This document shows positions 1 to 64,000 of a DNA stretch of 64,000 nt, piece by piece. Position numbers and translations under genes: made by a program. The notes below the pieces were generated by a model. That model ran no database searches. It was not told where the DNA came from and saw only the letters and a list, made by a program, of their open reading frames with translations. This stretch comes from Pseudomonas poae (GTDB lineage: Bacteria > Pseudomonadota > Gammaproteobacteria > Pseudomonadales > Pseudomonadaceae), in contig CP110972.1 of NCBI GenBank assembly GCA_028869255.1, forward strand, positions 3,539,001 through 3,603,000. The letters run 5' to 3'. The first letter of the stretch is position 1, and each line of letters starts with the position of its first letter.

Positions 1-109
1 CTGAAAAAATGGCAGAAAACTTTGGGGCGAAAGCTTATGCCTCACGCCCCGGCGGCACAAATGCAAAGGGGCCAACAGTGTATTACGCGGCTCGTAACAA
101 TTTATTGAT

Positions 110-952
110 CTAGAGCTGTAGACGCCCTTCGATGCACACTGCGACGGCGCCGCCGATCCAGATTTCATCGCCCTGGCGCTCCACGTGAATACGCCCTGCC
201 CGGCCCATGGCCGTGCCCTGGCTGACCACATAGCGCTCGGGCGCGAGGCCCTCGCCGAGCAGCCATTGGGCAACTCCGGCGTTCAAGCTGCCGGTGGCCG
301 GGTCTTCCTGGGCGCCGTCACCGGCGACAAAGGCGCGCACTTCAAACTGCGCGTCAACCTCGTCACGTAGCGAGTCGCAAGGGGCGATCACACCTACGGC
401 CAACCCCAACAGTTGCGAATAGTCCGGCTGCAGGCGCAACACCTGGTCACGGTCGGCCAACATCACCGCAAGCCATCCCGCGCCATTGTCCACCCATTGG
501 CTGCGCACGATTGCTTCCCGTTCCAGGCCCAACCCCAGGCGTACGCGCTCCAGCAGCGGCGCATCGACCAAACCGGCACGTAGCAGCGGCGGCGCAATAA
601 ACGCCAGTTCAGCGCCTTGACGACGAATGCGCACCAGGCCGATTTCACACTCCTGGATAATCTCCTCGCCTTTAGGGACGCCTCCGGCCTTGAGCCAGGC
701 ATGGCAACTGCCTAGCGTGGGGTGCCCGGCGAATGGCAGTTCCTTGAGGGTGGTGAAAATTCTCACCCGGTAGTCCGCCTGCGGATCGCGGGGTCTCAGT
801 AAAAACGTGGTTTCGCTGAGGTTGGTCCAACGGGCGAAATCCGCCATCTGCTCGTCACTGAGCCCATCGGCACCCAGCACCACCGCCAGTGGGTTGCCCT
901 TGAGCGACACACTGCTGAATACATCCAGTTGCTTGAAATCGAAAGTCGGCAT
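110..952 (-). CDS. PhzF-family isomerase/epimerase-like protein
   Basis: 280 aa, the usual length for the PhzF family (DapF-like two-lobed fold). Visible family motifs are NPLAVVL near residue 20, the LSETTF segment carrying the expected catalytic Glu near 46, GHPTLGSCHAWL near 76-87 and DPATGSLNAGVAQWL near 218-232. PhzF enzymes isomerise trans-2,3-dihydro-3-hydroxyanthranilate in phenazine synthesis, but no other phenazine gene is nearby, so this is probably one of the many PhzF paralogues of unknown substrate. A GST gene ends only 3 bases upstream on the same strand, so the two are probably co-transcribed. Family assignment is firm and substrate is unknown. Confidence 0.9.
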   Translation of the reverse strand: MPTFDFKQLDVFSSVSLKGNPLAVVLGADGLSDEQMADFARWTNLSETTFLLRPRDPQADYRVRIFTTLKELPFAGHPTLGSCHAWLKAGGVPKGEEIIQECEIGLVRIRRQGAELAFIAPPLLRAGLVDAPLLERVRLGLGLEREAIVRSQWVDNGAGWLAVMLADRDQVLRLQPDYSQLLGLAVGVIAPCDSLRDEVDAQFEVRAFVAGDGAQEDPATGSLNAGVAQWLLGEGLAPERYVVSQGTAMGRAGRIHVERQGDEIWIGGAVAVCIEGRLQL

Positions 953-955
953 GCT

Positions 956-1654
956 TCAGCTCGGTATGTTGAGACCACGGATCACCGCCGGCCGGGCGAC
1001 AAAGCCATCCAGCGCACGCAGTACATTAGGGAAGTCGGCGATGCCCACCAGGTCGCCCGATTCATAGAAGCCGATCAGGTTGCGAATCCACGGGAAGGTG
1101 GCGATGTCGGCGATGCTGTACTCGTCACCCATGATCCAGGTACGGCCCAGCAGGCGCTTTTCCAGCACGTCGAGCAAGCGCCGGGATTCAGCGGCATAGC
1201 GATCGCGGGGGCGCTTGTCTTCGTAGGCTTTACCGGCGAACTTGTTGAAAAACCCTACCTGCCCGAACATCGGGCCAATACCGGCCATCTGAAACATCAG
1301 CCACTGAATGGTTTCATAACGTGTCGCCGGATCTTCGGAAAGCAACTGACTGGTTTTTTCCGCCAGGTAAATCAGGATCGCGCCGGACTCGAACAACGCC
1401 AGCGGTTGGCCGCTAGGGCCGTTGGGGTCAATGATCGCAGGGATCTTGTTGTTGGGGTTCAGGGACAGGAACTCGGGGGATAACTGGTCCTGCGTCTCGA
1501 AGCTGACCTTGTGCGCCTCATACGGCAGGCCCAGTTCCTCAAGCATGATCGAGACTTTTACCCCGTTGGGCGTCGGCAGCGAGTACAGTTGCAAGCGCTC
1601 CGGATGCTGGGCGGGCCATTTACTGTTAATCGGGAAGGCAGCGATTGGGTTCAT
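956..1654 (-). CDS. Glutathione S-transferase, YghU/YfcG (Nu-class) type
   Basis: 232 aa. An N-terminal thioredoxin-like domain follows an extension of about 20 residues; LYSLPTPNGVKVSIMLEE carries the Thr-Pro-Asn of Nu-class GSTs, and the long LSPEFLSLNPNNKIPAI segment is typical of YghU/YfcG. The all-helical C-terminal domain includes a helix with SIADIATFPW. Nu-class enzymes use glutathione as a disulfide-bond reductase or peroxidase rather than as a classical transferase. It lies immediately upstream of the PhzF-like gene and probably leads a two-gene operon. The start is the first ATG, preceded by GGAG. Confidence 0.9.
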   Translation of the reverse strand: MNPIAAFPINSKWPAQHPERLQLYSLPTPNGVKVSIMLEELGLPYEAHKVSFETQDQLSPEFLSLNPNNKIPAIIDPNGPSGQPLALFESGAILIYLAEKTSQLLSEDPATRYETIQWLMFQMAGIGPMFGQVGFFNKFAGKAYEDKRPRDRYAAESRRLLDVLEKRLLGRTWIMGDEYSIADIATFPWIRNLIGFYESGDLVGIADFPNVLRALDGFVARPAVIRGLNIPS

Positions 1655-1904
1655 CAGGAGATCCTCTGCGCAAAGCTCCCATCATAGTCATCTGACTCGC
1701 GTCCTGCATGGGTCATCAATGCGCAACATCGGCTGGCTATTATGCCGCGTGGGCGAACCAATAGGCCCAGGTGCACTCTTAAGTGCGCCCACAAGGTGAA
1801 TGGAGGCATCTGGCTATACCGACAGGGAACACCGCAGGACGCCGGATGCGTCACTGGGGCCGGGCTTGTCCGCCTTAATCCGATGCACCGAAGACTCGAA
1901 CCTA

Positions 1905-2606
1905 ATGACAATCAAGCCTCTGTGCCTTGCGCTGCGCCTGAAACGCTATTCATACATCCTGTTGCCGCTCTTGCTGGTTGGCGGCGCCATCGGCCTGACC
2001 CTGGAGTCACGCATCAGCAGTGCCGAACCGGTGGACGGCGTGCAAACCCTGGTATTCCTGCGTCACGGTGAAAAACCCGCCGGCGGCTTGGGCCAGCTCA
2101 ATTGCCAGGGCTTGAACCGGGCGATGAACCTGGCCACGGTATTGCCGGAAAAATTCGGCAAGGCCGATTTCGTGTTCGCCGCCAACCCGACGCGCAATGT
2201 CGAGGAAGGCGAGCTGGACAATTCCTACAGCTATATACGCCCGCTAATGACCATCAGCCCCAGCGCGATCAAGCTGGGCCTGCCGGTGAATATCAAGTTT
2301 TCGGCGAATGACACCAGCGCCCTCGCCGACGAGCTGGTCGAGGACAAGTACCACAACGCCATCATCTACACCGCTTGGTCCCACGGCTACTTGCCGGAAT
2401 TGATCAACAAGGTGGCCAGCGAAGCCTCGGGCGAAAAACACACCATCACCGACGACTGGTCTGGCAGCGACTACGACACCTTGTATGTGCTGACGCTGAC
2501 CTGGCACAACGGCAAAGCCTCGCTGCTGAGCCGCAACTACAAGCAGGGCCTGAACAACGGCGAAGAAACCTGCCCGGAACCTACCCAGGTGAGTGCCGAA
2601 TCCTGA
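1905..2606 (+). CDS. Membrane-anchored histidine phosphatase-family protein
   Basis: 233 aa from the ATG at 1905. The frame is open further upstream, but the hydrophobic anchor (about residues 13-30) fits this start. The phosphoglycerate-mutase/SixA-like signature FLRHGEKP lies near residue 54, just after a periplasm-like linker, suggesting the catalytic domain is exported. The rest (AANPTRN, Y..IRPL, TAWSHG) fits a divergent histidine phosphatase in which TAWSHG may carry the second active-site His. Substrate is unknown. It converges on the TerC gene with a shared terminator between them. Confidence 0.72.
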   Translation: MTIKPLCLALRLKRYSYILLPLLLVGGAIGLTLESRISSAEPVDGVQTLVFLRHGEKPAGGLGQLNCQGLNRAMNLATVLPEKFGKADFVFAANPTRNVEEGELDNSYSYIRPLMTISPSAIKLGLPVNIKFSANDTSALADELVEDKYHNAIIYTAWSHGYLPELINKVASEASGEKHTITDDWSGSDYDTLYVLTLTWHNGKASLLSRNYKQGLNNGEETCPEPTQVSAES

Positions 2607-2610
2607 CGAA

Positions 2611-2650
2611 AAAAGGCCGGCTGGGCTCAAGGGAGCGCAGCCGGCCTTTT
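2611..2650. terminator. Bidirectional intrinsic terminator
   Basis: A perfect 13-bp stem, AAAAGGCCGGCTG paired with CAGCCGGCCTTTT, with a 14-nt loop. Runs of A and T on the two sides let it work on both strands. It lies between the convergent phosphatase and terC-like genes. Confidence 0.9.
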
Positions 2651-2661
2651 GGTTTCAGCCG

Positions 2662-3411
2662 TTACTGGCGGGCGGCAAGCAACCGCTTATGGCGGTTGCG
2701 CCGGGCGATGTTCAAGCACTCAATCGCCGCCGAGAAGGCCATGGCTGCGTACACGTAGCCTTTAGGCACATGGGCGCCGAAGCCTTCGGCGATCAGCGTC
2801 ATGCCGATCATGATCAGGAAGCCCAGGGCCAGCATCACGACCGTCGGGTTGTCGTTGATGAACTTGGCCAGCGGTTCGGCCGCTACCAGCATCACGATCA
2901 CCGAGGTCACTACGGCAATGATCATGATCGGCAAGTGCTCGGTCATGCCCACGGCGGTAATGATGCTGTCGATGGAGAACACCAGGTCGAGCAACAGAAT
3001 CTGCCCGATAGCCGCCGCAAAGCCCATGGTCACGGTGTTGCCGACACTGGCTTTCTCTTCCGGCTCCGGATCCATGCTGTGGTGAATCTCGGTGGTTGCC
3101 TTCCATACCAGGAACAGGCCACCGGCGATCAGGATCATGTCCTTCCACGAAAACGCCTGGCCAAACACTTCGAACACCGGCGCAGTCAACTGCACGATAA
3201 ACGCGATGGTGCTCAACAGGCCCAGGCGCAACACCAGCGCCATGCTGATGCCGATGCGCCGTGCCTTGGCTCGATGCTTCTCCGGCAATTTGTTAGTGAG
3301 GATCGAGATGAAGATCAGGTTATCGATGCCCAGCACGATTTCCATGACGATCAAGGTGGCCAGTGCCACCCAGGCGGTGGGGCTGGCGGCCAGTTGTAAA
3401 AGGTAATCCAT
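2662..3411 (-). CDS. TerC-family integral membrane protein
   Basis: 249 aa with about seven hydrophobic segments. The N-terminal helix containing [16 protein letters not shown] is the hallmark of the TerC/YgaP/YoaE group, and [14 protein letters not shown] near residue 140 is the second conserved acidic helix. TerC proteins are implicated in tellurite resistance and metal (Mn2+) efflux or metalation of exported proteins; no other ter gene is present, so a general metal-homeostasis role is more likely. It stands alone between a terminator and a small lipoprotein gene on the same strand. Confidence 0.88.
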
Positions 3412-3439
3412 AGGTCAGTCCTGATATAGTGCCGGGAAA

Positions 3440-3685
3440 TTAAGCTTCTTTGTTACTGTTGGATTTTTCTTGCTCGTCTTCCTGTTTTTCAGGACTGATC
3501 AAGCCTTGTGTCGCTTCACTCAACGCCTGCTCGGCGGCCTTGTGGGTGTCGTCGATGGCCTGCTTGGCCGACTCGGTGGCTTTGCCCAGTACTTGCTGCG
3601 CGCTTTTTTCGACTTGATCACAACCACTGATCATCACCAATGAAAGCGCAAGTACCGAAGCCGCGCCCAGGGAATTGAGTTTCAT
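3440..3685 (-). CDS. Small predicted lipoprotein
   Basis: 81 aa. A signal peptide (MKLNSLGAASVLALSLVM) ends in the lipobox ISGC near residue 22. The mature part is alanine-, glutamate- and lysine-rich and predicted to be helical (KATESAKQAIDDTHKAAEQ), ending in a highly charged tail. The ribosome-binding site GAGG lies 8 bases before the ATG. No family recognised; it could form a short coiled coil like other small murein-associated lipoproteins. It is 28 bases upstream of the terC-like gene and may be co-transcribed with it. Confidence 0.7.
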   Translation of the reverse strand: MKLNSLGAASVLALSLVMISGCDQVEKSAQQVLGKATESAKQAIDDTHKAAEQALSEATQGLISPEKQEDEQEKSNSNKEA

Positions 3686-3787
3686 GATGTATTCCTCGTT
3701 AGAACCTTTGGGTCCAAATAGTGGCCCCTCGATAGCGAGGCATTCTATGCAGCCAAACAGTTCAGTAAAATTCGTATTTTTCTCACG

Positions 3788-3812
3788 TATACTTCGATTT
3801 TTACGAAGTATA
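3788..3812. promoter_or_regulatory. Perfect inverted repeat ahead of the nhaR-like gene
   Basis: TATACTTCG, a 7-nt spacer, then CGAAGTATA. The two perfect 9-bp half-sites end 7 bases before the ATG at 3820. The layout and the AT-rich centre resemble a LysR-type operator, which would suit autoregulation by the downstream gene; it could equally form a hairpin over the ribosome-binding site. No experimental basis. Confidence 0.5.
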
Positions 3813-3819
3813 GGCTGCC

Positions 3820-4722
3820 ATGCTCAATTACCGACAACTGCACTACTTCTGGGTGGTAGCCAAGACTGGCAGCATCGTGCGCGCCTGTGAGCAACTGAAC
3901 CTCACCCCCCAGACCATCAGCGGGCAGATCAGCCTGCTGGAACAAACCTATGGCATCACATTGTTTCAGCGCGTCGGTCGCCAGTTGGAACTGACTGAAG
4001 CCGGGCGCCAGGCCCTGCCCTATGCCGAGCAGATGTTCCAGACCGGCAATGAATTGGAGGCGATGTTGCGCGCGCAGCCCGATGAACAGCAGATCCTGTT
4101 TAGGGTCGGGGTGGCGGATGTGGTGCCCAAGTCCATCGTGTACCGGCTGATCGCGCCGACCATGGAGCTGAGCGAGCCGATCCGCATCACCTGCCGTGAA
4201 GACAAACTCGAGCGTTTATTGGCTGACCTGGCAATTCAGCGCCTGGACCTGGTGATCTCCGACAGCCCCATGCCGACGCACTTGGACATCAAAGGCTACA
4301 GCCAGCGACTGGGGGAATGTGGCATCAGTTTTTTCGCCACCCAGGCATTGGCTGACCGGTACGGCGGCGATTTCCCACAGTGCCTGCACGGCGCGCCGTT
4401 GTTGATTCCGGGCGCCGAAACCGTGGTGCGCAGCCGCTTGCAGCGCTGGTTTGCCGAGCAGCAGATCCAGCCCAAAATTATCGGTGAGTTCGACGATAGC
4501 GCCTTGATGCAGGCATTCGGGCAATCCGGTAGCGGGATTTTCATCGCCCCCAGCGTGATCGCCGATGAGGTGGTGCGCCAGTACGGTGTGGCGCTGATCG
4601 GCCAGACCGATGCGGTTACCGAGTCGTTCTACGCCATTTCTGTGGAGCGCAAGGTCAAGCACCCCGGCATCGTGGCGATTACCGAAGGTGCCCGACGGGA
4701 ATTATTTACTGCGCTGCCCTGA
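3820..4722 (+). CDS. nhaR: LysR-family transcriptional activator NhaR
   Basis: 300 aa. An N-terminal winged helix-turn-helix (MLNYRQLHYFWVVAKTGSI, then LNLTPQTISGQISLLEQ) is followed by the LysR substrate-binding domain. The opening and the LRVGVAD-like stretch (FRVGVADVVPKSIVYRL) are characteristic of NhaR, which activates Na+/H+ antiporter genes in response to Na+ in enteric bacteria. No nhaA lies next to it, so its target here is probably elsewhere. The start follows a perfect inverted repeat. A REP-type repeat separates its 3' end from the convergent MFS gene. Confidence 0.85.
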   Translation: MLNYRQLHYFWVVAKTGSIVRACEQLNLTPQTISGQISLLEQTYGITLFQRVGRQLELTEAGRQALPYAEQMFQTGNELEAMLRAQPDEQQILFRVGVADVVPKSIVYRLIAPTMELSEPIRITCREDKLERLLADLAIQRLDLVISDSPMPTHLDIKGYSQRLGECGISFFATQALADRYGGDFPQCLHGAPLLIPGAETVVRSRLQRWFAEQQIQPKIIGEFDDSALMQAFGQSGSGIFIAPSVIADEVVRQYGVALIGQTDAVTESFYAISVERKVKHPGIVAITEGARRELFTALP

Positions 4723-4729
4723 TGGCAAC

Positions 4730-4812
4730 GTGGGCTTGCTCGCGAACGTAGTGGATCAATCAATGTATCTGGTGAATGACACTGCGCATTCACGAGCAAG
4801 CCCGTTCCCACA
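4730..4812. repeat. Paired inverted REP element (REPIN-like)
   Basis: GTGGGCTTGCTCGCGAA at the left is matched by the inverted CGAGCAAGCCCGTTCCCAC at the right, with about 45 bases between. This is the common Pseudomonas fluorescens REP doublet, placed between two convergent genes, where it can act as a transcription attenuator or mRNA stabiliser. Confidence 0.8.
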
Positions 4813-4816
4813 GGAA

Positions 4817-5972
4817 TCAGGCGCAGGTAGGTGCCGGTTTGGCCGTCATCAACCATAACGCCAGCAGGATCGACACCAGGATAAACCCGGATGCGGCAAA
4901 GCCCAGGCTGCCAAGGCCCAGGGTGTCGATCACATGCCCACCGACCAACGCGCCCAGGCCGATCCCCAGGTTGGCCCCGGCGATATTCAGCGACGCCGCG
5001 AACGCCGGTGCATGGGGGGCGGCCTTCATCAAACGCACATGGCTGACCAGGAACATCGCCGCCTGGGTCACACCCCACACGGCCATCGCCGCCGCCAGGC
5101 CGATGGTGGAGTGAATCGCCGGCACCAGCGCGACCATGCCCGCGATCATAAAGCCGCAGAACACCATGGAAGCGATCAGCGGGTGGCGATCCACCGCACG
5201 CCCGCCCAGGGAGTTGCCGATCAACCCGACCGCGCCGAAGCCCATCAAGCACCAGCCCACCAGAGTGCCATCGAAGCCGGCCAGACGCTCAAGGATGTCC
5301 GCCAGGTAGGTGTACGCGGTGAACATGCCGCTGAACACCAGGATCGACAGCAGGATATGCCCCTGCATCAGCGGGTTGCGCAGGATCTTGAACTGCGAGC
5401 GCAACGTGACCTTGGTCGTTTTTCGGCCGGGTAACCGGCAGGTAGATAAACAGCAGCAGGGCTTTGGCCAGCGCGACCACGGCAAGAATGGCAAACGCAC
5501 TGCGCCAGCCGAACATATCGGAAATCAGTGTGCCCACCGGAATGCCGAACACCGTGGCACACACAATGCCGAAGCCGATTTTTTCGATGGCGCGCCCGGC
5601 GTACTCGGGGCCGACGATGTCCACTGCAGTTTCACTGGCCAGGGCCCAGAACACCGGCAAGCCCAGGGCCGGGATCAGCCGCGCCACCGCCATCACCCAG
5701 ATATTCGGCGCCAGGGCAGCCACGGTATTGGCGATGCCGAACATGATCAGGATGCTGATAAACAGCCGCTTGCGTGGGAAACGGGCGCAGTACGCCGTAA
5801 GAAACGGACCAAAGGCCGCCACAGTGAACGCAAACAGCGTCACCAACAGCCCTGCCTGGGACACGCTGACATTCAGGTCCCGGGCAATCGACGGCAGCAG
5901 GCCGACGATAATGAATTCTGTGGTCAGCACGGTAAAGCCGGCGGCCGACAGCAGCAGGATGGGAAACAGCAT
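4817..5972 (-). pseudogene. MFS efflux transporter (YdhP/AraJ type), one-base frameshift
   Basis: Two overlapping frames together make one 12-helix major facilitator of about 384 aa. The first part starts at 5972 (MLFPILLLSAAGFTVLTTEF) and runs through the family loop motif ARFPRKRLF; the second carries the remaining helices to the stop at 4817. The join lies at a run of five T (five A on the coding strand) at 5419-5423, where removing one base restores R-P-K-T-T-K-V-T-L. These transporters export sugars, drugs or metabolites by proton antiport. Probably intact in the living strain if the indel is a sequencing error. Divergent from sstT. Confidence 0.8.
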
Positions 5973-6211
5973 GAAAACTCCAGAAACGACGACATCAACG
6001 ACAGCCCTGAGGGCCCGCTGACGGAGAGGAAAGATGAGAGGGCAGAATCTTAACAGAGTATGTCTGGATTTGGCCAAGGCCAGCGTGCCTGGGTGACCCA
6101 ATGCCGCAGCTCCAGGGACTTATCTCACAGCGTGCTAGACTTCGCGATCCGCGTCCTACAGCCCTTTCTGCGTGTACCGCTGTGCCTTCAAATAATCAGA
6201 GACAAGTGTTT

Positions 6212-7432
6212 ATGACTGCTGCCCCTTCCCTCCTTCATCGACTAGCGCGCATCAGCCTGGTTACACAAATCATCATCGGCCTGGCCGCAGGCATTCTGCT
6301 GGCCTTGCTGTTGCCTGAGGCGGCCAAGGCCACCGGGTTTATCGGCAAGGTATTTGTCGCTGCGCTCAAGGCCGTGGCGCCGATCCTGGTGTTTGTGCTG
6401 GTGATGGCGTCGATCGCCAACCATAAACACGGACAGGAAACCCATATCAAACCGATCCTGTTCCTCTACCTGCTGGGCACCTTTGCCGCCGCCGTGGTCG
6501 CGGTCGTTGCCAGCCTGTGGTTTCCCTCCTCGCTGGTGCTGGCGACCCACGATGCAACCGTCAGCGCACCGGGTGGCATTGGTGAAGTGCTGCAAAGCCT
6601 GTTGCTGAGCGTGGTGGATAACCCGGTGAGTGCGCTGATGAATGCCAACTTCATTGGCATTCTGGCGTGGGCCATCGGCATGGGCGTTGCCATTCGCCAT
6701 GCCGGCGAGACCACTCGTACGGTGCTGGATGACCTGTCCAACGGCGTCACGCTGATTGTGCGCGTGGTGATTCGTTTTGCGCCGCTGGGTATTTTCGGGC
6801 TGGTGGCCTCAACCCTGGCCACCTCCGGTTTCGGCGCCCTGCTCGGTTACGCGCACCTGCTGCTGGTGCTGATTGGCTGCATGCTGTTCGTGGCGCTGGT
6901 GGTCAACCCGGCCATCGTGTTCTGGAAGCTGCGCCGCAACCCGTACCCACTGGTATTGATGTGCCTGCGCGAAAGCGGTATCACCGCGTTCTTCACCCGC
7001 AGTTCGGCGGCGAATATCCCGGTGAACCTGGCATTGAGCAAACGCCTGGGCCTGCATGAAGACACTTACTCGGTGTCGATCCCGCTGGGCGCCACCATCA
7101 ATATGGCCGGTGCCGCGATCACCATTACCGTGCTGACGCTGGCGGCGGTGCACACCCTCGGGATTGCCGTAGACCTACCGACCGCGGTGCTGCTCAGCGT
7201 GGTCGCGGCCATCTGTGCATGTGGCGCTTCGGGGGTGGCTGGTGGCTCGTTGCTGCTGATCCCGCTGGCGTGCAGCCTGTTTGGCATTCCCAGCGAAATC
7301 GCGATGCAGGTGGTGGCAGTCGGTTTCATCATCGGCGTGCTGCAGGATTCGGCAGAAACCGCGCTCAATTCGTCCACCGATGTGTTGTTTACGGCTGCGG
7401 CTTGCCTGGGCCAGGAAGAGCAGACGGCTTAA
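6212..7432 (+). CDS. sstT: Na+/serine-threonine symporter SstT
   Basis: 406 aa, close to E. coli SstT (414 aa). It belongs to the dicarboxylate/amino acid:cation symporter family: eight helices plus re-entrant hairpins, with the serine-rich [13 protein letters not shown] motif near residue 260 and [13 protein letters not shown] near 290 forming the substrate and Na+ site. It takes up serine and threonine with sodium. The ATG at 6212 was chosen because family members begin just before the first helix; the frame is open upstream. A strong terminator follows directly. Confidence 0.92.
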
Positions 7433-7443
7433 TCGGCAGGCGT

Positions 7444-7490
7444 AAAAAAGCCCGGGGGCGTTTTTTCAATCAACGCCCCCGGGCTTTTTT
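7444..7490. terminator. Strong bidirectional intrinsic terminator
   Basis: A 17-bp perfect stem (AAAAAAGCCCGGGGGCG with its complement) closing a loop that includes a T run, ending in six T. It serves sstT and the convergent DUF1993 gene. Confidence 0.93.
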
Positions 7491-7502
7491 GTGTCTGGAT
7501 GC

Positions 7503-8012
7503 TTAGAACGCGCCCATGTAATCGCGCTTGCCCACTTCCACACCGTTGTGACGCAGCAAAGCGTAAGCGGTGGTGACGTGGAAGAAGAACTGCGGCAGGC
7601 CGTAAGTCAGCAGGTAGGACTGGCCGCTGAAGCGCTTCTCTTTAGGCGTGCCAGGGCGGGTGATGATCTCGATGCCTTCCTTGCCGTCGACTTGCTCAGG
7701 CTTGATGGTGTCGACAAAGGCCAGGACCTTGGCGATCAGCGCTTGCAGGTCGGCGAAAGTCACTTCGGTGTCTTCGTATTTCGGCACTTCGATCTCGGCC
7801 AGGCGCGCGGAAACACCTTTGGCGAAGTCGACAGCGATCTGTACCTGGCGCACCAATTGGAACATGTCCGGGAACAGACGCGCTTGCAGCAACGCGTTCG
7901 GGTCGATGTTCTTGGCGGTGGCGTGGGCTTCGGCTTTGTTCAGCACATCGCTCAAGGCGTTGAGCATTTGCTTGAATACAGGGATGGAGGCGGCGTACAG
8001 GGAAATAGTCAT
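7503..8012 (-). CDS. DUF1993-family protein
   Basis: 169 aa from the ATG at 8012 (MTISLYAASIPVFKQMLNAL), the usual length and N-terminus of the family; an upstream in-frame ATG at 8063 would add an unsupported extension. Helical throughout, with the family segments NALLQARLFPDMFQLVRQVQ and FHVTTAYALLRHNGVEVGKRDY near the end. DUF1993 proteins resemble the DinB four-helix fold; no biochemical role is established. Stands alone between a terminator and yceH. Confidence 0.87.
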   Translation of the reverse strand: MTISLYAASIPVFKQMLNALSDVLNKAEAHATAKNIDPNALLQARLFPDMFQLVRQVQIAVDFAKGVSARLAEIEVPKYEDTEVTFADLQALIAKVLAFVDTIKPEQVDGKEGIEIITRPGTPKEKRFSGQSYLLTYGLPQFFFHVTTAYALLRHNGVEVGKRDYMGAF

Positions 8013-8128
8013 GGCAGTCTCATGGGTAATGGCACGGTTTGAACCAGCGGCGATTATAGACATGCCAGCCGCTTGTCTTTTATTTTTTCGGGCTTACGCT
8101 AAGGGCCTCACTGCATAGGGAAAGCGCG

Positions 8129-8782
8129 ATGACCGCCGAGCACGCCACCGACACCCCAGAGCCGCGCCTGAACAGCACGGAAATCCGCATCCTGGGCTGC
8201 CTTATCGAAAAACAGGCGACCAACCCGGAAACCTACCCCCTGACCCTCAATGCCCTGGTACTGGCCTGCAATCAGAAGACCAGCCGCGAACCGGTGATGA
8301 ACCTCAGCCAGGGCCAGGTCGGCCAAAGCCTGCGGGCGCTGGAAGGCCAAGGGTTTACACGCCTGGTGATGGGCAGCCGCGCCGACCGCTGGGAGCATCG
8401 CGTGGACAAGGCATTGGAGCTGGTGCCGGCCCAGGTGATTCTGACCGGATTGCTGTTTCTGCGCGGGCCGCAGACGGTCAACGAACTGTTGACCCGCAGC
8501 GGGCGCATGCATGATTTTGAAGACGCCGAGCAGGTGGTGCACCAGCTGGAGCGCCTGATTGCGCGAGGGCTGGCACTGCTGGTGCCGCGCCAGTCGGGGC
8601 AACGGGAAGACCGTTATACCCACGCGCTGGGGGACCCGGCGGAGATTGAAGCGATTATTGCGGCGCGGGGCAATCCGGTGGAGCGTGGTGCAGCCAGCGG
8701 TGTTTCGGCAGAGCGCATTGAAGAACTGGAAGCACGAATTGCGGCGTTAGAGGAGCGCTTGGCCCAGTTAGAACAGGCTTAA
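8129..8782 (+). CDS. yceH: YceH-family protein (DUF480)
   Basis: 217 aa. The N-terminal signature [26 protein letters not shown] is diagnostic of DUF480, which consists of two winged-helix domains (about residues 15-90 and 100-175). The C-terminal 30 residues ([20 protein letters not shown]) form a leucine-zipper-like coiled coil, suggesting dimerisation. Function unknown; a DNA-binding regulator is plausible from the fold. Confidence 0.92.
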
Positions 8783-8797
8783 ACACGATCAACCGGT

Positions 8798-8826
8798 GAG
8801 CGCGCGCTTGCCCGCGATAGCGGTGT
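8798..8826. repeat. Single degenerate REP element in a 298-bp spacer
   Basis: GAGCGCGCGCTTGCCCGCGATAGCGGTG-like text matches the half-REP common in this genus. The remaining bases up to 9080 are AT-richer and show no open frame I would support; they presumably hold the promoter of the lipoprotein gene at 9081. Confidence 0.55.
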
Positions 8827-9080
8827 TTCAGTTACCGTTCAGGGGTCATGCGCAGCGTGGCCCCACACTAACTGCCGCTTAAATTTGTGGTGTTTCTGAC
8901 GAGCTTTTACTCGTCATCCCGGTGTTTTTTTACTATTATCGATTATCTGCGCACTCAAGGAAGAGAGGCTGAGCGCCTTGAGGCTGGTAGAAAATTTACA
9001 CTCAATCAGTGAATGAGTTTTTGCCTTTAAGCCAGAACGTAACGACTCAGCCGTCCATAATTATCTCTTTGGTGAAACCG

Positions 9081-9593
9081 ATGTATAAAATTTGTGGCAT
9101 TGCTGTATTGGTAGGACTTGCCCTCTCGGGATGCGCTACGAAAACTCCAGAAAAACCCAAAGTGACTCCACCTCCTGCCGTCGCCCAGCAAGCAACACCT
9201 GAGGCCGCAGCTCCCACACCAGCAGAGCCGACTGCGCCCTATACTGTGCGATATGAGGCAGCATCTGCGCACGCCAGTGCCGAGGCCACACACCCTGTTT
9301 CGCAGGAGGCCGCTCAGCCAGAGTCAGAAACAAACGTAAACGAAAATCGCGCTGAGCAGTGCCGTAAAGAGCTCGATGTATTAAAGATCTACAACAAAGC
9401 CTCCTACACTAAATACGAGGCGGAATACCAGGCTATTGCCAGCAAGACTGGTAAATACATGCAAATTAAAGATTCCATTAGTTCTGATATCAACTATATG
9501 GTTCTGCCGGCCTACCAATTTCAAATTCGTGAGTTCTGCTTCCGAGTTAAAACCCGTCTGTCGGAGCTTGTGCTTCGCCAAGCCAGGCAATGA
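9081..9593 (+). CDS. Predicted lipoprotein with a proline/alanine-rich linker
   Basis: 170 aa from the ATG at 9081. Signal peptide MYKICGIAVLVGLALSGC ends in the lipobox LSGC at residue 18. It is followed by about 80 residues of low-complexity Pro/Ala/Glu linker, then a compact C-terminal domain (about 90-170) with two cysteines (EQCRKELDVL and REFCFRVKTRL) that could pair in the periplasm. No family recognised. Base composition is less GC-rich than neighbours. Confidence 0.75.
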   Translation: MYKICGIAVLVGLALSGCATKTPEKPKVTPPPAVAQQATPEAAAPTPAEPTAPYTVRYEAASAHASAEATHPVSQEAAQPESETNVNENRAEQCRKELDVLKIYNKASYTKYEAEYQAIASKTGKYMQIKDSISSDINYMVLPAYQFQIREFCFRVKTRLSELVLRQARQ

Positions 9594-9691
9594 TTTCACT
9601 CTAGGCGAATCGAACCGTTACGCCCCGATGAAGCAGATTCCCTTCGCCGATGCCGAATATACCGGCAAACGCAAGCAGCCACCCGCTAGCG

Positions 9692-9717
9692 CCACCTGAT
9701 CCAGATGGATCAGGTGG
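9692..9717. terminator. Perfect hairpin between convergent genes
   Basis: CCACCTGATCC, loop AGAT, GGATCAGGTGG: an 11-bp perfect stem with no T tract, so probably an attenuator or mRNA 3'-end stabiliser rather than a textbook terminator. Confidence 0.5.
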
Positions 9718-9755
9718 TGTCAGAGCCAGCGCCCACGCTGGCACTGCAGGGTTCT

Positions 9756-10574
9756 TCAGCTTCGGGCGAAGGCTACTGCCGCCTCAAACTGCTCTTGTGT
9801 CGGCCGCACCCCGGTATAAAGCACAAACTGCTCCAACGCCTGGATCGCGATCACTTCCAGCCCGGTAATCACCCGTTTGCCCTGGGCACGCCCACGCACG
9901 ATCAATGGTGTTTCGGCGGGAATCGCCACCACATCGAAGACAGTCTCCGCTGCATCCACAGCCTGCGCTGCAAACGCCAGCGCATCCGCCTCGGCCCCTC
10001 CGGTCATGCCGATAGGCGTCACGTTGATCAGCATCTGCGGGCGTAAATCCCCGAGTTGCGCCTGCCACTCATACCCCAGGTTGCGGGCCAGTGCCCTGCC
10101 CGCCGTTTCATTGCGCGCCACAATCAGGCCATTGGCGTAACCGCCATCGCGCAAGGCGCTGGCCACGGCTTTGGCCATGCCGCCGCTGCCATGCAGGGCA
10201 AAGGTCGAATCCTTGGGCACGGCGTGCTTTTTAAGCAATTGTTCGATGGCGATGTAGTCAGTGTTGTACGCCTTCAGGTGCCCATTGGTGTTGACGATGG
10301 TGTTCAGGGAGTCGATGGCTTGAACTGAATCGTCGAGTTCGTCCACTAAGGCGATGGCAGCTTCCTTGAAGGGCATGGACACCCCGCAGCCACGCACACC
10401 CAAGGCGCGGATACCACCTATCGCGCCGGGCAAATCCTGGCTGCTGAAGGCTTTATAGTAGAAGTTCAGACCCAGCTGTTCGTACAGGTGGTTATGAAAT
10501 CGCAGGCCAAAATTCCCGGGGCGCGCCGACAGTGACATACACAGTTGGGTGTCCTTGTTGGGGTGCATCTGCAT
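9756..10574 (-). CDS. Shikimate dehydrogenase-like protein (SDH-L / HI0607 type)
   Basis: 272 aa. The AroE catalytic Lys is in GCGVSMPFK near residue 70 and the catalytic Asp in YNTDY near 107; the nucleotide-binding loop HGSGGMAKAVASAL is near 128-141. The N-terminus CMSLSARPGNFGLRFHNHLY is that of the shikimate-dehydrogenase-like (HI0607) group rather than housekeeping AroE, and members have weak shikimate activity with an unclear physiological substrate. AAAGGAG sits well before the ATG at 10574. No aromatic-pathway neighbours. Confidence 0.85.
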   Translation of the reverse strand: MQMHPNKDTQLCMSLSARPGNFGLRFHNHLYEQLGLNFYYKAFSSQDLPGAIGGIRALGVRGCGVSMPFKEAAIALVDELDDSVQAIDSLNTIVNTNGHLKAYNTDYIAIEQLLKKHAVPKDSTFALHGSGGMAKAVASALRDGGYANGLIVARNETAGRALARNLGYEWQAQLGDLRPQMLINVTPIGMTGGAEADALAFAAQAVDAAETVFDVVAIPAETPLIVRGRAQGKRVITGLEVIAIQALEQFVLYTGVRPTQEQFEAAVAFARS

Positions 10575-10736
10575 GGAAAACTCCTTTGAGTAAGCAAATC
10601 GGTACAGACCTTACACAACCTTTACCTATCGGCCGTGCTGTTTTTCAGAAATACGTTGTCTTAAAAGTATCCCCGCGACATTACTTGAGTCTATTGATTG
10701 CAGACCACAAGCGCAGGGGCTAACCGAGGAATGACC

Positions 10737-11084
10737 ATGATTCGTAAAATCCCCAAGATCGCCTTGCTTATCGGTGCACTCGCTATGGCAGGCCAAGCCT
10801 CCGCCCACGGTGGCGGATGGGGTGGCCCGGCCGTCTTGGGTGCGATAGTCGGCGCAGCCGTCGTGGGCTCCGTGGTTGCCAGCCAACCCCGTGAGGTCTA
10901 TGTGCAACAGCCGGTGTATGTGCAGCCACAGCCGGTCTATGCAGCTCCACCGCCGGTCTATTACGCACCGCCACCACCGGTGTATGTGCAACAGCAGGTT
11001 TATTACCGGCCGGCGCCGGTCTATTACGGCCCACCGCGTGGCTACTACGGCCCTCCCCACGGCTATTACGGTCGCGGCTGGTAA
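10737..11084 (+). CDS. Secreted Pro/Tyr/Gly-rich low-complexity protein
   Basis: 115 aa from the ATG at 10737; the ATG at 10731 is too close to the GAGGA ribosome-binding site. Signal peptide to about residue 21 (AGQASA-HGGG), a short glycine/alanine hydrophobic stretch (AVLGAIVGAAVVGSVV) and then repeated PVY and YYGPP units to the end. Similar to small pseudomonad exported proteins of unknown function; the hydrophobic Gly-rich segment resembles a glycine-zipper. A terminator follows. Confidence 0.75.
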   Translation: MIRKIPKIALLIGALAMAGQASAHGGGWGGPAVLGAIVGAAVVGSVVASQPREVYVQQPVYVQPQPVYAAPPPVYYAPPPPVYVQQQVYYRPAPVYYGPPRGYYGPPHGYYGRGW

Positions 11085-11108
11085 GCGGCAATCATCACGT
11101 CTGACACT

Positions 11109-11137
11109 GGCCTCGCCCACACGCGGGGCCTTTTTTT
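11109..11137 (+). terminator. Intrinsic terminator
   Basis: GGCCTCGC, loop CCACAC, GCGGGGCC (one wobble pair), followed by seven T; 25 bases after the Pro/Tyr-rich gene. Confidence 0.85.
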
Positions 11138-11316
11138 GCGTGCAAAGTCCGAATTTATCGTGCCAAGGTCGCTCTGAGGACAATGGATGAGGCGTAATCG
11201 CACATGATTGACGCCAATGTCTACTTGCTTGATCAGGGCTTGCGCTGTCATGTTTGCGTCACGACATACTCTCATTCTCGATCCTGTCCACCCAATAACA
11301 ACAAGGACGACTGACC

Positions 11317-11511
11317 ATGCCCACGCAAAACCCACACCGCACCGCTGGCCTCTGTACGTCGAGCAAGGTGTACAGCGCCCTGACGGAGCTTAAGCACCTG
11401 GAAGGCCATCGCAGCGCAAAATTCCTCGCGCTGCTGGCGGAAAACCTGGTGCGCAAAGGCTTGCTCAGTGAGCAGGAGGTAGTGAATATGCTCGATCAGG
11501 TGGTGGACTGA
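11317..11511 (+). CDS. Small helical protein of unknown function
   Basis: 64 aa with a plausible ribosome-binding site (AAGGACG) before the ATG. The sequence is predicted helical and amphipathic (KVYSALTELKHLEGHRSAKFLALLAENLV, then LLSEQEVVNMLDQVVD). No family recognised. No competing frame is stronger here, and the spacing to the next small gene suggests a short operon or two independent small genes. Confidence 0.55.
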   Translation: MPTQNPHRTAGLCTSSKVYSALTELKHLEGHRSAKFLALLAENLVRKGLLSEQEVVNMLDQVVD

Positions 11512-11602
11512 CGCCTCGCGTCGATGTCGACTATCGAGATTGGTGATTTTTCCTACACAGCCCGGCGCCGTAATGTGACCTCCATAGCGATTGGAGGTAC
11601 TT

Positions 11603-11785
11603 ATGCCCACTGTTCAGATCATGTCCGTTATCGGCAGCGCCGTCCCCGCCCCTCTGCGGGAACTGGGTTTGCTCGCCTGCTGGTACCTGGTACGCGACGG
11701 CGAAGCCATCAGCGGCCCATTGACGTCGTTGTCCGCCGCCGAACAACAACTGCAACAGGCCTCGAATTTCAGGCTGCACGCTTGA
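11603..11785 (+). CDS. Small protein of unknown function
   Basis: 60 aa from the ATG at 11603, which has an excellent GGAGG ribosome-binding site 5 bases upstream; the longer in-frame start has none. The segment WYLVRDGEAISGPLTSLSAAEQQL resembles the short GYF-2/'display' type strand-turn motif, but this is not a firm match. Ends 3 bases before the convergent permease gene stops. Confidence 0.6.
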   Translation: MPTVQIMSVIGSAVPAPLRELGLLACWYLVRDGEAISGPLTSLSAAEQQLQQASNFRLHA

Positions 11786-11788
11786 GGT

Positions 11789-12856
11789 TTACGGTAATGG
11801 CAGCTTGACCCGCGGTTTGCTTTCGACGAACAGCGCCCAGCTGGACATAAATAGCGCCGCCACCAGCGGCCCGATCACAAACCCGTTCAGGCCAAACACC
11901 GACAGGCCGCCCAGGGTCGAGATCAGAATCAGGTAGTCCGGCATCTTGGTGTCCTTGCCCACCAGGATCGGGCGCAGCACGTTGTCCACCAACCCGATCA
12001 CAAACACCCCGAACAAGGCCAGCACCACGCCCTGCCAGATCGAACCGCTCAACAGGAAATAGGCGGCCACCGGCCCCCACACAATGCCCGCGCCCACCGC
12101 CGGCAACAGTGACAGAAACGCCATCAGTACCGCCCAGAGCAACGCACTGGGAATGTCGAGGAACCAGAAGATCAAACCGCCCAGCGCACCCTGGGTCACG
12201 GCCACCAGCACGTTGCCCTTGACCGTGGCACGCACCACCCGGTTGAACTTGAGCTGCAAGCGACGCTTCTGCGGCTCGGCCAACGGCACCGCTGTGCGCA
12301 CTTTACGTACCAGCTCCGGGCCATCTCGCAGCAGGAAAAACAGCAGGTACAGCATGATGAAAAAGCTCACCAGGAAATCAAACGTGCCCTGGCCGAAGCT
12401 GAATGCCTGGGTCGCAAAGAACTGACTGCCCTGCATCGCGCTCTTGACGATATTTTCCCGCAGCCCTTCCAGGTTGCCCATGCCGAAGCGGTCCAACAGA
12501 TGCTGGAAGTACGGCGGCAGGAAGTTTTTGAACTGCTCGATATACCCCGCCACATCCAGTTTGCCGCTTTCGATATTTTTGTAGAGCGTCGCACCCTCTT
12601 GCACCAGCAAGACGCTGGTAATGATCACCGGCAGAATTGCGATCACCAGGCACACCATCAAGGTGGTCAGCGAGGTTAAGTTACGGTTCCAGCCGAACCG
12701 CTGCTGCAGGCGGCGCTGCATCGGGGCAAAGATGATGCCGAGGATCACTGCCCAGAACACCGCCCCGTAGAACGGCAGCAATATCCAGATAAACGCGATG
12801 GTCACCAGGGCCAGCAGCAACAGCAGGGTTTTGAATTGCAGGTTGGTTTGATTCAT
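11789..12856 (-). CDS. AI-2E/PerM-family permease
   Basis: 355 aa, the usual family length, with about eight membrane helices in the PerM pattern: three at the N-terminus, a cytoplasmic/periplasmic helical stretch (about 80-140), then a C-terminal block with LPAVGAGIVWGPVAAYFLLSG and LVDNVLRPILVGKDTKMPDYLI, the conserved signature. Members include YdiK, and proteins linked to AI-2 release or Na+/H+ exchange; the substrate here cannot be assigned. Monocistronic by position. Confidence 0.9.
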   Translation of the reverse strand: MNQTNLQFKTLLLLLALVTIAFIWILLPFYGAVFWAVILGIIFAPMQRRLQQRFGWNRNLTSLTTLMVCLVIAILPVIITSVLLVQEGATLYKNIESGKLDVAGYIEQFKNFLPPYFQHLLDRFGMGNLEGLRENIVKSAMQGSQFFATQAFSFGQGTFDFLVSFFIMLYLLFFLLRDGPELVRKVRTAVPLAEPQKRRLQLKFNRVVRATVKGNVLVAVTQGALGGLIFWFLDIPSALLWAVLMAFLSLLPAVGAGIVWGPVAAYFLLSGSIWQGVVLALFGVFVIGLVDNVLRPILVGKDTKMPDYLILISTLGGLSVFGLNGFVIGPLVAALFMSSWALFVESKPRVKLPLP

Positions 12857-13017
12857 GTCCGGTCCATGTCAAAAAAAGCAGGCCGCGTGTGTGCGCCCTG
12901 GTGCTTAGTCCGCTGCAAGCCCTGTGAGTGCCATCTTTGTTGTTAGCGTAGACCCAGATCAATAAAGCCTGTTCAGGCTTGCACTACCCTGCCGCACTTT
13001 TGACCCAAGTAGCGACC

Positions 13018-14331
13018 ATGCCTCCTATTCTCGCCCCCGAACTGCTGGCCCCCGCCGGCACCCTGAAAAACATGCGCTACGCCTTCGCCTACGGTGCCGA
13101 TGCGGTGTACGCCGGCCAGCCGCGCTACAGCCTGCGGGTGCGCAACAATGAGTTCGACCACGCCAACCTGGCTCTCGGCATCCAGGAGGCCCACGCGCTG
13201 GGCAAGCGCTTCTACGTGGTGGTGAACATCGCGCCGCACAACGCCAAGCTCAAGACCTTCCTCAAGGACCTGGCGCCGGTGATCGCCATGGGCCCGGATG
13301 CGCTGATCATGTCCGACCCTGGGTTGATCATGCTGGTACGCCGGCATTTTCCGCAGATGCCAATCCACCTGTCGGTGCAGGCCAACACCGTGAACTGGGC
13401 CAGTGTGGAATTCTGGCAGCAGCACGGTATCTGCCGGGTAATTCTGTCGCGGGAACTGTCGCTGGAAGAGATCGGCGAAATCCGCCAGCAGGTCCCCGCC
13501 ATGGAGCTGGAGGTGTTTGTGCACGGCGCGCTGTGCATGGCCTATTCCGGGCGCTGCCTGCTCTCGGGTTATATGAACAAACGCGATGCCAACCAAGGCA
13601 CCTGCACCAATGCGTGCCGCTGGAAGTACCAGGCCACGCCTGCCGTGGAAAACGCCACTGGCGATATCGTCCAGCCGTATCAGCCGACGCTGGGGCTCGG
13701 CACGCCCACCGATCAGGTGCTCCTGCTCCAGGAAGCCAACCGTCCCGATGAGCAGATGCCCGCCTTCGAAGACGAACACGGCACCTACATCATGAACGCC
13801 AAGGACCTGCGTGCCGTGCAGCACGTGGAGCGCCTGACCCATATGGGCGTGCACTCGCTGAAGATCGAAGGCCGCACCAAATCGCATTTCTACTGCGCGC
13901 GCACCACCCAGGTGTATCGCCAGGCCATCGATGATGCGGTGGCCGGGCGCGCCTTCGACCGCAACCTGATGACTAACCTCGAATCCCTGGCCCAGCGCGG
14001 CTACACCGAAGGCTTCCTGCGCCGCCACGTACACGACGAATACCAGAACTACCAGAACGGCAGCTCGGTGTCGGAGCGCCAGCAGTTTGTCGGGGAACTG
14101 ACCGGCGAGCGCCAAGGAGAGCTGGCCGAGGTCAAGGTGAAGAACCGCTTTGCCGTGGGCAACCACCTGGAATTGATGACGCCCAGCGGCAACTTTCACT
14201 TTGACCTGGCCACTTTGCACAACGCCAAGGGCGAGGCCATCGAGGTAGCGCCGGGGGATGGGCACACCGTCTATGTGCCGCTCCCGGCCGAGATGGACCT
14301 GCAGTTCGGCTTGCTGATGCGCGACGTTTAG
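13018..14331 (+). CDS. trhP: tRNA 5-hydroxyuridine synthesis protein TrhP (U32 peptidase family)
   Basis: 437 aa (E. coli YegQ/TrhP about 450). It opens with PELLAPAGTLKNMRYAFAYGADAVYAG, the U32 hallmark, and includes the cysteine-bearing EVFVHGALCMAYSGRCLLS and NQGTCTNACRWKY segments (about 165-205) and the MGVHSLKIEGRTKS motif near 280. TrhP acts with prephenate in 5-hydroxylation of U34 in certain tRNAs; no proteolysis is expected. The ATG at 13018 was chosen to match family N-termini. Confidence 0.9.
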   Translation: MPPILAPELLAPAGTLKNMRYAFAYGADAVYAGQPRYSLRVRNNEFDHANLALGIQEAHALGKRFYVVVNIAPHNAKLKTFLKDLAPVIAMGPDALIMSDPGLIMLVRRHFPQMPIHLSVQANTVNWASVEFWQQHGICRVILSRELSLEEIGEIRQQVPAMELEVFVHGALCMAYSGRCLLSGYMNKRDANQGTCTNACRWKYQATPAVENATGDIVQPYQPTLGLGTPTDQVLLLQEANRPDEQMPAFEDEHGTYIMNAKDLRAVQHVERLTHMGVHSLKIEGRTKSHFYCARTTQVYRQAIDDAVAGRAFDRNLMTNLESLAQRGYTEGFLRRHVHDEYQNYQNGSSVSERQQFVGELTGERQGELAEVKVKNRFAVGNHLELMTPSGNFHFDLATLHNAKGEAIEVAPGDGHTVYVPLPAEMDLQFGLLMRDV

Positions 14332-14780
14332 CGGGTCGCGAGGCAGAACCGGCGGATCGCTTCACAGGCATGCAACAACGAGTCGTCGTCCAGGGCGTAG
14401 GCGATGCGCAGGTACGGCGCCAGCCCGAATGCACTGCCGTGCACTACAGCCACATTGGCTTCGTCGAGCAAGGCATGGGCCACATCTGAGTCGGTGTGCA
14501 GCCGCTTGCCGGCTGTACACGGCGCCGGTTGGGTTTGAGGGCGAATTATCGCTGCCACCTCGGCACGGCGTGCGGCCACGCGGTCGATGATGCGGTAAGT
14601 GGCGGAGGGTTTGGCGTGGGCCAGGCGCTTGTTCAGCGCATTCACGAGTTCTTCCTTTGCCGCGTGTGATAACCCAGGGTTTCGCGCGACCGCGCCGGGC
14701 AGTTGCAGAAAATCGAGTGTGTCGCAGACCGTGTTGGTATGGAGTTCAGCCAGGCGCTGAAGCGGGTTGGGATGCGGCAT
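14328..14780 (-). pseudogene. Composite remnant with an aminotransferase C-terminus
   Basis: An open frame of about 150 codons. The last 50 residues (DSDVAHALLDEANVAVVHGSAFG, then PYLRIAYALDDDSLLHACEAIRRFC) are plainly the C-terminus of a class I/II PLP aminotransferase, yet the catalytic core with the PLP lysine is absent. The first 90 residues are unrelated to aminotransferases; LAELHTNTVCDTLDFLQLPG faintly recalls the start of RraA-like proteins. It is either a deletion-fusion remnant or a small novel protein. Its stop overlaps the 3' end of trhP on the other strand. Confidence 0.55.
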
Positions 14781-14865
14781 GGAAGTGAGCCCCTGTTGTG
14801 GTTGGGGCTCAAGTCTCACTGAGGGCCGATGATAGGTATATTCGTATTAACAAACCTATGGCTGA

Positions 14866-16545
14866 TCAGATCCTGAACTGACCGACCAACTGCCCCAGGC
14901 GCTGCCCAAGGTCGGCCAGGCTGCGCGAGGTCTGTGCGCCCAACTGGGTTTCATTGGCCACGCTGTCCACCGCCCCGGCAATCTGATGCACGCTGCGGTT
15001 GATCTCTTCGGCCACGGCCGTCTGCTCTTCGGCGGCACTGGCGATCTGCGCGTTCATCGAGTTAATGGTGCCGATCAACTGGGCCATGGTGTCCAGCGAC
15101 GCGCCGGCCTGGTTGGCCTGGGCTGAGGTGCCGTCGCCAGCATCACTGGAACGGCGCATGGCATCCACGGCAGCCTCGGTGCCTTTTTGCAGACGGTCGA
15201 TCATGCCCTGGATTTCCTGGGTGCTGGTTTGGGTGCGGCTGGCCAACGCACGGACTTCGTCGGCAACCACCGCAAACCCGCGCCCGGCCTCCCCGGCCCG
15301 TGCGGCTTCGATCGCGGCGTTGAGCGCCAGCAGGTTGGTTTGCTCGGCAATCGAGCGGATCACGCCGAGCACGCTGACAATCGACGACACATCCTGCTGC
15401 AAGCTATCGAGGGACACGCCGCTGCTGCGGATATCGTTCACCAATGCGTGGATCTGCGCGATGCTGCCGTCCACCACACGCTTGGCGGCCTGGCCTTCCA
15501 CATCGGTTTGCTGCGCGGCCACCGAAGCGCCCTGAGCGCTGCGCGCCACCTCTTGCGCAGCGGATGACATCTCATTGATGGCCGTGGCCACCTGGTCGGT
15601 CTCGTGACGTTGGCGCTCCATGGCCTGCTCGGAACGCTGGGCCTGGTCGGACACCTGGCTCACCAGGCCGGTGAGTTGCGTGGTCATCTCGGTGATCTGG
15701 CGCACCAGGCCGTGGATCTTGTCGACAAACCGGTTGAACGCGCCGGCCAGATCGCCCAGCTCATCCTGGCTGGTGATGGGCAAGCGCCGGGTCAAATCAC
15801 CCTCGCCGGCGGCGATATCGTCGAGGTTGGCCTTCATCAAATGCAGCGGACGCAAGATGGTGTTGGCCAGCAGCATGCCGACGGCGGCGATCACCAGCAG
15901 CACCACCACCGCCACGCCGAGGATGCTCAGCAGCACGCCTTCCATGCGTGTTTTCACCTTGGCCTCGACCACCGCCACCTGGGCTTCAATGCCGTCCAGG
16001 TTGACCGAGGTGCCGATCACCATGTCCCACTTGGGCAGGTATTCGGTATAGCCCATCTTGGGCACCAGCTCGGTTTGCCCAGGCTGGGTCGAGCTGTATT
16101 GCAGGTAATGCGTACCGTCCTTGCCGACCTTGACCAGGTCGCGGTTGACGTAGACACCATTCGGGTCGCGGTTGTCCTTGAAGCTTTTGCCCACGCCGTC
16201 CGGGCTGTTGCCCTTGAACAGGCGGATGGTCTCGGAGTCGTAGCCGAAGAAGTAGCCGTCCTTGCCGTAGCTGGTGTTGGACAGCAGCTTGACCACCTGC
16301 GCCCGCGCCGCCGTATCGCCGGGGGCGGCTGCGTCGTAGAGGGGCTTGATGGTGGTCATGGCCACTTCCACATAACTTTGCAGCGTGGCCTTGGCGTCGT
16401 TGAGCAGGCGCTGGCGGGTTTCATCCACCTCGTTGCGCGCCTGGCCTTGCAGGATCCACACGGTGGTCAGGCTGATGACCACGGCAAACAGCAGCACCGG
16501 GACAATGGCTAGGGACAGGACTTTGGCCTTTAAACTCAGACGCAT
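14866..16545 (-). CDS. Methyl-accepting chemotaxis protein with a single-Cache sensor (CtpM-like)
   Basis: 559 aa. TM1 at about 8-30; periplasmic sensor to about 190 with the single-Cache pattern ([13 protein letters not shown], then [20 protein letters not shown]); TM2 about 205-230; HAMP ([20 protein letters not shown]); signalling domain with the conserved hairpin tip [37 protein letters not shown]. By position and architecture it corresponds to P. aeruginosa PA2652 (CtpM, malate chemoreceptor); the ligand here is inferred from synteny, not seen. No C-terminal CheR/CheB-binding pentapeptide is evident. Confidence 0.88.
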
Positions 16546-16750
16546 GGCTTTTCTCTCTTATTAGGCGGCTTGAGAGGTTAACGGCTGGTTGTGGGATATC
16601 TGTAGGTGGGGGGCTGGGGGTGGATCGGTTGTTGGGGTAACGGCTGGGATTGGTTCCGCCCTTACGGCGGGTCACTTTTGAAAGGAGCCCAAAAGTAACC
16701 AAAAGGCTCTTGCCCCACCACTCGGCACCTCGCTTAGGCTCGGTGTGCCC

Positions 16751-17203
16751 GCACGCAGACTTGAATCCGTGGGCCGCCGCGATGGGCCATCCATGGCCCA
16801 GCGCGGCTAACCCGGCGTCCTGCCGGGTTACCCACGGATTCAAGCCTGCGTGCGGCCAGCGTGGTTAATGGGGCGCCTCAGATCAAAGTCAAAAGCAGAG
16901 CACGGCGGCCTGACAGCCGGCCTGAGTGGTGTGGATCAAGAGCGGGAACACAGTGGATTGGCTTTTCTGTGGGAGCTGGCTTGCCTGCGATACAGGCAAC
17001 TCGGTACATCAGGCACACCGGGTTGATGCTTTCGCAGGCAAGCCAGCTCCCACATTTGACCGAGGTCGGCTGTCAGGCCGCCGTGCTTTGCTTTGTTTTT
17101 GATCTGGCCCTTACATCCTTACCGCTGACGAAGTCAGCGATCTTTTGATCTAGGGCTTTTGACTGTGATCTTGATCTGAGGCGCCCCGTCAATCACGCTG
17201 GCC
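16751..17203 (+). repeat. Direct-repeat unit, copy 1 (453 bp)
   Basis: Begins GCACGCAGACTTGAATCCGT. It contains a long imperfect palindrome (CTTGAATCCGTGGG ... CCCACGGATTCAAG, 16761-16844), then a second palindrome from GGGGCGCCTCAGATCAAAG to its complement near 17175-17187. Inside that lies GCACGGCGGCC/GGCCGCCGTGC, and inside that an inverted REP pair (TGTGGGAGCTGGCTTGC ... complement, 16968-17054). Confidence 0.85.
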
Positions 17204-17671
17204 GCACGCAGGCTTGAATCCGTGGGCCGCCGCGATGGGCCATCCTTGGCCCAGCGCGGCTAACCCGGCGTCCTGCCGGGTTACCCACGGATTCAAGCCT
17301 GCGTGCGGCCAGCGTGGTTAATGGGGCGCCTCAGATCAAAGTCAAAAGCAGAGCACGGCGGCCTAGTAGCCGACCTGAGTGGTGTGGATCAAGAGCGGGT
17401 ACGCAGTGGATTGGCTTTTCTGTGGGAGCTGGCTTGTCGGGTCGCCGCATCGCTGCGATGCAGGCACCTCGGTACATCAGGCACACCGAGTTGATGCTTT
17501 CGCAGGCAAGCCAGCTCCCACATTTGACCGAGGTCGGCTGTCAGGCCGCCGTGCTTTGCTTTGTTTTTGATCTGGCCCTTACATCCTTACCGCTGACGAA
17601 GTCAGCGATCTTTTGATCTAGGGCTTTTGACTGTGATCTTGATCTGAGGCGCCCCGTCAATCACGCTGGCC
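17204..17671 (+). repeat. Direct-repeat unit, copy 2 (468 bp)
   Basis: Near-identical to copy 1. The main difference is about 15 extra bases in the REP loop (TCGGGTCGCCGCATCGCTGCG replaces the shorter CTGCGATACAGG region), with scattered substitutions such as CCTAGTAGCCGACC for CCTGACAGCCGGCC. The inner REP pair spans 17421-17523. Confidence 0.85.
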
Positions 17672-17918
17672 GAACGCAGGCTTGAATCCGTGGGCAACCC
17701 GGCAGGACGCCGGGTTAGCCGCGCTGGGCCATGGATGGCCCATCGCGGCGGCCCACGGATTCAAGCCTGCGTGAGGGCACACCGAGCCGGAGGCGAGGTG
17801 CCGAGTGATGGGGCAAAGCGTTTTTGGTTACTTTTTGCGCTCTTCAAAAAGTGACCCGCTGTAAGAGCGGAACCATACGCGGCCGTTACCAAAAAAACGG
17901 ATATACCCCCGCCCTACC

Positions 17919-19241
17919 TCACAACGTCATAGCCGCCAACCACCCAAACGCCAACAACGGAATATTGTAGTGCAGAAAAGTAGGCACCACAGTGTCCCAG
18001 ATATGATGATGCTGCCCGTCAATATTCAACCCCGAAGTCGGCCCAAGCGTGGAATCCGAAGCCGGCGACCCCGCATCCCCCAACGCCCCCGCAGTCCCAA
18101 CAATGCACACAATGGCCACCGGACTAAACCCCAACTGCACACACAACGGCACAAAAATCGCCGCCAGAATCGGCACCGTAGAAAACGACGAACCAATCCC
18201 CATCGTCACCAGCAGCCCCACCAGCAACATCAACAACGCCCCCACCCCCCGGCTATGCCCGATAAAGGCCGCCGAAGTTTCCACCAGCGAACGCACGTCA
18301 CCGGTAGCCTTGAGCACCTCGGCAAACCCCGACGAGGCAATCATGATGAAGCCGATCATCGCCATCATTTTCATGCCTTCAGTGAACAGGTCGTCGGTGT
18401 CGCGCCACCGCACAATGCCCGATACCGAAAAGATCAAAAACCCAGCCAGCGCACCGATGATCATCGAGTCCAGCCACAACTGAATGATAAACGCCGAAGC
18501 AATCGCCAGCCCGGCCACCAGCAGCGTCAGTGGGTTGTATTGCACCGCCACCTGCTCGACCCGCTCGATTTTCTCCAGGTCATACACACGTTTTTTGCGA
18601 TAGCTGACAAACACCGCCACCAACAGCCCCACCACCATGCCCAGCGCAGGCAGGCTCATGGCATGGGTGACGTTGACCTGGCTGATATCCACCCCGCTCT
18701 TGGCCACGTTGGCCAGCAGGATCTGGTTGAGGAAGATATTGCCGAAGCCCACCGGCAGAAACATATACGGCGTGATCAAGCCGAAGGTCATCACACAGGC
18801 GATCAGGCGACGGTCCAGTTGCAGCTTGGTCAGCACGTAAAGCAGCGGCGGCACCAGCAGCGGGATAAACGCAATGTGGATCGGCAGGATGTTCTGCGAG
18901 GCAATCGCCACCACCCACAACAGGCCGATCAGCAGCCATTTGACGTGGCTGCCGCCGCTGGCTTCCTGGCGGTCCACCAGCAGCAGCGCCTTGTCCGCCA
19001 GAGCGTGAGCCAGGCCGGACTTGGCAATCGCCACCGCGAAAGCGCCGAGCAAAGCGTAGGACAATGCCACGGTTGCGCCACCGCCCAACCCGCCATTGAA
19101 GGCGTTGAGCGTGGCCTCGATGCCCAGGCCACCGGTGAGGCCACCCACCAGGGCGCCGACGATGATGGCGATGACCACATGCACGCGGGACAGGCTGAGC
19201 ACCAGCATGGTGCCGACCGCGGCGATGACTGCGTTAATCAT
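17919..19241 (-). CDS. Na+/H+ antiporter-family membrane protein (PA2653-like)
   Basis: 440 aa from the ATG at 19241, which follows GAGGTAACC; the longer open frame upstream is not membrane-like. About 11-12 helices. The C-terminal half has GIGSSFSTVPILAAIFVPLC and ALGDAGSPASDSTLGPTSGLN, typical of the YuiF/NhaC-like antiporter family. Expected role is sodium/proton exchange or organic anion transport. It sits between two chemoreceptors, as I recall PA2653 doing between ctpM and tlpQ. Confidence 0.85.
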   Translation of the reverse strand: MINAVIAAVGTMLVLSLSRVHVVIAIIVGALVGGLTGGLGIEATLNAFNGGLGGGATVALSYALLGAFAVAIAKSGLAHALADKALLLVDRQEASGGSHVKWLLIGLLWVVAIASQNILPIHIAFIPLLVPPLLYVLTKLQLDRRLIACVMTFGLITPYMFLPVGFGNIFLNQILLANVAKSGVDISQVNVTHAMSLPALGMVVGLLVAVFVSYRKKRVYDLEKIERVEQVAVQYNPLTLLVAGLAIASAFIIQLWLDSMIIGALAGFLIFSVSGIVRWRDTDDLFTEGMKMMAMIGFIMIASSGFAEVLKATGDVRSLVETSAAFIGHSRGVGALLMLLVGLLVTMGIGSSFSTVPILAAIFVPLCVQLGFSPVAIVCIVGTAGALGDAGSPASDSTLGPTSGLNIDGQHHHIWDTVVPTFLHYNIPLLAFGWLAAMTL

Positions 19242-19481
19242 GGTTACCTCAAGCAAAAAACATAAAAACAGGCATGCCTGCGCCCCGGCGGCCATGGGGT
19301 TGGCGGCCGGCGTGCGGGCTGAAGGAGGTCTTATTAGAGGGCGCGCACTTTGCAGCAGGCGGGCGCGCATGTCAAAAAACGGCGTCGCTTTCAAATTTCA
19401 ATTGAACGTTTAAATAATAAAGAACCGAGAACAGCGGCCGATACAAAGGCTCTCTGTGTTTCAGGTTAAGGATGCTCCTCG

Positions 19482-21628
19482 ATGTTCCTCAGACAGCTGT
19501 CCATTCAATGGAAAATCACCCTGCTCGCCGGCCTTTGCCTGCTGGGGATCGTGACCCTGCTGGTGGGTCTGTCGCTGTATCGCATGGAACAGAGCTCTGA
19601 GCAGGTCAAGGCGTCCAGCATGCACATGCTCGATGAGGCCGCCCAGGCGCGCATCGAAGCCCAGGGTGAAGCCCAGGCGCTGGGCATTCGCCGCCAATTC
19701 ATGGACGCCTACCAGTACGGCCATGGTTTTTCGCGCCAGGTCCTGTTCCTGCGCGAGCAGGCGGAAAAACGCTTTCTCGATGCCTTCGACACCCGCGAAG
19801 ACCTGACCCGCCAGGTCAAGGCCGCGCTGCAGGCCAACCCGGACTTGCTCGGCCTGTCGCTGGTATTTGAAGCCAATGCCCTGGACGGCAAGGACGAGCT
19901 GTTCGCCAACCAGGCGGAACTGGGCAGTAACGACAAAGGCCGGTTTGCGCTGTACTGGTCGCAGCCGACACCCGGCAAGCTGACCTCTATGCCACTGCCT
20001 GAAAGCGACATGTCCGACACCTCCGTCGGCCCCAGCGGCGAAAAGGCCAACGCCTGGTTTACCTGCCCGCGCACCACCCTCAAGCCGTGCGTGATCGAAC
20101 CCTATTTTTATGTGATCGACGGGCAAAACGTGCTGATGACCAGCATCGTCTTCCCGTTGATGGTCAATGGCAAAGTCATCGCCTCGCTGTCGGTGGACAT
20201 CAACCTCAACAGCCTGCAGGCCGTGAGCCAACAAGCCAGCCACAAGCTGTATGACGGCCAGACCCAGGTCAGCATCCTCAGCCCCACCGGCTTGCTCGCA
20301 GGCTACAGCCCGGATGCCTCCAAGCTCAGCCAGCGCCTGGACCAGGTCGACACCGCCAGCGGTGCGCAACTGATCAGCGCCCTGGCCGAGGGTAAACAGG
20401 TGCGCAGCCTGCGCACCGACCATCAGCTCAAGGTATTGGCGCCGTTCGCACCGATTCCCGACGGCAAGCCATGGGGCGTGTTGCTGGATGTACCGGAGAA
20501 AGTCCTGGTGGGCCCCGCCGAAGCGCTGAAAGCCCAGATGGACGCGGACAACACGCGCGGCACCCTGCTCGAACTGAGCCTGGGCCTGCTGGCCGCCGTG
20601 GTCGGCCTGATCCTGGTGTGGTTGATGGCGCGCAGCGTGACCCGGCCGATTCTCGGTGTGGCGCATATGCTGGAAGACATCGCCAGTGGCGAAGGCGACC
20701 TGACCCGGCGCCTGGCCTACGACAAACCGGATGAACTGGGCCAACTGGCCGGCTGGTTCAATCGCTTCCTCGACAAACTGCAACCGATCATTGCCGAGGT
20801 CAAACGCTCGGTGCAGGACGCCCGTGGCACCGCCGACCAGTCGGCGGCGATTGCCACTGAAACCAGCGCCGGCATGGAGCAGCAATACCGCCAGGTCGAC
20901 CAGGTGGCCACCGCATCCCACGAAATGAGCGCCACCGCCCAGGACGTGGCCCGCAGCGCCGCCCAGGCGGCCCAGGCCGCTAGGAATGCCGACCAGGCCA
21001 CCCGCGACGGCCTGACGGTGATCGACCGCACCACCACCAATATCGGGCACCTGGCGGCCGACATGAGCACCGCCATGGCCCAGGTCGAGGGCTGGCCGCC
21101 AACAGCGAGAAAATCGGTTCAGTACTGGAAGTGATTCGTGGGATTGCCGAGCAGACTAATCTGCTGGCGCTCAACGCCGCCATCGAAGCCGCCCGCGCCG
21201 GTGAGGCCGGCCGTGGGTTTGCCGTGGTCGCCGATGAAGTGCGCAACCTGGCGCGACGCACTCAGGAGTCGGTGGAAGAAACCCGTCTGGTGATCGAGCA
21301 ATTGCAAAGCGGCACCACGGATGTTGTCGGTTCCATGGGCAACAGCTATCGCCAGGCCCAGGGCAGCGTTGAACAAGTCGGTGAGGCGGTCACCGCGCTG
21401 CGCCAGATCGGCGCTGCGGTCACGGTGATCAGCGACATGAACCTGCAAATCGCCAGCGCCGCCGAAGAGCAAAGCGCGGTGGCCGAGGAGATCAACAGCA
21501 ATGTGGCGACGATTCGGGATGTGACCGAGTCGCTGTCGGAGCAGGCGAACGAATCGGCGCGGGTGAGCCAGGCGTTGAACAGCCTGGCGAATCAGCAGCA
21601 GGGGTTGATGGATCAGTTCCGGGTGTGA
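19482..21628 (+). pseudogene. Methyl-accepting chemotaxis protein, double-Cache (TlpQ-like), one-base frameshift
   Basis: Two frames joined near 21089-21091 give one 715-aa chemoreceptor. TM1 about 10-30; large dCache periplasmic domain to about 360 (FLREQAEKRF, YWSQPTPGKL, YFYVIDGQNVLMTSIVFPL); TM2 about 370-390; HAMP with [21 protein letters not shown]; signalling tip [32 protein letters not shown]. One base is missing in a GGG run; adding one G gives [20 protein letters not shown]. Synteny suggests TlpQ, which senses histamine and polyamines; the ligand is inferred. Confidence 0.82.
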
Positions 21629-21644
21629 AGGCTAAAGGAGATCC

Positions 21645-21738
21645 AATGTGGGAGCGGGCTTGCTCGCGAATGCAGTTTGCCAGTCACCGGAAATGTCGAC
21701 TGATGTACCGCATTCGCGAGCAAGCCCGCTCCCACATT
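21645..21738. repeat. Paired inverted REP element (REPIN)
   Basis: AATGTGGGAGCGGGCTTGCT at the left and its exact complement ending GCTCCCACATT at the right, with CGCGAATG/CATTCGCG inner arms and a 35-base centre. Lies between the convergent chemoreceptor and bqsS-like genes. Confidence 0.9.
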
Positions 21739-21753
21739 TAGTTCTCTGGTGTC

Positions 21754-23073
21754 TCAGCTTTGGCGTTTGGGCAATTCAATCAGCGCTTTAAGCCCGCCCA
21801 ACTCGCTCTCCTGCAACTGCAACACCCCACCCCACACCTCGACGATATCCCGCACGATCCCCAGCCCCAGGCCATGGCCGTCGATCTGTTCATCCAGCCT
21901 CGCGCCACGACTGAACACCTGGTCACGCTGGGTTTCCGGGATGCCGGGGCCGTCGTCTTCCACGGCCAGCAGGTAGCTTTTTTCTGACTCACTGACCGTC
22001 AGGCGCACTTCGGCGTCGGCCCATTTGCAGGCGTTGTCCAGCAGGTTGCCCAGCAACTCCAGCAGGTCCTCACGGTCCCACGGCAGTTGCAGGCCCGGGG
22101 CGACGTGGTAGCTGAGGTCCAAGTGGTCGCCGTGGATCATGTTCAACGTGGCCAGCAGGCCGGGCAGTTCTTTTTCACAGTCGAACAAGGCGCCGGGCAA
22201 TGTTTCGCCAGCCAGTCGGGCACGATTGAGTTCGCGGTTGAGGCGCTGTTGCACCTGTTCCAATTGGTCGCGCAGCAGTTTGCCCAATTCGGGGTGGTCT
22301 TTGAGCGCTTCGCTGGAGGCCGCGCTCAGCAGCACGGCCAACGGCGTCTTCAGGGCGTGCCCAAGGTTGCCCAGGGCATTGCGCGAACGCTTGAGGCTGT
22401 CTTCGGTGTGGGCCAGCAGATGGTTGATCTGCGCCACCAGCGGCTCCAGCTCCAGCGGCACTTGGGTGTCGAGTTGCGAGCGCTGGCCCTGTTGCAGTTG
22501 GGCGATCTGCTCGCGAGCAGTCTCCAGCGGGCGCAAGGCGCGGCGCACGGTGACGCGTTGCAGGACCAACACCAGCAACAGGGCGGCCAACCCGATGACC
22601 AGACCAATCTGACGCATCAGGCGAAAGCTTTCGCGCACTGGGGTGTAGTCCTGCGCCACACTGATGGAAATCGACTGGCCAAAGCGTTTGTAGTCCGAAC
22701 GCAGTACCAGCAGTTGCTGACCTTCAGGCCCCAGTTGCAGGTTGCCCTTGAGGCCAGCCTCGGGCAACCGCGGCAGCTCCTGATCCCATAGCGAACGGGA
22801 GCGCCAGTGAACATCGGCAAAGTCGATGCGAAAATAATGCCCGGAAAACGGTCGCTGATAGGCCGGCGACAGGCGCTGCTCATCCAGCTGCACCCCATGG
22901 GGCCCACGCACCAGCGCCACCAGCAGATTCTCGGCGTCGTTGCGCAGACCGGCTTCCAGATAACGCTGCAAACCCGCCTCGAACAACCACAGGCTGGTTT
23001 GCGCCAGCACCACGCCGACAATCACCATCACACTGATCAGGCCCAGGCTCAGGCGCCGCTGAATTGACTTCAT
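21754..23073 (-). CDS. bqsS: Sensor histidine kinase, BqsS/CarS-like
   Basis: 439 aa. TM1 about 8-30, periplasmic domain about 31-148, TM2 about 152-172, HAMP-like linker, HisKA box [15 protein letters not shown] with the phosphoacceptor His near 240, N box [14 protein letters not shown]1 DDGPGIP and G2 GHGLGLGIV. Its gene overlaps the response regulator by ATGA and sits with two PepSY genes, the arrangement of the P. aeruginosa bqs/car operon that responds to Fe(II) or Ca2+. The RExxE iron motif reported for BqsS is not visible in the periplasmic part; only RESFR near TM2 resembles it. Confidence 0.85.
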
Positions 23074-23738
23074 GCAGGGCTGGCGCCAAAGCGGTAACCC
23101 TGGCCACGCCGGGTTTCGATCACGCTGCGGCCCAGCTTGCGGCGCAAGTGGTTGACGTGCACTTCGAGCACATTGGAGTCGCGCTCGGTCTCACCGTCGT
23201 ACAGGTGCTCGGCCAGGTGGCTTTTTGAAAGGATTTGTTCCGGGTGCAACATGAAGTAGCGCAACAGGCGAAACTCGGCGGCCGTCAGTTGGATCTCATC
23301 GCCATCGCGCAGCACGCACTGGCGGCCCTCATCCAGGTGCAGGCCGGCGGCTTGCAAGGTGGGCTGGTTGGCCTGGCCATGGGAACGGCGCAACAGCGCC
23401 TGGATACGCAGGTGCAGCTCTTCGGGGTGGAAGGGTTTGCTCAGGTAATCGTCGGCACCGGCCTTGAGCCCTTCGATGCGCTCGGCCCAGGAATCGCGGG
23501 CGGTGAGGATCAGCACCGGAGTGGCCAGCGCGGCCGCACGCCATTGTGCCAACACCTCAAGCCCAGGCAAACCGGGCAGGCCGAGGTCCAGGATAATCAG
23601 GTCATAGGGCTCGCTGCGGCCTTGATACGCGGCGTCGCGCCCATCGGCCAGCCAGTCGACGGCATAGCCCTGGCGCTGCAGGCCGGCCAGCAGTTCATCG
23701 GCCAGGGGTACGTTGTCTTCCACCAGGAGCAGGCGCAT
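23070..23738 (-). CDS. bqsR: OmpR/PhoB-type response regulator, BqsR/CarR-like
   Basis: 222 aa. Receiver domain ([17 protein letters not shown]; phosphoacceptor Asp in [10 protein letters not shown] near residue 51; Lys in [10 protein letters not shown] near 101) followed by a winged-helix DNA-binding domain ([34 protein letters not shown]). Translationally coupled: it starts one base inside the stop of the PepSY gene and overlaps the kinase by four bases. Confidence 0.92.
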
Positions 23739-24049
23739 CAGTCTTCCTCATCTTTGATCAGCACACCGGTGCTGGCGTCCAGCTTGATCTCGCGCACCAC
23801 GCCGTCGGTGGTCACCAGCTCCACCTCATAGGCGTATTGGCCGTGCTTTTTCTCCAGCTCAGCCTCCAGCAGCCGCGAGCCGGGATGGCGGGCCATGGCT
23901 TGTTGCAACAGTTGCTCCAGCGGCAGGATCACTCCCTGCTGGCGCAGCGCCAGGGCCTCATCCTGATTGAGGTCGCGGGCCGCCAGGCTTGAGCAGAAAA
24001 CCATGAGCACCAGCGCCGCTCGACTGCCGGTGCGTAAATTTACCTTCAT
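23738..24049 (-). CDS. Exported PepSY-domain protein (PA2658-like)
   Basis: 103 aa. A signal peptide ([11 protein letters not shown] near residue 24) precedes one PepSY domain with the [27 protein letters not shown] core. Highly acidic C-terminus (KDEED) suggests cation binding or signal modulation. The P. aeruginosa counterparts belong to the Fe(II)/Ca2+-responsive operon; a direct role in sensing is inferred only. It overlaps its neighbours on both sides. Confidence 0.85.
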
Positions 24050-24351
24050 TACGTATCCTGATGATTCTTGAGAACCTGCCCGGAGAGCGCGTCCAATTCA
24101 ATATCCCATTCAATACCGTCGGCATCTTCCAGTTCGACTTCATACACGTACTTGCCGTAAGCCTCGTCCAGGTCGGTGTCCAGCAGCGTCGAACCCGGGT
24201 GCAGGGCCAGGGCCGTGGCTTCGAGTTGATCGAACGCGACAATAGTAACAGTGGCAGGCACGCTCAGTGGCTTGTCGGGGTCCACAGCTGCGGCCTGGGT
24301 TGCCGTGGAGACGATAATAGCGGCGGCGACCAGAGCGGTGAGGCGCTTCAT
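24049..24351 (-). CDS. Exported PepSY-domain protein (PA2659-like), first gene of the operon
   Basis: 100 aa. Signal peptide to about residue 22 (AATQAAA-VDP), then a PepSY domain with YGKYVYEVELEDADGIEWDIELDALSGQVL. Very acidic, with many Asp and Glu that could bind divalent cations. Paralogue of the next gene. Its start marks the head of the four-gene operon; the promoter must lie in the 159 bases shared with the divergent patatin gene. Confidence 0.85.
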   Translation of the reverse strand: MKRLTALVAAAIIVSTATQAAAVDPDKPLSVPATVTIVAFDQLEATALALHPGSTLLDTDLDEAYGKYVYEVELEDADGIEWDIELDALSGQVLKNHQDT

Positions 24352-24510
24352 GATAAGTCTCCGTTACATGATGTTTTTCCTACGTCGCCCTACGCTACGC
24401 GCTGCAACTTAACTGAAACTGAATTGCCACCATGGCAATTTCGGGTAAGCCTTTTTCCCACCCCGTGCGAGATTTTCTATACTGCCCCGCTCGCTTCGAC
24501 AGAGACTGGT

Positions 24511-25590
24511 ATGACAGCCACCCACATCAAGTTTCCCGCCCTGACCCTCAAGGCCGGCAAACGCGCCTTTGCCCGTATTCGCGAACAAGGCCTCAAGCCT
24601 GCGGATGTCGGCATCCTCCCCGGTGCAGCCGGCGGCCCCAAGGCACTGGGCATCCAGGGCCTGGACCTGGCGCTGTTCGGCGACTGGCTGCCGCGTGCGC
24701 CACGGGAGCGCGCCTTGATCGGCGCGTCCATCGGCTCCTGGCGCTTTGCCAGTGCCTGCCTGCCCGACCCGGTGCAGGGCCTGCTCGACCTTGGCCGCCT
24801 GTACAACGAACAGAGCTTTGCAAAAGGCGTGAGCATGGCCGAGGTCAGCCAAAGCTGCCGGCGCATGCTCGACGACCTGCTGGCCGGCCGCGATGCGCGG
24901 GTGCTCGACAACCCCGACTACCGGCTGAACATCATGGTGGTCAAAAGCCACGGCCTGCTCGCCGATGACCATCGCGGGCGCCTGGGCCTGGGGCTGTCGT
25001 CGGTGATCGCCGATAACCTGCGCGGCCGTGCGCGGCTGGCGCGGCATTTTGAGCGGCTGATCATCCATGATCCGCGCCAGCCACCCCCACTGCATGCGTT
25101 GACGGATTTCCCGTCGCGTTTCCTCAGCCTGGAACTGGGCAACCTGCGCCAGGCGCTGTTGGCGTCGGGCTCGATCCCCATGGTGATGCAAGGCGTGCGC
25201 GACCTGCCCGGCGCCGGGGCTGGGACCTACCGTGACGGCGGCCTGCTGGACTACCACCTCGACCTGCCCTACCACGGCGGCGACATCGTGTTGTACCCGC
25301 ACTTCACCGACCGGGTCATCCCCGGCTGGTTCGACAAGGGCCTGCCTTGGCGACGAAGCAGTCAAGAAGGCCTGCAGGACGTTTTGCTGCTGGCCCCGTC
25401 CAAGGATTACCTGGCGCGTCTGCCCCACGGCAAACTGCCGGACCGCAGCGACTTCAAGCGCTTTATGGGCGATGACCCGAGCCGCAACAAGTACTGGCAG
25501 ACCGCGATGAGCGAGAGCCGGCGGCTGGGCGACGAGTTTCTTGAATTGGCGGATAACGGGCAACTGGGCGAACGCTTGCAGGCCCTCTGA
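24511..25590 (+). CDS. Patatin-like phospholipase family protein
   Basis: 359 aa from the ATG at 24511. Patatin features in order: glycine-rich oxyanion loop PGAAGGPKALG near residue 30, nucleophile elbow GASIGSW (GxSxG) near 69, and the catalytic Asp in YRDGGLLDYH near 245. No signal peptide, so probably cytoplasmic or peripheral at the membrane; predicted lipid acyl hydrolase. Position next to the bqs operon matches what I recall of PA2660. The upstream open extension starting at 24061 is not coding. Confidence 0.83.
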   Translation: MTATHIKFPALTLKAGKRAFARIREQGLKPADVGILPGAAGGPKALGIQGLDLALFGDWLPRAPRERALIGASIGSWRFASACLPDPVQGLLDLGRLYNEQSFAKGVSMAEVSQSCRRMLDDLLAGRDARVLDNPDYRLNIMVVKSHGLLADDHRGRLGLGLSSVIADNLRGRARLARHFERLIIHDPRQPPPLHALTDFPSRFLSLELGNLRQALLASGSIPMVMQGVRDLPGAGAGTYRDGGLLDYHLDLPYHGGDIVLYPHFTDRVIPGWFDKGLPWRRSSQEGLQDVLLLAPSKDYLARLPHGKLPDRSDFKRFMGDDPSRNKYWQTAMSESRRLGDEFLELADNGQLGERLQAL

Positions 25591-25665
25591 CCCAGCGGTA
25601 TGCGCGCAGAGGGATCAAGCTGTTAAACTCGCCGCCTGCCAGATACTGACCGAGCTGAAAACACT

Positions 25666-26022
25666 GTGGAAATCTTCAAGGAATTTACATTCGAATCCGC
25701 CCACCGCCTGCCGCACGTACCGGAAGGCCACAAATGCGGGCGGCTGCACGGGCATTCGTTCAAGGTGGCGATCCACCTGAGCGGCGACCTGGACCCTCAT
25801 ACCGGCTGGATTCGCGACTTCTCGGAGATCAAGGCGATTTTCAAGCCGCTCTACGAACGCCTCGACCACAACTACCTCAATGACATCCCCGGCCTGGAAA
25901 ACCCGACCAGCGAAGTACTCGCCAAATGGATCTGGAATGAACTCAAGCCCCTGCTGCCGGAACTCAGTGCGATCCGCATCCATGAGACCTGCACCAGCGG
26001 CTGCATCTATCGCGGCGAGTAA
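25666..26022 (+). CDS. queD: 6-carboxy-5,6,7,8-tetrahydropterin synthase QueD
   Basis: 118 aa, the normal QueD length. It uses a GTG start. Zinc-binding histidines are in FESAHRLPH and RLHGHSF, and the catalytic Cys in HKCGRLHGH near residue 25; the terminal Glu is in [11 protein letters not shown]. QueD makes the second intermediate of queuosine/preQ0 synthesis from dihydroneopterin triphosphate. No other queuosine genes are adjacent. A terminator follows. Confidence 0.93.
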
Positions 26023-26033
26023 GCCCGCGTGAT

Positions 26034-26062
26034 GAAAAAACCACCCTTGCGGTGGTTTTTTT
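26034..26062 (+). terminator. Intrinsic terminator after queD
   Basis: AAAAAACCACC, loop CTTG, then a matching CGGTGGTTTTTTT with a T run; 11 bases after the stop codon. Confidence 0.9.
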
Positions 26063-26167
26063 GTGCCCGCCTCCCTTACAGTCGTGGCTCCTGCCCACAA
26101 GGAGCACGCCAGCATGCTGCGCCCCGCCCTCCGCCTGTACCTGAGCAAGCACCTCTAGGAGAACGTC

Positions 26168-26791
26168 ATGGAAAACACCTGGCTGGCCCAAGCCAAACGC
26201 CTGCAGGCGTTGGCCTCCACCGGGCTGCACTTTTGCACCGATGATTTCGAGCGCGAGCGCCTGGAAGAAATTGCCGAGATTGCCCACAGCATGCTGGCGC
26301 AATTGGGCAATGTGCCGCTGGAGCGCATTACCGGGCTGGTCACGGATTTCGCCCAGCGCTATTCCACGCCGATGATCGATGTACGCGGCGCAGTCATCGA
26401 GGGCAACCGAATTTTGCTGGTGCGCGAACTGACCGACGGCTGCTGGGCCCTGCCAGGGGGCTATGCCGATATCGGTTTGTCGGCGGCGGAAAACATTATC
26501 AAGGAAATTCGCGAGGAAGCCGGGCTGAGCGTTACCGCACGGGCGCTGTATAGCGTCACTCACAAGGCCAAGCGGGCGTACCGGCCAGATGTGCGGGACT
26601 TCTACAAGCTGTATTTCTTGTGTGACCGGGTGGATCAACTGGCACCGGTCGCCGGGTTCGAAACCACTGACGTAGGCTTTTTCGCGCTGGATGAGCTGCC
26701 GCCGCTGTCCCGTGGGCGCACCATCGAAAGTGATCTGGAGGCAGCGTTTGCCTTTCATCGCGGCGAGACCACACAGACCCTGTTCGACTGA
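26168..26791 (+). CDS. Nudix hydrolase with N-terminal Nudix-associated domain
   Basis: 207 aa. Residues 1-60 form the helical Nudix N-domain (WLAQAKRLQALASTGLHFC); the Nudix domain follows with the box GGYADIGLSAAENIIKEIREEAGL. In the box the usual first Glu is Asp and the first Arg is Lys, a variant seen in this subfamily; the metal-binding REEAG core is kept. Likely substrate is an ADP-ribose-type or other nucleoside diphosphate compound. GGAG ribosome-binding site before the ATG. Confidence 0.88.
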   Translation: MENTWLAQAKRLQALASTGLHFCTDDFERERLEEIAEIAHSMLAQLGNVPLERITGLVTDFAQRYSTPMIDVRGAVIEGNRILLVRELTDGCWALPGGYADIGLSAAENIIKEIREEAGLSVTARALYSVTHKAKRAYRPDVRDFYKLYFLCDRVDQLAPVAGFETTDVGFFALDELPPLSRGRTIESDLEAAFAFHRGETTQTLFD

Positions 26792-26820
26792 TCCAATTTG
26801 TATCACCGCTGCACCGCTTT

Positions 26821-26893
26821 CGTGCCCGATTGGGCACGGCGAACACTCCCGCCTGCGTTTTTCTGCTGTATGGCTATAAATACTGTGCACAGT
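26821..26893 (+). promoter_or_regulatory. Palindromic promoter region ahead of codB
   Basis: Contains an inverted repeat CGTGCCC-GATT-GGGCACG (26821-26838), a TATAAA box (26875-26880) and a perfect 12-bp palindrome ACTGTGCACAGT (26882-26893), 90 bases before the codB start. A plausible operator for the PucR-type regulator encoded in the operon; no binding site is established. Confidence 0.4.
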
Positions 26894-26982
26894 GCACAAC
26901 GCTCACCGTGCGCCCGTCACTGCCGCCGATCTGGCACGGGCGGTGCAATACGCCTGCGTCACTCATTCAGGGAGCAAAGCAC

Positions 26983-28251
26983 ATGACGCAGCAAGAACCG
27001 GGCAATGACTACCCCTTAAGCGAAGTCCCCATGCATGCGCGCAAAGGCCTGGCGTCCACCGCCATGGTGCTGTTGGGCTTCACCTTTTTTACCGCGACCA
27101 TGTTTGCCGGCGGCAAGCTGGGGGTGGCCTTCAGCTTCACCGAGATGCTCGGCGTAGTGGCCCTGGGTAACCTGTTGCTGGGTATCTACGCCGCAGGCTT
27201 GGGTTACATCGCCTTCAAGAGCGGGTTGAATTCGGTGCTGATGGGGCGCTTCTGTTTTGGCGAAGTGGGCAGCAAGCTCAGTGACCTGATCCTCGGTTTT
27301 ACCCAGATCGGTTGGTACGCCTGGGGCACCGCCACCGCCGCCGTGGTGCTTGGCAAATATTTCGAACTGAGCCAGGGCAGCGTACTGGCGTTGATGGTGC
27401 TGTTCGGCCTGGTGTTTTGCGCCACCGCCTACATTGGCTATCGCGGGCTGGAGATCCTGTCCTACATCGCCGTGCCCGCCATGGGCATCCTGTTGTTCCT
27501 GTCGATGTGGGTGGCCACCGTGAAAGTCGGTGGGCTGGACGGCCTGCTGGCGGTGGTGCCGACTGGCGAGCTGAGCCTTTCAACGGCGATCACCCTGGTG
27601 TTTGGCACCTTTGTCAGCGGCGCTACCCAGGCGACCAACTGGACGCGGTTTTCCCGCTCGGCCAAGGTCGCCGTGCTGGCCAGCCTGATCGGCTTCTTTA
27701 TCGGCAATGGCTTGATGGTGTTGATCGGGGCCTACGGCGCCATCGTCTATCAGCAGCCCGACGTGGTGGAAGTATTGCTGCTGCAAGGTTTCGCCATGGC
27801 GGCGATGGCCATGTTGCTGCTCAATATCTGGAGTACCCAGGACAATACGATCTACAACTTTGCCGTGGCCGGCTGCAACCTGCTGCGCACCAAACGCCGC
27901 AAAACCGTGACCCTGGCCGGTGCGGTGATCGGCACCCTGCTGGCGCTGCTGGGCATGTACGACCTGCTGGTGCCCTACCTGATTCTGCTGGGCACCGTGA
28001 TCCCGCCGATTGGCGGGGTGATTATGGCGGACTTCTTCTATCGCTATCGCGGCCAGTACCCGCGTCTGGCGGATGCGCGCCTGCCGGCCTTCAACTGGCC
28101 GGGGCTGATGGCGTACGCGGTGGGCACCGTGCTGGCATTCAACTCACCGTGGGTCGCGCCGCTGGTGGGCATCGTTGCCGCATCACTGACCTACATCGCA
28201 CTCAGCGCCGTCCTGCGCGTGCGTGCGCCCTTGGCTGACGCCCGGGCATGA
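26983..28251 (+). CDS. codB: Cytosine permease CodB
   Basis: 422 aa from the ATG at 26983, with GGGAGCAA before it. About 12 helices of the NCS1 family. The N-terminus NDYPLSEVPMHARKGLASTAMVLLGFTFF and the stretch GFTQIGWYAWGTATAAV match CodB closely. It imports cytosine with a cation. It is followed by a PucR regulator overlapping by four bases and then codA, so uptake, regulation and deamination of cytosine form one operon. Confidence 0.9.
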   Translation: MTQQEPGNDYPLSEVPMHARKGLASTAMVLLGFTFFTATMFAGGKLGVAFSFTEMLGVVALGNLLLGIYAAGLGYIAFKSGLNSVLMGRFCFGEVGSKLSDLILGFTQIGWYAWGTATAAVVLGKYFELSQGSVLALMVLFGLVFCATAYIGYRGLEILSYIAVPAMGILLFLSMWVATVKVGGLDGLLAVVPTGELSLSTAITLVFGTFVSGATQATNWTRFSRSAKVAVLASLIGFFIGNGLMVLIGAYGAIVYQQPDVVEVLLLQGFAMAAMAMLLLNIWSTQDNTIYNFAVAGCNLLRTKRRKTVTLAGAVIGTLLALLGMYDLLVPYLILLGTVIPPIGGVIMADFFYRYRGQYPRLADARLPAFNWPGLMAYAVGTVLAFNSPWVAPLVGIVAASLTYIALSAVLRVRAPLADARA

Positions 28252-29453
28252 GCCTGACCATCGCCGATGTGCTGGCCTTGCCGGGCCTGGAATCCATGCG
28301 CCTGCGCACCGCAGAGGCCGGCCTGGATAACGTCGTGCGCTGGCCCTATGTGGCGGAAAACAGCGGGATAGCCGAATGGGTGCTGGGCGGTGAACTGGTG
28401 TTCGTCACCGGTATCAACCACCCACGGGACGAGGCCAATTTGCTGCAACTGCTGGACGAAGCCTGCCAGCGCCAAGTGGCCGGGTTGGTGATCCTCACAG
28501 GGCCGGCGTATATCCAGGCGATTCCCCAGCGCTTGCTCGACGCCGCAGAAGCCGCCGGCATGCCGCTGATCGAACAGCCCTACTCGCTGAAAATGGTGCT
28601 GGTGACCCAGGCCATCGGTTCGGCGTTGATCCAGTCCGAGCAACTGGGGCGCTCGCGGCACGACGTGCTGGAGCGCTTGCTGAGCGGCGACTACCAATCC
28701 CTGGACTTGCTGCTGCACCGCGCCATGCAATTGGGCATGTCGCTGGCGGGGCAATGGCAGGTGGCCCAACTGCAGCTGGAAGGCAGCGAGGTGTTGTTCG
28801 CCCAGGGCGACGCGGCGCAAGTGGAGGCCCAACTGGCGCGGCAACACGATGGTATCAGTCGCCGCTTGCGCCAGCTGTCGGCGGTGTTGCCGGTACTCGG
28901 ACGCGCCGGGCAATGGAGTGTGCTGCTGCCGGCTGCGGATGCGGTCGCGGCCTTGGCCAACCGCCAGCAACTGGTCAATTGGTTGAACCCGCTCAACCTG
29001 CGCCTGGCGCCGCTTAAACTATTTATCGGCCTGAGCGCCGCTGCGCACCCGCCAGCGCGCCTGGCCCAGGCACAGGATGAAGCCCGCCAGGCATTGACCG
29101 CCGCACGTCGCTTCAGCGAGCGCGCCGGCCTGTGCGTGTATGACGAACTGGGCGTGCTCAAGCTGCTCAGCGGTGTGCGTGATCGCGCGCTGCTTGACCA
29201 GTTTCTGAACGAACGCCTGGGCCCGTTGCTGCGCCATGACCTGCACCACGGGGCCAGCCTGATGCCTACCCTGGAAGCCTGGTTTCACGAGAATGGTAAC
29301 CTTGTGGCCGCCGCCCAGCGCCTGGCCGTACACCGCAACACCCTGACGCACCGCGTCCAGCGTATCGAAGCCTTGTGCGGCCTGACGCTGGATAACGCTT
29401 ATGACCGCCTGGACATTGGTATTGCCCTGATGATCTGGCGGCTGTCTGCCTGA
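28248..29453 (+). CDS. PucR-family transcriptional regulator of the cod operon
   Basis: 401 aa. N-terminal purine-catabolism (PucR) domain (TIADVLALPGLESMRLRTAEAGLDN, ELVFVTG) and C-terminal PucR helix-turn-helix (NLVAAAQRLAVHRNTLTHRVQRIEALCGL). Start overlaps the codB stop by ATGA, so it is translationally coupled. Its placement inside codB-codA strongly suggests local control of cytosine use, with cytosine or a product as effector (inferred). Confidence 0.88.
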   Translation: MSLTIADVLALPGLESMRLRTAEAGLDNVVRWPYVAENSGIAEWVLGGELVFVTGINHPRDEANLLQLLDEACQRQVAGLVILTGPAYIQAIPQRLLDAAEAAGMPLIEQPYSLKMVLVTQAIGSALIQSEQLGRSRHDVLERLLSGDYQSLDLLLHRAMQLGMSLAGQWQVAQLQLEGSEVLFAQGDAAQVEAQLARQHDGISRRLRQLSAVLPVLGRAGQWSVLLPAADAVAALANRQQLVNWLNPLNLRLAPLKLFIGLSAAAHPPARLAQAQDEARQALTAARRFSERAGLCVYDELGVLKLLSGVRDRALLDQFLNERLGPLLRHDLHHGASLMPTLEAWFHENGNLVAAAQRLAVHRNTLTHRVQRIEALCGLTLDNAYDRLDIGIALMIWRLSA

Positions 29454-29480
29454 TTGTTTTTAGCCAAGAGGAACTTGCCC

Positions 29481-30716
29481 ATGCACATCATCAACGCCCG
29501 CCTGCGCAACCGTGAAGGCCTGCATGATCTGCACCTGGAACACGGCCGGATCGCCAGCATCACCCCACAAGCCACAGCGCCCGTGCTGGCTCCCGGCGAC
29601 CTCGACGCCGCCGGCAACCTGGTGATCCCGCCCTTCGTCGAACCGCATATTCACCTCGACGCTACGCTCACCGCCGGCGAGCCGCGCTGGAACATGAGCG
29701 GCACCCTGTTCGAAGGCATTGAATGCTGGGGCGAACGCAAAGCCACCATCACTCAGGAAGACACCAAGACCCGCGCCAAAAAGACCATCCAGGCCCTCGC
29801 CGCCCATGGCATCCAGCACGTGCGCACCCATGTCGACGTCACTGACCCCGACCTCACGGCGCTCAAGGCGATGCTTGAAGTGCGCGAAGAAAGCACGCAC
29901 CTGATCGACCTGCAAATCGTCGCCTTTCCGCAGGAGGGCATTGAGTCCTACCGCAATGGCCGCGAGCTGATGGAAGAAGCCATCCGCCTGGGCGCCGACG
30001 TGATCGGTGGCATCCCCCACTTTGAATACACCCGCGACCAAGGCGTGAGTTCGGTGAAGTTCCTGATGGACCTGGCCGAACGCACCGGCTGCCTGGTGGA
30101 TGTGCACTGCGACGAAACCGACGACCCGCACTCGCGCTTTCTTGAAGTGCTGGCCGAAGAAGCCCGCAGCCGCGCCATGGGCGCCCGTGTCACCGCCAGC
30201 CACACCACGGCCATGGGCTCCTACGACAATGCCTACTGCGCCAAACTCTTCCGCCTGCTGGGGCACTCCGGGATCAGCTTCGTTTCCTGCCCCACCGAAA
30301 GCATCCATCTGCAAGGCCGCTTCGACAACTTCCCGAAACGCCGCGGCGTCACCCGCGTCAACGAATTGCTGGAAGCCGGCATGAACGTATGCTTCGGCCA
30401 GGACTCCATCGTCGATCCCTGGTACCCCCTGGGCAACGGCAACATCCTGCGCGTACTGGAAGCCGGGCTGCACATCTGCCATATGCTCGGCTACCGCAAC
30501 CTGCAAAGCGCCCTCGACCTGGTCACCGACAACAGCGCCAAGGCCATGGCCCTGGGCGAGCGTTACGGCCTGGAGCCCGGGCGCCCGGCCAACCTGCTGA
30601 TCCTCTCGGCGGACAGCGACTACGAGGTAGTGCGCAGCCAGGGCTCGGCGCTGTACTCGATCCGCAATGGCCAGGTGTTGATGAAACGTCAGCCTGCGCA
30701 CGTGGAGTTTAGGTGA
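29481..30716 (+). CDS. codA: Cytosine deaminase CodA
   Basis: 411 aa from the ATG at 29481 (GAGGAAC ribosome-binding site). Amidohydrolase fold with metal ligands in VEPHIHLDAT near residue 57, the HCDETDDPHSRF segment near 207, SHTTAMGSY near 238 and the catalytic Asp in FGQDSIVDPW near 310. Converts cytosine to uracil and ammonia. Final gene of the codB-pucR-codA operon; ends 10 bases before the convergent lipase gene. Confidence 0.93.
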   Translation: MHIINARLRNREGLHDLHLEHGRIASITPQATAPVLAPGDLDAAGNLVIPPFVEPHIHLDATLTAGEPRWNMSGTLFEGIECWGERKATITQEDTKTRAKKTIQALAAHGIQHVRTHVDVTDPDLTALKAMLEVREESTHLIDLQIVAFPQEGIESYRNGRELMEEAIRLGADVIGGIPHFEYTRDQGVSSVKFLMDLAERTGCLVDVHCDETDDPHSRFLEVLAEEARSRAMGARVTASHTTAMGSYDNAYCAKLFRLLGHSGISFVSCPTESIHLQGRFDNFPKRRGVTRVNELLEAGMNVCFGQDSIVDPWYPLGNGNILRVLEAGLHICHMLGYRNLQSALDLVTDNSAKAMALGERYGLEPGRPANLLILSADSDYEVVRSQGSALYSIRNGQVLMKRQPAHVEFR

Positions 30717-30725
30717 CAGGCTGGG

Positions 30726-32876
30726 TCAGACGATCGAGTCAATATCCAGCGGTTGCGCCCTTCCCCACTCGGTATGCAGGGGTTCCGGGATGCTGGCGAC
30801 CTGCACCGGCTCACGGTTTTCTCGGTGGCTGAACCAACGCTTGAGGCTGGGCTGCAAGTGCGCGACTTGCGCGTAGCTTCCATACACCTCACGCGCCTCC
30901 AGCCGACGCCAGCGCAGGCTGGCGAGCCGCTCACGACTGGTATGCAAGCGGTCGATCTCGACGTTCAAGGGCTCGTGGTACTCATAGGCCCGGTCATTGA
31001 CCGGGCGCCGACGAGCCAGCTCACGGCGTTTGTCTCGCAGCTGTTGGCGCATGGTCTCAAGGGCATGGTCGAGCAATGCAAACTCCCTGTCCGTCACCAG
31101 CGGGCCATTACTGTCGAGGGTTTGCTGCCAGCGCCGGAGCGTCGCCCAGGCGGCCGGGATGTAGCTGGCGGTCATAAAGTGCTGGTTGGCCTGGAACAGC
31201 TGTTTCAGCAGATTGTCACGCTCGGGCATGTCACCGTGGAGTTGCAAGGCACGATTACAGCCGGCCTCCTCGATGGATTCGCAGCCCGGTTTCCACAACA
31301 CTGAGGCGTGCGTGCCGTCCGGCAGCACGATCGGCATGAAGTGTTGTTGTTCACCATGGTGCTGGTAGGGGTTAGCGCCGATACGTACCAGCCCTGCAGC
31401 GAACAGCAGTCCGCCCGGTACGGGAGCGGCAAATAGCGTGACCGCGCCTGGAATCCAGAGCTTGGCGGTGGTGTTCATCCACGGGGCCGGGACACTGGGT
31501 ACCGGGTCGTTGTGGTTGACGATACGGTGATGGACTAGGGCGGCGGCGCCAGTGGTGAACTCGGCGTCGGCTGCGCGGGGCGCGCCGTAGGTGTAGAGGA
31601 GGATGTTGTAGTTGCGATCAGGGATACGGCGCAGCCCTTCTGCCAGCAGCAAGGCGATGGCGCCACCCAGGCTGTGGCCACATATTACGATGCGCTGGCC
31701 GATGTGAAACTGATCAAGGTATTGCATTACAAAATCACGCATCGCCCGATAGGCTTGATAGAACCCCTCGTGCGCCTTACCAACGCCGTCAACGAATGGC
31801 ACTTGGTGGGCGTTCGCATCCCGTAGTGCATCGGCTTTGCTGAATGTACCTCGCACAGCGATCAAGATTATCTCTTCGTGGTGAGTGATGAAGGCTTGGG
31901 TGTCAGTGCCGAACTGCTCGTCATCAAAAAAATGCAAGCGCGCCGGGTACTCCTGTTTCTCCTCCAGTTCCGGGCGATTTTGTGGGTATGACTCAGGATC
32001 GAAAGGCAGGATTTCAAAACGGCGAGAGTAAGGTACGTCCTCATAAACCGGATAAAACCGCTGTATTTGCGCGGGGTCGACTCGCCAGGCTTCCTGATAA
32101 CCGGAAAGCTGTTCGGCAAACAGATTGCCAACACTTGGACTCAGCGGAAAGCAAACTTCACTCACCGGTTTCTTACGCGGCTCCTGCCCAAAATCGCAAT
32201 AGCTCAACGCCGCCATCCATGCCAATTGATAGAGGTTCAAGGCGCAAAAGTTGTCTTCATTAGAAAGCATGGGGCGCAAGGCTCGCAGTGGCCGCACCTC
32301 CAGAACGGTATGGTTATTGGGGAACAGCACGACCCCGGCCAAGGCTGGTTGGGGCGGGCCGAATCCCAGATCGGCGATCATTTTTAACGCATGACGTTTG
32401 GGTTGATGAGCCCTAGGAGCCATCGGAGGTAAGTGGGCGGTCTGCCGGACCAAATCACGTACTTCAACTTGATAAAATCTATTGGCTTGCCGCTGAGCAG
32501 GGTTATTCTCGATTCTGCGCCCATCCTCTGCTACAAACCGAGTTTGTTCGGCTCGACATTGAAGTTCGGTGATAGGAAGCTTGTAAGTGCGGCGCTTCAT
32601 CAAGTGATGATACGGCTGCTCCAGGCCTGAATAGAGGCCTTCAAAAACAAGTACTACAGGGCCGCAATAAATATCTGACAACTTGGCGAAACCGTCTCCA
32701 TTCAATCGGCCTTTGTACTGTTGCCCTGCACTGTCGTAAATACTGTAGGGCAGACCACCATAGGGCTTTCCAGCCCCAAGCTCATCAACCAGGCCAAAGC
32801 TCACCCAATGTCCGCGCAATGCGCAGGCAGGTTTACTGTCACTGAAAAAAGATTGCTTCCGTGCGTCCAGACTCAT
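30726..32876 (-). CDS. Type VI secretion lipase effector (class 3 lipase, Tle type)
   Basis: 716 aa. A short N-terminal module (RGHWVSFGLVDELGAGKPYGGLPYSIYDSAG, about 20-80) resembles those on VgrG-linked effectors. The lipase class 3 domain (about 320-480) has the nucleophile elbow ICGHSLGGAIALLLAEGL near residue 400 and a likely catalytic Asp in NHNDPVPSVP. A hydrophobic stretch near 480-500 and a charged helical C-terminus follow. Most like the Tle2/TseL group, which attacks membrane phospholipids in competitor cells. It sits last in a vgrG-led operon, 15 bases after the presumed immunity gene. Confidence 0.82.
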   Translation of the reverse strand: MSLDARKQSFFSDSKPACALRGHWVSFGLVDELGAGKPYGGLPYSIYDSAGQQYKGRLNGDGFAKLSDIYCGPVVLVFEGLYSGLEQPYHHLMKRRTYKLPITELQCRAEQTRFVAEDGRRIENNPAQRQANRFYQVEVRDLVRQTAHLPPMAPRAHQPKRHALKMIADLGFGPPQPALAGVVLFPNNHTVLEVRPLRALRPMLSNEDNFCALNLYQLAWMAALSYCDFGQEPRKKPVSEVCFPLSPSVGNLFAEQLSGYQEAWRVDPAQIQRFYPVYEDVPYSRRFEILPFDPESYPQNRPELEEKQEYPARLHFFDDEQFGTDTQAFITHHEEIILIAVRGTFSKADALRDANAHQVPFVDGVGKAHEGFYQAYRAMRDFVMQYLDQFHIGQRIVICGHSLGGAIALLLAEGLRRIPDRNYNILLYTYGAPRAADAEFTTGAAALVHHRIVNHNDPVPSVPAPWMNTTAKLWIPGAVTLFAAPVPGGLLFAAGLVRIGANPYQHHGEQQHFMPIVLPDGTHASVLWKPGCESIEEAGCNRALQLHGDMPERDNLLKQLFQANQHFMTASYIPAAWATLRRWQQTLDSNGPLVTDREFALLDHALETMRQQLRDKRRELARRRPVNDRAYEYHEPLNVEIDRLHTSRERLASLRWRRLEAREVYGSYAQVAHLQPSLKRWFSHRENREPVQVASIPEPLHTEWGRAQPLDIDSIV

Positions 32877-32891
32877 GGCTCTTGCTCCTTG

Positions 32892-33662
32892 TCAGTTGCA
32901 CGATGGGTAGATATCGCAGATGCGGCCATCAGGCATTTTTATAGGCTTAAAATCAGTGGTGTTACCGCCGCAGTAAGCATACAAATCTTCGAAACTACTC
33001 CCTCTACAACGCCTCCAGCCGCCGGGAACAGCGATCCAGTTATCGTCAAAAGCGGGTTGTTCCTCGTCACTCAACGTCAGCACCATCCTGAGTGTTTTCC
33101 CCGGCAACTGATCGCGTTGTGCAGCGCCTCCTGCCAGCGTTTCCAGTTGGCGCGTAGCGTTCCACGAACGGCATTGCAGGATTTTCCTGATCGCATGAAG
33201 AGGACCTGCCGTCCGGAACCACCACTGACAAAGACCAGACAGCTCCAGAACACCCGACGCGGGCATTGCGGCTGTATCCAGACGATCCGCGATACCGATG
33301 CTGCCAAAATCTCCCCCGGCATCCCAACTCCGCGTTCCCCACTTCCCAAAAAAATCAAACTCAATGCCGCTCAACACCAATGGGCAGCCCTCCACCGTTT
33401 CAGTGAGCGGCAGCTGATAACTCACCCGACCGGCCACTGGGTTGTATTCCGTAAAAAAGACCTTCCTCTCCGGCCTCTTGCCTCGCCGCGGCGGCAACGT
33501 GCAGGTCTCCCCGGTGGCCGGCCGGTAATTGGCGGCCGTTTTCAGTTTGAATTGCGCAGGCAAATCCACTTCCAACGTAAAACTGTCCACCGGCTGCCCC
33601 ACACACCCCGAAAGCCCCGCCATACCCAGCGCCAGCAATATGCCCCACCTCATCCTGCTCAT
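32892..33662 (-). CDS. Predicted immunity lipoprotein for the adjacent lipase effector
   Basis: 256 aa from the ATG at 33662, overlapping the DUF4123 stop by ATGA. Signal peptide with lipobox LSGC near residue 18. The mature protein has several cysteines (ETCTLPP, EGCPLVL, CQWWF, ILQCRSW, WRRCRGS, YAYCGGN, ICDIYPSC) that could form disulfides in the periplasm. No named family recognised. Position between adaptor and lipase, and export to the periplasmic side where such lipases act, are the grounds for calling it immunity. Confidence 0.65.
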   Translation of the reverse strand: MSRMRWGILLALGMAGLSGCVGQPVDSFTLEVDLPAQFKLKTAANYRPATGETCTLPPRRGKRPERKVFFTEYNPVAGRVSYQLPLTETVEGCPLVLSGIEFDFFGKWGTRSWDAGGDFGSIGIADRLDTAAMPASGVLELSGLCQWWFRTAGPLHAIRKILQCRSWNATRQLETLAGGAAQRDQLPGKTLRMVLTLSDEEQPAFDDNWIAVPGGWRRCRGSSFEDLYAYCGGNTTDFKPIKMPDGRICDIYPSCN

Positions 33663-34492
33663 TGTTTCTGCCCTTCCACGCGCCACTGCTCAACCACCCG
33701 TTCAAAGTGATCCCCCGGTGTTTCTCCCTCCCTCGGCGGCCACCGAATCACACTGCTGCCCGTGGCCTCTTCCAAACGTCGTACCACGAGGAACTCCAAC
33801 TGCTCAGAGCCGCTCCACTGCCAGGCACGCGCCTGTTCCAGCACTTGGGCCAGCCAGATTTTCGGTTCATGGAATTCCACCAATGCCGCCAGTACTTCAC
33901 TGTGTTCGGCCAACAGGTAGCGCAGGATATTGGCGTGCAAAATGGCCGTGGCATTTGGATTTGGCGTGTTCAGCCATGGGGCGGGATCGGGCACCGGATA
34001 ATCACCGGGCGCAGGGTTATCGCCGCACTGCCAACGGCCGTCATGCCAGTAGCACACACTGATCAAGGGCCCGAGAAATACCGGCCAGTGCTCCACAGCC
34101 AGATGCTCCAGTGCGCGAGCCAGCGTGCGGTTGTCGTGGAAGCGGTAGAGCACGTGATCACCCTCCGGCCCTACCAGTAACCGGTCGCGCCAATGCCGTG
34201 TCACGTTCGCCAGGTCCTCATCTGGCAAACTGCCCAGCCAGCCCCAGTTGGTTTGCGGGCGTTGCAGCAGGTTGAGCAGTGCCGGTTCACTCTCCTGCTC
34301 CAGCAGCAGGACCACCGGGCCTGCCGTCGCCAATTGCGCCAGAACGCCCTCGGCATAGAGGTTGCGATACTGCGCCAGGGTGCGCACCGCCAGCAGCAAC
34401 GGGCGTGCGTCGTCGCAGCCCTCCAGGATCAAGCACAGCCGGCGTCCAGCCTGTTGCTGTCGGGCCATCCATTGGGCCGGCATGCTCGGCAT
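33659..34492 (-). CDS. DUF4123 adaptor/chaperone (T6SS effector loading)
   Basis: 277 aa. Its start codon overlaps the vgrG stop by one base (TGATG). The DUF4123 core is seen in RRLCLILEGCDDARPLLLAV, WGWLGSLPDED and LLVGPEGDHVLYRFHDNRTLARALEHL. Such adaptors bind an effector N-terminus and load it on the cognate VgrG; the gene order vgrG-DUF4123-immunity-lipase is classic. A longer in-frame start at 34519 is possible but less likely. Confidence 0.85.
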   Translation of the reverse strand: MPSMPAQWMARQQQAGRRLCLILEGCDDARPLLLAVRTLAQYRNLYAEGVLAQLATAGPVVLLLEQESEPALLNLLQRPQTNWGWLGSLPDEDLANVTRHWRDRLLVGPEGDHVLYRFHDNRTLARALEHLAVEHWPVFLGPLISVCYWHDGRWQCGDNPAPGDYPVPDPAPWLNTPNPNATAILHANILRYLLAEHSEVLAALVEFHEPKIWLAQVLEQARAWQWSGSEQLEFLVVRRLEEATGSSVIRWPPREGETPGDHFERVVEQWRVEGQKQ

Positions 34493-36510
34493 CAAGCGGC
34501 CCTCCCTGGCAGATCGCATAAGCCTTCACGACAGTGTTCGCACACCGGGCAGACATCCGCCCCCAGTTGCCTGGCGAGGTCCAGGAGCGCGCCTTGCACT
34601 ACGCTGATTTTCGGCGAACCGGCCCCCGCAAGGACACTGGCGAGCCGGGTCACGGACGGTGAGCCACCCTGGATGATCGGGCGACTGCTGAAGATCCCAC
34701 CGGCCTGGATCACCAGATGCTCGCCGCCCGCCTTGAGGCTCAGCTGGGTGCCCGCATCGATAACCAGGCTGGCCCCGGCCTTGACGTGCAGTTGCTGCCC
34801 TGCTTCCAGCACCAGGGTTCGGCCGACGTGAGTTCGGCTATCGCCTTGCACATCGAGGTGGTCGCTCGCCTTGAGCACTACTTTTCGATCACCCGTGACG
34901 TGGCGATGCTCCTCGCTTTCCAGGTGAACGGTGCTTGAACCCCGGATGATCTCAAGCCGTTCCCCCGCCACCTCCAGGCGGCTGTCGTGGCCAACCTGCT
35001 GCTCCAGGTCCCGTTCGGCGCGCAGATAGATCAGCTCCTCGCCGCGACGGTCTTCCAGGTGCAGTTCGTTGGCGCCGCCGCCCGCCAGGGAACTGCGGCT
35101 GCGCAGCACACTCCGGGTCTTGTGCTGCGGCAAGGGATAGGGCGGCCGGTGCTGCGCATTCGGCAGGCAACCGTTGATCAATGGCCGATCCGGGTCGCCC
35201 TCCAGAAAGGTCACCAGCACTTCCATGCCGACCCGCGGGATCATCGTCGCGCCAAACCCGTCGCCGGCCCAACCGGACGCTACCCGTACCCAGCAACTGC
35301 TTTTGTCATCGTCCTTGTCCTGGCGGTCCCAGTGAAAACGCACCTTCACCCGACCATACGCATCACAGTGGACTTCCTCGCCGACAGGCCCGGTCACTGT
35401 TGCGGTCTGGCTGCCATGGATAATCGGTCTGGGATGTTTGAGGGGCGGTCGATACACCGCTCGCCAGGGGGTTGCAGTGAAGCGATTGCGATACCCCTGG
35501 AACACCGTAGCTTCAGGCGTCGCCTCCTCCAGCACCTGCGGCTGATAACCCTCGTGACGTACCGAATTGATCAGCCACAAGTCGTTGCAGGGCGGATCGG
35601 GATGCTCACGTAACTCGAGAAAATGCCCACTGCGCAGGGCCGGCTGATCACTCTTGCCCACTACCCGGTATTGGGTGCTTTGATGGCGCTCCAACCCACG
35701 CTGCGCCAAACGCTTGCCCTGGACATGCCCGCTGAACCCGCCGGGGTAGCTATAGTCCTCAAGGGGCTGCGCCGAGGCAGCGCCAGCGCTCGCTTGCAGG
35801 CGCAGCGAAGGGTGTTCGAAGTCATGGTCACGGTGCACCACTTTATGACTGCGGGTGGCCAGTCGCACATCGAAACGCTGGATAACCGGCGTGTCGGCCT
35901 GTGGTCCATCGGCTGGGCAGTAACGCTGCACGGGCAAGCGATGAAAGACGGTCTGGTCATCGCCGAATACCAGCAGATGAGCGTCTGCGCGGTGGCGAAA
36001 GTGATAGTGAATGCCCTCCTCTTCGCACAGCCGCTGAATGAACTGCAGGTCGCTTTCCGCGTACTGCACGCAGAACCTGCGCGGCGGATACACCACCGGC
36101 CCCAGTTCGAACACATAGGCATCGGCCAGAATACCGTGGTGTTCGAGTACGGCGGCGATGATTTGCGGCACGCTGCGCTGCTGGAAAATCCGCTGGTCGC
36201 GCCGGTAAGCAAGGCTGGCCAGGCGCGGTGCCAGGGTCAGGTGATAGCGGGTAAGCCGTCGACCAGGGTCATCTCGACCGATGGCATATACCTGCCCATG
36301 CAGACCTGCGTCAGCCTCGCCAAAATCCAGGTAGGCGGGTTGATGGAGCATCGTCTCGAGGTCAATCGATGGGTTTTCACTGACCAACTGAACCTGTATG
36401 AAAAACGGCTGGTCAAGCACCTCGCTGCCTTTGAAGGCCAGTACTTGGAAGTCGGTACTCATACTTGAAACAATCAATTTGAAACGTGACGCAACAAACG
36501 TATTAACCAT
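34492..36510 (-). CDS. vgrG: Type VI secretion tip protein VgrG
   Basis: 672 aa. gp27-like N-terminal part (ASRFKLIVSSMSTDFQVLAF; RFCVQYAESDLQFIQRLCEEEGIHYHF), gp5 OB-fold (YGRVKVRFHWDRQDKDDDKSSCWVRV; MIPRVGMEVLVTFLEGDPDRPLI) and a DUF2345 beta-helix (about 490-620, with repeated short strands such as HVTGDRKVVLKA). It ends in a short cysteine-containing tail (CPVCEHCREGLC) and has no fused enzymatic domain. Orphan: no core T6SS genes are in the window. First gene of the effector operon. Confidence 0.95.
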   Translation of the reverse strand: MVNTFVASRFKLIVSSMSTDFQVLAFKGSEVLDQPFFIQVQLVSENPSIDLETMLHQPAYLDFGEADAGLHGQVYAIGRDDPGRRLTRYHLTLAPRLASLAYRRDQRIFQQRSVPQIIAAVLEHHGILADAYVFELGPVVYPPRRFCVQYAESDLQFIQRLCEEEGIHYHFRHRADAHLLVFGDDQTVFHRLPVQRYCPADGPQADTPVIQRFDVRLATRSHKVVHRDHDFEHPSLRLQASAGAASAQPLEDYSYPGGFSGHVQGKRLAQRGLERHQSTQYRVVGKSDQPALRSGHFLELREHPDPPCNDLWLINSVRHEGYQPQVLEEATPEATVFQGYRNRFTATPWRAVYRPPLKHPRPIIHGSQTATVTGPVGEEVHCDAYGRVKVRFHWDRQDKDDDKSSCWVRVASGWAGDGFGATMIPRVGMEVLVTFLEGDPDRPLINGCLPNAQHRPPYPLPQHKTRSVLRSRSSLAGGGANELHLEDRRGEELIYLRAERDLEQQVGHDSRLEVAGERLEIIRGSSTVHLESEEHRHVTGDRKVVLKASDHLDVQGDSRTHVGRTLVLEAGQQLHVKAGASLVIDAGTQLSLKAGGEHLVIQAGGIFSSRPIIQGGSPSVTRLASVLAGAGSPKISVVQGALLDLARQLGADVCPVCEHCREGLCDLPGRAA

Positions 36511-36804
36511 CCGTTGTTACCCGCCTTACTTACGACACTGAAAGACTTCCTCCCGTGGAATAAATTGCCGAGAAAAAGTGCCTGAACGCCCTGAAGCTTA
36601 GCGATTCCAGGCAGAAATCGGCCGTAAAAAATCAAAAAAGAAGTTTCGTACACTGAAGTTGGAAAGGTCTTTTACAAAATATTAAATCGAATCAAATAGC
36701 CACTTCTTAACAACAAGAAATGCCCTACACAAACAATCAAACTACATAACTAATGAATAGAGAAACGCCTCACACCAACTTAGGGCATGAGTCGTTAAAA
36801 AACA
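36511..36804. other. AT-rich intergenic stretch upstream of vgrG
   Basis: Clearly more AT-rich than the surroundings, with A/T runs such as AAAAATCAAAAAAGAAG. No open frame I would support. It must hold the vgrG promoter; the composition suits a silencer-bound (H-NS/MvaT-type) promoter, which is inference. Confidence 0.5.
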
Positions 36805-37779
36805 TTACGCCTGCGGCTGGGCAGTCCCGAACAGGCTGACGCTCAGTAATGTATCGGCCTGAACATGCAAGCGCACTGGCGCAGTGCCACCCGGCATCAC
36901 CACAGCGACTTCGCCATGCTCGACCCAACCCGCACGCCACGCTGCACAAGCCACAGCACTGGCGCTGGTTCCGGAAGACGCAGTGGGCCCCTCACCTCGC
37001 TCGAACACCCTTGCGATCACTCGGTTACCGGGCTGACGCGCCGCCCATTGCAAATTGACCCCGGCCACACAAGGCCGGCCGTCGCCTTCGGGGGGCGCGA
37101 AGGCAATCGCCTTTAGTGGCTCGAACAGGGCTGGCTGTTGCATCGGCAGGTTGTCGGGCAAGGCCGATACGTGCTCGACCAACGTCACACAATGGGGGTT
37201 GCCCACCCGCACAAACTGACTGTGCGCCCAGTGTGGGTTGATCGCTGCCAGCTCGCTCACGTGGCTGAGTTCGTCGCCGCCCTCAACGCCCTGCGCGCCC
37301 ACGGCCGATGGCCCGAACTCGGGCAAACCCAGCGCCAGCCAGAACCCCGCAACCTGCTCATACACCGCAGGTGTCACCAGGGTGGCAACCGGTGAGGGTG
37401 CATCCGATTTGTCATGATGCACCCGCAACTCACTGGCCTCGGTCATCAGGCCCTGATCGGTGAGCGCCTGGGCAAAGATCGTCAAGCCGTTGCCACTGCG
37501 CTCGGCCAGTGAGCCGTCGGTATTGACGATCAACAGGTCAAACGGCGGCTCGGCCTGGAATGGCCCCACCAGCAGCCCATCACAGCGATGCGCCTTGGCA
37601 CCGGTTGGGCGTGGCATTGAGCCCCAGCCGCACTCCCGGGCAATGGCCGAAAGTGTCCAAGCCTTGCGTGTACTCGCGGCCAAGGCCGCGCTCTGGGGTA
37701 ACTCGATACCCTGGTTTCTCAAGGCGGTCGGGCTGACCACGCCATAAATGTTGCCACGGGCATCGTAGAACGGGGTCAT
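36805..37779 (-). CDS. DapF-fold epimerase-like protein lacking both catalytic cysteines
   Basis: 324 aa from the ATG at 37779; the longer frame is non-coding. The two DapF signatures are recognisable but both catalytic Cys are Ser: NTDGSLAERSGNGL near residue 100 (canonical ...CGN) and ERGEGPTASSGTSASAVA near 280 (canonical ..ACGSG). The GNPHCVTL segment near 195 is kept. DapF uses the two cysteines as acid and base to epimerise diaminopimelate, so this is probably not a DAP epimerase. Divergent from an MFS gene 144 bases away. Confidence 0.8.
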   Translation of the reverse strand: MTPFYDARGNIYGVVSPTALRNQGIELPQSAALAASTRKAWTLSAIARECGWGSMPRPTGAKAHRCDGLLVGPFQAEPPFDLLIVNTDGSLAERSGNGLTIFAQALTDQGLMTEASELRVHHDKSDAPSPVATLVTPAVYEQVAGFWLALGLPEFGPSAVGAQGVEGGDELSHVSELAAINPHWAHSQFVRVGNPHCVTLVEHVSALPDNLPMQQPALFEPLKAIAFAPPEGDGRPCVAGVNLQWAARQPGNRVIARVFERGEGPTASSGTSASAVACAAWRAGWVEHGEVAVVMPGGTAPVRLHVQADTLLSVSLFGTAQPQA

Positions 37780-37923
37780 TGAGCATCCACCTTGACAGTC
37801 GCAGGTTATAGAAACGTAAGCAGGCCGTTCGATTGTGAGGGAACCCGACTCGCCCACCAATGCCTGATGTGCAAGGATGTCACGCCGGACATCGTTCGTT
37901 GAACGCAAAACCAAGGATTTTTC

Positions 37924-39075
37924 ATGACTGCCATCCCCACTTCTGCGCCCGTGGTTCCCGGGCGACTGGAGCAAATGTCGACCCGTATCGCTTTTTTCAT
38001 CGCCGGTTTCGGTATCGCCGCCTGGGCACCGCTGGTGCCGTATGCCAAGGCCCGCGCCGACCTGAGTGAAGGCACCCTGGGCCTGTTGCTGCTGTGCCTG
38101 GGGGTGGGTTCGATCATCGCCATGCCCGCAGCGGGCGCATTGGCTTCGCGCTTTGGCTGCCGTCGCGTGCTGAGCGCCGGCACGATCATGATCTGCCTGG
38201 CGCTGCCGATGCTGGCCACGGTCACTTCGATACCTTTGCTGATAGCGGCGTTGTTCCTGTTTGGGGCCGGCCTGGGCACGGTGGATTCCACGGTCAATTT
38301 ACAGGCGGTGATCGTCGAGCGAGCCAGCGGCAAAACCATGATGTCGGGCTTTCACGGGTTGTTCAGCCTGGGCGGGATTGTCGGTGCGGCAGGTGTCGCA
38401 GGGCTGCTGGGCCTGGGCCTTTCACCGCTGCAGGCGACCCTGGTGGTGATCGTCGTGATGATTGCGGCGTTGCTCAAGGCCGGGCCGCACCTGCTGCCTT
38501 ACGGCAGCGAGAGTTCGGGGCCGGCCTTTGCGATACCCCACGGCGTGGTGCTGTTTATCGGTTGCCTGTGTTTTATTGTATTTTTGGCCGAAGGCGCGGT
38601 GCTGGACTGGAGCGCGGTGTTCCTCAGCGCCGAGCGCGGCCTGGACGAAGCCTACGCTGGCCTGGGTTACGCGGCGTTTGCCTTGACCATGACCGCCGGG
38701 CGCCTGACCGGTGATGCCATCGTGCGGCGCCTGGGCGCGACCCGAGTGATCGTGATCGGCGGCGCGCTGGCCACCGCCGGTATGTTGCTGGCAACCTGGT
38801 TCCCCGCGTGGGAAACCGCACTGCTGGGGTATGCGCTGGTGGGCGCCGGTTGTTCGAATATCGTGCCGGTGTTGTACACCGCCGTCGGCAAGCAAAAGGT
38901 CATGCCGGAACATATTGCCGTGCCAGCCATTACCACCTTGGGTTACGCGGGCATTCTTGCCGGCCCCGCCGTGATTGGTTTCATCGCCCATGGCAGTAGC
39001 CTGAGCACCGCCTTTGTGCTGATCGCGGTGTTGTTGGCGGCCGTGTCCATCAGCGGCAAAATCCTCAAGGTGTAA
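37924..39075 (+). CDS. MFS transporter (YbjJ-like)
   Basis: 383 aa, 12 helices. Early segment RIAFFIAGFGIAAWAPLVPYAKARADLSEGTLGLLLLCLGVGSI is typical of the YbjJ group, with the loop-2 motif ASRFGCRRVL. Substrate unknown. Start is the first ATG at 37924. Divergent from the DapF-like gene, with which it may share control. Confidence 0.88.
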   Translation: MTAIPTSAPVVPGRLEQMSTRIAFFIAGFGIAAWAPLVPYAKARADLSEGTLGLLLLCLGVGSIIAMPAAGALASRFGCRRVLSAGTIMICLALPMLATVTSIPLLIAALFLFGAGLGTVDSTVNLQAVIVERASGKTMMSGFHGLFSLGGIVGAAGVAGLLGLGLSPLQATLVVIVVMIAALLKAGPHLLPYGSESSGPAFAIPHGVVLFIGCLCFIVFLAEGAVLDWSAVFLSAERGLDEAYAGLGYAAFALTMTAGRLTGDAIVRRLGATRVIVIGGALATAGMLLATWFPAWETALLGYALVGAGCSNIVPVLYTAVGKQKVMPEHIAVPAITTLGYAGILAGPAVIGFIAHGSSLSTAFVLIAVLLAAVSISGKILKV

Positions 39076-39084
39076 GCCGGCGCG

Positions 39085-39990
39085 TCAGCGGGCTTTATGC
39101 GCCTCGTCCTGCTCCAGCCAGCGATCGAGGCTTTTGTTGCTGAGCCAGCCTTCCTTGTGCGGCGGACCAAACAACCGGGCGCCGCTCGCACGCGCCAATG
39201 CAGGCAGCAACCCCGGGCGCTCAAGAATGTTCTTTGCCGTGTAGACGCAGAGTTCGCTGTACTTGGGCCGGGGCATGCCCGTAGACGGTTCCAGCACCGG
39301 TGCGCCCAGTTGATCCACATCGTACGGGTCCTGCATGACCGCCTTGAGCGTGGCAATTTCGAGGTACTGGTGGTGCTCGAAGAGAAAGGTGCGGTCCCTG
39401 GTCTTGTCTCGCAATTGCTCGAATTGACCTTGCAGGGCTTGCACCACTTGGGCATTGCCATGGGCATGGAACGGGTCCTGGCTGAACAGGCTCGGGGAGC
39501 TGTTGCCCTGTAACGCCTGGGCGGCTGCCGCAAGGCTGTCGCGGGTGATATCACCGTCGCGACTCAGGATTGCGTCGCTCAACCGCGGGCGCTTGAGGAT
39601 TTCCCTGACCACCGCCACCGTTCGGTCCAGCGCTTCGCTTTCACCGGTGTGCCGAGCGGCAACCCGCTGCAGCGACGACCAGGTCAAGCGCCCGTCATTC
39701 AGAAAGGGGTGCAGCAGGCCAAAGGCTTTTTCCAGGGCCGTCGCCAATTGGCTGTCGGTGGACGTTATGCCGGGTGGGGACAGGTTCGCACGGGCCACGG
39801 GGAAGTTCTGCAACGTGCGGTGATGCAGCACCGACAAGGTTCCGCGCAACAGCAAGGGCCTGCGCGCAGGCTCCTGCGGGGGCGCGGGATGGGTCTCGTT
39901 CCTGGCATCAGTGGGCACCGACGCTGATCGTACGGCCGGGCCGTCCAGGAGCAGGGGCCGGCTGTGAGGTAGTGCACCCTCGACTGTCAT
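39085..39990 (-). CDS. Effector-like protein with degenerate EF-hand-like repeats
   Basis: 301 aa, GGAG ribosome-binding site 7 bases before the ATG. The first 80 residues are polar and Pro-rich, like a secretion region. Then come three repeats of the pattern ILxRPxL..A..-DGxI-xxxxL: LKRPRLSDAILSRDGDITRDSL, the segment around LFEHHQYLEIATLKAVM, and ILERPGLLPALARASG...EGWLSNKSLDRWL. The same repeat occurs in the gene at 40597. From memory this resembles HrpK-type type III translocator or effector proteins; no type III genes are in the window. Confidence 0.55.
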   Translation of the reverse strand: MTVEGALPHSRPLLLDGPAVRSASVPTDARNETHPAPPQEPARRPLLLRGTLSVLHHRTLQNFPVARANLSPPGITSTDSQLATALEKAFGLLHPFLNDGRLTWSSLQRVAARHTGESEALDRTVAVVREILKRPRLSDAILSRDGDITRDSLAAAAQALQGNSSPSLFSQDPFHAHGNAQVVQALQGQFEQLRDKTRDRTFLFEHHQYLEIATLKAVMQDPYDVDQLGAPVLEPSTGMPRPKYSELCVYTAKNILERPGLLPALARASGARLFGPPHKEGWLSNKSLDRWLEQDEAHKAR

Positions 39991-40170
39991 GGGTTTTCTC
40001 CAACTCTTCTCAGATACTCGCCTGCCGGGTGATCGCCACCATGGCGACCGAAATCATCGAATTGATTCCATTCAGACAAGCACCACCTGTGTGGTTGGAT
40101 GAACGTGGCAGTTCCGGTTATTGCACGCCTACCCATGACAGCATGTAAAAATCGCCGCCACGCAAGGTGG

Positions 40171-40434
40171 TCAATCCAGCGTGTGCCTGCGCCACCAGGC
40201 CGCCAGGCTATTGATCAATCCGGTGTGTTTCAGCGAGTTGCCGCCATAGCTTTGCCCGTCGGCGAGCATGCCCCGGTAAAAGTCATCGGCAACCGGCGCC
40301 TGGAATTTGCGCTGGCCGGCAAAAGCCCTCATTCGTCGGGCTTCTGCGGCATGCTCGTTGGTGGGTCCGACCAAGCCTGCCCCTGACGTTTCATGGGTGT
40401 TGCGAAACAGCTCGTGACAGCAGGACTGGGGGAA
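40171..40434 (-). other. Open stretch without ATG; possible gene remnant
   Basis: In the 606-bp gap between two related effector-like genes there is an 87-codon open frame after a TAA at about 40435. It has no ATG; a TTG at 40374 is the best start. It reads HELFRNTHETSGAG, then GQRKFQAPVADDFYRGM and a C-terminus SLAAWWRRHTLD, which looks protein-like but matches nothing I know. Could be the 3' end of a third effector-like gene. Nothing else was seen in this gap. Confidence 0.3.
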
Positions 40435-40596
40435 TTAAACGAGGTTGAAGTCATTTGCTAGCCCTCACTTGGGATCTGACAAAACGAACGGCCTGATCAA
40501 AACCGGTGTGTAGGATCTATGTGGCAAATGCCTGTAAAGAGTTCCTTAAATGATCGAGGCAGACGCCGCAGCCGCATTGCGGCGCCTGACTGTCGA

Positions 40597-41520
40597 TCAG
40601 CGCGACAGCTTGCGCAGCGCCTCCCGGTTGATGCGTCCGTCATTGTCGCGGCCGTTGAGGTTGTCCATGGTTCTCAACACCTCGCCGCGCTTGAGCGCTT
40701 CCTGGGCCAACCGCGTCAGGTGATCCTGGGCCGAGTTCCCCGTCAGGTTGCGCGCAGCCAGTGTTCTCAGGTCTGTAAAGCTCAACTCTTGCCCTGTGCG
40801 CCCACCGTTCAACGCGTCGAAATGATGGAGCATCTCGGCGGCCAACTGCTTGTCGGTGGTGTATTTGAATGGGTTGTTGGAACTGATAATCGCATTCAGG
40901 TTTTGCTGGCTGATCCGTCCGTCCAGCGCTCCGGTCGCGCCTTGCCGATCGAGGGCTTTCATCAAGTCCGGGCGCCGCAGCAGCTCGTTGGCCAGGCGAA
41001 TATTCTCGTTAATGGCGGGGTTGGTGGACGCGCCTTTATTCGCCATCGCATAAATACTGGCGGCGCTGACAAATCCCGGATTCACGGGGTCCTGGAAGGC
41101 ACTGAAGTTGTTACGCAACTGCCTGGTCAACTCGTTGGGGCTCTTCGATGAGTACTGCGGGTCTGGCCTGCCCGGTGCAACCGGGTACGGGGTGCCGAAA
41201 TCGGGGCGTTGCGGCCGATGCCCGCCAAACAAGTGCGCCAGCAAATGTTTGAGCTGATGCATGAAGCCCGGCGTCAGAGGAGCGTCGTGATCAGGCTGAT
41301 TGGCAGGGTTGTGAAGGTCTGTTGCGGTGGGGTACTCGCCGAACACAGGCCCGGACTGAGCGTTGTGAGCATGGAAACTGACGTTTGCAGTGTGGCTGTG
41401 CCTGGCGAATGGCATAGCAGATGCCGACGGACTGGCTTTGTCCCTGACGCTGGCATCGCCGTGAGCTTGGTCAGAGGTGCATGAAGCGAATGCGGGGGTG
41501 TCCTGCATTGATACCGACAT
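40597..41520 (-). CDS. Effector-like protein with degenerate EF-hand-like repeats, paralogue of 39085-39990
   Basis: 307 aa from the ATG at 41520, which has GGAG 6 bases upstream; the ATG at 41532 lacks one. A polar 140-residue N-terminal region rich in His, Pro and Ser, then repeats LLRRPDLMKALDRQGATG-ALDGRISQQNL, HFDALNGGRTGQELSFTDLRTLA and LKRGEVLRTMDNLN-GRDNDGRINREAL. The DGRI loops resemble EF-hands with missing ligands. Same domain as the gene at 39085. Likely secreted or host-directed, by resemblance to HrpK-type proteins only. Confidence 0.6.
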   Translation of the reverse strand: MSVSMQDTPAFASCTSDQAHGDASVRDKASPSASAMPFARHSHTANVSFHAHNAQSGPVFGEYPTATDLHNPANQPDHDAPLTPGFMHQLKHLLAHLFGGHRPQRPDFGTPYPVAPGRPDPQYSSKSPNELTRQLRNNFSAFQDPVNPGFVSAASIYAMANKGASTNPAINENIRLANELLRRPDLMKALDRQGATGALDGRISQQNLNAIISSNNPFKYTTDKQLAAEMLHHFDALNGGRTGQELSFTDLRTLAARNLTGNSAQDHLTRLAQEALKRGEVLRTMDNLNGRDNDGRINREALRKLSR

Positions 41521-41632
41521 AGGTTTCTCCATTACAGTGGGCGCGATTTTCCGCTATCCCTGTGTGGCCCTTGTGTCGTGATCAGTTCCTGATTCTGAGG
41601 AGAAACATGCCTTAACGCTGTAGGAAACAGAC

Positions 41633-41666
41633 AAAAATCGCAACTCCAAAAAGAGCTGCGACTTTT
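41633..41666 (-). terminator. Intrinsic terminator after fecA
   Basis: On the minus strand: GTCGCAGCTC, loop TTTTTG, GAGTTGCGAT (two wobble pairs), followed by five T. 17 bases after the fecA stop. Confidence 0.8.
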
Positions 41667-41682
41667 CCTTATCAGGTACGGA

Positions 41683-44088
41683 TCAGAACCCTACGCTGGC
41701 CTGTACAAAGAACGTACGTGGCTCGCCCAGGTACAACCCGGCATTGTTATCGCTCGAACGCGTGTAGTGCTGCTGGTCAAAGACGTTTTTCACGCCAACC
41801 CCCAGCTTGAGGTTGGACAATTGCTCGCCGAAGTCATACCCACTGCGCACGTTGACTGAGACATAACCCGGGATATCACCGAACTGGCCATCCGCCGTGC
41901 CCTGGGTGATGTAGGTGTTGGTGGTGCCCGGTGCGCGCTGGCCGGACTGGGCGTACACATCCAGGTTGTGGGTCCAGTGGTTGATGTCGTAACGCAGCCC
42001 CAGGGTCGCCACTTCACGGGAGTACAGCGGCAAGTCACGGCCCTTGAACGGCACGTCGCCCTCGGAGGTGGCCTTGGTGTAGGTGAACCCGGCATTGGCG
42101 GTCAGGCCGTCAAGACGTGGGTCCAGGTTGGACAGGTCGTAGTGGGCCGACGCTTCGATACCGGTGTGCTTGGTAGCACCAAGGTTGGTCCACCCCACAT
42201 CGTTACTGACGTATTGCAGCTCATCCGAGAAGTCGATGTAGAAGAACGTCAGCTCGCCGCCCCACACGCTGTCGTTGTAGCGCGTGCCCACCTCGTAGGT
42301 CTTGGCCTTTTCCGGGTTCAAACCGTTGGCGGTCTGGTCGCCGGTGCCGCCCTGACCCAGCTGGAAGTATTGCAGGCTGCCGAACGAGGTCTCGTAGTTG
42401 GCGAACAGTTTCCAGGCATCAGACAGGTGATACATCACGCTCAGCGCCGGCAGCGGCTCGTTGTTGTGGATCTCGCGGCGTTTTTCCAGAGTGCGCGGGC
42501 CGGTCAGCGGGATAACCGGGCGGTCGTGCCATTCAGTGCGGATGTCTTCAAAACGGATACCCGGGGTGATCGTCCACTTGCCGATATCGATCTTGTTATC
42601 GACATAGAAAGCGTTGGCTTCGGTACCTCCGGTGCGGTCCTGATAAACGTGGCCATCATTGCGGCCTACCGGCGTCGGTACGTTATTGACCAGGCTCAGA
42701 CTGGTGGCCTGCTCGTGCATGCCTTCTTTGAGGTAGCGATAACCCAGGCTGACTTCCTGGGTGCTGGGCCCCACGTCGAACACATGGGACACCCGCGGCT
42801 CGATGCCAAAGGTGTAATAGGTGCGCGGGTAGGAACCGAGGGTCCTGAGGTCGCGGTTGGCAATGTTGCTGCCACGGAAGCTGTCGGAATAGTAAGTCAG
42901 CACTTCGGCCTGGGTACGGTCATCGATCTGACGGATGTACTTGAAGGACACGTCCTTGCGGCGGCCGCTGAAGTTGTCCCAGTCGCGTACCGATTGGTAG
43001 GGGTTGGCGTCGAATTGCTTCTGGGTCAAGCCGCCGGGCATGTCGGCGCTGGCGTCGTAGTAGTGGAAATTCAGCGAGAAGTCGTCTTGATCGGTCGGCG
43101 CCCAGTGGGTTTTGAAGATCACATCGTCGATGTCGTTGGAGTTGTTGCTGTTGCGATAGCCGTTGCCGTTGACCCCGGAGTACAGCAGCGCCGCGCCGAT
43201 GCCGTTGTCGGCGGTGCCGCCGATAAACGCGTTATCGATGTGCTTCCAGCCGCCATGGGCGGAGGTTTGCAGGGTGCTGCCGACTTCGCCGGAGAATTTC
43301 TCGGGGATGGCGCGGGTCACGAAGTTGATCACGCCCCCGACGTTCTGTGGCCCATAACGCACGGAGCCGGCACCGCGTACCACATCGATGCTGTCCAGGT
43401 TGCCCGAGGAAATCGGCGCCATCGACAACTGCGGCTGACCATACGGCGCGAACGCCGCCGGTACGCCGTCGATCAGCACAGTGGAGCGTGGCGACAGCCG
43501 CGACGTCAGGCCGCGAACGCCGACATTGAGGGAAATATCACTGCCGCCGGTGCCGTTGGATTCCTGCACCTGCACACCGGGCACGCGGCGCAGCACGTCA
43601 CCGACGTTCATCGCGCCCTGCTCCACCATGGCTTCGCGGCGGATCACCGTACGTGCGCCGGGGTGGTTCTGTACCACTTCGGCGTTGGCATCGCCCAGCC
43701 AGTCACCGACCACCTTGATGTCGGTAGCACCCAGTTCCAGGGGCGAACCGGCTTCACCGGTGCCGCCGCTCAACGGGCGCAGGGTCACCGAGCCGGCGTC
43801 GATCTGGTAATCCAGGCCACTGCCTTGCAGCAGTTGGCGCAGGGCCTGTTCGGGGGACAGGTTGCCGTCGACCGCCGGAGCCTGCTTGCCCGCGACGATA
43901 TCGGGGCTGAAGAACACTTGCAGCGACGTCTGCTGGCCCAGTTGGCTCAATGCCGCGCCCAGGGGTTGAGCCTGGATATGAATACCGTCGGCAGCGTAGG
44001 CCAACGGCACCGCGGCACTGACCGCAAGCGCCAGGGCCAGCGGCGCCCAGCGGGAGATTTTATTGTTGTAGACGGCAAGTTTTTTCAC
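41683..44088 (-). CDS. fecA: TonB-dependent ferric citrate receptor FecA
   Basis: 801 aa, GTG start. Signal peptide to about residue 33, STN signalling domain (IHIQAQPLGAALSQLGQQTSLQVFFSP, about 34-110), then plug and 22-strand barrel. Long stretches match E. coli FecA as I recall it: VVGDWLGDA, AFAPYGQPQLSMAP, VRYGPQNVGGVINFVTRAIP, KIDIGKWTITPGIRF, and the terminal aromatic FFVQASVGF. The signalling domain fits regulation through the FecR-FecI pair just upstream. Transports ferric dicitrate across the outer membrane. Confidence 0.92.
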   Translation of the reverse strand: MKKLAVYNNKISRWAPLALALAVSAAVPLAYAADGIHIQAQPLGAALSQLGQQTSLQVFFSPDIVAGKQAPAVDGNLSPEQALRQLLQGSGLDYQIDAGSVTLRPLSGGTGEAGSPLELGATDIKVVGDWLGDANAEVVQNHPGARTVIRREAMVEQGAMNVGDVLRRVPGVQVQESNGTGGSDISLNVGVRGLTSRLSPRSTVLIDGVPAAFAPYGQPQLSMAPISSGNLDSIDVVRGAGSVRYGPQNVGGVINFVTRAIPEKFSGEVGSTLQTSAHGGWKHIDNAFIGGTADNGIGAALLYSGVNGNGYRNSNNSNDIDDVIFKTHWAPTDQDDFSLNFHYYDASADMPGGLTQKQFDANPYQSVRDWDNFSGRRKDVSFKYIRQIDDRTQAEVLTYYSDSFRGSNIANRDLRTLGSYPRTYYTFGIEPRVSHVFDVGPSTQEVSLGYRYLKEGMHEQATSLSLVNNVPTPVGRNDGHVYQDRTGGTEANAFYVDNKIDIGKWTITPGIRFEDIRTEWHDRPVIPLTGPRTLEKRREIHNNEPLPALSVMYHLSDAWKLFANYETSFGSLQYFQLGQGGTGDQTANGLNPEKAKTYEVGTRYNDSVWGGELTFFYIDFSDELQYVSNDVGWTNLGATKHTGIEASAHYDLSNLDPRLDGLTANAGFTYTKATSEGDVPFKGRDLPLYSREVATLGLRYDINHWTHNLDVYAQSGQRAPGTTNTYITQGTADGQFGDIPGYVSVNVRSGYDFGEQLSNLKLGVGVKNVFDQQHYTRSSDNNAGLYLGEPRTFFVQASVGF

Positions 44089-44184
44089 GTCGAACCTAGT
44101 CCTGTGATCGCAAGAGTATGCGGCTGTTAATGCAAACCAGTTGCAGTTGCAGGAGAAGACGATGAGCGCGAAAAAACCTGAATG

Positions 44185-45171
44185 TCAGCGGGAAATTATT
44201 TCCTGGCTGCCGTCCGGCAAGGTGCGCAACGCCACCGGCAGGATGTGTGGCAGGGCCTTGAGCAAGGCGTCGGTGTCGTTGGCCTTGAATACACTGGTCA
44301 GGCGCAGGTTGCCGACCGCCGGGGTACTGACCCGCAACGGTTGCTCGCGATAACGCGAGACTTCCCGGGCCACCTCACCCAGCGAGGCGTTATTGAAGAC
44401 CAGCTTGCCGGTGCGCCAGGCTGTCAGTTCCTCGGCGTTCACGGCGTAGGCCGCTGCCACCAGGCCCTGGCTGTCGACGTGAGTGCCGCGGCCCGCCGTC
44501 AGGGTCACCAACTCATCCGGCGAACGGCCTTGCACCTTCACGGTGCCGGCCTCAACCACCACACGGGTCTGGTCGTCATCGCGGCGTACATCAAAGCGTG
44601 TGCCGGTGACCGTCACCTGCCCTGCCCCGGCCGCCACCACAAACGGCCGGCGGGTGTCGTGCTCGACGCTGAACATCGCCTCACCCTGCTTCAGCTCCAC
44701 GCCGCGTCGGTCTTTTTCATAGCGCACCGCGACACGGCTGCGGCTGTTGAGGTCCATCACCGAACCATCGGGCAGCGCCACCTGGCGATGTTCGCCCAGG
44801 CGGGTGCTGAACTCGGCCGTATACGGTTTGGGCTGGCCGAGACCACTGAACAGTCCCAGCCCCAGGGCGACGGCGACCACACTGGCCGCCACCGCGTAAC
44901 GCAACACTGCACGGCGTTGGGGGCGCTCGGCCGGTGCTTCGCAGAGTGCCTGCAGGCGGGCCTTGGGCACCAGGTCGGTGGCGGTCCACATGCCTTGCAA
45001 CACATCGAATTCATATTGGTGTTCAGGCTGCTCCGTGCGCCATGCGTCGAACTGCTCGCGCTCGGCGCTGCTCACGTCGGCGTCCTGCAGGCGTACAAAC
45101 CAGTGCGCGGCTTCGTCGCGAGTGCGGCTATCCATCATGGAAGGTCCTGTTTCAAAGCGGGCATGGTTCAT
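44185..45171 (-). CDS. fecR: FecR-family anti-sigma/sigma-regulator protein
   Basis: 328 aa. N-terminal cytoplasmic anti-sigma domain with RDEAAHWFVRLQDADVSSAEREQFDAWRTEQPEH, one membrane helix (AVLRYAVAASVVAVALGLGLFSG, about 88-110) and periplasmic FecR domain (FSTRLGEHRQVALPDGSVMDLNSRSRV). Start overlaps fecI by ATGA; MMDSRT at 45138 is an alternative start. Relays the FecA substrate signal to FecI. Confidence 0.92.
   Translation of the reverse strand: MNHARFETGPSMMDSRTRDEAAHWFVRLQDADVSSAEREQFDAWRTEQPEHQYEFDVLQGMWTATDLVPKARLQALCEAPAERPQRRAVLRYAVAASVVAVALGLGLFSGLGQPKPYTAEFSTRLGEHRQVALPDGSVMDLNSRSRVAVRYEKDRRGVELKQGEAMFSVEHDTRRPFVVAAGAGQVTVTGTRFDVRRDDDQTRVVVEAGTVKVQGRSPDELVTLTAGRGTHVDSQGLVAAAYAVNAEELTAWRTGKLVFNNASLGEVAREVSRYREQPLRVSTPAVGNLRLTSVFKANDTDALLKALPHILPVALRTLPDGSQEIISR
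44191..44203 (-). promoter_or_regulatory. Candidate FecI-type promoter -35 element for fecA
   Basis: On the minus strand reads GGAAATAATTTCC inside the 3' end of fecR, about 100 bases upstream of the fecA GTG. It resembles the start of the E. coli fecA promoter (GGAAAATAATTC..., recalled from memory). It is also a 13-bp palindrome, so another binding role is possible. Confidence 0.4.
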
Positions 45172-45668
45172 GGGGCCATCGCGTCCAGGCGGTCGCGTAG
45201 ATGCCGCAGGGTGCGGATCATATACTTTTCCACCATGTTTTTAGACAAGCCCAGGCGCTCGGCGATTTCCTGCTGGGTCAGGCCCTCGATTTTCTGCCAG
45301 ATGAAAATCTTGCGGCAGTTGAGCGGCAATTCGGCCAGGGCCCGTTCGATGGAGTCCGCCAACTGGATCGCGTGCATGAAATGCTCCGGGTCACCACTGT
45401 CGGGCGAGCGCTGATCACAGGTTTCCAGCGCCATGGCTTCACGACGGTCTTCGCGTCGATAGGCGTCCACGGCTATATTGCGTGCGGTTTGATGCAGATA
45501 GGCACGCGGCTGCGCAATATCGATGGATTTTGCCTCAAGCACCCGCACAAAGGTGTCGTGGGCCAGATCTTCAGCCTGCTGACGGTTTCTCAGGCGACGC
45601 GTCCAGGTTCCGATCAACTCTTCGTAATGCTGCAAAAAGCCTGTTCTGCGGGGCGGCTGAGGAATCAT
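45168..45668 (-). CDS. fecI: ECF sigma factor FecI (iron-starvation type)
   Basis: 166 aa. Region 2 with RNRQQAEDLAHDTFVRVLEA and QPRAYLHQTARNIAVDAYRRE; region 4 with LPLNCRKIFIWQKIEGLTQQEIAERLGLSKNMVEKYMIRTL. Matches FecI/PvdS-type sigma factors. Drives fecA transcription when FecR is activated. A possible Fur box lies just upstream. Confidence 0.92.
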   Translation of the reverse strand: MIPQPPRRTGFLQHYEELIGTWTRRLRNRQQAEDLAHDTFVRVLEAKSIDIAQPRAYLHQTARNIAVDAYRREDRREAMALETCDQRSPDSGDPEHFMHAIQLADSIERALAELPLNCRKIFIWQKIEGLTQQEIAERLGLSKNMVEKYMIRTLRHLRDRLDAMAP

Positions 45669-45696
45669 CGCGGAAGCACTGGGAAGGCGGGGCGTG

Positions 45697-45715
45697 AATA
45701 GTAATGCTTCCTATT
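45697..45715. promoter_or_regulatory. Possible Fur box upstream of fecI
   Basis: AATAGTAATGCTTCCTATT, an imperfect AT-rich inverted repeat 29 bases before the fecI start. It matches a Fur box at only about 10 of 19 positions, so the call rests mainly on its position and on the known Fur control of such sigma genes. Confidence 0.35.
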
Positions 45716-45759
45716 AAGCGGAGCAATTACTACCCGTCGTCGCTGCCGTTGCGCTGCAA

Positions 45760-46404
45760 TTATGGCTGGGCGGCCACTTGCTTGAGGCGGCTCAGTTTCT
45801 CGCGGCTGCCGCATACGCTCATCTGGCACCATTTGCGCTGCTTGTTCTTGGAGATATCGAGAAACACCCAATCGCAGTCGGTAGCGCTGCAGCTCCTCAA
45901 CGCTTGGAGATCACCGGACACCAGCAATTGCGTGGCCTCAATCGCCAGACGCCCGATCAGCAAGGTGGTCAATTCCTGCGCCGAGGTGCAGGGTAGCCAG
46001 TCCCAGGCAGGCCTGCCGTTGACCGAGCGCAGTATCCGCCAGGCCACACCTTGCTGGAACGCGTGATTGATCTGCTGCAAGGCGTCATCCGGCGCGGCCT
46101 GGTTCAATGACATCGGATAGAACGCCGCGTACAGGCACTCCCTGAACGCGATAATCGCGTCCAGGTTCGGCTGATAGGGAATAGGCGATTCAAACACCAT
46201 GGGCTTGTAGGCATCAAACTCCCGGGAGGAGATTAACGACGCATGTAACGCCCATTCAAAGAAGAATTGAAAACTGGTGAGGCGCTCTTCCTTGAACTTG
46301 AGTGCAGTGCCGGGGCGCCGGCCATTGGTGGTATTGATAAAGTCCAATACCCGGGCCCCACCAATCAGACGGATCGATTTTACAGTGCCCGTAAAGTGCG
46401 TCAT
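45760..46404 (-). CDS. CGNR zinc-finger/ABATE-domain regulator
   Basis: 214 aa. N-terminal ABATE domain (RVLDFINTTNGR..., EWALHASLIS) and C-terminal zinc finger with CSATDCDWVFLDISKNKQRKWC then CGSREK, where the family usually has CGNR. Such proteins are presumed stress-responsive transcriptional regulators. It lies about 100 bases downstream of the sulfated-metabolite operon on the same strand and may regulate it or be independent. Confidence 0.85.
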   Translation of the reverse strand: MTHFTGTVKSIRLIGGARVLDFINTTNGRRPGTALKFKEERLTSFQFFFEWALHASLISSREFDAYKPMVFESPIPYQPNLDAIIAFRECLYAAFYPMSLNQAAPDDALQQINHAFQQGVAWRILRSVNGRPAWDWLPCTSAQELTTLLIGRLAIEATQLLVSGDLQALRSCSATDCDWVFLDISKNKQRKWCQMSVCGSREKLSRLKQVAAQP

Positions 46405-46500
46405 GCCTGCTCCTTAGTAAACGCGGTCTTGCGGCGATGGCGCAGAGTACCTTGTTTTACAGAGTTGCAGACAATGGCAAACCGACGCAAAGACCAACGG

Positions 46501-47115
46501 CTACGCGTGATCCTCGTTACGTGCAAGCCAATCCAGGATGGCCTCGACAGACTGGTCCACCGACAGCGCCTGGGTATTCAAGTGCACCTCCGGAAACACC
46601 GGCAGGTCATAGTTGGAGTCGATACCGGTGAAGTTTTTGATCAGCCCCGCACGGGCTTTTTTATACAAGCCTTTGGGGTCGCGTTGTTCGGCCGTTGCCA
46701 GCGGCGCATCCACGTGCACTTCAACAAAAAACTCATTGCCGATGATCGAGCGTGCGTAATGGCGGCTGGCCGCCGAAGGCGAGATCAGCGCCACGATCAC
46801 GATCAACCCCGCCTCCAGCATCAAGCGGGCAACTTCCGCGACCCGCCGAATATTCTCATCCCGGTCACCGTCGGTAAAACCCAGGTCCCGACACAGCCCG
46901 CCGCGCACCGAATCACCATCAATAATGCTGGTGAAGCGCCCTTGGGCCTGCAGGGCGACGTCCAATGCATCCGCGATGGTCGACTTGCCGGACGCGGAGA
47001 TACCGGTCATCCAGATAACCACGGGCTTTTGCTTCATACGCAGGTGTTCGGCGCGTAGGGGGCTGAACGCAAATGCATGCAAATTCTGGTTTTGACGTTG
47101 CGCAAAGTAACTCAT
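46501..47115 (-). CDS. cysC: Adenylylsulfate (APS) kinase
   Basis: 204 aa. P-loop GISASGKSTIADAL near residue 38, DGDSVRGGLCRDLGFTDGDRDENIRRVAEVARLML and the FVEVHVDAPLATAEQRDPKGLYKKAR segment are CysC hallmarks. It phosphorylates APS to PAPS, the sulfate donor for sulfotransferases. A stand-alone cysC at the end of an operon that includes a sulfotransferase (50998-51726) points to dedicated PAPS supply rather than assimilatory sulfate reduction. Start overlaps the MFS stop by ATGA. Confidence 0.93.
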   Translation of the reverse strand: MSYFAQRQNQNLHAFAFSPLRAEHLRMKQKPVVIWMTGISASGKSTIADALDVALQAQGRFTSIIDGDSVRGGLCRDLGFTDGDRDENIRRVAEVARLMLEAGLIVIVALISPSAASRHYARSIIGNEFFVEVHVDAPLATAEQRDPKGLYKKARAGLIKNFTGIDSNYDLPVFPEVHLNTQALSVDQSVEAILDWLARNEDHA

Positions 47116-48340
47116 GGCTGTTGCTCCTGCGTCACTGAAACCGGTTGTTTACCCAACATGAAGACCATCACGCATTGCACGAACAGCAACAGCGCAACCA
47201 CCCAATAGACCGTCGAGAACGAACCGGTCAGGTCCTTGGAATACCCCCCAGGAAGTTGCCGCAGACGCCCCCAAGGCCAATCAAAACATTGGCAATGCCA
47301 AATGCCTGGGTCAGGCGGTTGACCGGCACGATTTGCCCGATGTAACTGGGGACGAGCCCGAAGATCGGATAAAACGCCAGCGCGAACAAAAACGCCGCCA
47401 GGTAGAACAGCGCAATGCTGTTGAAACTGAACACCAGGGCCGCGGCCAGTCCCGCGCTCAAAAAGCACATCGCCAACGACGCCCTGACACCCACCTTGTC
47501 GGCAATCCACCCCACCAAGAAGCCCGAGGCCATGCCTACGGCGCCAATGGTGGTCCAGATAAACCCGGTGTCTTGCACCGACACGCCCAGTTCATCCCGA
47601 AGGAACGGCGCCAGGTACGTCTGGAACGGCAGCAGCGCCATCCCATTGAGAAAGGCGATGGCCCAGGTCAGATAAAGCGAGCGGCTCAGCCAGGGTTTGT
47701 CGCTGCCGACGGCGGTCGAGCGCGCCCCGGAAAACCCGACATCCTGGCCCGCCGCCATGTTGCGCAACAGAAACCAAGCGACCACGCACAACGCCACCGA
47801 TATCAGGCCGGCGGTCAGCCAGATCGAGCGCCAACCGCCATGCAGGGTCAGAAACGACACCAACAAGCCATTGATGAACACGCCATAACTGGTGCCGCTG
47901 GAAATCAGCCCCATGACCCGCGAGCGGTTACCCGGGCTGAATCCCTTGGTGACGATTTCCGCCAACGGGATATACACCGACGCGGAACAGCCGCCGAGCA
48001 GAATCAACAGCGCTCCGGATAACCAGATGTTGTCGCTGACACTCAGCCCCAGCAACGCCAGGGACGTCATCACCGTGGACACCAGGCTGATTTTCCAGCC
48101 CTCGAAAAAACGGCTGATATAGCTGGTAACCGACGAAAACAGCAGGAAGCCGATCTGCGCGCCGCCGGTGATCACGCCCACCGTGGTGTAGTCGAAACCG
48201 ATGTCCCGGCGCATGTCCACCACCAGGTTGGCGAACAGATAAACGCCGAACCCATAGGTGCTGGCCACAAAGCCGGTCAACACCACCGCCAGCACCACAC
48301 TGTCGAGTGTGCGCGGGGTGCTCTGTACGAGTGTGCTCAT
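47112..48340 (-). pseudogene. MFS exporter of the sulfated-metabolite cluster, one-base frameshift
   Basis: The main frame (start 48340, MSTLVQSTPRTLDSVVLAVV) covers about 11 helices with the loop EIVTKGFSPGNRSRVMGL, then ends early at 47228 (GIPRT). The next frame supplies YSKDLTGSFSTVYWVVALLLFVQ and the tail to 47112, making 409 aa in all. The join is a run of six C (47244-47249; G on the coding strand); seven would restore the frame. Even truncated only the last helix would be lost. Presumed exporter of the product. Confidence 0.78.
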
Positions 48341-48350
48341 GGTCTGCCCC

Positions 48351-49121
48351 CTATATGGCGCGCGCAGTGTGAATGACAAAATCACACTCCATCATGTCGT
48401 AGTCACGCTCGAAATCACCGTAACTTTCATGGGCTGAAAACCCGGACGCAAGGACCTGCGTCGCCAATTCACCCGGCAATAACGGGTACACCTTCAGCCG
48501 ATACTGTTCGGCATTATCAAAGGTGTAGATGAACTCACACAGGTGCTGATCAACCTGCCCGAGGCTGACCGACGCGTTGGTGCCGCAGTAATAGTAATTA
48601 CCGCTGGCCTTGAACTTGCCGGCGCGAATCGCAAAAAAGTTGCGTTGATCCACAATCAGCAGCCCACCCGGTTTGAGCAACGCCCTGAACTTTTCCAGCA
48701 CCCTCAACCGGTCGTGCGCGGCAAATACATGGCACAGCGAACTGCCCAGGCACACCACGGCATCGAACCGCCCGAGCACGGTCGGGTCGAGCGCCAGCCA
48801 GTCCATGTAGTGCGACTCGATGTCCAGGCCGCGCTCGCGAAAGTTCGCCCGCGCCTTGGTCAGCATCGTGCTGCTGCCGTCGGTGGCGACCACCTCAAAC
48901 CCCGCTTGCTTGAGCTGTACCGCATGGAAGCCGCTGCCCGTCGACACATCGATCACCGAGCGCACGCCGTGTTCGCGCAGCAGCTTTTCGAAAAAGCCGC
49001 CCTCCCCGGCCTTTCTCTTTTCCCAATCAATCAACTCGTCCCAACGCTCGACAAAATCCGCCGAATATTGCGCTGAATAACTGGCAACTTCGTTGTGCTT
49101 TTGCTCCGACAACTGATTCAT
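48351..49121 (-). CDS. SAM-dependent methyltransferase, glycine N-methyltransferase-like
   Basis: 256 aa from the ATG at 49121. Class I Rossmann methyltransferase: motif I VIDVSTGSGFHAVQLKQAGFEVVATDGSSTML near residue 60 resembles glycine N-methyltransferases (DVACGTG... SVDAS), followed by FDAVVCLGSSLCHVF and LKPGGLLIVDQRNF. The N-terminal SAQYSADFVERWDELIDW is also GNMT-like. An N-methylation of an amine in the cluster product is plausible. The upstream part of the longer frame is a shadow of the next gene. Confidence 0.82.
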   Translation of the reverse strand: MNQLSEQKHNEVASYSAQYSADFVERWDELIDWEKRKAGEGGFFEKLLREHGVRSVIDVSTGSGFHAVQLKQAGFEVVATDGSSTMLTKARANFRERGLDIESHYMDWLALDPTVLGRFDAVVCLGSSLCHVFAAHDRLRVLEKFRALLKPGGLLIVDQRNFFAIRAGKFKASGNYYYCGTNASVSLGQVDQHLCEFIYTFDNAEQYRLKVYPLLPGELATQVLASGFSAHESYGDFERDYDMMECDFVIHTARAI

Positions 49122-49128
49122 CACACAC

Positions 49129-50265
49129 CTACCAGGTTGAATTTTTGAAAGACAAATACTTGCTCGCCAGCTCGCGGGCGAAATCGGCGGACTGCTCAAT
49201 CGACATGGTCTTCTTGGAATACCCCAACATCGTTTCCATGACCGCCATGCATTGCGGGTTGTAGGTGACGGATCCATCACAATGAATTTCGTCGATGCCG
49301 TCCTGGCTCTGGCAAATCGTATTGATGCGCACCGCCTCGTCCTGAGGACAGGCGTCGGAAAACAGCACTTCAATGCGCCCATCGTGCAGCCGCACCGGAT
49401 AACCGCCCGGCAGCCCAAGCGGGCCTGGTGCATGCACCAGCACGGGCGTGGGCGAAAACAACCCCTCGATGACGGTGACCGCCGAACAGGCTGTGAGGAA
49501 CTGCCCATCAACCCCGCCCAGGCGCCGGAATTCGGATTTAACCCCGGAGAAAATCGCCTCGGCAGGCAGGCGGTCGGCCTGCGGCCTGCCGTGCACCTCA
49601 TACAACAAGCGGTAGCTGGCACGTGGGGGTAGCCCGTCGCGGGGCACGTAGTGGCTGAAGTAATGCTGGGCATACAGCTGCACCTGCACCTCGCTGGGTG
49701 AGCACTCCAGCAGCCGGGCAATCGAAAGACGTGTGGCAGGGACCAGGTTGGCGACGTTGCCCACACCGATATCCGGTGCCAGGCCGACCCTGGCCAGAAT
49801 CGGGTTGACCGCATCGGGGAACGCCGCATTCACGGTTTTGACCGTGATCCCGGAGGCCTTTACCGCCTGCATCAAGCTATGCATCAGCGTCAGGTGCATG
49901 GGCAACCAGGGGCCGAACTGTGCCTTGTCGAGTTTCTCGAACGACAACTTGGGCAAGCCGGTGATCACCCGCCATGACTGCAACGACGCGCAGTTCACCA
50001 GGATGTCCGGCGCCTCCTCGCGGAGCACCCGCGTGACCCTGCCGATATCCGTCAAGTCGGCGACCACCGGCTTGATTGCAATGTATTGGCCCAACTGCGC
50101 ACACGACAGCGCCACCAGGTTACACAGCCGAATCGTGGCCTCCTCATTGCGGCCCAGCACCACGAATTCGAAGGCATTTTTCGGCCCGAGAATCTTCAGA
50201 ATCTGCAGGCACAGATTACCCGCGCCCACCAGCAGCAGCTTTTTCTTGCGCATCGACGGGCTCAT
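49129..50265 (-). CDS. Saccharopine dehydrogenase-like NAD(P)-binding oxidoreductase
   Basis: 378 aa. N-terminal Rossmann fold (KKLLLVGAGNLCLQILKIL, then VVLGRNEEATIRL, with PDILVNCAS near residue 90) followed by a large substrate domain. The overall plan fits the saccharopine-dehydrogenase/homospermidine-synthase superfamily, which forms or reduces imines and secondary amines; specific function unknown. Its start overlaps the SDR stop by ATGA. Confidence 0.68.
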   Translation of the reverse strand: MSPSMRKKKLLLVGAGNLCLQILKILGPKNAFEFVVLGRNEEATIRLCNLVALSCAQLGQYIAIKPVVADLTDIGRVTRVLREEAPDILVNCASLQSWRVITGLPKLSFEKLDKAQFGPWLPMHLTLMHSLMQAVKASGITVKTVNAAFPDAVNPILARVGLAPDIGVGNVANLVPATRLSIARLLECSPSEVQVQLYAQHYFSHYVPRDGLPPRASYRLLYEVHGRPQADRLPAEAIFSGVKSEFRRLGGVDGQFLTACSAVTVIEGLFSPTPVLVHAPGPLGLPGGYPVRLHDGRIEVLFSDACPQDEAVRINTICQSQDGIDEIHCDGSVTYNPQCMAVMETMLGYSKKTMSIEQSADFARELASKYLSFKNSTW

Positions 50266-50987
50266 CGTGGGTAGGCTCCGTTGTCGACCGGGATGACCTT
50301 GCCGGTCATGTGCCGCATGCCTTCGCCGATCAGCAGCAGAATCACCTCGGCAACCCCGCTGGGCAGGATGGGGTCCTTGAGGATTTCCTGGCGCGCATAC
50401 TCGGCGCGTCGGTACTCGGGGATGGTGTCGTAGATCGCGGTGTCATGGATCAGCGCCGGCGACACGGCGTTTACCCGCACAAACGGTGCGAAATTCCAGG
50501 CATTGGCTTTGGTCAGGCCGATCACCGCCGCCTTGGTGGCACCGTAGAGGGCATCACAGCTGCCCACCTCCCCCGCCACCGAGGCAATGTTGACGATGCT
50601 GCGCGGCGCTTCGTGCCGCATCTCGCGTTCGGCGAAGTCTTTGGAGAGATAGACCAGCGCCTTGAGGTTGACGTTGAGGATTTCGTCGATTTGCTCGTCG
50701 CTGTAGAGGTAAACGCTTTTACCGTGATAAATACCGGCGTTATTAACCAGCCCGTAAATAGTGGTGTGGCGTTCATACAGCATGGGGATAAAACCCTTGA
50801 TAACTGTATTGTCCGCGAAGTCGGCAACGTGCGTTTCCACTACGTCCACGCCATAACGATGTTGCAACGTAGCCAGGCCCTCGGCGTCCTTATCGGCGGC
50901 AATAACGAAATAGCCGTCCTCAATTGCCTTTTCCACGGTCGCCCGGCCAATGCCATTGGCGGCCCCGGTAACAATCAACTTCTTCAT
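50262..50987 (-). CDS. Short-chain dehydrogenase/reductase of the cluster
   Basis: 241 aa classical SDR. TGAANGIGRATVEKA cofactor loop at the N-terminus with acidic AADKDAEG (NAD preference), NNAGIYHGK near residue 88, catalytic Ser in NIASVAGE and YGATK (Tyr/Lys) near 150-155. An oxidation or reduction of a sugar- or alcohol-like intermediate is likely. Confidence 0.9.
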   Translation of the reverse strand: MKKLIVTGAANGIGRATVEKAIEDGYFVIAADKDAEGLATLQHRYGVDVVETHVADFADNTVIKGFIPMLYERHTTIYGLVNNAGIYHGKSVYLYSDEQIDEILNVNLKALVYLSKDFAEREMRHEAPRSIVNIASVAGEVGSCDALYGATKAAVIGLTKANAWNFAPFVRVNAVSPALIHDTAIYDTIPEYRRAEYARQEILKDPILPSGVAEVILLLIGEGMRHMTGKVIPVDNGAYPR

Positions 50988-50997
50988 ACAACAATCC

Positions 50998-51726
50998 CTA
51001 TTGGCAAAATTCGTTCATGCGCGCGTAAAACGTGCGATGGTATTCGTACAGCGCCCTTAACTTCGGATGCTCTTCGAGCGTCTGCATATCAATGTGCGGT
51101 GTAGCCGGCGAAACAATTCGCTCACTGTTTTCGGCCGCCACGTGCCAACTTCTCCAGGTTTTCCACTGGGGTGGGCATTCACGTTTCCAGGTCAGCGCGT
51201 GCGGTAGAAACTCGATACCCAAGTAATCACAGAGTTTACGAATAACGCGTTCGGGTTCGGCAGCAAGGTCATCCGCATTAATCACATACGGGACTGTTCC
51301 GGTGAGTTTGGTTACTACACAAAAAATCTCATATAACGCTTTATGCCCGATGGCCTGCATCGGCATATCGGGATGCACCCGATGATGGGAAATAATGCTG
51401 CTGGCGGGTTCGCGAATAAGAAAGATGTTGTGTTGTTGCGCCAAAAAACCCACATCAACTTTCAAGTCATCCAGGCAGTGGTAACACATGTCTTTATGAA
51501 ACACATTTGCACGTTCTTTGGCGGTGAGCAGGTGTTGTTTTATGCCCTGATACGTCGTGGGCAGACTGTGGTCCCATTCATCCGACGGGATCGCCGAATC
51601 CTCGGAAAACGCCATGTGAGCGAAGGGCTCGTGGAAGACCTCGAAATCCCCACGCTCGATGAACACACGTTCCAACACGGTGGAACGCGAGCGCGGGTGC
51701 GCCCATAACCCGACCATTTTGTTCAT
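50998..51726 (-). CDS. Sulfotransferase (PAPS-dependent)
   Basis: 242 aa from the ATG at 51726, overlapping the transaldolase-like stop by ATGA. The 5'-phosphosulfate loop is LWAHPRSRSTVLERVF near residue 6 (canonical PRSGST), and the 3'-phosphate-binding segment appears as FLIREPASSIISHHRVHP near 105. Likely transfers sulfate from PAPS to a hydroxyl or amine of a small molecule; the cluster's own APS kinase makes the donor. Confidence 0.82.
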   Translation of the reverse strand: MNKMVGLWAHPRSRSTVLERVFIERGDFEVFHEPFAHMAFSEDSAIPSDEWDHSLPTTYQGIKQHLLTAKERANVFHKDMCYHCLDDLKVDVGFLAQQHNIFLIREPASSIISHHRVHPDMPMQAIGHKALYEIFCVVTKLTGTVPYVINADDLAAEPERVIRKLCDYLGIEFLPHALTWKRECPPQWKTWRSWHVAAENSERIVSPATPHIDMQTLEEHPKLRALYEYHRTFYARMNEFCQ

Positions 51727-52947
51727 GCGATCACCCCGAACTCGGCGGCCAGCAGTGCGTTGAGCGAGCGTTTGAACGGCTTGGCCACGGGGCAGAGTCG
51801 AACGCAATAGTCCGTCAGGCGCCGGTGCGCGCTGTTGGCTTCATTGCAGGCGTTGATAAAGGCTTCGTGGTTGCCGAAGTCATATGGCTCGATGCCGTCA
51901 AGCAAATAGGCTTCGCAGAAGTACGGGATGCGGAGCAGCTTGGCGAAGGTCGAAGGCGGCGGCTCAAGTGCATCCACCGCCGGCAATACCGGCTTACCGT
52001 GGCTTTCGCGCTCGATCAGAAACTCCACCACGTCCGGCGTCAAGGTGTAGCAGGTGGTACTCAGGCCGGTCTTTTCCAGGTGCCAGCAGTGCTTGTTGCC
52101 GCGCTCGTCGACATCGATTTTGATGCTGGAAAGCAGGGTCTTGACCGGCACCTTGCAGGCCGTCACCAGCGCCTGTATCTGCTCGTAAATCAGCAATTCG
52201 GCCCAGCGCAGCTCTTCGGCGCTCAGCGCCAGGCCACGCTCCGCCGCCTGCAGCGCGAACTCGGGCTGGCAGGAGAAGCGCCCGATCATGAAAGTGATCA
52301 CGTGTTTGCAATGACGGGTGTCGATACCGTTGCTGCACGCGGTTGCCATGCCCCGCTGTATCGCCTGGATACCGGCCTGGAATTGCGAGACCGTAAAGCA
52401 GAAGGTGATATTTACCGAACCGCCCTGGGCCACCAGGGCTTCGACGGTGGCCAAACCCTCCAGGCTGCCCGGCACCTTGACCATTACATTCGGTGCAAGC
52501 AGCTGCAGTTCCAGGCCCCTGGCGGTCATGCGTTCGGTGCAACGCACATCCACAGGCTCAACCTGGGCACACATCCAGCCTTCGGCCTGGGCCGATTGAA
52601 CCCACAGCGGTGCAAGCGCTGCAGCGCCTTCGGTGATCACTTCGTTGTACAGCTTCTTGCGCAGCTCGGCGGGAGACAGGCTCGCCAGGTTAAAGCGCGA
52701 CGCCCAATACTCGCGTTTTTCGAGGATAACGGCCGTCACCAGCCGAGGGTTGGTGGTCACGCTGCTAAAACCGTTGGCAGGCAAGAACACATCCGGCATC
52801 AACTGTTCTATATAAGCGGCCGCTGCGGGGGTACTTATCAAGCAGGTGCTTTTTATACGGCGCGTATACCGCGGTTGATGAATCCCACCAGACTTCTGAA
52901 CCGGGGTTATTCCGCTTAAGCCGTTCTCTATAACCGAGTGTGTTCAC
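51723..52947 (-). pseudogene. Transaldolase-like enzyme of the cluster, one-base frameshift
   Basis: With one frame correction the product is 407 aa from a GTG at 52947, well placed after GGAGGAGG. The start reads NPGSEVWWDSSTAVYAPYKKHLL and then shifts at a run of five G (52827-52831); four would give HLLDKYPAAAAYIEQLMPDVFL. SVTTNPRLV and VMVKVPGSLEGLATVEALVAQGGSVNITFCFT carry the transaldolase signature with the Schiff-base Lys. Such enzymes move a dihydroxyacetone unit between sugars and can build unusual C7-C8 sugars in biosynthesis. Confidence 0.8.
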
Positions 52948-53683
52948 AGCGCCTCCTCCTTGAGTAAGTTCGCTCGTTAATAAGGGTCAACAAATCACGC
53001 ATATCAGAAAACGGTAGTGCTCCGGCGTCAGCCAACATCGAGTGCCGATCCGGCGGACCGAAACCCAACACGTTGATAGTGGCGGCCACGGCGGCCTGTA
53101 TACCGGTAACGCTGTCTTCGATAACCAGGGCATCAGCGACATCAATACCGTAAGTGTCACAGGCGGTTAAAAACACCAGAGGGTCCGGTTTCCAACGGCC
53201 CAGCTCATAACAACTGAATATTCGCCCTTCAAAGTAAGAAAACAGCCCCGCGAGACGCAGGCAATGTTCGATCTTGTTGCGCGGCGCACTCGACGCTACG
53301 CAATAGGGAATCTCCAACGCCTGCAGAACTTCAACAATGCCATCGGTGGCCTTCAAGTGACGCGTCAAGGCATTCAGCGCGTGGTGTCGAAACTGCGATT
53401 CAAACTCGCTGTTCAATTCAATATTTAATACGTGCTGCGCTTCATATAAGCACTCCGCAATCTTGCGCCCACGAAAACGCTCGATATAAGTCGCACACTC
53501 TAATTGTGTACCGCCCACTGCTTGGGCATTAAGCAAGGTGATCAACACAGACAGGGTGATCTCTTCACTTTGCACGAGTACACCGTCGCAATCGAAGATA
53601 ACCAACTTGGGCACGCCACTATTGACCGCCACTTTTTCCTGGTCCGGTAGTTCTCCTATAACGGCCGAAAGGCACATAGACAT
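52928..53683 (-). CDS. HAD-superfamily phosphatase, first gene of the sulfated-metabolite operon
   Basis: 251 aa. HAD motifs: I LVIFDCDGVLVQSE (nucleophile Asp and following Asp), II CVASSAPRNKI, III ELGRWKPDPLVF, IV VIEDSVTGIQAA. Closest in pattern to beta-phosphoglucomutase/YieH-type sugar phosphatases (HAD-IA). Likely dephosphorylates a sugar phosphate from the transaldolase step. Overlaps the next gene by about 20 bases. Start at 53683 or 53677. Confidence 0.85.
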   Translation of the reverse strand: MSMCLSAVIGELPDQEKVAVNSGVPKLVIFDCDGVLVQSEEITLSVLITLLNAQAVGGTQLECATYIERFRGRKIAECLYEAQHVLNIELNSEFESQFRHHALNALTRHLKATDGIVEVLQALEIPYCVASSAPRNKIEHCLRLAGLFSYFEGRIFSCYELGRWKPDPLVFLTACDTYGIDVADALVIEDSVTGIQAAVAATINVLGFGPPDRHSMLADAGALPFSDMRDLLTLINERTYSRRRRCEHTRL

Positions 53684-53931
53684 CTCTTATAGGTGGCCCC
53701 GCGATGACTTCCGAACTACCAACGGAGCGGGTTGAGGTGTGCCTATAAGACACGCGGCGAAAAACCCTGTCAAACGCTTTTGAGCGGTTTTTTAGTATCT
53801 TATGGTTATTTCTTATTATTCTTTTATTCCATTTATCACCATGGTTGTAGTCGCTAAAATCACACGGGTGAACTTCCGTTGCGCGCCGTCAGTCAGCTGC
53901 TTGAAATCACGATTTTTAGGGCGGGTGAGCA
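53684..53931. other. Divergent promoter region, AT-rich
   Basis: 248 bases between the leftward cluster and the rightward SDR. AT-rich with T-runs (CTTATTATTCTTTTATTCC) and a weak hairpin CGCT-TTTG-AGCG followed by TTTTTT near 53776-53793. No gene seen; it must contain the cluster promoter. Confidence 0.5.
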
Positions 53932-54732
53932 ATGCGTATCTCGTTGGAGCAACAAGTGGCCCTGGTGACAGGCGCCAGTTCCGGAATCGGTGCTGGCGCG
54001 GCCAAGGCCCTGGCGCAAGCCGGGGCGGCCGTGGTGCTGAATTACAACAGCCAGGCGGCACCGGCCGAAGCCCTGGCAGAGCAGATCAACGCCGAGGGCG
54101 GCCGGGCAATTGCCGTCGGCGCCGACATATCAAAAGAAGCCGACGTGGAGCGGCTGTTCGCCCAAACCCTGGAGACCTTCGGCCACCTGGACATCCTGGT
54201 GGCCAACTCCGGTATGCAAAAGGACGCCGCAGTGGTCGACATGACCCTCGACGACTGGAACGCCGTGATCGGCGTCAACCTCACCGGCCAGTTCCTGTGC
54301 GCCCGGGCGGCGGTGCGGGTGTTCAAACGCCAGGGCATCCGTGAAGGCGTGTCACGGGCCGCCGGCAAAATCATCCATATGAGTTCGGTGCACCAATTGA
54401 TCCCCTGGGCCGGGCATGTGAATTACGCGGCGTCCAAGGGTGGCGTGGAAATGCTGATGCGCACTCTCGCCCAGGAAGTCAGCGAGCAGCGGATCCGCAT
54501 CAACGGCATTGCGCCAGGAGCGATTCGGACTGCGATCAATCGCGCGGCCACCGAAGGCGCAGCCGAAAAGGAGCTGCTGAAGTTGATCCCCTATGGCCGC
54601 GTCGGCGATGTGGAAGACGTGGCCAACGCGGTGGTGTGGCTGGCCAGTGATGCGTCCGACTATGTCGTGGGCAGCACCTTGTTTATTGATGGCGGCATGA
54701 GCCTGTATCCGGAGTTTCGCGACAATGGTTGA
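53932..54732 (+). CDS. SDR oxidoreductase, glucose 1-dehydrogenase-like
   Basis: 266 aa classical SDR: VALVTGASSGIGAGAAKAL, ANSGMQKDA near residue 95, catalytic Ser in HMSSVHQ and YAASKG near 164-169, terminal GSTLFIDGGMSLYPEF. Members near GH15 genes are usually annotated glucose 1-dehydrogenase. Its stop lies 8 bases inside the next gene, so the two are coupled. Confidence 0.87.
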   Translation: MRISLEQQVALVTGASSGIGAGAAKALAQAGAAVVLNYNSQAAPAEALAEQINAEGGRAIAVGADISKEADVERLFAQTLETFGHLDILVANSGMQKDAAVVDMTLDDWNAVIGVNLTGQFLCARAAVRVFKRQGIREGVSRAAGKIIHMSSVHQLIPWAGHVNYAASKGGVEMLMRTLAQEVSEQRIRINGIAPGAIRTAINRAATEGAAEKELLKLIPYGRVGDVEDVANAVVWLASDASDYVVGSTLFIDGGMSLYPEFRDNG

Positions 54733-56551
54733 TTTGAAAAACGAACCACAAAGCGCCATCGATGCGCACGGCATCATCGGCGATATGCGCAGTGCGGCCC
54801 TGGTGAACGACAAAGGCAGCATCGATTTTTTCTGCTGGCCGGAATTCGACAGCCCCGCGATCTTTTGCTCGCTGCTGGATACGCCCGAGGCCGGGGTTTT
54901 CCAGCTCACCCCGGACCTGCCCAACGCCCGCCGCGAGCAAATTTACCTGCCCGACACCAACGTACTGCAAACCCGCTGGCTCAGTGATGAAGCCGTGGTC
55001 GAGATCACCGACCTGCTGGTCATCAGCGAAGAACCCGATGACCTGCCCCTGCTGATTCGCCGGGTCCGCGTGGTCAGCGGCACAGCCAGCATTCACCTGC
55101 GCTGCGCCGTACGCCATGACTATGCACGCGCGCCTACCGTTGCGGCGCTGGATAACGGCACGGTGTGCTTTCGCGCCGACGGCCAGCCTGGCCTGCGCCT
55201 GTCCGGCAGCCACCCGCTGCAGGTCAAGGACGGGGCCGCTGTAGCGAGCTTTGTGCTGGACCAGGAAGAAGGTGCCGAGTTCGTACTCGGTGGCCAGGAC
55301 GATGAACGGGTGGACAGCAGCTGCACCGACCTGGCGCTGGCCCACACCTTGAAATTCTGGCGCGGCTGGATCGCACAGTCGAACTATCGCGGGCGCTGGC
55401 GTGAAATGGTTAACCGCTCGGCCTTGGCGCTCAAGCTGCTGACCTCGCGCAAACACGGCGCCATTATTGCCGCCGCCACCTTTGGCTTGCCGGAAACTCC
55501 GGGCGGCGAACGCAACTGGGACTACCGCTACACCTGGATCCGCGACGCCTCGTTTACCGTCTACGCCTTTATGCGCCTGGGCTTTGTCGAGGAGGCCAAT
55601 GCGTACATGCGCTGGCTCAAGGGCCGGGTCAGCGACTGCTGCGGCCAGCCGACCAAGATCAATATCCTGTATGGCATCGACGGGCGTCAGGAACTGCCCG
55701 AAACCACGCTGGACCACTTCAGCGGCCACGGCGGCGCCAAGCCGGTGCGCATCGGCAATGAGGCGGTCGACCAGATCCAGCTGGATATTTATGGCGAGCT
55801 GATGGACGCGGTGTACCTGGTCAACAAGTACGGCGAAGCCATTTCCCATGAGGGCTGGAAACACACGGTGGAAGTCGCCGATCAGGTCTGCGAGATCTGG
55901 AACCAGAAGGACGTGGGCATCTGGGAAATGCGCGGTGAGCAGCATCACTTCCTGCATTCGCGGCTGATGTGCTGGGTGGCCCTGGACCGTGCCATCCGCC
56001 TGGCATACAAGCGCTCACTGCCGGCGCCGTTTGCGCGCTGGGACCAAACGCGCCAGGCGATTTACGCCGACATCTGGAGCAACTTCTGGAACGAAGAACG
56101 TGGGCATTTTGTGCAGCATATCGGCAGCACGGCCCTTGACGGCTCGATGCTGTTGATGCCGCTGGTACGCTTTGTCGCGGCCACCGATCCGCGCTGGCTT
56201 TCGACCCTGGAAGCCATCCAGAAAAGCCTGGTGCGCGATGGCATGGTCTACCGCTACCGCAACGACGACAGCCAGATCGACGGCCTGCAAGGCACCGAGG
56301 GCGCATTTGCCGCCTGCTCGTTCTGGTACGTCGAATGCCTGGCCCGCGCCGGCCAAGTCGAAAAGGCCCACCTGGAATTCGAACAACTGCTGCGCTACGC
56401 CAACCCACTGGGCCTGTACGCCGAAGAGTTCGACAGCCAGGCCCACCACTTGGGCAACACGCCCCAAGCCTTGAGCCACTTGGCGCTGATTAGCGCGGCG
56501 ACCTTCCTGGACCGCAAGCTCAGTGGGGAGAAAACCACCTGGCAGCCGTGA
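54725..56551 (+). CDS. Glycoside hydrolase family 15 (glucoamylase-type)
   Basis: 608 aa. N-terminal beta domain (IDAHGIIGDMRSAALVNDKGSIDFFCWPEFDSPA) and (alpha/alpha)6 catalytic barrel with GERNWDYRYTWIRDASFTVYAFMRLGF near residue 260, and YRNDDSQIDGLQGTEGAF near 510 holding a probable catalytic Glu. Family members hydrolyse alpha-glucosides such as trehalose or maltodextrins. No signal peptide, so cytoplasmic. Confidence 0.9.
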   Translation: MVDLKNEPQSAIDAHGIIGDMRSAALVNDKGSIDFFCWPEFDSPAIFCSLLDTPEAGVFQLTPDLPNARREQIYLPDTNVLQTRWLSDEAVVEITDLLVISEEPDDLPLLIRRVRVVSGTASIHLRCAVRHDYARAPTVAALDNGTVCFRADGQPGLRLSGSHPLQVKDGAAVASFVLDQEEGAEFVLGGQDDERVDSSCTDLALAHTLKFWRGWIAQSNYRGRWREMVNRSALALKLLTSRKHGAIIAAATFGLPETPGGERNWDYRYTWIRDASFTVYAFMRLGFVEEANAYMRWLKGRVSDCCGQPTKINILYGIDGRQELPETTLDHFSGHGGAKPVRIGNEAVDQIQLDIYGELMDAVYLVNKYGEAISHEGWKHTVEVADQVCEIWNQKDVGIWEMRGEQHHFLHSRLMCWVALDRAIRLAYKRSLPAPFARWDQTRQAIYADIWSNFWNEERGHFVQHIGSTALDGSMLLMPLVRFVAATDPRWLSTLEAIQKSLVRDGMVYRYRNDDSQIDGLQGTEGAFAACSFWYVECLARAGQVEKAHLEFEQLLRYANPLGLYAEEFDSQAHHLGNTPQALSHLALISAATFLDRKLSGEKTTWQP

Positions 56552-56654
56552 CCTGGAGCTAGACAAGTCAGCGCTTTGTCTTCAAAGGCGAAGCGCTGCG
56601 TCACAGCTTTGGACTAGAGTTGCAGCACGCCTGCCCCACCCGGAAGAGCCCTCC

Positions 56655-57548
56655 ATGCCGATTCTCTACGTACGCACCACCATGCTCGACGTGGCCTATG
56701 AAGCCCACGGCCCCGTTGACGGCGAGCCGGTAATCCTGCTGCATGGTTTCCCCTACGACCCGCGCGGCTATGACCACATCGCCCCGGTGCTGGCCGAGCG
56801 TGGTTGCCGGGTGCTGGTGCCGTACCTGCGCGGTTATGGGCCTACGCGGTTTATCAATGAACAGGTCATGCGTTCCGGCCAACAGGCGGCGCTGGCCAAG
56901 GATTTGCTGGATTTGATGGACGCGCTGGCGATCCCGCAGGCCACGCTCGTCGGGTATGACTGGGGGGGGCGCGCCGCGTGTATTGTTGCGGCACTGTGGC
57001 CGCAGCGGGTGCGCGGGTTGGTGACCGGGGATGGCTACAACATCCAGGACATTGCCAAATCCATCACGCCGCGTGCACCGGAAACGGAGCATCGATTGTG
57101 GTACCAGTTCTACTTTCATACCCAGCGCGGTGTGGACGGGCTGACCGCCAATCGTCGGGAGTTCTGTAAGTTGTTGTGGTCACTGTGGTCGCCGTCCTGG
57201 GCCGAGGGGCCGAACCTGTATCGGCAGACGGCGCCGTCGTTCGATAACCCGGACTTTGTCGACGTGGTGATTCACTCTTATCGCCATCGCTTCCTGTACG
57301 CGCCCGGCGACCCCGAACTGGAAGCCATCGAGCAGGCGCTCGCGCTGCAACCGGCGATTGCGGTGCCGAGCATTTCGCTGTGCGGCGCCGATGATGGCGT
57401 GGGCCCGCCGCCGCAAGAAGATGACGACGTGGAACACTTCAGCGGTTTCTACCGGCGCCAGGTGTTGCCCGGCGTGGGCCACAATATTCCCCAGGAAGCG
57501 CCGCAGGTGACGGTCGCGGCGATCCTTGAGTTACTCGACAGGCGCTAA
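56655..57548 (+). CDS. Alpha/beta hydrolase (epoxide hydrolase/haloalkane dehalogenase-like)
   Basis: 297 aa from the ATG at 56655. HGFPYDPRGYDHIAP oxyanion region near residue 33; nucleophile elbow VGYDWGGRAA with Asp, not Ser, as nucleophile near 99, as in epoxide hydrolases and dehalogenases; C-terminal His in PGVGHNIPQEAP near 278. Substrate unknown. Its stop overlaps the end of a kinase remnant on the opposite strand. Confidence 0.88.
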   Translation: MPILYVRTTMLDVAYEAHGPVDGEPVILLHGFPYDPRGYDHIAPVLAERGCRVLVPYLRGYGPTRFINEQVMRSGQQAALAKDLLDLMDALAIPQATLVGYDWGGRAACIVAALWPQRVRGLVTGDGYNIQDIAKSITPRAPETEHRLWYQFYFHTQRGVDGLTANRREFCKLLWSLWSPSWAEGPNLYRQTAPSFDNPDFVDVVIHSYRHRFLYAPGDPELEAIEQALALQPAIAVPSISLCGADDGVGPPPQEDDDVEHFSGFYRRQVLPGVGHNIPQEAPQVTVAAILELLDRR

Positions 57549-57780
57549 AGCGCAGCCGGCACTCTGAAGCTGAACACCCTGCCCTGCCCCGCTACGCTTT
57601 GTGCCCAGAGCGTGCCACCGTGGGCCTGGATAATGCCGCGGGAAAGATACAAGCCCAGGCCGCTGCCAATGGGGTTGCCCTCGCGGGAAGTCCAGTAACG
57701 TTCAAAGACGTAGGGCAATTACGCCGCGCCGATCCCCGCGTCGTCGTCGCACACGCGAAACAGCACCCCTGCAACATAAC
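57545..57780 (-). pseudogene. C-terminal remnant of a sensor histidine kinase
   Basis: Read on the minus strand it gives a decayed ATPase domain: VLFRVCDDDAGIGAA, an in-frame TAA, then LPYVFERYWTSREGNPIGSG, LGLYLSRGIIQAHGG and VFSFRVPAAL before the stop. These are the G1, F and G2 boxes. No dimerisation or sensor part remains; the DNA upstream turns AT-rich. A deletion remnant left beside the isonitrile locus. Confidence 0.8.
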
Positions 57781-58222
57781 AACTTCAAAACCTCCTACAG
57801 CCAGAATAAAAACCTCATACAACAATGTTTAAAATTTACATTCACTGACATCAAATCAAGCTTCAACAGCGCGCTCGCCCCCCTTCACATTAATTCGAAT
57901 AATTTCTAATAATTTTAAACAGACGTGTTTAGCCACTTCAAACAGCGCAGACACCTCCCGACACTCTCAGCCACTGCATCAAACAACTCATAAACATATA
58001 ACAACCGCCCCCTCAACCAATGTTCAAAACCGAACATTTAAACCTGCTACAAATCATTGTGCAGCCCTACTAATTAGCCAAAGAAGATGTAAAGATTTTT
58101 AACGTATCGACACAGCTGGATACGTACCACGCGCTTTATTTACTTCCGTCTTTAAGCAACGGACGTCATTGCTGCGATACATGACAACAGGAAAAACCAA
58201 TAAAGCCACATGGAGTAGCCTC
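57781..58222. other. AT-rich upstream region of the isonitrile locus
   Basis: About 440 bases clearly more AT-rich than either side, with runs such as TAATTCGAATAATTTC. No coding potential seen. It probably contains the pvcA-like promoter, and its composition, next to a kinase remnant, suggests the edge of an acquired segment. Confidence 0.5.
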
Positions 58223-59218
58223 ATGGAAAATCAATCACACGACACTGCATCCCGCATCCTACAAGAGATACTGAAAATTCATCGCAGAGACCCGACGCAC
58301 AACTCGGCCGGCAACTCAAACGAGGAGTTAGAAACAATTAGCAAAGTGCAAATCCCTTGTATTCAATACTTCGTTGAGGCCGGCAAACCAGTCGAATTGG
58401 TGTTGCCGGCCTTTCCTGCCAAGTCGCCCAACCTGCGCAAGGTCCTTGGCCAACTGCCGGACATGGCAGAAAAAATCTGCCTGCAGGCGCTGAACACGCT
58501 GTGCGCCAATATCAAGAATATCTACTCGCCAGGCGCGAAACTGACCATCTGCTCTGATGGCCGCGTCTTCAGCGACTTGATTGGCGTCGACGATCAGGAT
58601 GTGAGTCGCTACCAGCACGTTATTCAAACGATAATTACGCAGTCATACCCAGAACATTTGAGGCTCTATAACCTTGAGGACTGCGCCCAGTTCGATGCCT
58701 CAGCGACGGATTTCGCCCGTCTGCGTCAGTTGATGGCCGCACGCTACGCCGAACCCTGCGACTCGATAAAAAGTACGCTTATGAAATCTCAGGACGGTGT
58801 ACTGCTGTATCGAGCTATCACGCGATTTATGTTTGAGGATAACTGGGCACCCGACTATGTCGGGTCGAAGAACTCGCTGCAGAAAAAATCCAAACTTCTT
58901 GCCGTCAGTGTTATCCAGCGCAGTTGGGCGTGGGGGGCGCTACTTGCCGATGAGTTCCCCAATGCAATCCGACTTTCAATTCACCCACAGCCTGCGACCA
59001 GCCTGAAAATCGGTATACATATGATGCCGACACAAGACTGCTGGATGACACCCTGGCACGGTGTCGCAGTCAAGGTCGGCGAAAAGTACGTGCTTATGAG
59101 TCGGCATGCAGCGCAGTTGTGTGGGGCACAGTTGGTGATGGAGGACGAATCGCCAAGTCATTACATCCTCGAAACGCCGCCTATGCAAAACGCGATGATC
59201 CTGGAGAACGCCGTATGA
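58223..59218 (+). CDS. pvcA: Isocyanide (isonitrile) synthase, PvcA/IsnA family
   Basis: 331 aa from the ATG at 58223 (GGAG 7 bases before); PvcA is about the same length. Dit1/PvcA family signatures: LPAFPAKSPN near residue 73, ICSDGRVFSDLIGV near 113, IRLSIHPQP near 250 and WMTPWHGVAVKV near 275. The family makes the isocyano group on Tyr or Trp from ribulose 5-phosphate. The next gene overlaps by ATGA and encodes the partner oxygenase. Lower GC than neighbours. Confidence 0.88.
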   Translation: MENQSHDTASRILQEILKIHRRDPTHNSAGNSNEELETISKVQIPCIQYFVEAGKPVELVLPAFPAKSPNLRKVLGQLPDMAEKICLQALNTLCANIKNIYSPGAKLTICSDGRVFSDLIGVDDQDVSRYQHVIQTIITQSYPEHLRLYNLEDCAQFDASATDFARLRQLMAARYAEPCDSIKSTLMKSQDGVLLYRAITRFMFEDNWAPDYVGSKNSLQKKSKLLAVSVIQRSWAWGALLADEFPNAIRLSIHPQPATSLKIGIHMMPTQDCWMTPWHGVAVKVGEKYVLMSRHAAQLCGAQLVMEDESPSHYILETPPMQNAMILENAV

Positions 59219-60126
59219 GGGACCTCAACCTACAGAGCCTCGTCACCGTTTCGCCGCTGCCGGCCCAATCCGGTCAAACGCCGGAATTCGGCGTAATGCT
59301 GAAGCCGATGCAAGATCGCCGGCATGTGGGCGAACTGCCGGTTTCGTGGCTGCGTGCGCTGGTGCACAGCCATCAACTGGTGCTGCTGCGCGGTTTCGAC
59401 AGTTTCGACGGCCCCGAGAGCCTCACCCGCTACTGTGCCCACTTCGGGCAGATCATGATGTGGCCGTTCGGCGCCGTGCTGGAACTGGAGGAGCATGCCG
59501 ATGCAAACGATCACATCTTTGCCAACAGCTATGTCCCCTTGCATTGGGATGGTATGTACCTGGAAACGGTGCCCGAATTTCAGATTTTCCAGTGCGTGAA
59601 CGCAATCGAGGCGCATCAAGGCGGCCGCACGACTTTTTCGAACACTGCCCATGCGCTACGTATTGCACCACCGCAGATGCGTGACCTGTGGAGCAAGGCC
59701 ACAGGCAGCTATCAGCGCACCGTCGAACTCTATAGCAATACGGCACGCGCACCGATCATCGGTGCCCATCCACACCGTCAGTTCCCGGTTATGAGGTATT
59801 GCCAGCAACCGGTGGAAGGTGACAGCAGTTTTATCAACCCATCGACCTACACTTTCAGCGGCATTGGAGCGGGTGAGCAAGCGACTTTGCTCGACAGTCT
59901 CAACACCGCCCTTCACGACCCGCGTGTCCACTATGCTCATCAATGGCATACCGGCGATATTTTACTGACGGACAACTTTACCCTCCTGCATGGCCGGGAA
60001 AGCTTTACTCAGCGTAGTGGCCGTCATTTGCGCCGAGTACATATTCATAGCGAACCGCCCCTGCGCAACCCGCATGTGTCGGGTGTCATGCAGCGAGCGG
60101 GAGGCGAGCCTAGCCTGTCGACGTAA
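59215..60126 (+). CDS. pvcB: Fe(II)/2-oxoglutarate oxygenase, PvcB/IsnB family
   Basis: 303 aa. TauD/TfdA fold: LVLLRGFDSFDGPESL, metal ligands His and Asp in VPLHWDGMY near residue 108, distal His in DNFTLLHGRESFTQRSGRHLRRVHIH near 265-280 with the 2-oxoglutarate-binding Arg. PvcB/IsnB desaturates or decarboxylates the isocyano amino acid to a vinyl isonitrile. Start overlaps pvcA by ATGA. No pvcC or pvcD homologues follow. Confidence 0.87.
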   Translation: MRDLNLQSLVTVSPLPAQSGQTPEFGVMLKPMQDRRHVGELPVSWLRALVHSHQLVLLRGFDSFDGPESLTRYCAHFGQIMMWPFGAVLELEEHADANDHIFANSYVPLHWDGMYLETVPEFQIFQCVNAIEAHQGGRTTFSNTAHALRIAPPQMRDLWSKATGSYQRTVELYSNTARAPIIGAHPHRQFPVMRYCQQPVEGDSSFINPSTYTFSGIGAGEQATLLDSLNTALHDPRVHYAHQWHTGDILLTDNFTLLHGRESFTQRSGRHLRRVHIHSEPPLRNPHVSGVMQRAGGEPSLST

Positions 60127-60144
60127 ATCTGAAACTTGATCACT

Positions 60145-60181
60145 GATGGCGGCGGTCTCAATGTGCAAGGCTACCGCCATC
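60145..60181. terminator. Hairpin between convergent pvcB and GlxA-type genes
   Basis: GATGGCGG and CCGCCATC form an 8-bp stem with a 21-nt loop; no T tract. May act as a weak bidirectional terminator. Confidence 0.35.
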
Positions 60182-60189
60182 TCACGCCA

Positions 60190-61154
60190 TTACGGCCGGG
60201 AAAACCGCTCACGATACGCTTGGGGAGTTATCGAAACCGTACGCAAAAAACTTCGGCGCATGGTTTCCTCACAGCCAAACCCACACTGCACGGCGATCCG
60301 TTTGATCGAAGCAGCAGTGTCGGACAGTTGCCGACGAGCCGTTTCCACACGCATCAGTTCTACGGCTCGCGCCGGCGTCTGCCCGGTTTCAGCGCGGTAG
60401 TGACGGACAAAGCTTCGCTCACTCATACCGACCTGCTCCGCGAGCGTCGCGATATTCAGGTCAAGTGTCAGGTGTTCGGCCATCCAGGTATGCAACTCAG
60501 TGAATCGGCTGCTGCCCTTTTGCAGGGATAGCGTCACGCTGAACTGCGATTGCCCCCAGGGCGCTTGAGAAACACCACAAGATGCCGCGCCACTTCCAAG
60601 GCCATGAGTCGCCCGAGATCTTCCTCCACCAATGCCAGGCAGAGGTCGATTCCCGCAGTGACACCGGCCGATGTCCAGACATCCCCCTGCTGGATAAAGA
60701 TCGGGTTGGCCTCAACCTTGAGTTTCGGATACTTGAAGGCAAGCTCTTCACATCGAGTCCAGTGAGTCGCTACCCGACGGCCATCCAGCAGGCCTGTAGC
60801 GGCCAGTAAAAAAGCGCCGGTGCATACCGAGGTTACCCGGCGAGACACCCCCGCCTTGTGCCGAACCCAATCGACCAGTGCGTGATCCTCAGCAGCGCCA
60901 TAAACACCCCAGCCACCTGCAATCACCAACGTGTCGCAGGGGCTGTCGGCCGGGGGCAGAGGCTCGTTTACCAGCGCCAAACCGGCAGAGGTCATCACCG
61001 GCGTCGACTGCGATGCAATCACATTGGCGCGATAAGGCACTGCTAGCCCCCGCTGACGGGCCAGATCATTGGCAGACGCAAAGACCTGTAGCGGCCCTGT
61101 AACGTCGAGCACTTGAACATTCGGAAAAGCCAGCACGTGGATGATTTTTGGCAT
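60190..61154 (-). pseudogene. GlxA-type regulator (DJ-1/PfpI plus AraC domain), one-base frameshift
   Basis: The two halves are in different frames. The N-terminal DJ-1/PfpI domain starts at 61154 (MPKIIHVLAFPNVQVLDVTGPLQVF; elbow TSVCTGAFLLAATGLL) and ends at 60534. The AraC domain runs to 60190 (IATLAEQVGMSERSFVRHY; ETARRQLSDTAASIKRIAVQCGFG). Adding one base to a five-C run (60553-60557) gives KRPGGQSQFSVTLSLQK and a normal 321-aa protein. It is divergent from the isonitrile hydratase gene, so probably controls it; it converges on pvcB. Confidence 0.83.
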
Positions 61155-61244
61155 GGTTGGCGTGATTAGTGGGCTCAATGGCGCGTAGGCCAAATCCTAC
61201 GACGCTAGAGTCAAGCCGTCCATCTCTCCCTCAGGAGTTTCACC

Positions 61245-61924
61245 ATGACCTTGCAGATCGGCTTTCTGTTGTTTCCCGGTATCCAGCAGCTGGACCTCAC
61301 CGGGCCATACGATGTTCTGGGATCACTTCCCGACGTGAAGTTGCACCTGGTGTGGAAAGACCTCGAGCCCATCACATCCAGCACAGGGCTGGTGTTCACC
61401 CCAACCATGACCTATGACGATTGCCCGCCGCTGGACGTGATCTGTGTACCCGGCGGCACAGGTGTCGGAGCGTTGATGGAAGACTCGCAGACACTGGACT
61501 TCCTTAACGCCCAGGCCCTGACCGCACGCTATGTAACATCGGTGTGCACCGGTTCACTGGTGCTGGGCGCAGCCGGTCTGCTTCGAGGGCGTCAGGCAAC
61601 CACTCACTGGGCATACCATGACATGCTCGCACCACTGGGCGCGATTGCGGTGCAGGCACGCGTGGTACGTGATGGCAATTTATTAACCGGCGGAGGCATT
61701 ACGGCCGGGATTGATTTTGCCCTGACCCTGGCGGCCGAGCTTTACGGCGAAGCGACGGCGCAATTGGTGCAACTGCAAATTGAATACGCACCTGCACCGC
61801 CTTTTGATGCAGGACGGCCTGATACAGCCCCCCGCAAGTGCTGGAGGAGGCCAACAAACGCACCGCACAATCGCGCAAAATGCGCGGCGAGATCGTGGCA
61901 AGGGCCGCGGCACGGCTAGGGTAA
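61245..61924 (+). pseudogene. inhA: Isonitrile hydratase-like DJ-1 protein, C-terminal frameshift
   Basis: DJ-1/PfpI fold: IGFLLFPGIQQLDLTGPYDVL, ICVPGGTGVGALMED, and the nucleophile Cys in TSVCTGSLVLGAAGLL near residue 101, matching P. putida isonitrile hydratase, which converts isonitriles to N-formamides. After FDAGRPDTAP the frame as given reads nonsense to 61919; one extra C in a six-C run (61828-61833) gives PPQVLEEANKRTAQSRKMRGEIVARAAARLG and a stop at 61924 (226 aa). Lies near the isonitrile synthase, so detoxification of the product is a reasonable idea. Confidence 0.83.
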
Positions 61925-61966
61925 AACCGAGTGCTGAGCGCCTCGGCGCTCGGCCTCAATCGCAGA

Positions 61967-63394
61967 TCAAGATAACCCTGTGAGGTAATCCGTAACCGCC
62001 GATATGTCCGTGAGTGAGCATGAGGTAGCGATATAGGAATCGGGGCGAACCAGGATCATTTGATCGCTGTAAGGGCTGTGTTCCTCGTCAATCCTGATCA
62101 GCTTGACGAAGGGCGGCAGATCCAACTTCAACTCGCAGTCACCGAAGACCAGAAGCGTGAAGAACCGATAGTCGAGCAGCGAATAGAGACGCGTGCCCGC
62201 GTTCTCCCCGTTGTGGTGGACCGGGAAGTCGAGCACACGCGTGCCATGAAGCTCATGCTCGCCGTAACGAACCCCCATGCCGGTGATGTACCCAGCCCTG
62301 CGCTCGACAACCTTGAGGTAGTCGTTGGCATGCGTTCCAGTCTCGGAATACTTGGTGGTACGCACAAGTTCGCCAGACGTCTCGACAACCCCCATGGCCA
62401 CCCGCTTGCGCTCTTGTTCGTAGGTACGCAGAAGCTCGATTGGCGCATCGCCATTGAGCACCATGCTCATCTTCCACATGATGTTAAAAGCGTCCGCCAA
62501 CCCGGTGTTCAAACCCTGGCCACCATTTACCGAATGGATATGGCAAGCGTCCCCCGCCAGAAACACCTTGTCGGCAATTGCATAGTGTTCGGCCACCGAT
62601 TCTTTTACGGAGAACTGCGAGAACCAGACGACTTCCTTGAAGCGCAACGTGTGCGGCTGCATGGCACGGTTGATCTTGGCGATCGCTTGTTCGACGGTGA
62701 AATCCTTGACGTCCATGCGAACATAAAATCGATCCAGATTGCCTTCGCGTGGGATCCAGGCCACATCGGAGGTTTCAGCCTGGAACACGATGATTTCCGG
62801 AACCTTCACGAAATCAGTCTCGATCACGCCATCCAGGACCGCCCAGATCAATTGCGGATACGTCACCGCGAAAGGAACATTGAAGAGGCTGCGCACAAAC
62901 GAGCGCGAGCCGTCGGCACCTATCACGAACCTGGACTTGATAATCTCGCCGGTCGACAGGACTGTCGTACACCCATCGTCGGTAACGCTGATATCACTGA
63001 CCCAGGTGTCGCGGCGTACGGCGCTCTCCATCGCCTTGAGTTTCTCATCCAGCGACTGCTCGACGAACGATTGCCCTAGCATAAGGAAATGCTTGTGAAA
63101 ACACCCCTCCAGCGCGTCCCACCACGTCGATTGACGCGACGTGAACTTACCGTCGGCCCACACCGAACTGGTGTTGCACGGTTTACCCTTGGCGTGAAGT
63201 TCGTCAAACAGATCAACGATCTCAAGCAACTGCAGCGTTCGTGCGTTGAGAGCATCAGCCCGTCCGACTTGAAGCGGAGCCGAAGATTTATCGACGATCA
63301 CTACCTGAAGATTACACAGCCGGCCCAGGTAGGCACAGGCAAGGCCTACGGGGCCGGCGCCGACAACGACAACATCGATCACAGGGGCAGTCAT
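61967..63394 (-). CDS. FAD-dependent aromatic monooxygenase (PheA/TfdB type)
   Basis: 475 aa. GxGxxG dinucleotide motif VVVVGAGPVGLACAYLGR at the N-terminus, DG motif VIGADGSRSFVRSLF near residue 165, and GD motif VFLAGDACHIHSVNGGQGLNTGLADAFN near 290. The C-terminal thioredoxin-like part of longer members is reduced. Hydroxylates phenolic or related substrates with NAD(P)H and oxygen. AGGGGATACGA precedes the ATG. Not PvcC-like, but near the isonitrile genes, so tailoring of that product is possible. Confidence 0.85.
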   Translation of the reverse strand: MTAPVIDVVVVGAGPVGLACAYLGRLCNLQVVIVDKSSAPLQVGRADALNARTLQLLEIVDLFDELHAKGKPCNTSSVWADGKFTSRQSTWWDALEGCFHKHFLMLGQSFVEQSLDEKLKAMESAVRRDTWVSDISVTDDGCTTVLSTGEIIKSRFVIGADGSRSFVRSLFNVPFAVTYPQLIWAVLDGVIETDFVKVPEIIVFQAETSDVAWIPREGNLDRFYVRMDVKDFTVEQAIAKINRAMQPHTLRFKEVVWFSQFSVKESVAEHYAIADKVFLAGDACHIHSVNGGQGLNTGLADAFNIMWKMSMVLNGDAPIELLRTYEQERKRVAMGVVETSGELVRTTKYSETGTHANDYLKVVERRAGYITGMGVRYGEHELHGTRVLDFPVHHNGENAGTRLYSLLDYRFFTLLVFGDCELKLDLPPFVKLIRIDEEHSPYSDQMILVRPDSYIATSCSLTDISAVTDYLTGLS

Positions 63395-63707
63395 TCGTAT
63401 CCCCTGACGCGCAGCGTATCGAACAGTCGAGCGCGGCGGGTGCGTGCCACACGGTAAAGTAAATAGGAAAATTCTCTTGTCATGATGGTCTGCTCAGGCG
63501 AGGGAGCGCCATCTTTAGGTAGCCACCACTCACTTTCAAACGGACAAGTAATACAGAAAATATGTAACTGGCCGCAGCTCACGCGGTGTGATTAAAAGCG
63601 TCAGCCAGACATCAACAAACCGGAAAAAACCTACGTCGCAGGTGCCTGGCTGCCAGCAGATTCGCTGGGGCGACGAGGCCGCAAGTCGACGTTTTTTAAG
63701 CGCCCCA
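63395..63707. other. Spacer with a possible 30-codon leader frame
   Basis: The 313-base spacer upstream of the monooxygenase. On the minus strand a short frame (ATG at 63483, MTREFSYLLYRVARTRRARL...) ends in TGA overlapping the monooxygenase ATG, as in translational coupling, but its ribosome-binding site is weak. No other feature seen. Confidence 0.3.
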
Positions 63708-64000
63708 TCAGCTTGGTCGAGGCATCAGCGCCAGACGCACGGCCAGAGCCATCAGCACTGTAGCCAAGCCCCATTTCTGCAAGACGGCGCCAACCGGACG
63801 GCCAGCAAAAAAGCGGCTGACGGCACCGCCGAAAATCCCCAGCAGCACATGAAACACCGCGGCGATCAACGTCAGAACGCCGCCCAGCACCAGCAATTGG
63901 ATGGCGATCGGCCCCGCCTCGGGGCGCACGAACTGCGGCAGGAATACCACAAAGAACAGCAGCGCCTTGGGGTTGAGCAGGCTGTTGAGCATGGCCCGTA
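63708..64000 (-). CDS. LysE/RhtB-family amino acid exporter, partial
   Basis: Only the last 97 or so codons are in the window; the 5' part lies past the right edge. RAMLNSLLNPKALLFFVVFLPQFV is the family's central signature, and the rest is hydrophobic helices ending LMALAVRLALMPRPS. Exporters of this type efflux amino acids or homoserine lactones. The ATG at 63992 is internal to the family alignment, not the real start. Confidence 0.85.
   Translation of the reverse strand, partial: RAMLNSLLNPKALLFFVVFLPQFVRPEAGPIAIQLLVLGGVLTLIAAVFHVLLGIFGGAVSRFFAGRPVGAVLQKWGLATVLMALAVRLALMPRPS

Follow-up and report, generated by a model that had tools for sequence, protein, structure and literature searches.

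Nine neighboring genes of Pseudomonas poae, found in a window of 64,000 nucleotides (the whole stretch of DNA analyzed, to which all coordinates refer), form a block that likely moves laterally as a cassette and likely directs the synthesis of a small polyhydroxy metabolite bearing methyl and sulfate groups. Taken up below are the observations on which genes are present, how they are linked, and how the block is inserted, together with those on enzyme families and active sites.

Gene content and boundaries of the block

A sequence-only reading of this DNA had described eight minus-strand genes, and all eight are confirmed within positions 46501 to 53683, with the family recognized in every case except a supposed saccharopine dehydrogenase. 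In order, they encode a HAD-family phosphatase (HAD; 52928 to 53683; PF00702, 80.6 bits; PF13419, 74.2 bits), a transaldolase/FSA-family aldolase (TAL; 51723 to 52947, frame interrupted), a PAPS-dependent sulfotransferase of the Sulfotransfer_5 family (ST; 50998 to 51726; PF19798, 57.9 bits against a cutoff of 23.2), a short-chain dehydrogenase/reductase (SDR; 50262 to 50987; PF13561, 130.9 bits), a Rossmann-type dehydrogenase with a predicted LDH/MDH fold (SDH, called saccharopine dehydrogenase in other annotations; 49129 to 50265; cofactor type presumed), an SAM methyltransferase related to glycine-sarcosine N-methyltransferase, or GSMT (MT; 48351 to 49121), an MFS transporter that is probably an exporter (47112 to 48340, frame interrupted; PF07690, 121.3 bits), and a PAPS-making APS kinase (APSK; 46501 to 47115; PF01583, 204 bits; TIGR00455 apsK, 223.5 bits, above its cutoff). 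The extent of eight genes was too narrow, since a ninth, encoding a CGNR zinc-finger/ABATE regulator (45760 to 46404, minus strand; PF11706 and PF07336 above cutoff), lies within the insertion boundaries and also belongs to the block. The genes had been described as tightly packed and mostly overlapping, by 4 to 20 bases. Start and stop codons, inspected by eye, overlap at four of the seven junctions (20 bases at HAD/TAL and 4 each at TAL/ST, SDR/SDH, and MFS/APSK), while the remaining three have gaps of 7 to 10 bases. A promoter-like TTGACA-17 bases-TCTTAT arrangement was read by eye 5′ of the HAD gene (53745 to 53773, minus strand); a promoter scan did not report this element, and the promoter-region element CTTATAGGCA ahead of the same gene has been retained in 20 of the 26 copies from the fluorescens group.

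Two related genomes (L148 and L149) that lack the block align to both window flanks, with breaks at window positions 53867 to 53869 and 45739 to 45742. Because the flanks are only 168 and 672 bases apart in these relatives, the block reads, on the aligned sequences, as an insertion or loss of about 8.1 kb (45740 to 53868). Inside each junction region, no repeats of at least 12 bases were found. The adjacent TonB, FecI, and FecR genes were rejected as members of the system, being present at the empty site in both block-free relatives, and GH15 and a separate SDR at 53932 to 54732 were likewise rejected as flanks that are present at the empty site too. A search for the empty site covered nine GH15 regions: two have GH15-SDR beside FecI-FecR-TonB, six have GH15-SDR alone, the cassette and FecI-FecR-TonB both being absent from the stretch covered, and the ninth (L152, 2.9 kb) is too short to tell.

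State of the copy in this strain

Neither TAL nor MFS is a single open frame in the window; each is out of frame once. The first part of TAL (from the GTG at 52947) and the remainder (51723 to 52841) lie in different frames, and the last part of the MFS gene is likewise shifted against its open portion at 47228 to 48340. The TAL start motif is in frame with the rest of the gene in 25/25 fluorescens-group loci (L007 to L029, L063, and L069), and the MFS gene is in one frame in all 24 that have its motifs, a count that excludes L029, which ends before MFS. This strain's copy may be inactive, or the frameshifts may be assembly errors. We rate the chance that the block is a decaying remnant here as somewhat below even. 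Two interrupted genes that are intact in the near relatives read, together with broken copies elsewhere in the genus (ST is in pieces in genomes G379 and G147), argue for decay. However, both shifts involve a single base at, or next to, a short homopolymer, a setting in which assembly errors also arise, and two are too few to decide; furthermore, no gap against L007 appears in any other gene listed from 41683 to 56551.

Conservation of the cassette in relatives

Scattered homologues would argue against a cluster; instead, linkage holds, with TAL-ST-SDR-SDH-MT in order at 51 of the 70 loci found with SDH. All eight genes are kept at 32 of these loci, 9 of which are outside Pseudomonas (Burkholderia, Paraburkholderia, Streptomyces, Saccharopolyspora, and Salinarimonas). 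A homologue search with SDH gave 1163 proteins, of which the best 120 were listed; the spread outside Pseudomonas is therefore drawn from a separate analysis. Judged from the loci compared, the gene order is beyond chance expectation and recurs in unrelated genera across two phyla; correlations of gene distances among the loci are partly a group effect. Within the genus, a cluster-type ST (at least 57% identity) was found in 39 of 398 genomes, in 2 of those as fragments. A plasmid search with SDH gave 19 records, all below 60% identity, and the five regions viewed listed no cassette genes.

Some loci are incomplete. One (L026) is without APSK and most of HAD, another (L037) is without TAL and ST, and a third (L045) is without ST, losses that mark the pathway as dispensable. 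HAD was not found at 18 Pseudomonas loci where SDR-SDH-MT, at minimum, is retained; therefore, the phosphatase step is either not universal or the job of another gene. At four loci (L040, L041, L049, and L058), a CGNR match stands beside the cluster on the opposite strand. The SDH family also occurs in other settings: near NRPS and ATP-grasp genes in Streptomyces (L072), near a methionyl-tRNA-synthetase-like gene in Mycobacterium, and near an NRPS adenylation domain plus a class II FBP aldolase in Actinoplanes, where TAL was not found in the 21-kb locus. A route through an amino-group carrier protein was rejected, as none of 47 loci (L030 to L076) has a LysW-like C terminus (E-D/E-WGE).

Putative scaffold-building enzymes

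TAL matches PF00923 at 69 bits (cutoff, 27), and its Schiff-base Lys and TNP motif are invariant in 22/22 sequences, in columns that match those of four housekeeping transaldolases. The position of Glu96 in E. coli TalB, which we take to be the acid/base residue, is Gln in all 22 and Glu in all four housekeeping enzymes aligned, so that, in this alignment, Gln sets TAL apart from the four compared. Gln in place of Glu helps separate FSA from transaldolase, as is also supported by PDB titles naming TalB E96Q and FSA Q59E variants; no paper with E96Q was among those listed in a literature search on this distinction. Another position, presumably Tyr in FSA and Phe in TalB, is Met in the six cluster TALs compared, and the FSA-like reading of TAL is therefore incomplete. 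Beyond the cluster copies, the genome has two more PF00923 genes and, of its four strong APS-kinase matches (a fifth is weak), three outside the block, so that neither TAL nor APSK is the sole member of its family here. The best NCBIfam match of HAD is 6-phosphogluconate phosphatase (128.8 bits, under the cutoff of 211), and its catalytic D/D/K/D residues are kept in 44/43/44/44 of 45 matches. The catalytic Ser, Tyr, and Lys of SDR are kept in 58, 57, and 55 of 58 matches, respectively.

The label "saccharopine-dehydrogenase-like" given to SDH did not survive. The window SDH matches no Pfam family (the Sacchrp_dh_NADP profile included) and no NCBIfam family at an E value of ≤0.001, and the part of its sequence that weakly resembles saccharopine and carboxyspermidine dehydrogenases lies within residues 5 to 115. 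Across 38 SDH members, 16 match the Sacchrp_dh_NADP profile at an E value of ≤0.1 (best, 5.4e-5), and some databases name the family after the saccharopine dehydrogenase NADP-binding domain. The predicted structure has an LDH/MDH fold across most of the chain; the 50 matches listed in a fold search with this model are all LDH/MDH, a list that leaves room for a saccharopine-type fold. Given the missing profile match and the modeled fold, a saccharopine dehydrogenase or opine-forming role was set aside. Membership in LDH/MDH was not detectable at the sequence level: hhalign against three malate dehydrogenases gave a probability of 0.6%, and Ldh_1 is absent among the matches of the 38 SDH members at an E value of ≤0.1. 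An invariant His201 sits about where the LDH His is expected, as placed by eye rather than by coordinate superposition. LDH/MDH enzymes act on 2-oxo and 2-hydroxy acids.

Predicted methylation and sulfation

The solved structures closest to MT are those of GSMT (5h02, E value of 1.8e-58; 5gwx, 5e-58). In GSMT, Arg167 and Tyr206 bind the carboxylate, and Asn134 contacts the amine (PMC5146677). MT shares with this betaine synthesis enzyme its sequence family and carboxylate-binding residues, Arg167 and Tyr206 each being kept in 55/55 MT relatives, but differs in scoring under the GSMT equivalog cutoff (NF051855, 246.6 bits against 350) and in having Ser at Asn134 and Val at a substrate-contact Met in all 55. 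The Tyr26 position is Tyr in 42, Phe in 7, Gly in 1, Val in 1, and not covered in 4. The earlier claim that the product is N-methylated is plausible only, the amine-contacting Asn having been replaced throughout.

The kinship to a betaine-pathway enzyme, and an MFS transporter whose direction could be either way, would also fit a pathway for an osmolyte or nutrient in which MFS imports and no metabolite is secreted. We consider this improbable, since the patchy spread in the genus and the block insertion suit specialized metabolism better.

In ST, the motif Arg-x-x-Ser-Thr, presumably the 5′-PAPS loop, is kept in 52/53 matches (one not covered), and a later Arg, to which we likewise assume a motif role, is kept in 53/53. 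Several relatives carry additional supply genes: CysD- and CysN-like genes beside an APS kinase in a related cluster of Streptomyces lincolnensis L4, whose sulfotransferase is of another family (PF13469); CysN plus APS-kinase domains in Salinarimonas; a CysQ-like phosphatase, under the NCBIfam cutoff, in Burkholderia; and an SAM synthetase in Puniceibacterium. These PAPS- and SAM-supply genes support sulfation and methylation, and, together with linkage, they bear out the proposal that a conserved cluster, complete in itself, makes a small molecule that is sulfated, methylated, and probably exported.

Proposed pathway

We infer every substrate, the order of steps, the direction of transport, and the product. 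TAL, a Lys-dependent aldolase, would join a dihydroxyacetone unit to an aldehyde, and HAD would remove phosphate; the LDH/MDH-fold dehydrogenase and SDR would then adjust keto and hydroxy groups. MT, with its retained carboxylate-binding pocket, would methylate a carboxylate-bearing intermediate on N or O. APSK would provide PAPS, with which ST would sulfate a hydroxyl, giving a sulfated end product to be exported by MFS under regulation by CGNR. The pathway may not operate in this strain.

The core had been suggested to be "oxidised and aminated," but among the nine genes none encodes an aminating enzyme by family (neighbors are annotated in part). With conserved cassette genes that include no aminating enzyme, the product could be a nitrogen-free, O-methylated, sulfated higher-carbon sugar acid, MT having switched from an amine to a hydroxyl. 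The change of Asn134 to Ser while carboxylate contacts stay, and the acid substrates of LDH/MDH enzymes, are consistent with this, whereas GSMT-type enzymes are N-methyltransferases, and nitrogen could enter with an amino-aldehyde of primary metabolism, no cluster gene being needed; we hold the sugar acid to be possible but rather unlikely. Also doubtful, to a similar degree, is a polyhydroxylated, possibly cyclic N-methyl amino acid, formed from a dihydroxyacetone unit and an amino-acid semialdehyde, with the imine or ketone then reduced. The retained GSMT Arg/Tyr pair and the amino-acid-activating genes near SDH homologues in Streptomyces, Actinoplanes, and Mycobacterium point this way; however, the acceptor aldehyde is hypothetical, and imine reduction by an LDH/MDH-fold enzyme would be unusual.

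Comparison with known systems

No description of this gene set was found in the open-access literature, in keeping with the sequence-only reading, which had recognized no described cluster. In saxitoxin and cylindrospermopsin tailoring, a dedicated APS kinase sits with a cluster-borne sulfotransferase. These clusters contain PKS/NRPS or other scaffold genes, which the Pseudomonas block lacks, and we claim no likeness of scaffold. Lincomycin and celesticetin clusters likewise bring together a transaldolase (LmbR), a phosphatase (LmbK), a dehydrogenase, and a methyltransferase (LmbJ, an N-methyltransferase), a likeness in gene functions (PMC12945683). They differ in adenylation, nucleotidyltransferase, and glycosyltransferase genes, which are absent from the Pseudomonas block, and no sulfotransferase appears in the part of the lmb/ccb table covered (PMC12945683). 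The S. lincolnensis L4 genome has three PF00923 matches, none identifiable by name as LmbR.

Clusters with a Family 3 ("natural product") encapsulin commonly contain a sulfotransferase paired with an SDR, whereas "transaldolase" has no occurrences in the paper on them (PMC8346489). S. lincolnensis L4 and S. buecherae each combine HAD-TAL-SDH with PAPS genes, MFS, a sulfotransferase, and a Family 3 encapsulin. The nine-gene Pseudomonas block differs in having no encapsulin shell gene, and elsewhere in this genome the only encapsulin match is at 20.3 bits (cutoff, 180). Encapsulins above the cutoff were found in 5 Streptomyces-family genomes among 297, 1 of them with adjoining TAL and SDH in the stretches covered; in the other four, no TAL or SDH was found within those stretches, and three of the four (L169, L170, and L172) are cut short by the end of a contig. 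The link between encapsulin and TAL-SDH may thus not be a general one.

In the azinomycin azabicycle pathway, a ketose-transferring enzyme likewise extends the carbon chain of an aldehyde before sulfation, but that enzyme is a transketolase and an aminotransferase is used, neither of which is in the Pseudomonas block, and the sulfate is displaced (PMC9570651). Sulfation could be similarly transient here, the sulfate ester acting as leaving group when a ring closes, or in an elimination or a substitution, and the exported product being sulfate-free. In azinomycin, the intermediate's own amine attacks sulfated DADH to give an aziridine (PMC9570651); the cluster for chloromyxamide, the sole studied example with a Family 3 encapsulin when PMC8346489 appeared, makes chloromethyl-pipecolic peptides (PMC8346489); and an encapsulin adjoins a sulfotransferase in 5/5 Streptomyces-family loci examined. 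Since the nine genes include no cyclase or halogenase, we think transient sulfation unlikely.

Implications for natural product biosynthesis

A sulfated end product remains our preferred reading. We tentatively suggest, at well under even confidence, that the cassette represents an encapsulin-free sister branch within an unrecognized class of pathways common to Actinomycetota and Pseudomonadota, which a Family 3 encapsulin has joined in some Streptomyces. In such a class, an FSA-like "transaldolase" and an LDH/MDH-fold dehydrogenase would build a polyhydroxy scaffold with a carboxylate, no PKS, NRPS, or aminotransferase taking part; methylation and sulfation of this scaffold would then give a new structural class of natural product. 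A protein family named for the saccharopine dehydrogenase NADP-binding domain would, on the predicted model, be relabeled as LDH/MDH-fold. The role of the encapsulin in the only Family 3 cluster studied is given as unknown in PMC8346489; the cassette would offer a simple, dissectable pathway linked to some Family 3 encapsulins, and its Pseudomonas version could be dissected in tractable laboratory strains. Seven enzymes, a regulator, and a transporter, their order kept across two phyla, include no PKS, NRPS, or terpene genes, the signatures that cluster-mining programs usually need, and behind the cassette there is probably an overlooked small polar metabolite.

Gene content and boundaries of the block

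The genome holding the window is a single contig of 6.8 Mb, and its named near relatives place it in Pseudomonas. Nine minus-strand genes at 45760-53683 encode, in order, an HAD phosphatase, a transaldolase/FSA-family protein (TAL), a sulfotransferase (ST), an SDR, a dehydrogenase that goes by the name saccharopine dehydrogenase in other annotations (SDH), a methyltransferase resembling glycine-sarcosine N-methyltransferase (MT), an MFS transporter, an APS kinase (APSK), and a CGNR/ABATE regulator. The first eight, which a sequence-only reading had named, are all present, with start and stop codons overlapping at four of their seven junctions; the regulator is added here. In two relatives of the same genus without the block (L148 and L149), the flanking GH15-SDR genes are separated from FecI-FecR-TonB by 168 and 672 bases, and alignments of the window to these loci break at about 53868 and 45740. 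All nine genes are enclosed by these breaks; therefore, the CGNR gene is part of the block and the neighboring genes are outside it. Six further fetched regions contained the GH15-SDR side alone, without the cassette or FecI, and one more was too short. Adjoining the block at 41683-45668 are genes identified by visual reading of the sequence as a TonB-dependent receptor and FecR/FecI-like regulators; they were also found in the same two relatives that lack the block.

Upstream of the HAD gene (53684-53773) lie a promoter-like element, TTGACA-17-TCTTAT, and a pair of half-sites, CTTATAGGCA and ACCTATAAG, 54 bases apart. Of 26 fluorescens-group copies, 20 retain each half-site, and both were absent from all other upstream regions searched. 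The pair is a possible operator for the CGNR regulator.

Conservation and decay

We scanned an SDH alignment against one genome per species, a set from which the window's own genome may be omitted, and scored gene order in the resulting 70 loci by tblastn of each window protein, counting matches within 6.5 kb of SDH. The order TAL-ST-SDR-SDH-MT was retained in 51 of 70 loci and all eight genes from HAD to APSK in 32. The full loci comprise 23 from Pseudomonas and nine from other genera (Burkholderia, Paraburkholderia, four Streptomyces, Saccharopolyspora, and two Salinarimonas). Thirteen Pseudomonas loci had TAL-ST-SDR-SDH-MT-APSK with both HAD and MFS unrecognized by tblastn. In 10 of the 70 loci, SDH was alone or paired with HAD. 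Across 47 to 51 loci, the pairwise distances between the proteins encoded by six genes were correlated (r = 0.88 to 0.98); the abundance of similar loci from the fluorescens group inflates these values. ST matches occurred in 47 of 398 genomes of the genus, 39 of them cluster-type at ≥57% identity and two of these 39 in pieces; the distribution of cluster-type ST is patchy and at times decaying. Partial Pseudomonas clusters were also seen without APSK and most of HAD (L026), without TAL and ST (L037), and without ST (L045).

The window copy itself carries single-base frame breaks at ~52828 and ~47242, which put the TAL start and the MFS end out of frame. These may reflect decay of this copy or an assembly error. 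TAL reads in one frame in 25/25 near relatives and MFS in 24/24 where its motifs were found, and the two interruptions are the only alignment gaps against the fluorescens-group locus L007 inside the listed genes (41683-56551).

Predicted sulfation and methylation

The strongest support for PAPS-dependent sulfation comes from extra supply-line genes in single relatives: CysD- and CysN-like genes (PF01507, GTP_EFTU) adjoining APS kinase in S. lincolnensis L4, CysN plus APS-kinase domains in Salinarimonas, and a CysQ-like phosphatase, scoring under the NCBIfam cutoff, in Burkholderia. A SAM synthetase gene is a further supply-line gene in the Puniceibacterium locus. In the S. lincolnensis L4 cluster, an encapsulin gene is followed by a sulfotransferase from a different family (PF13469).

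The nearest solved structure to MT is the M. portucalensis enzyme (GSMT), for which PMC5146677 describes Arg167 and Tyr206 as the residues that bind the carboxylate of the substrate and Asn134 as the contact to its amine. The Arg and Tyr are kept in 55/55 MT matches, whereas the Asn134 and Met218 positions are Ser and Val, respectively, in all 55. At the Tyr26 position the residue is variable: Tyr in 42, Phe in 7, and another residue in 2, with 4 matches not covering it. Retention of the first pair with replacement of the second suggests that the MT substrate probably carries a carboxylate but differs from glycine. The methyl group could go onto either N or O.

SDH and encapsulin in other contexts

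In S. lincolnensis L4 and S. buecherae, a Family 3 encapsulin sits between SDH and a sulfotransferase. A shell protein of this family lies within a TAL-SDH-sulfotransferase cluster at about 11281-12096 in locus L064 and 11276-12205 in L067. Above-cutoff Family 3 encapsulins were found in 5 of 297 genomes of the Streptomyces family, with an adjacent sulfotransferase in 5/5 of these loci and with TAL and SDH in 1/5 (fetched stretches). In two Streptomyces-family loci (L171 and L172), the encapsulin adjoins a homologue of the Pseudomonas ST (29% and 33% identity), and TAL and SDH were not found in the fetched stretches.

An Actinoplanes locus combines SDH with a class II FBP aldolase, a PLP enzyme, a dioxygenase, a thioesterase, and an adenylation domain; here, SDH is accompanied by a different carbon-joining enzyme. 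An SDH-HAD pair occurs in L071 to L074, adjoined by NRPS and ATP-grasp genes in L072, the annotated one. SDH is therefore recurrent in biosynthetic settings. On rhizobial plasmids (L107, L108, and L111), a distant SDH homologue adjoins genes whose annotations are alanine racemase and TIGR01459 HAD hydrolase, neighbors which suggest a different pathway for the family. Another distant homologue (30.6%), on a Planktothrix agardhii plasmid (L109), adjoins an alkene reductase; genes for an aminotransferase, AsnB, and NadB lie in the vicinity.

We found no published description of this gene set in the open-access literature. The amination step of the earlier proposal is not supported. Altogether, the cluster is real and conserved, and the proposal that its product is sulfated and methylated is well supported as a prediction.
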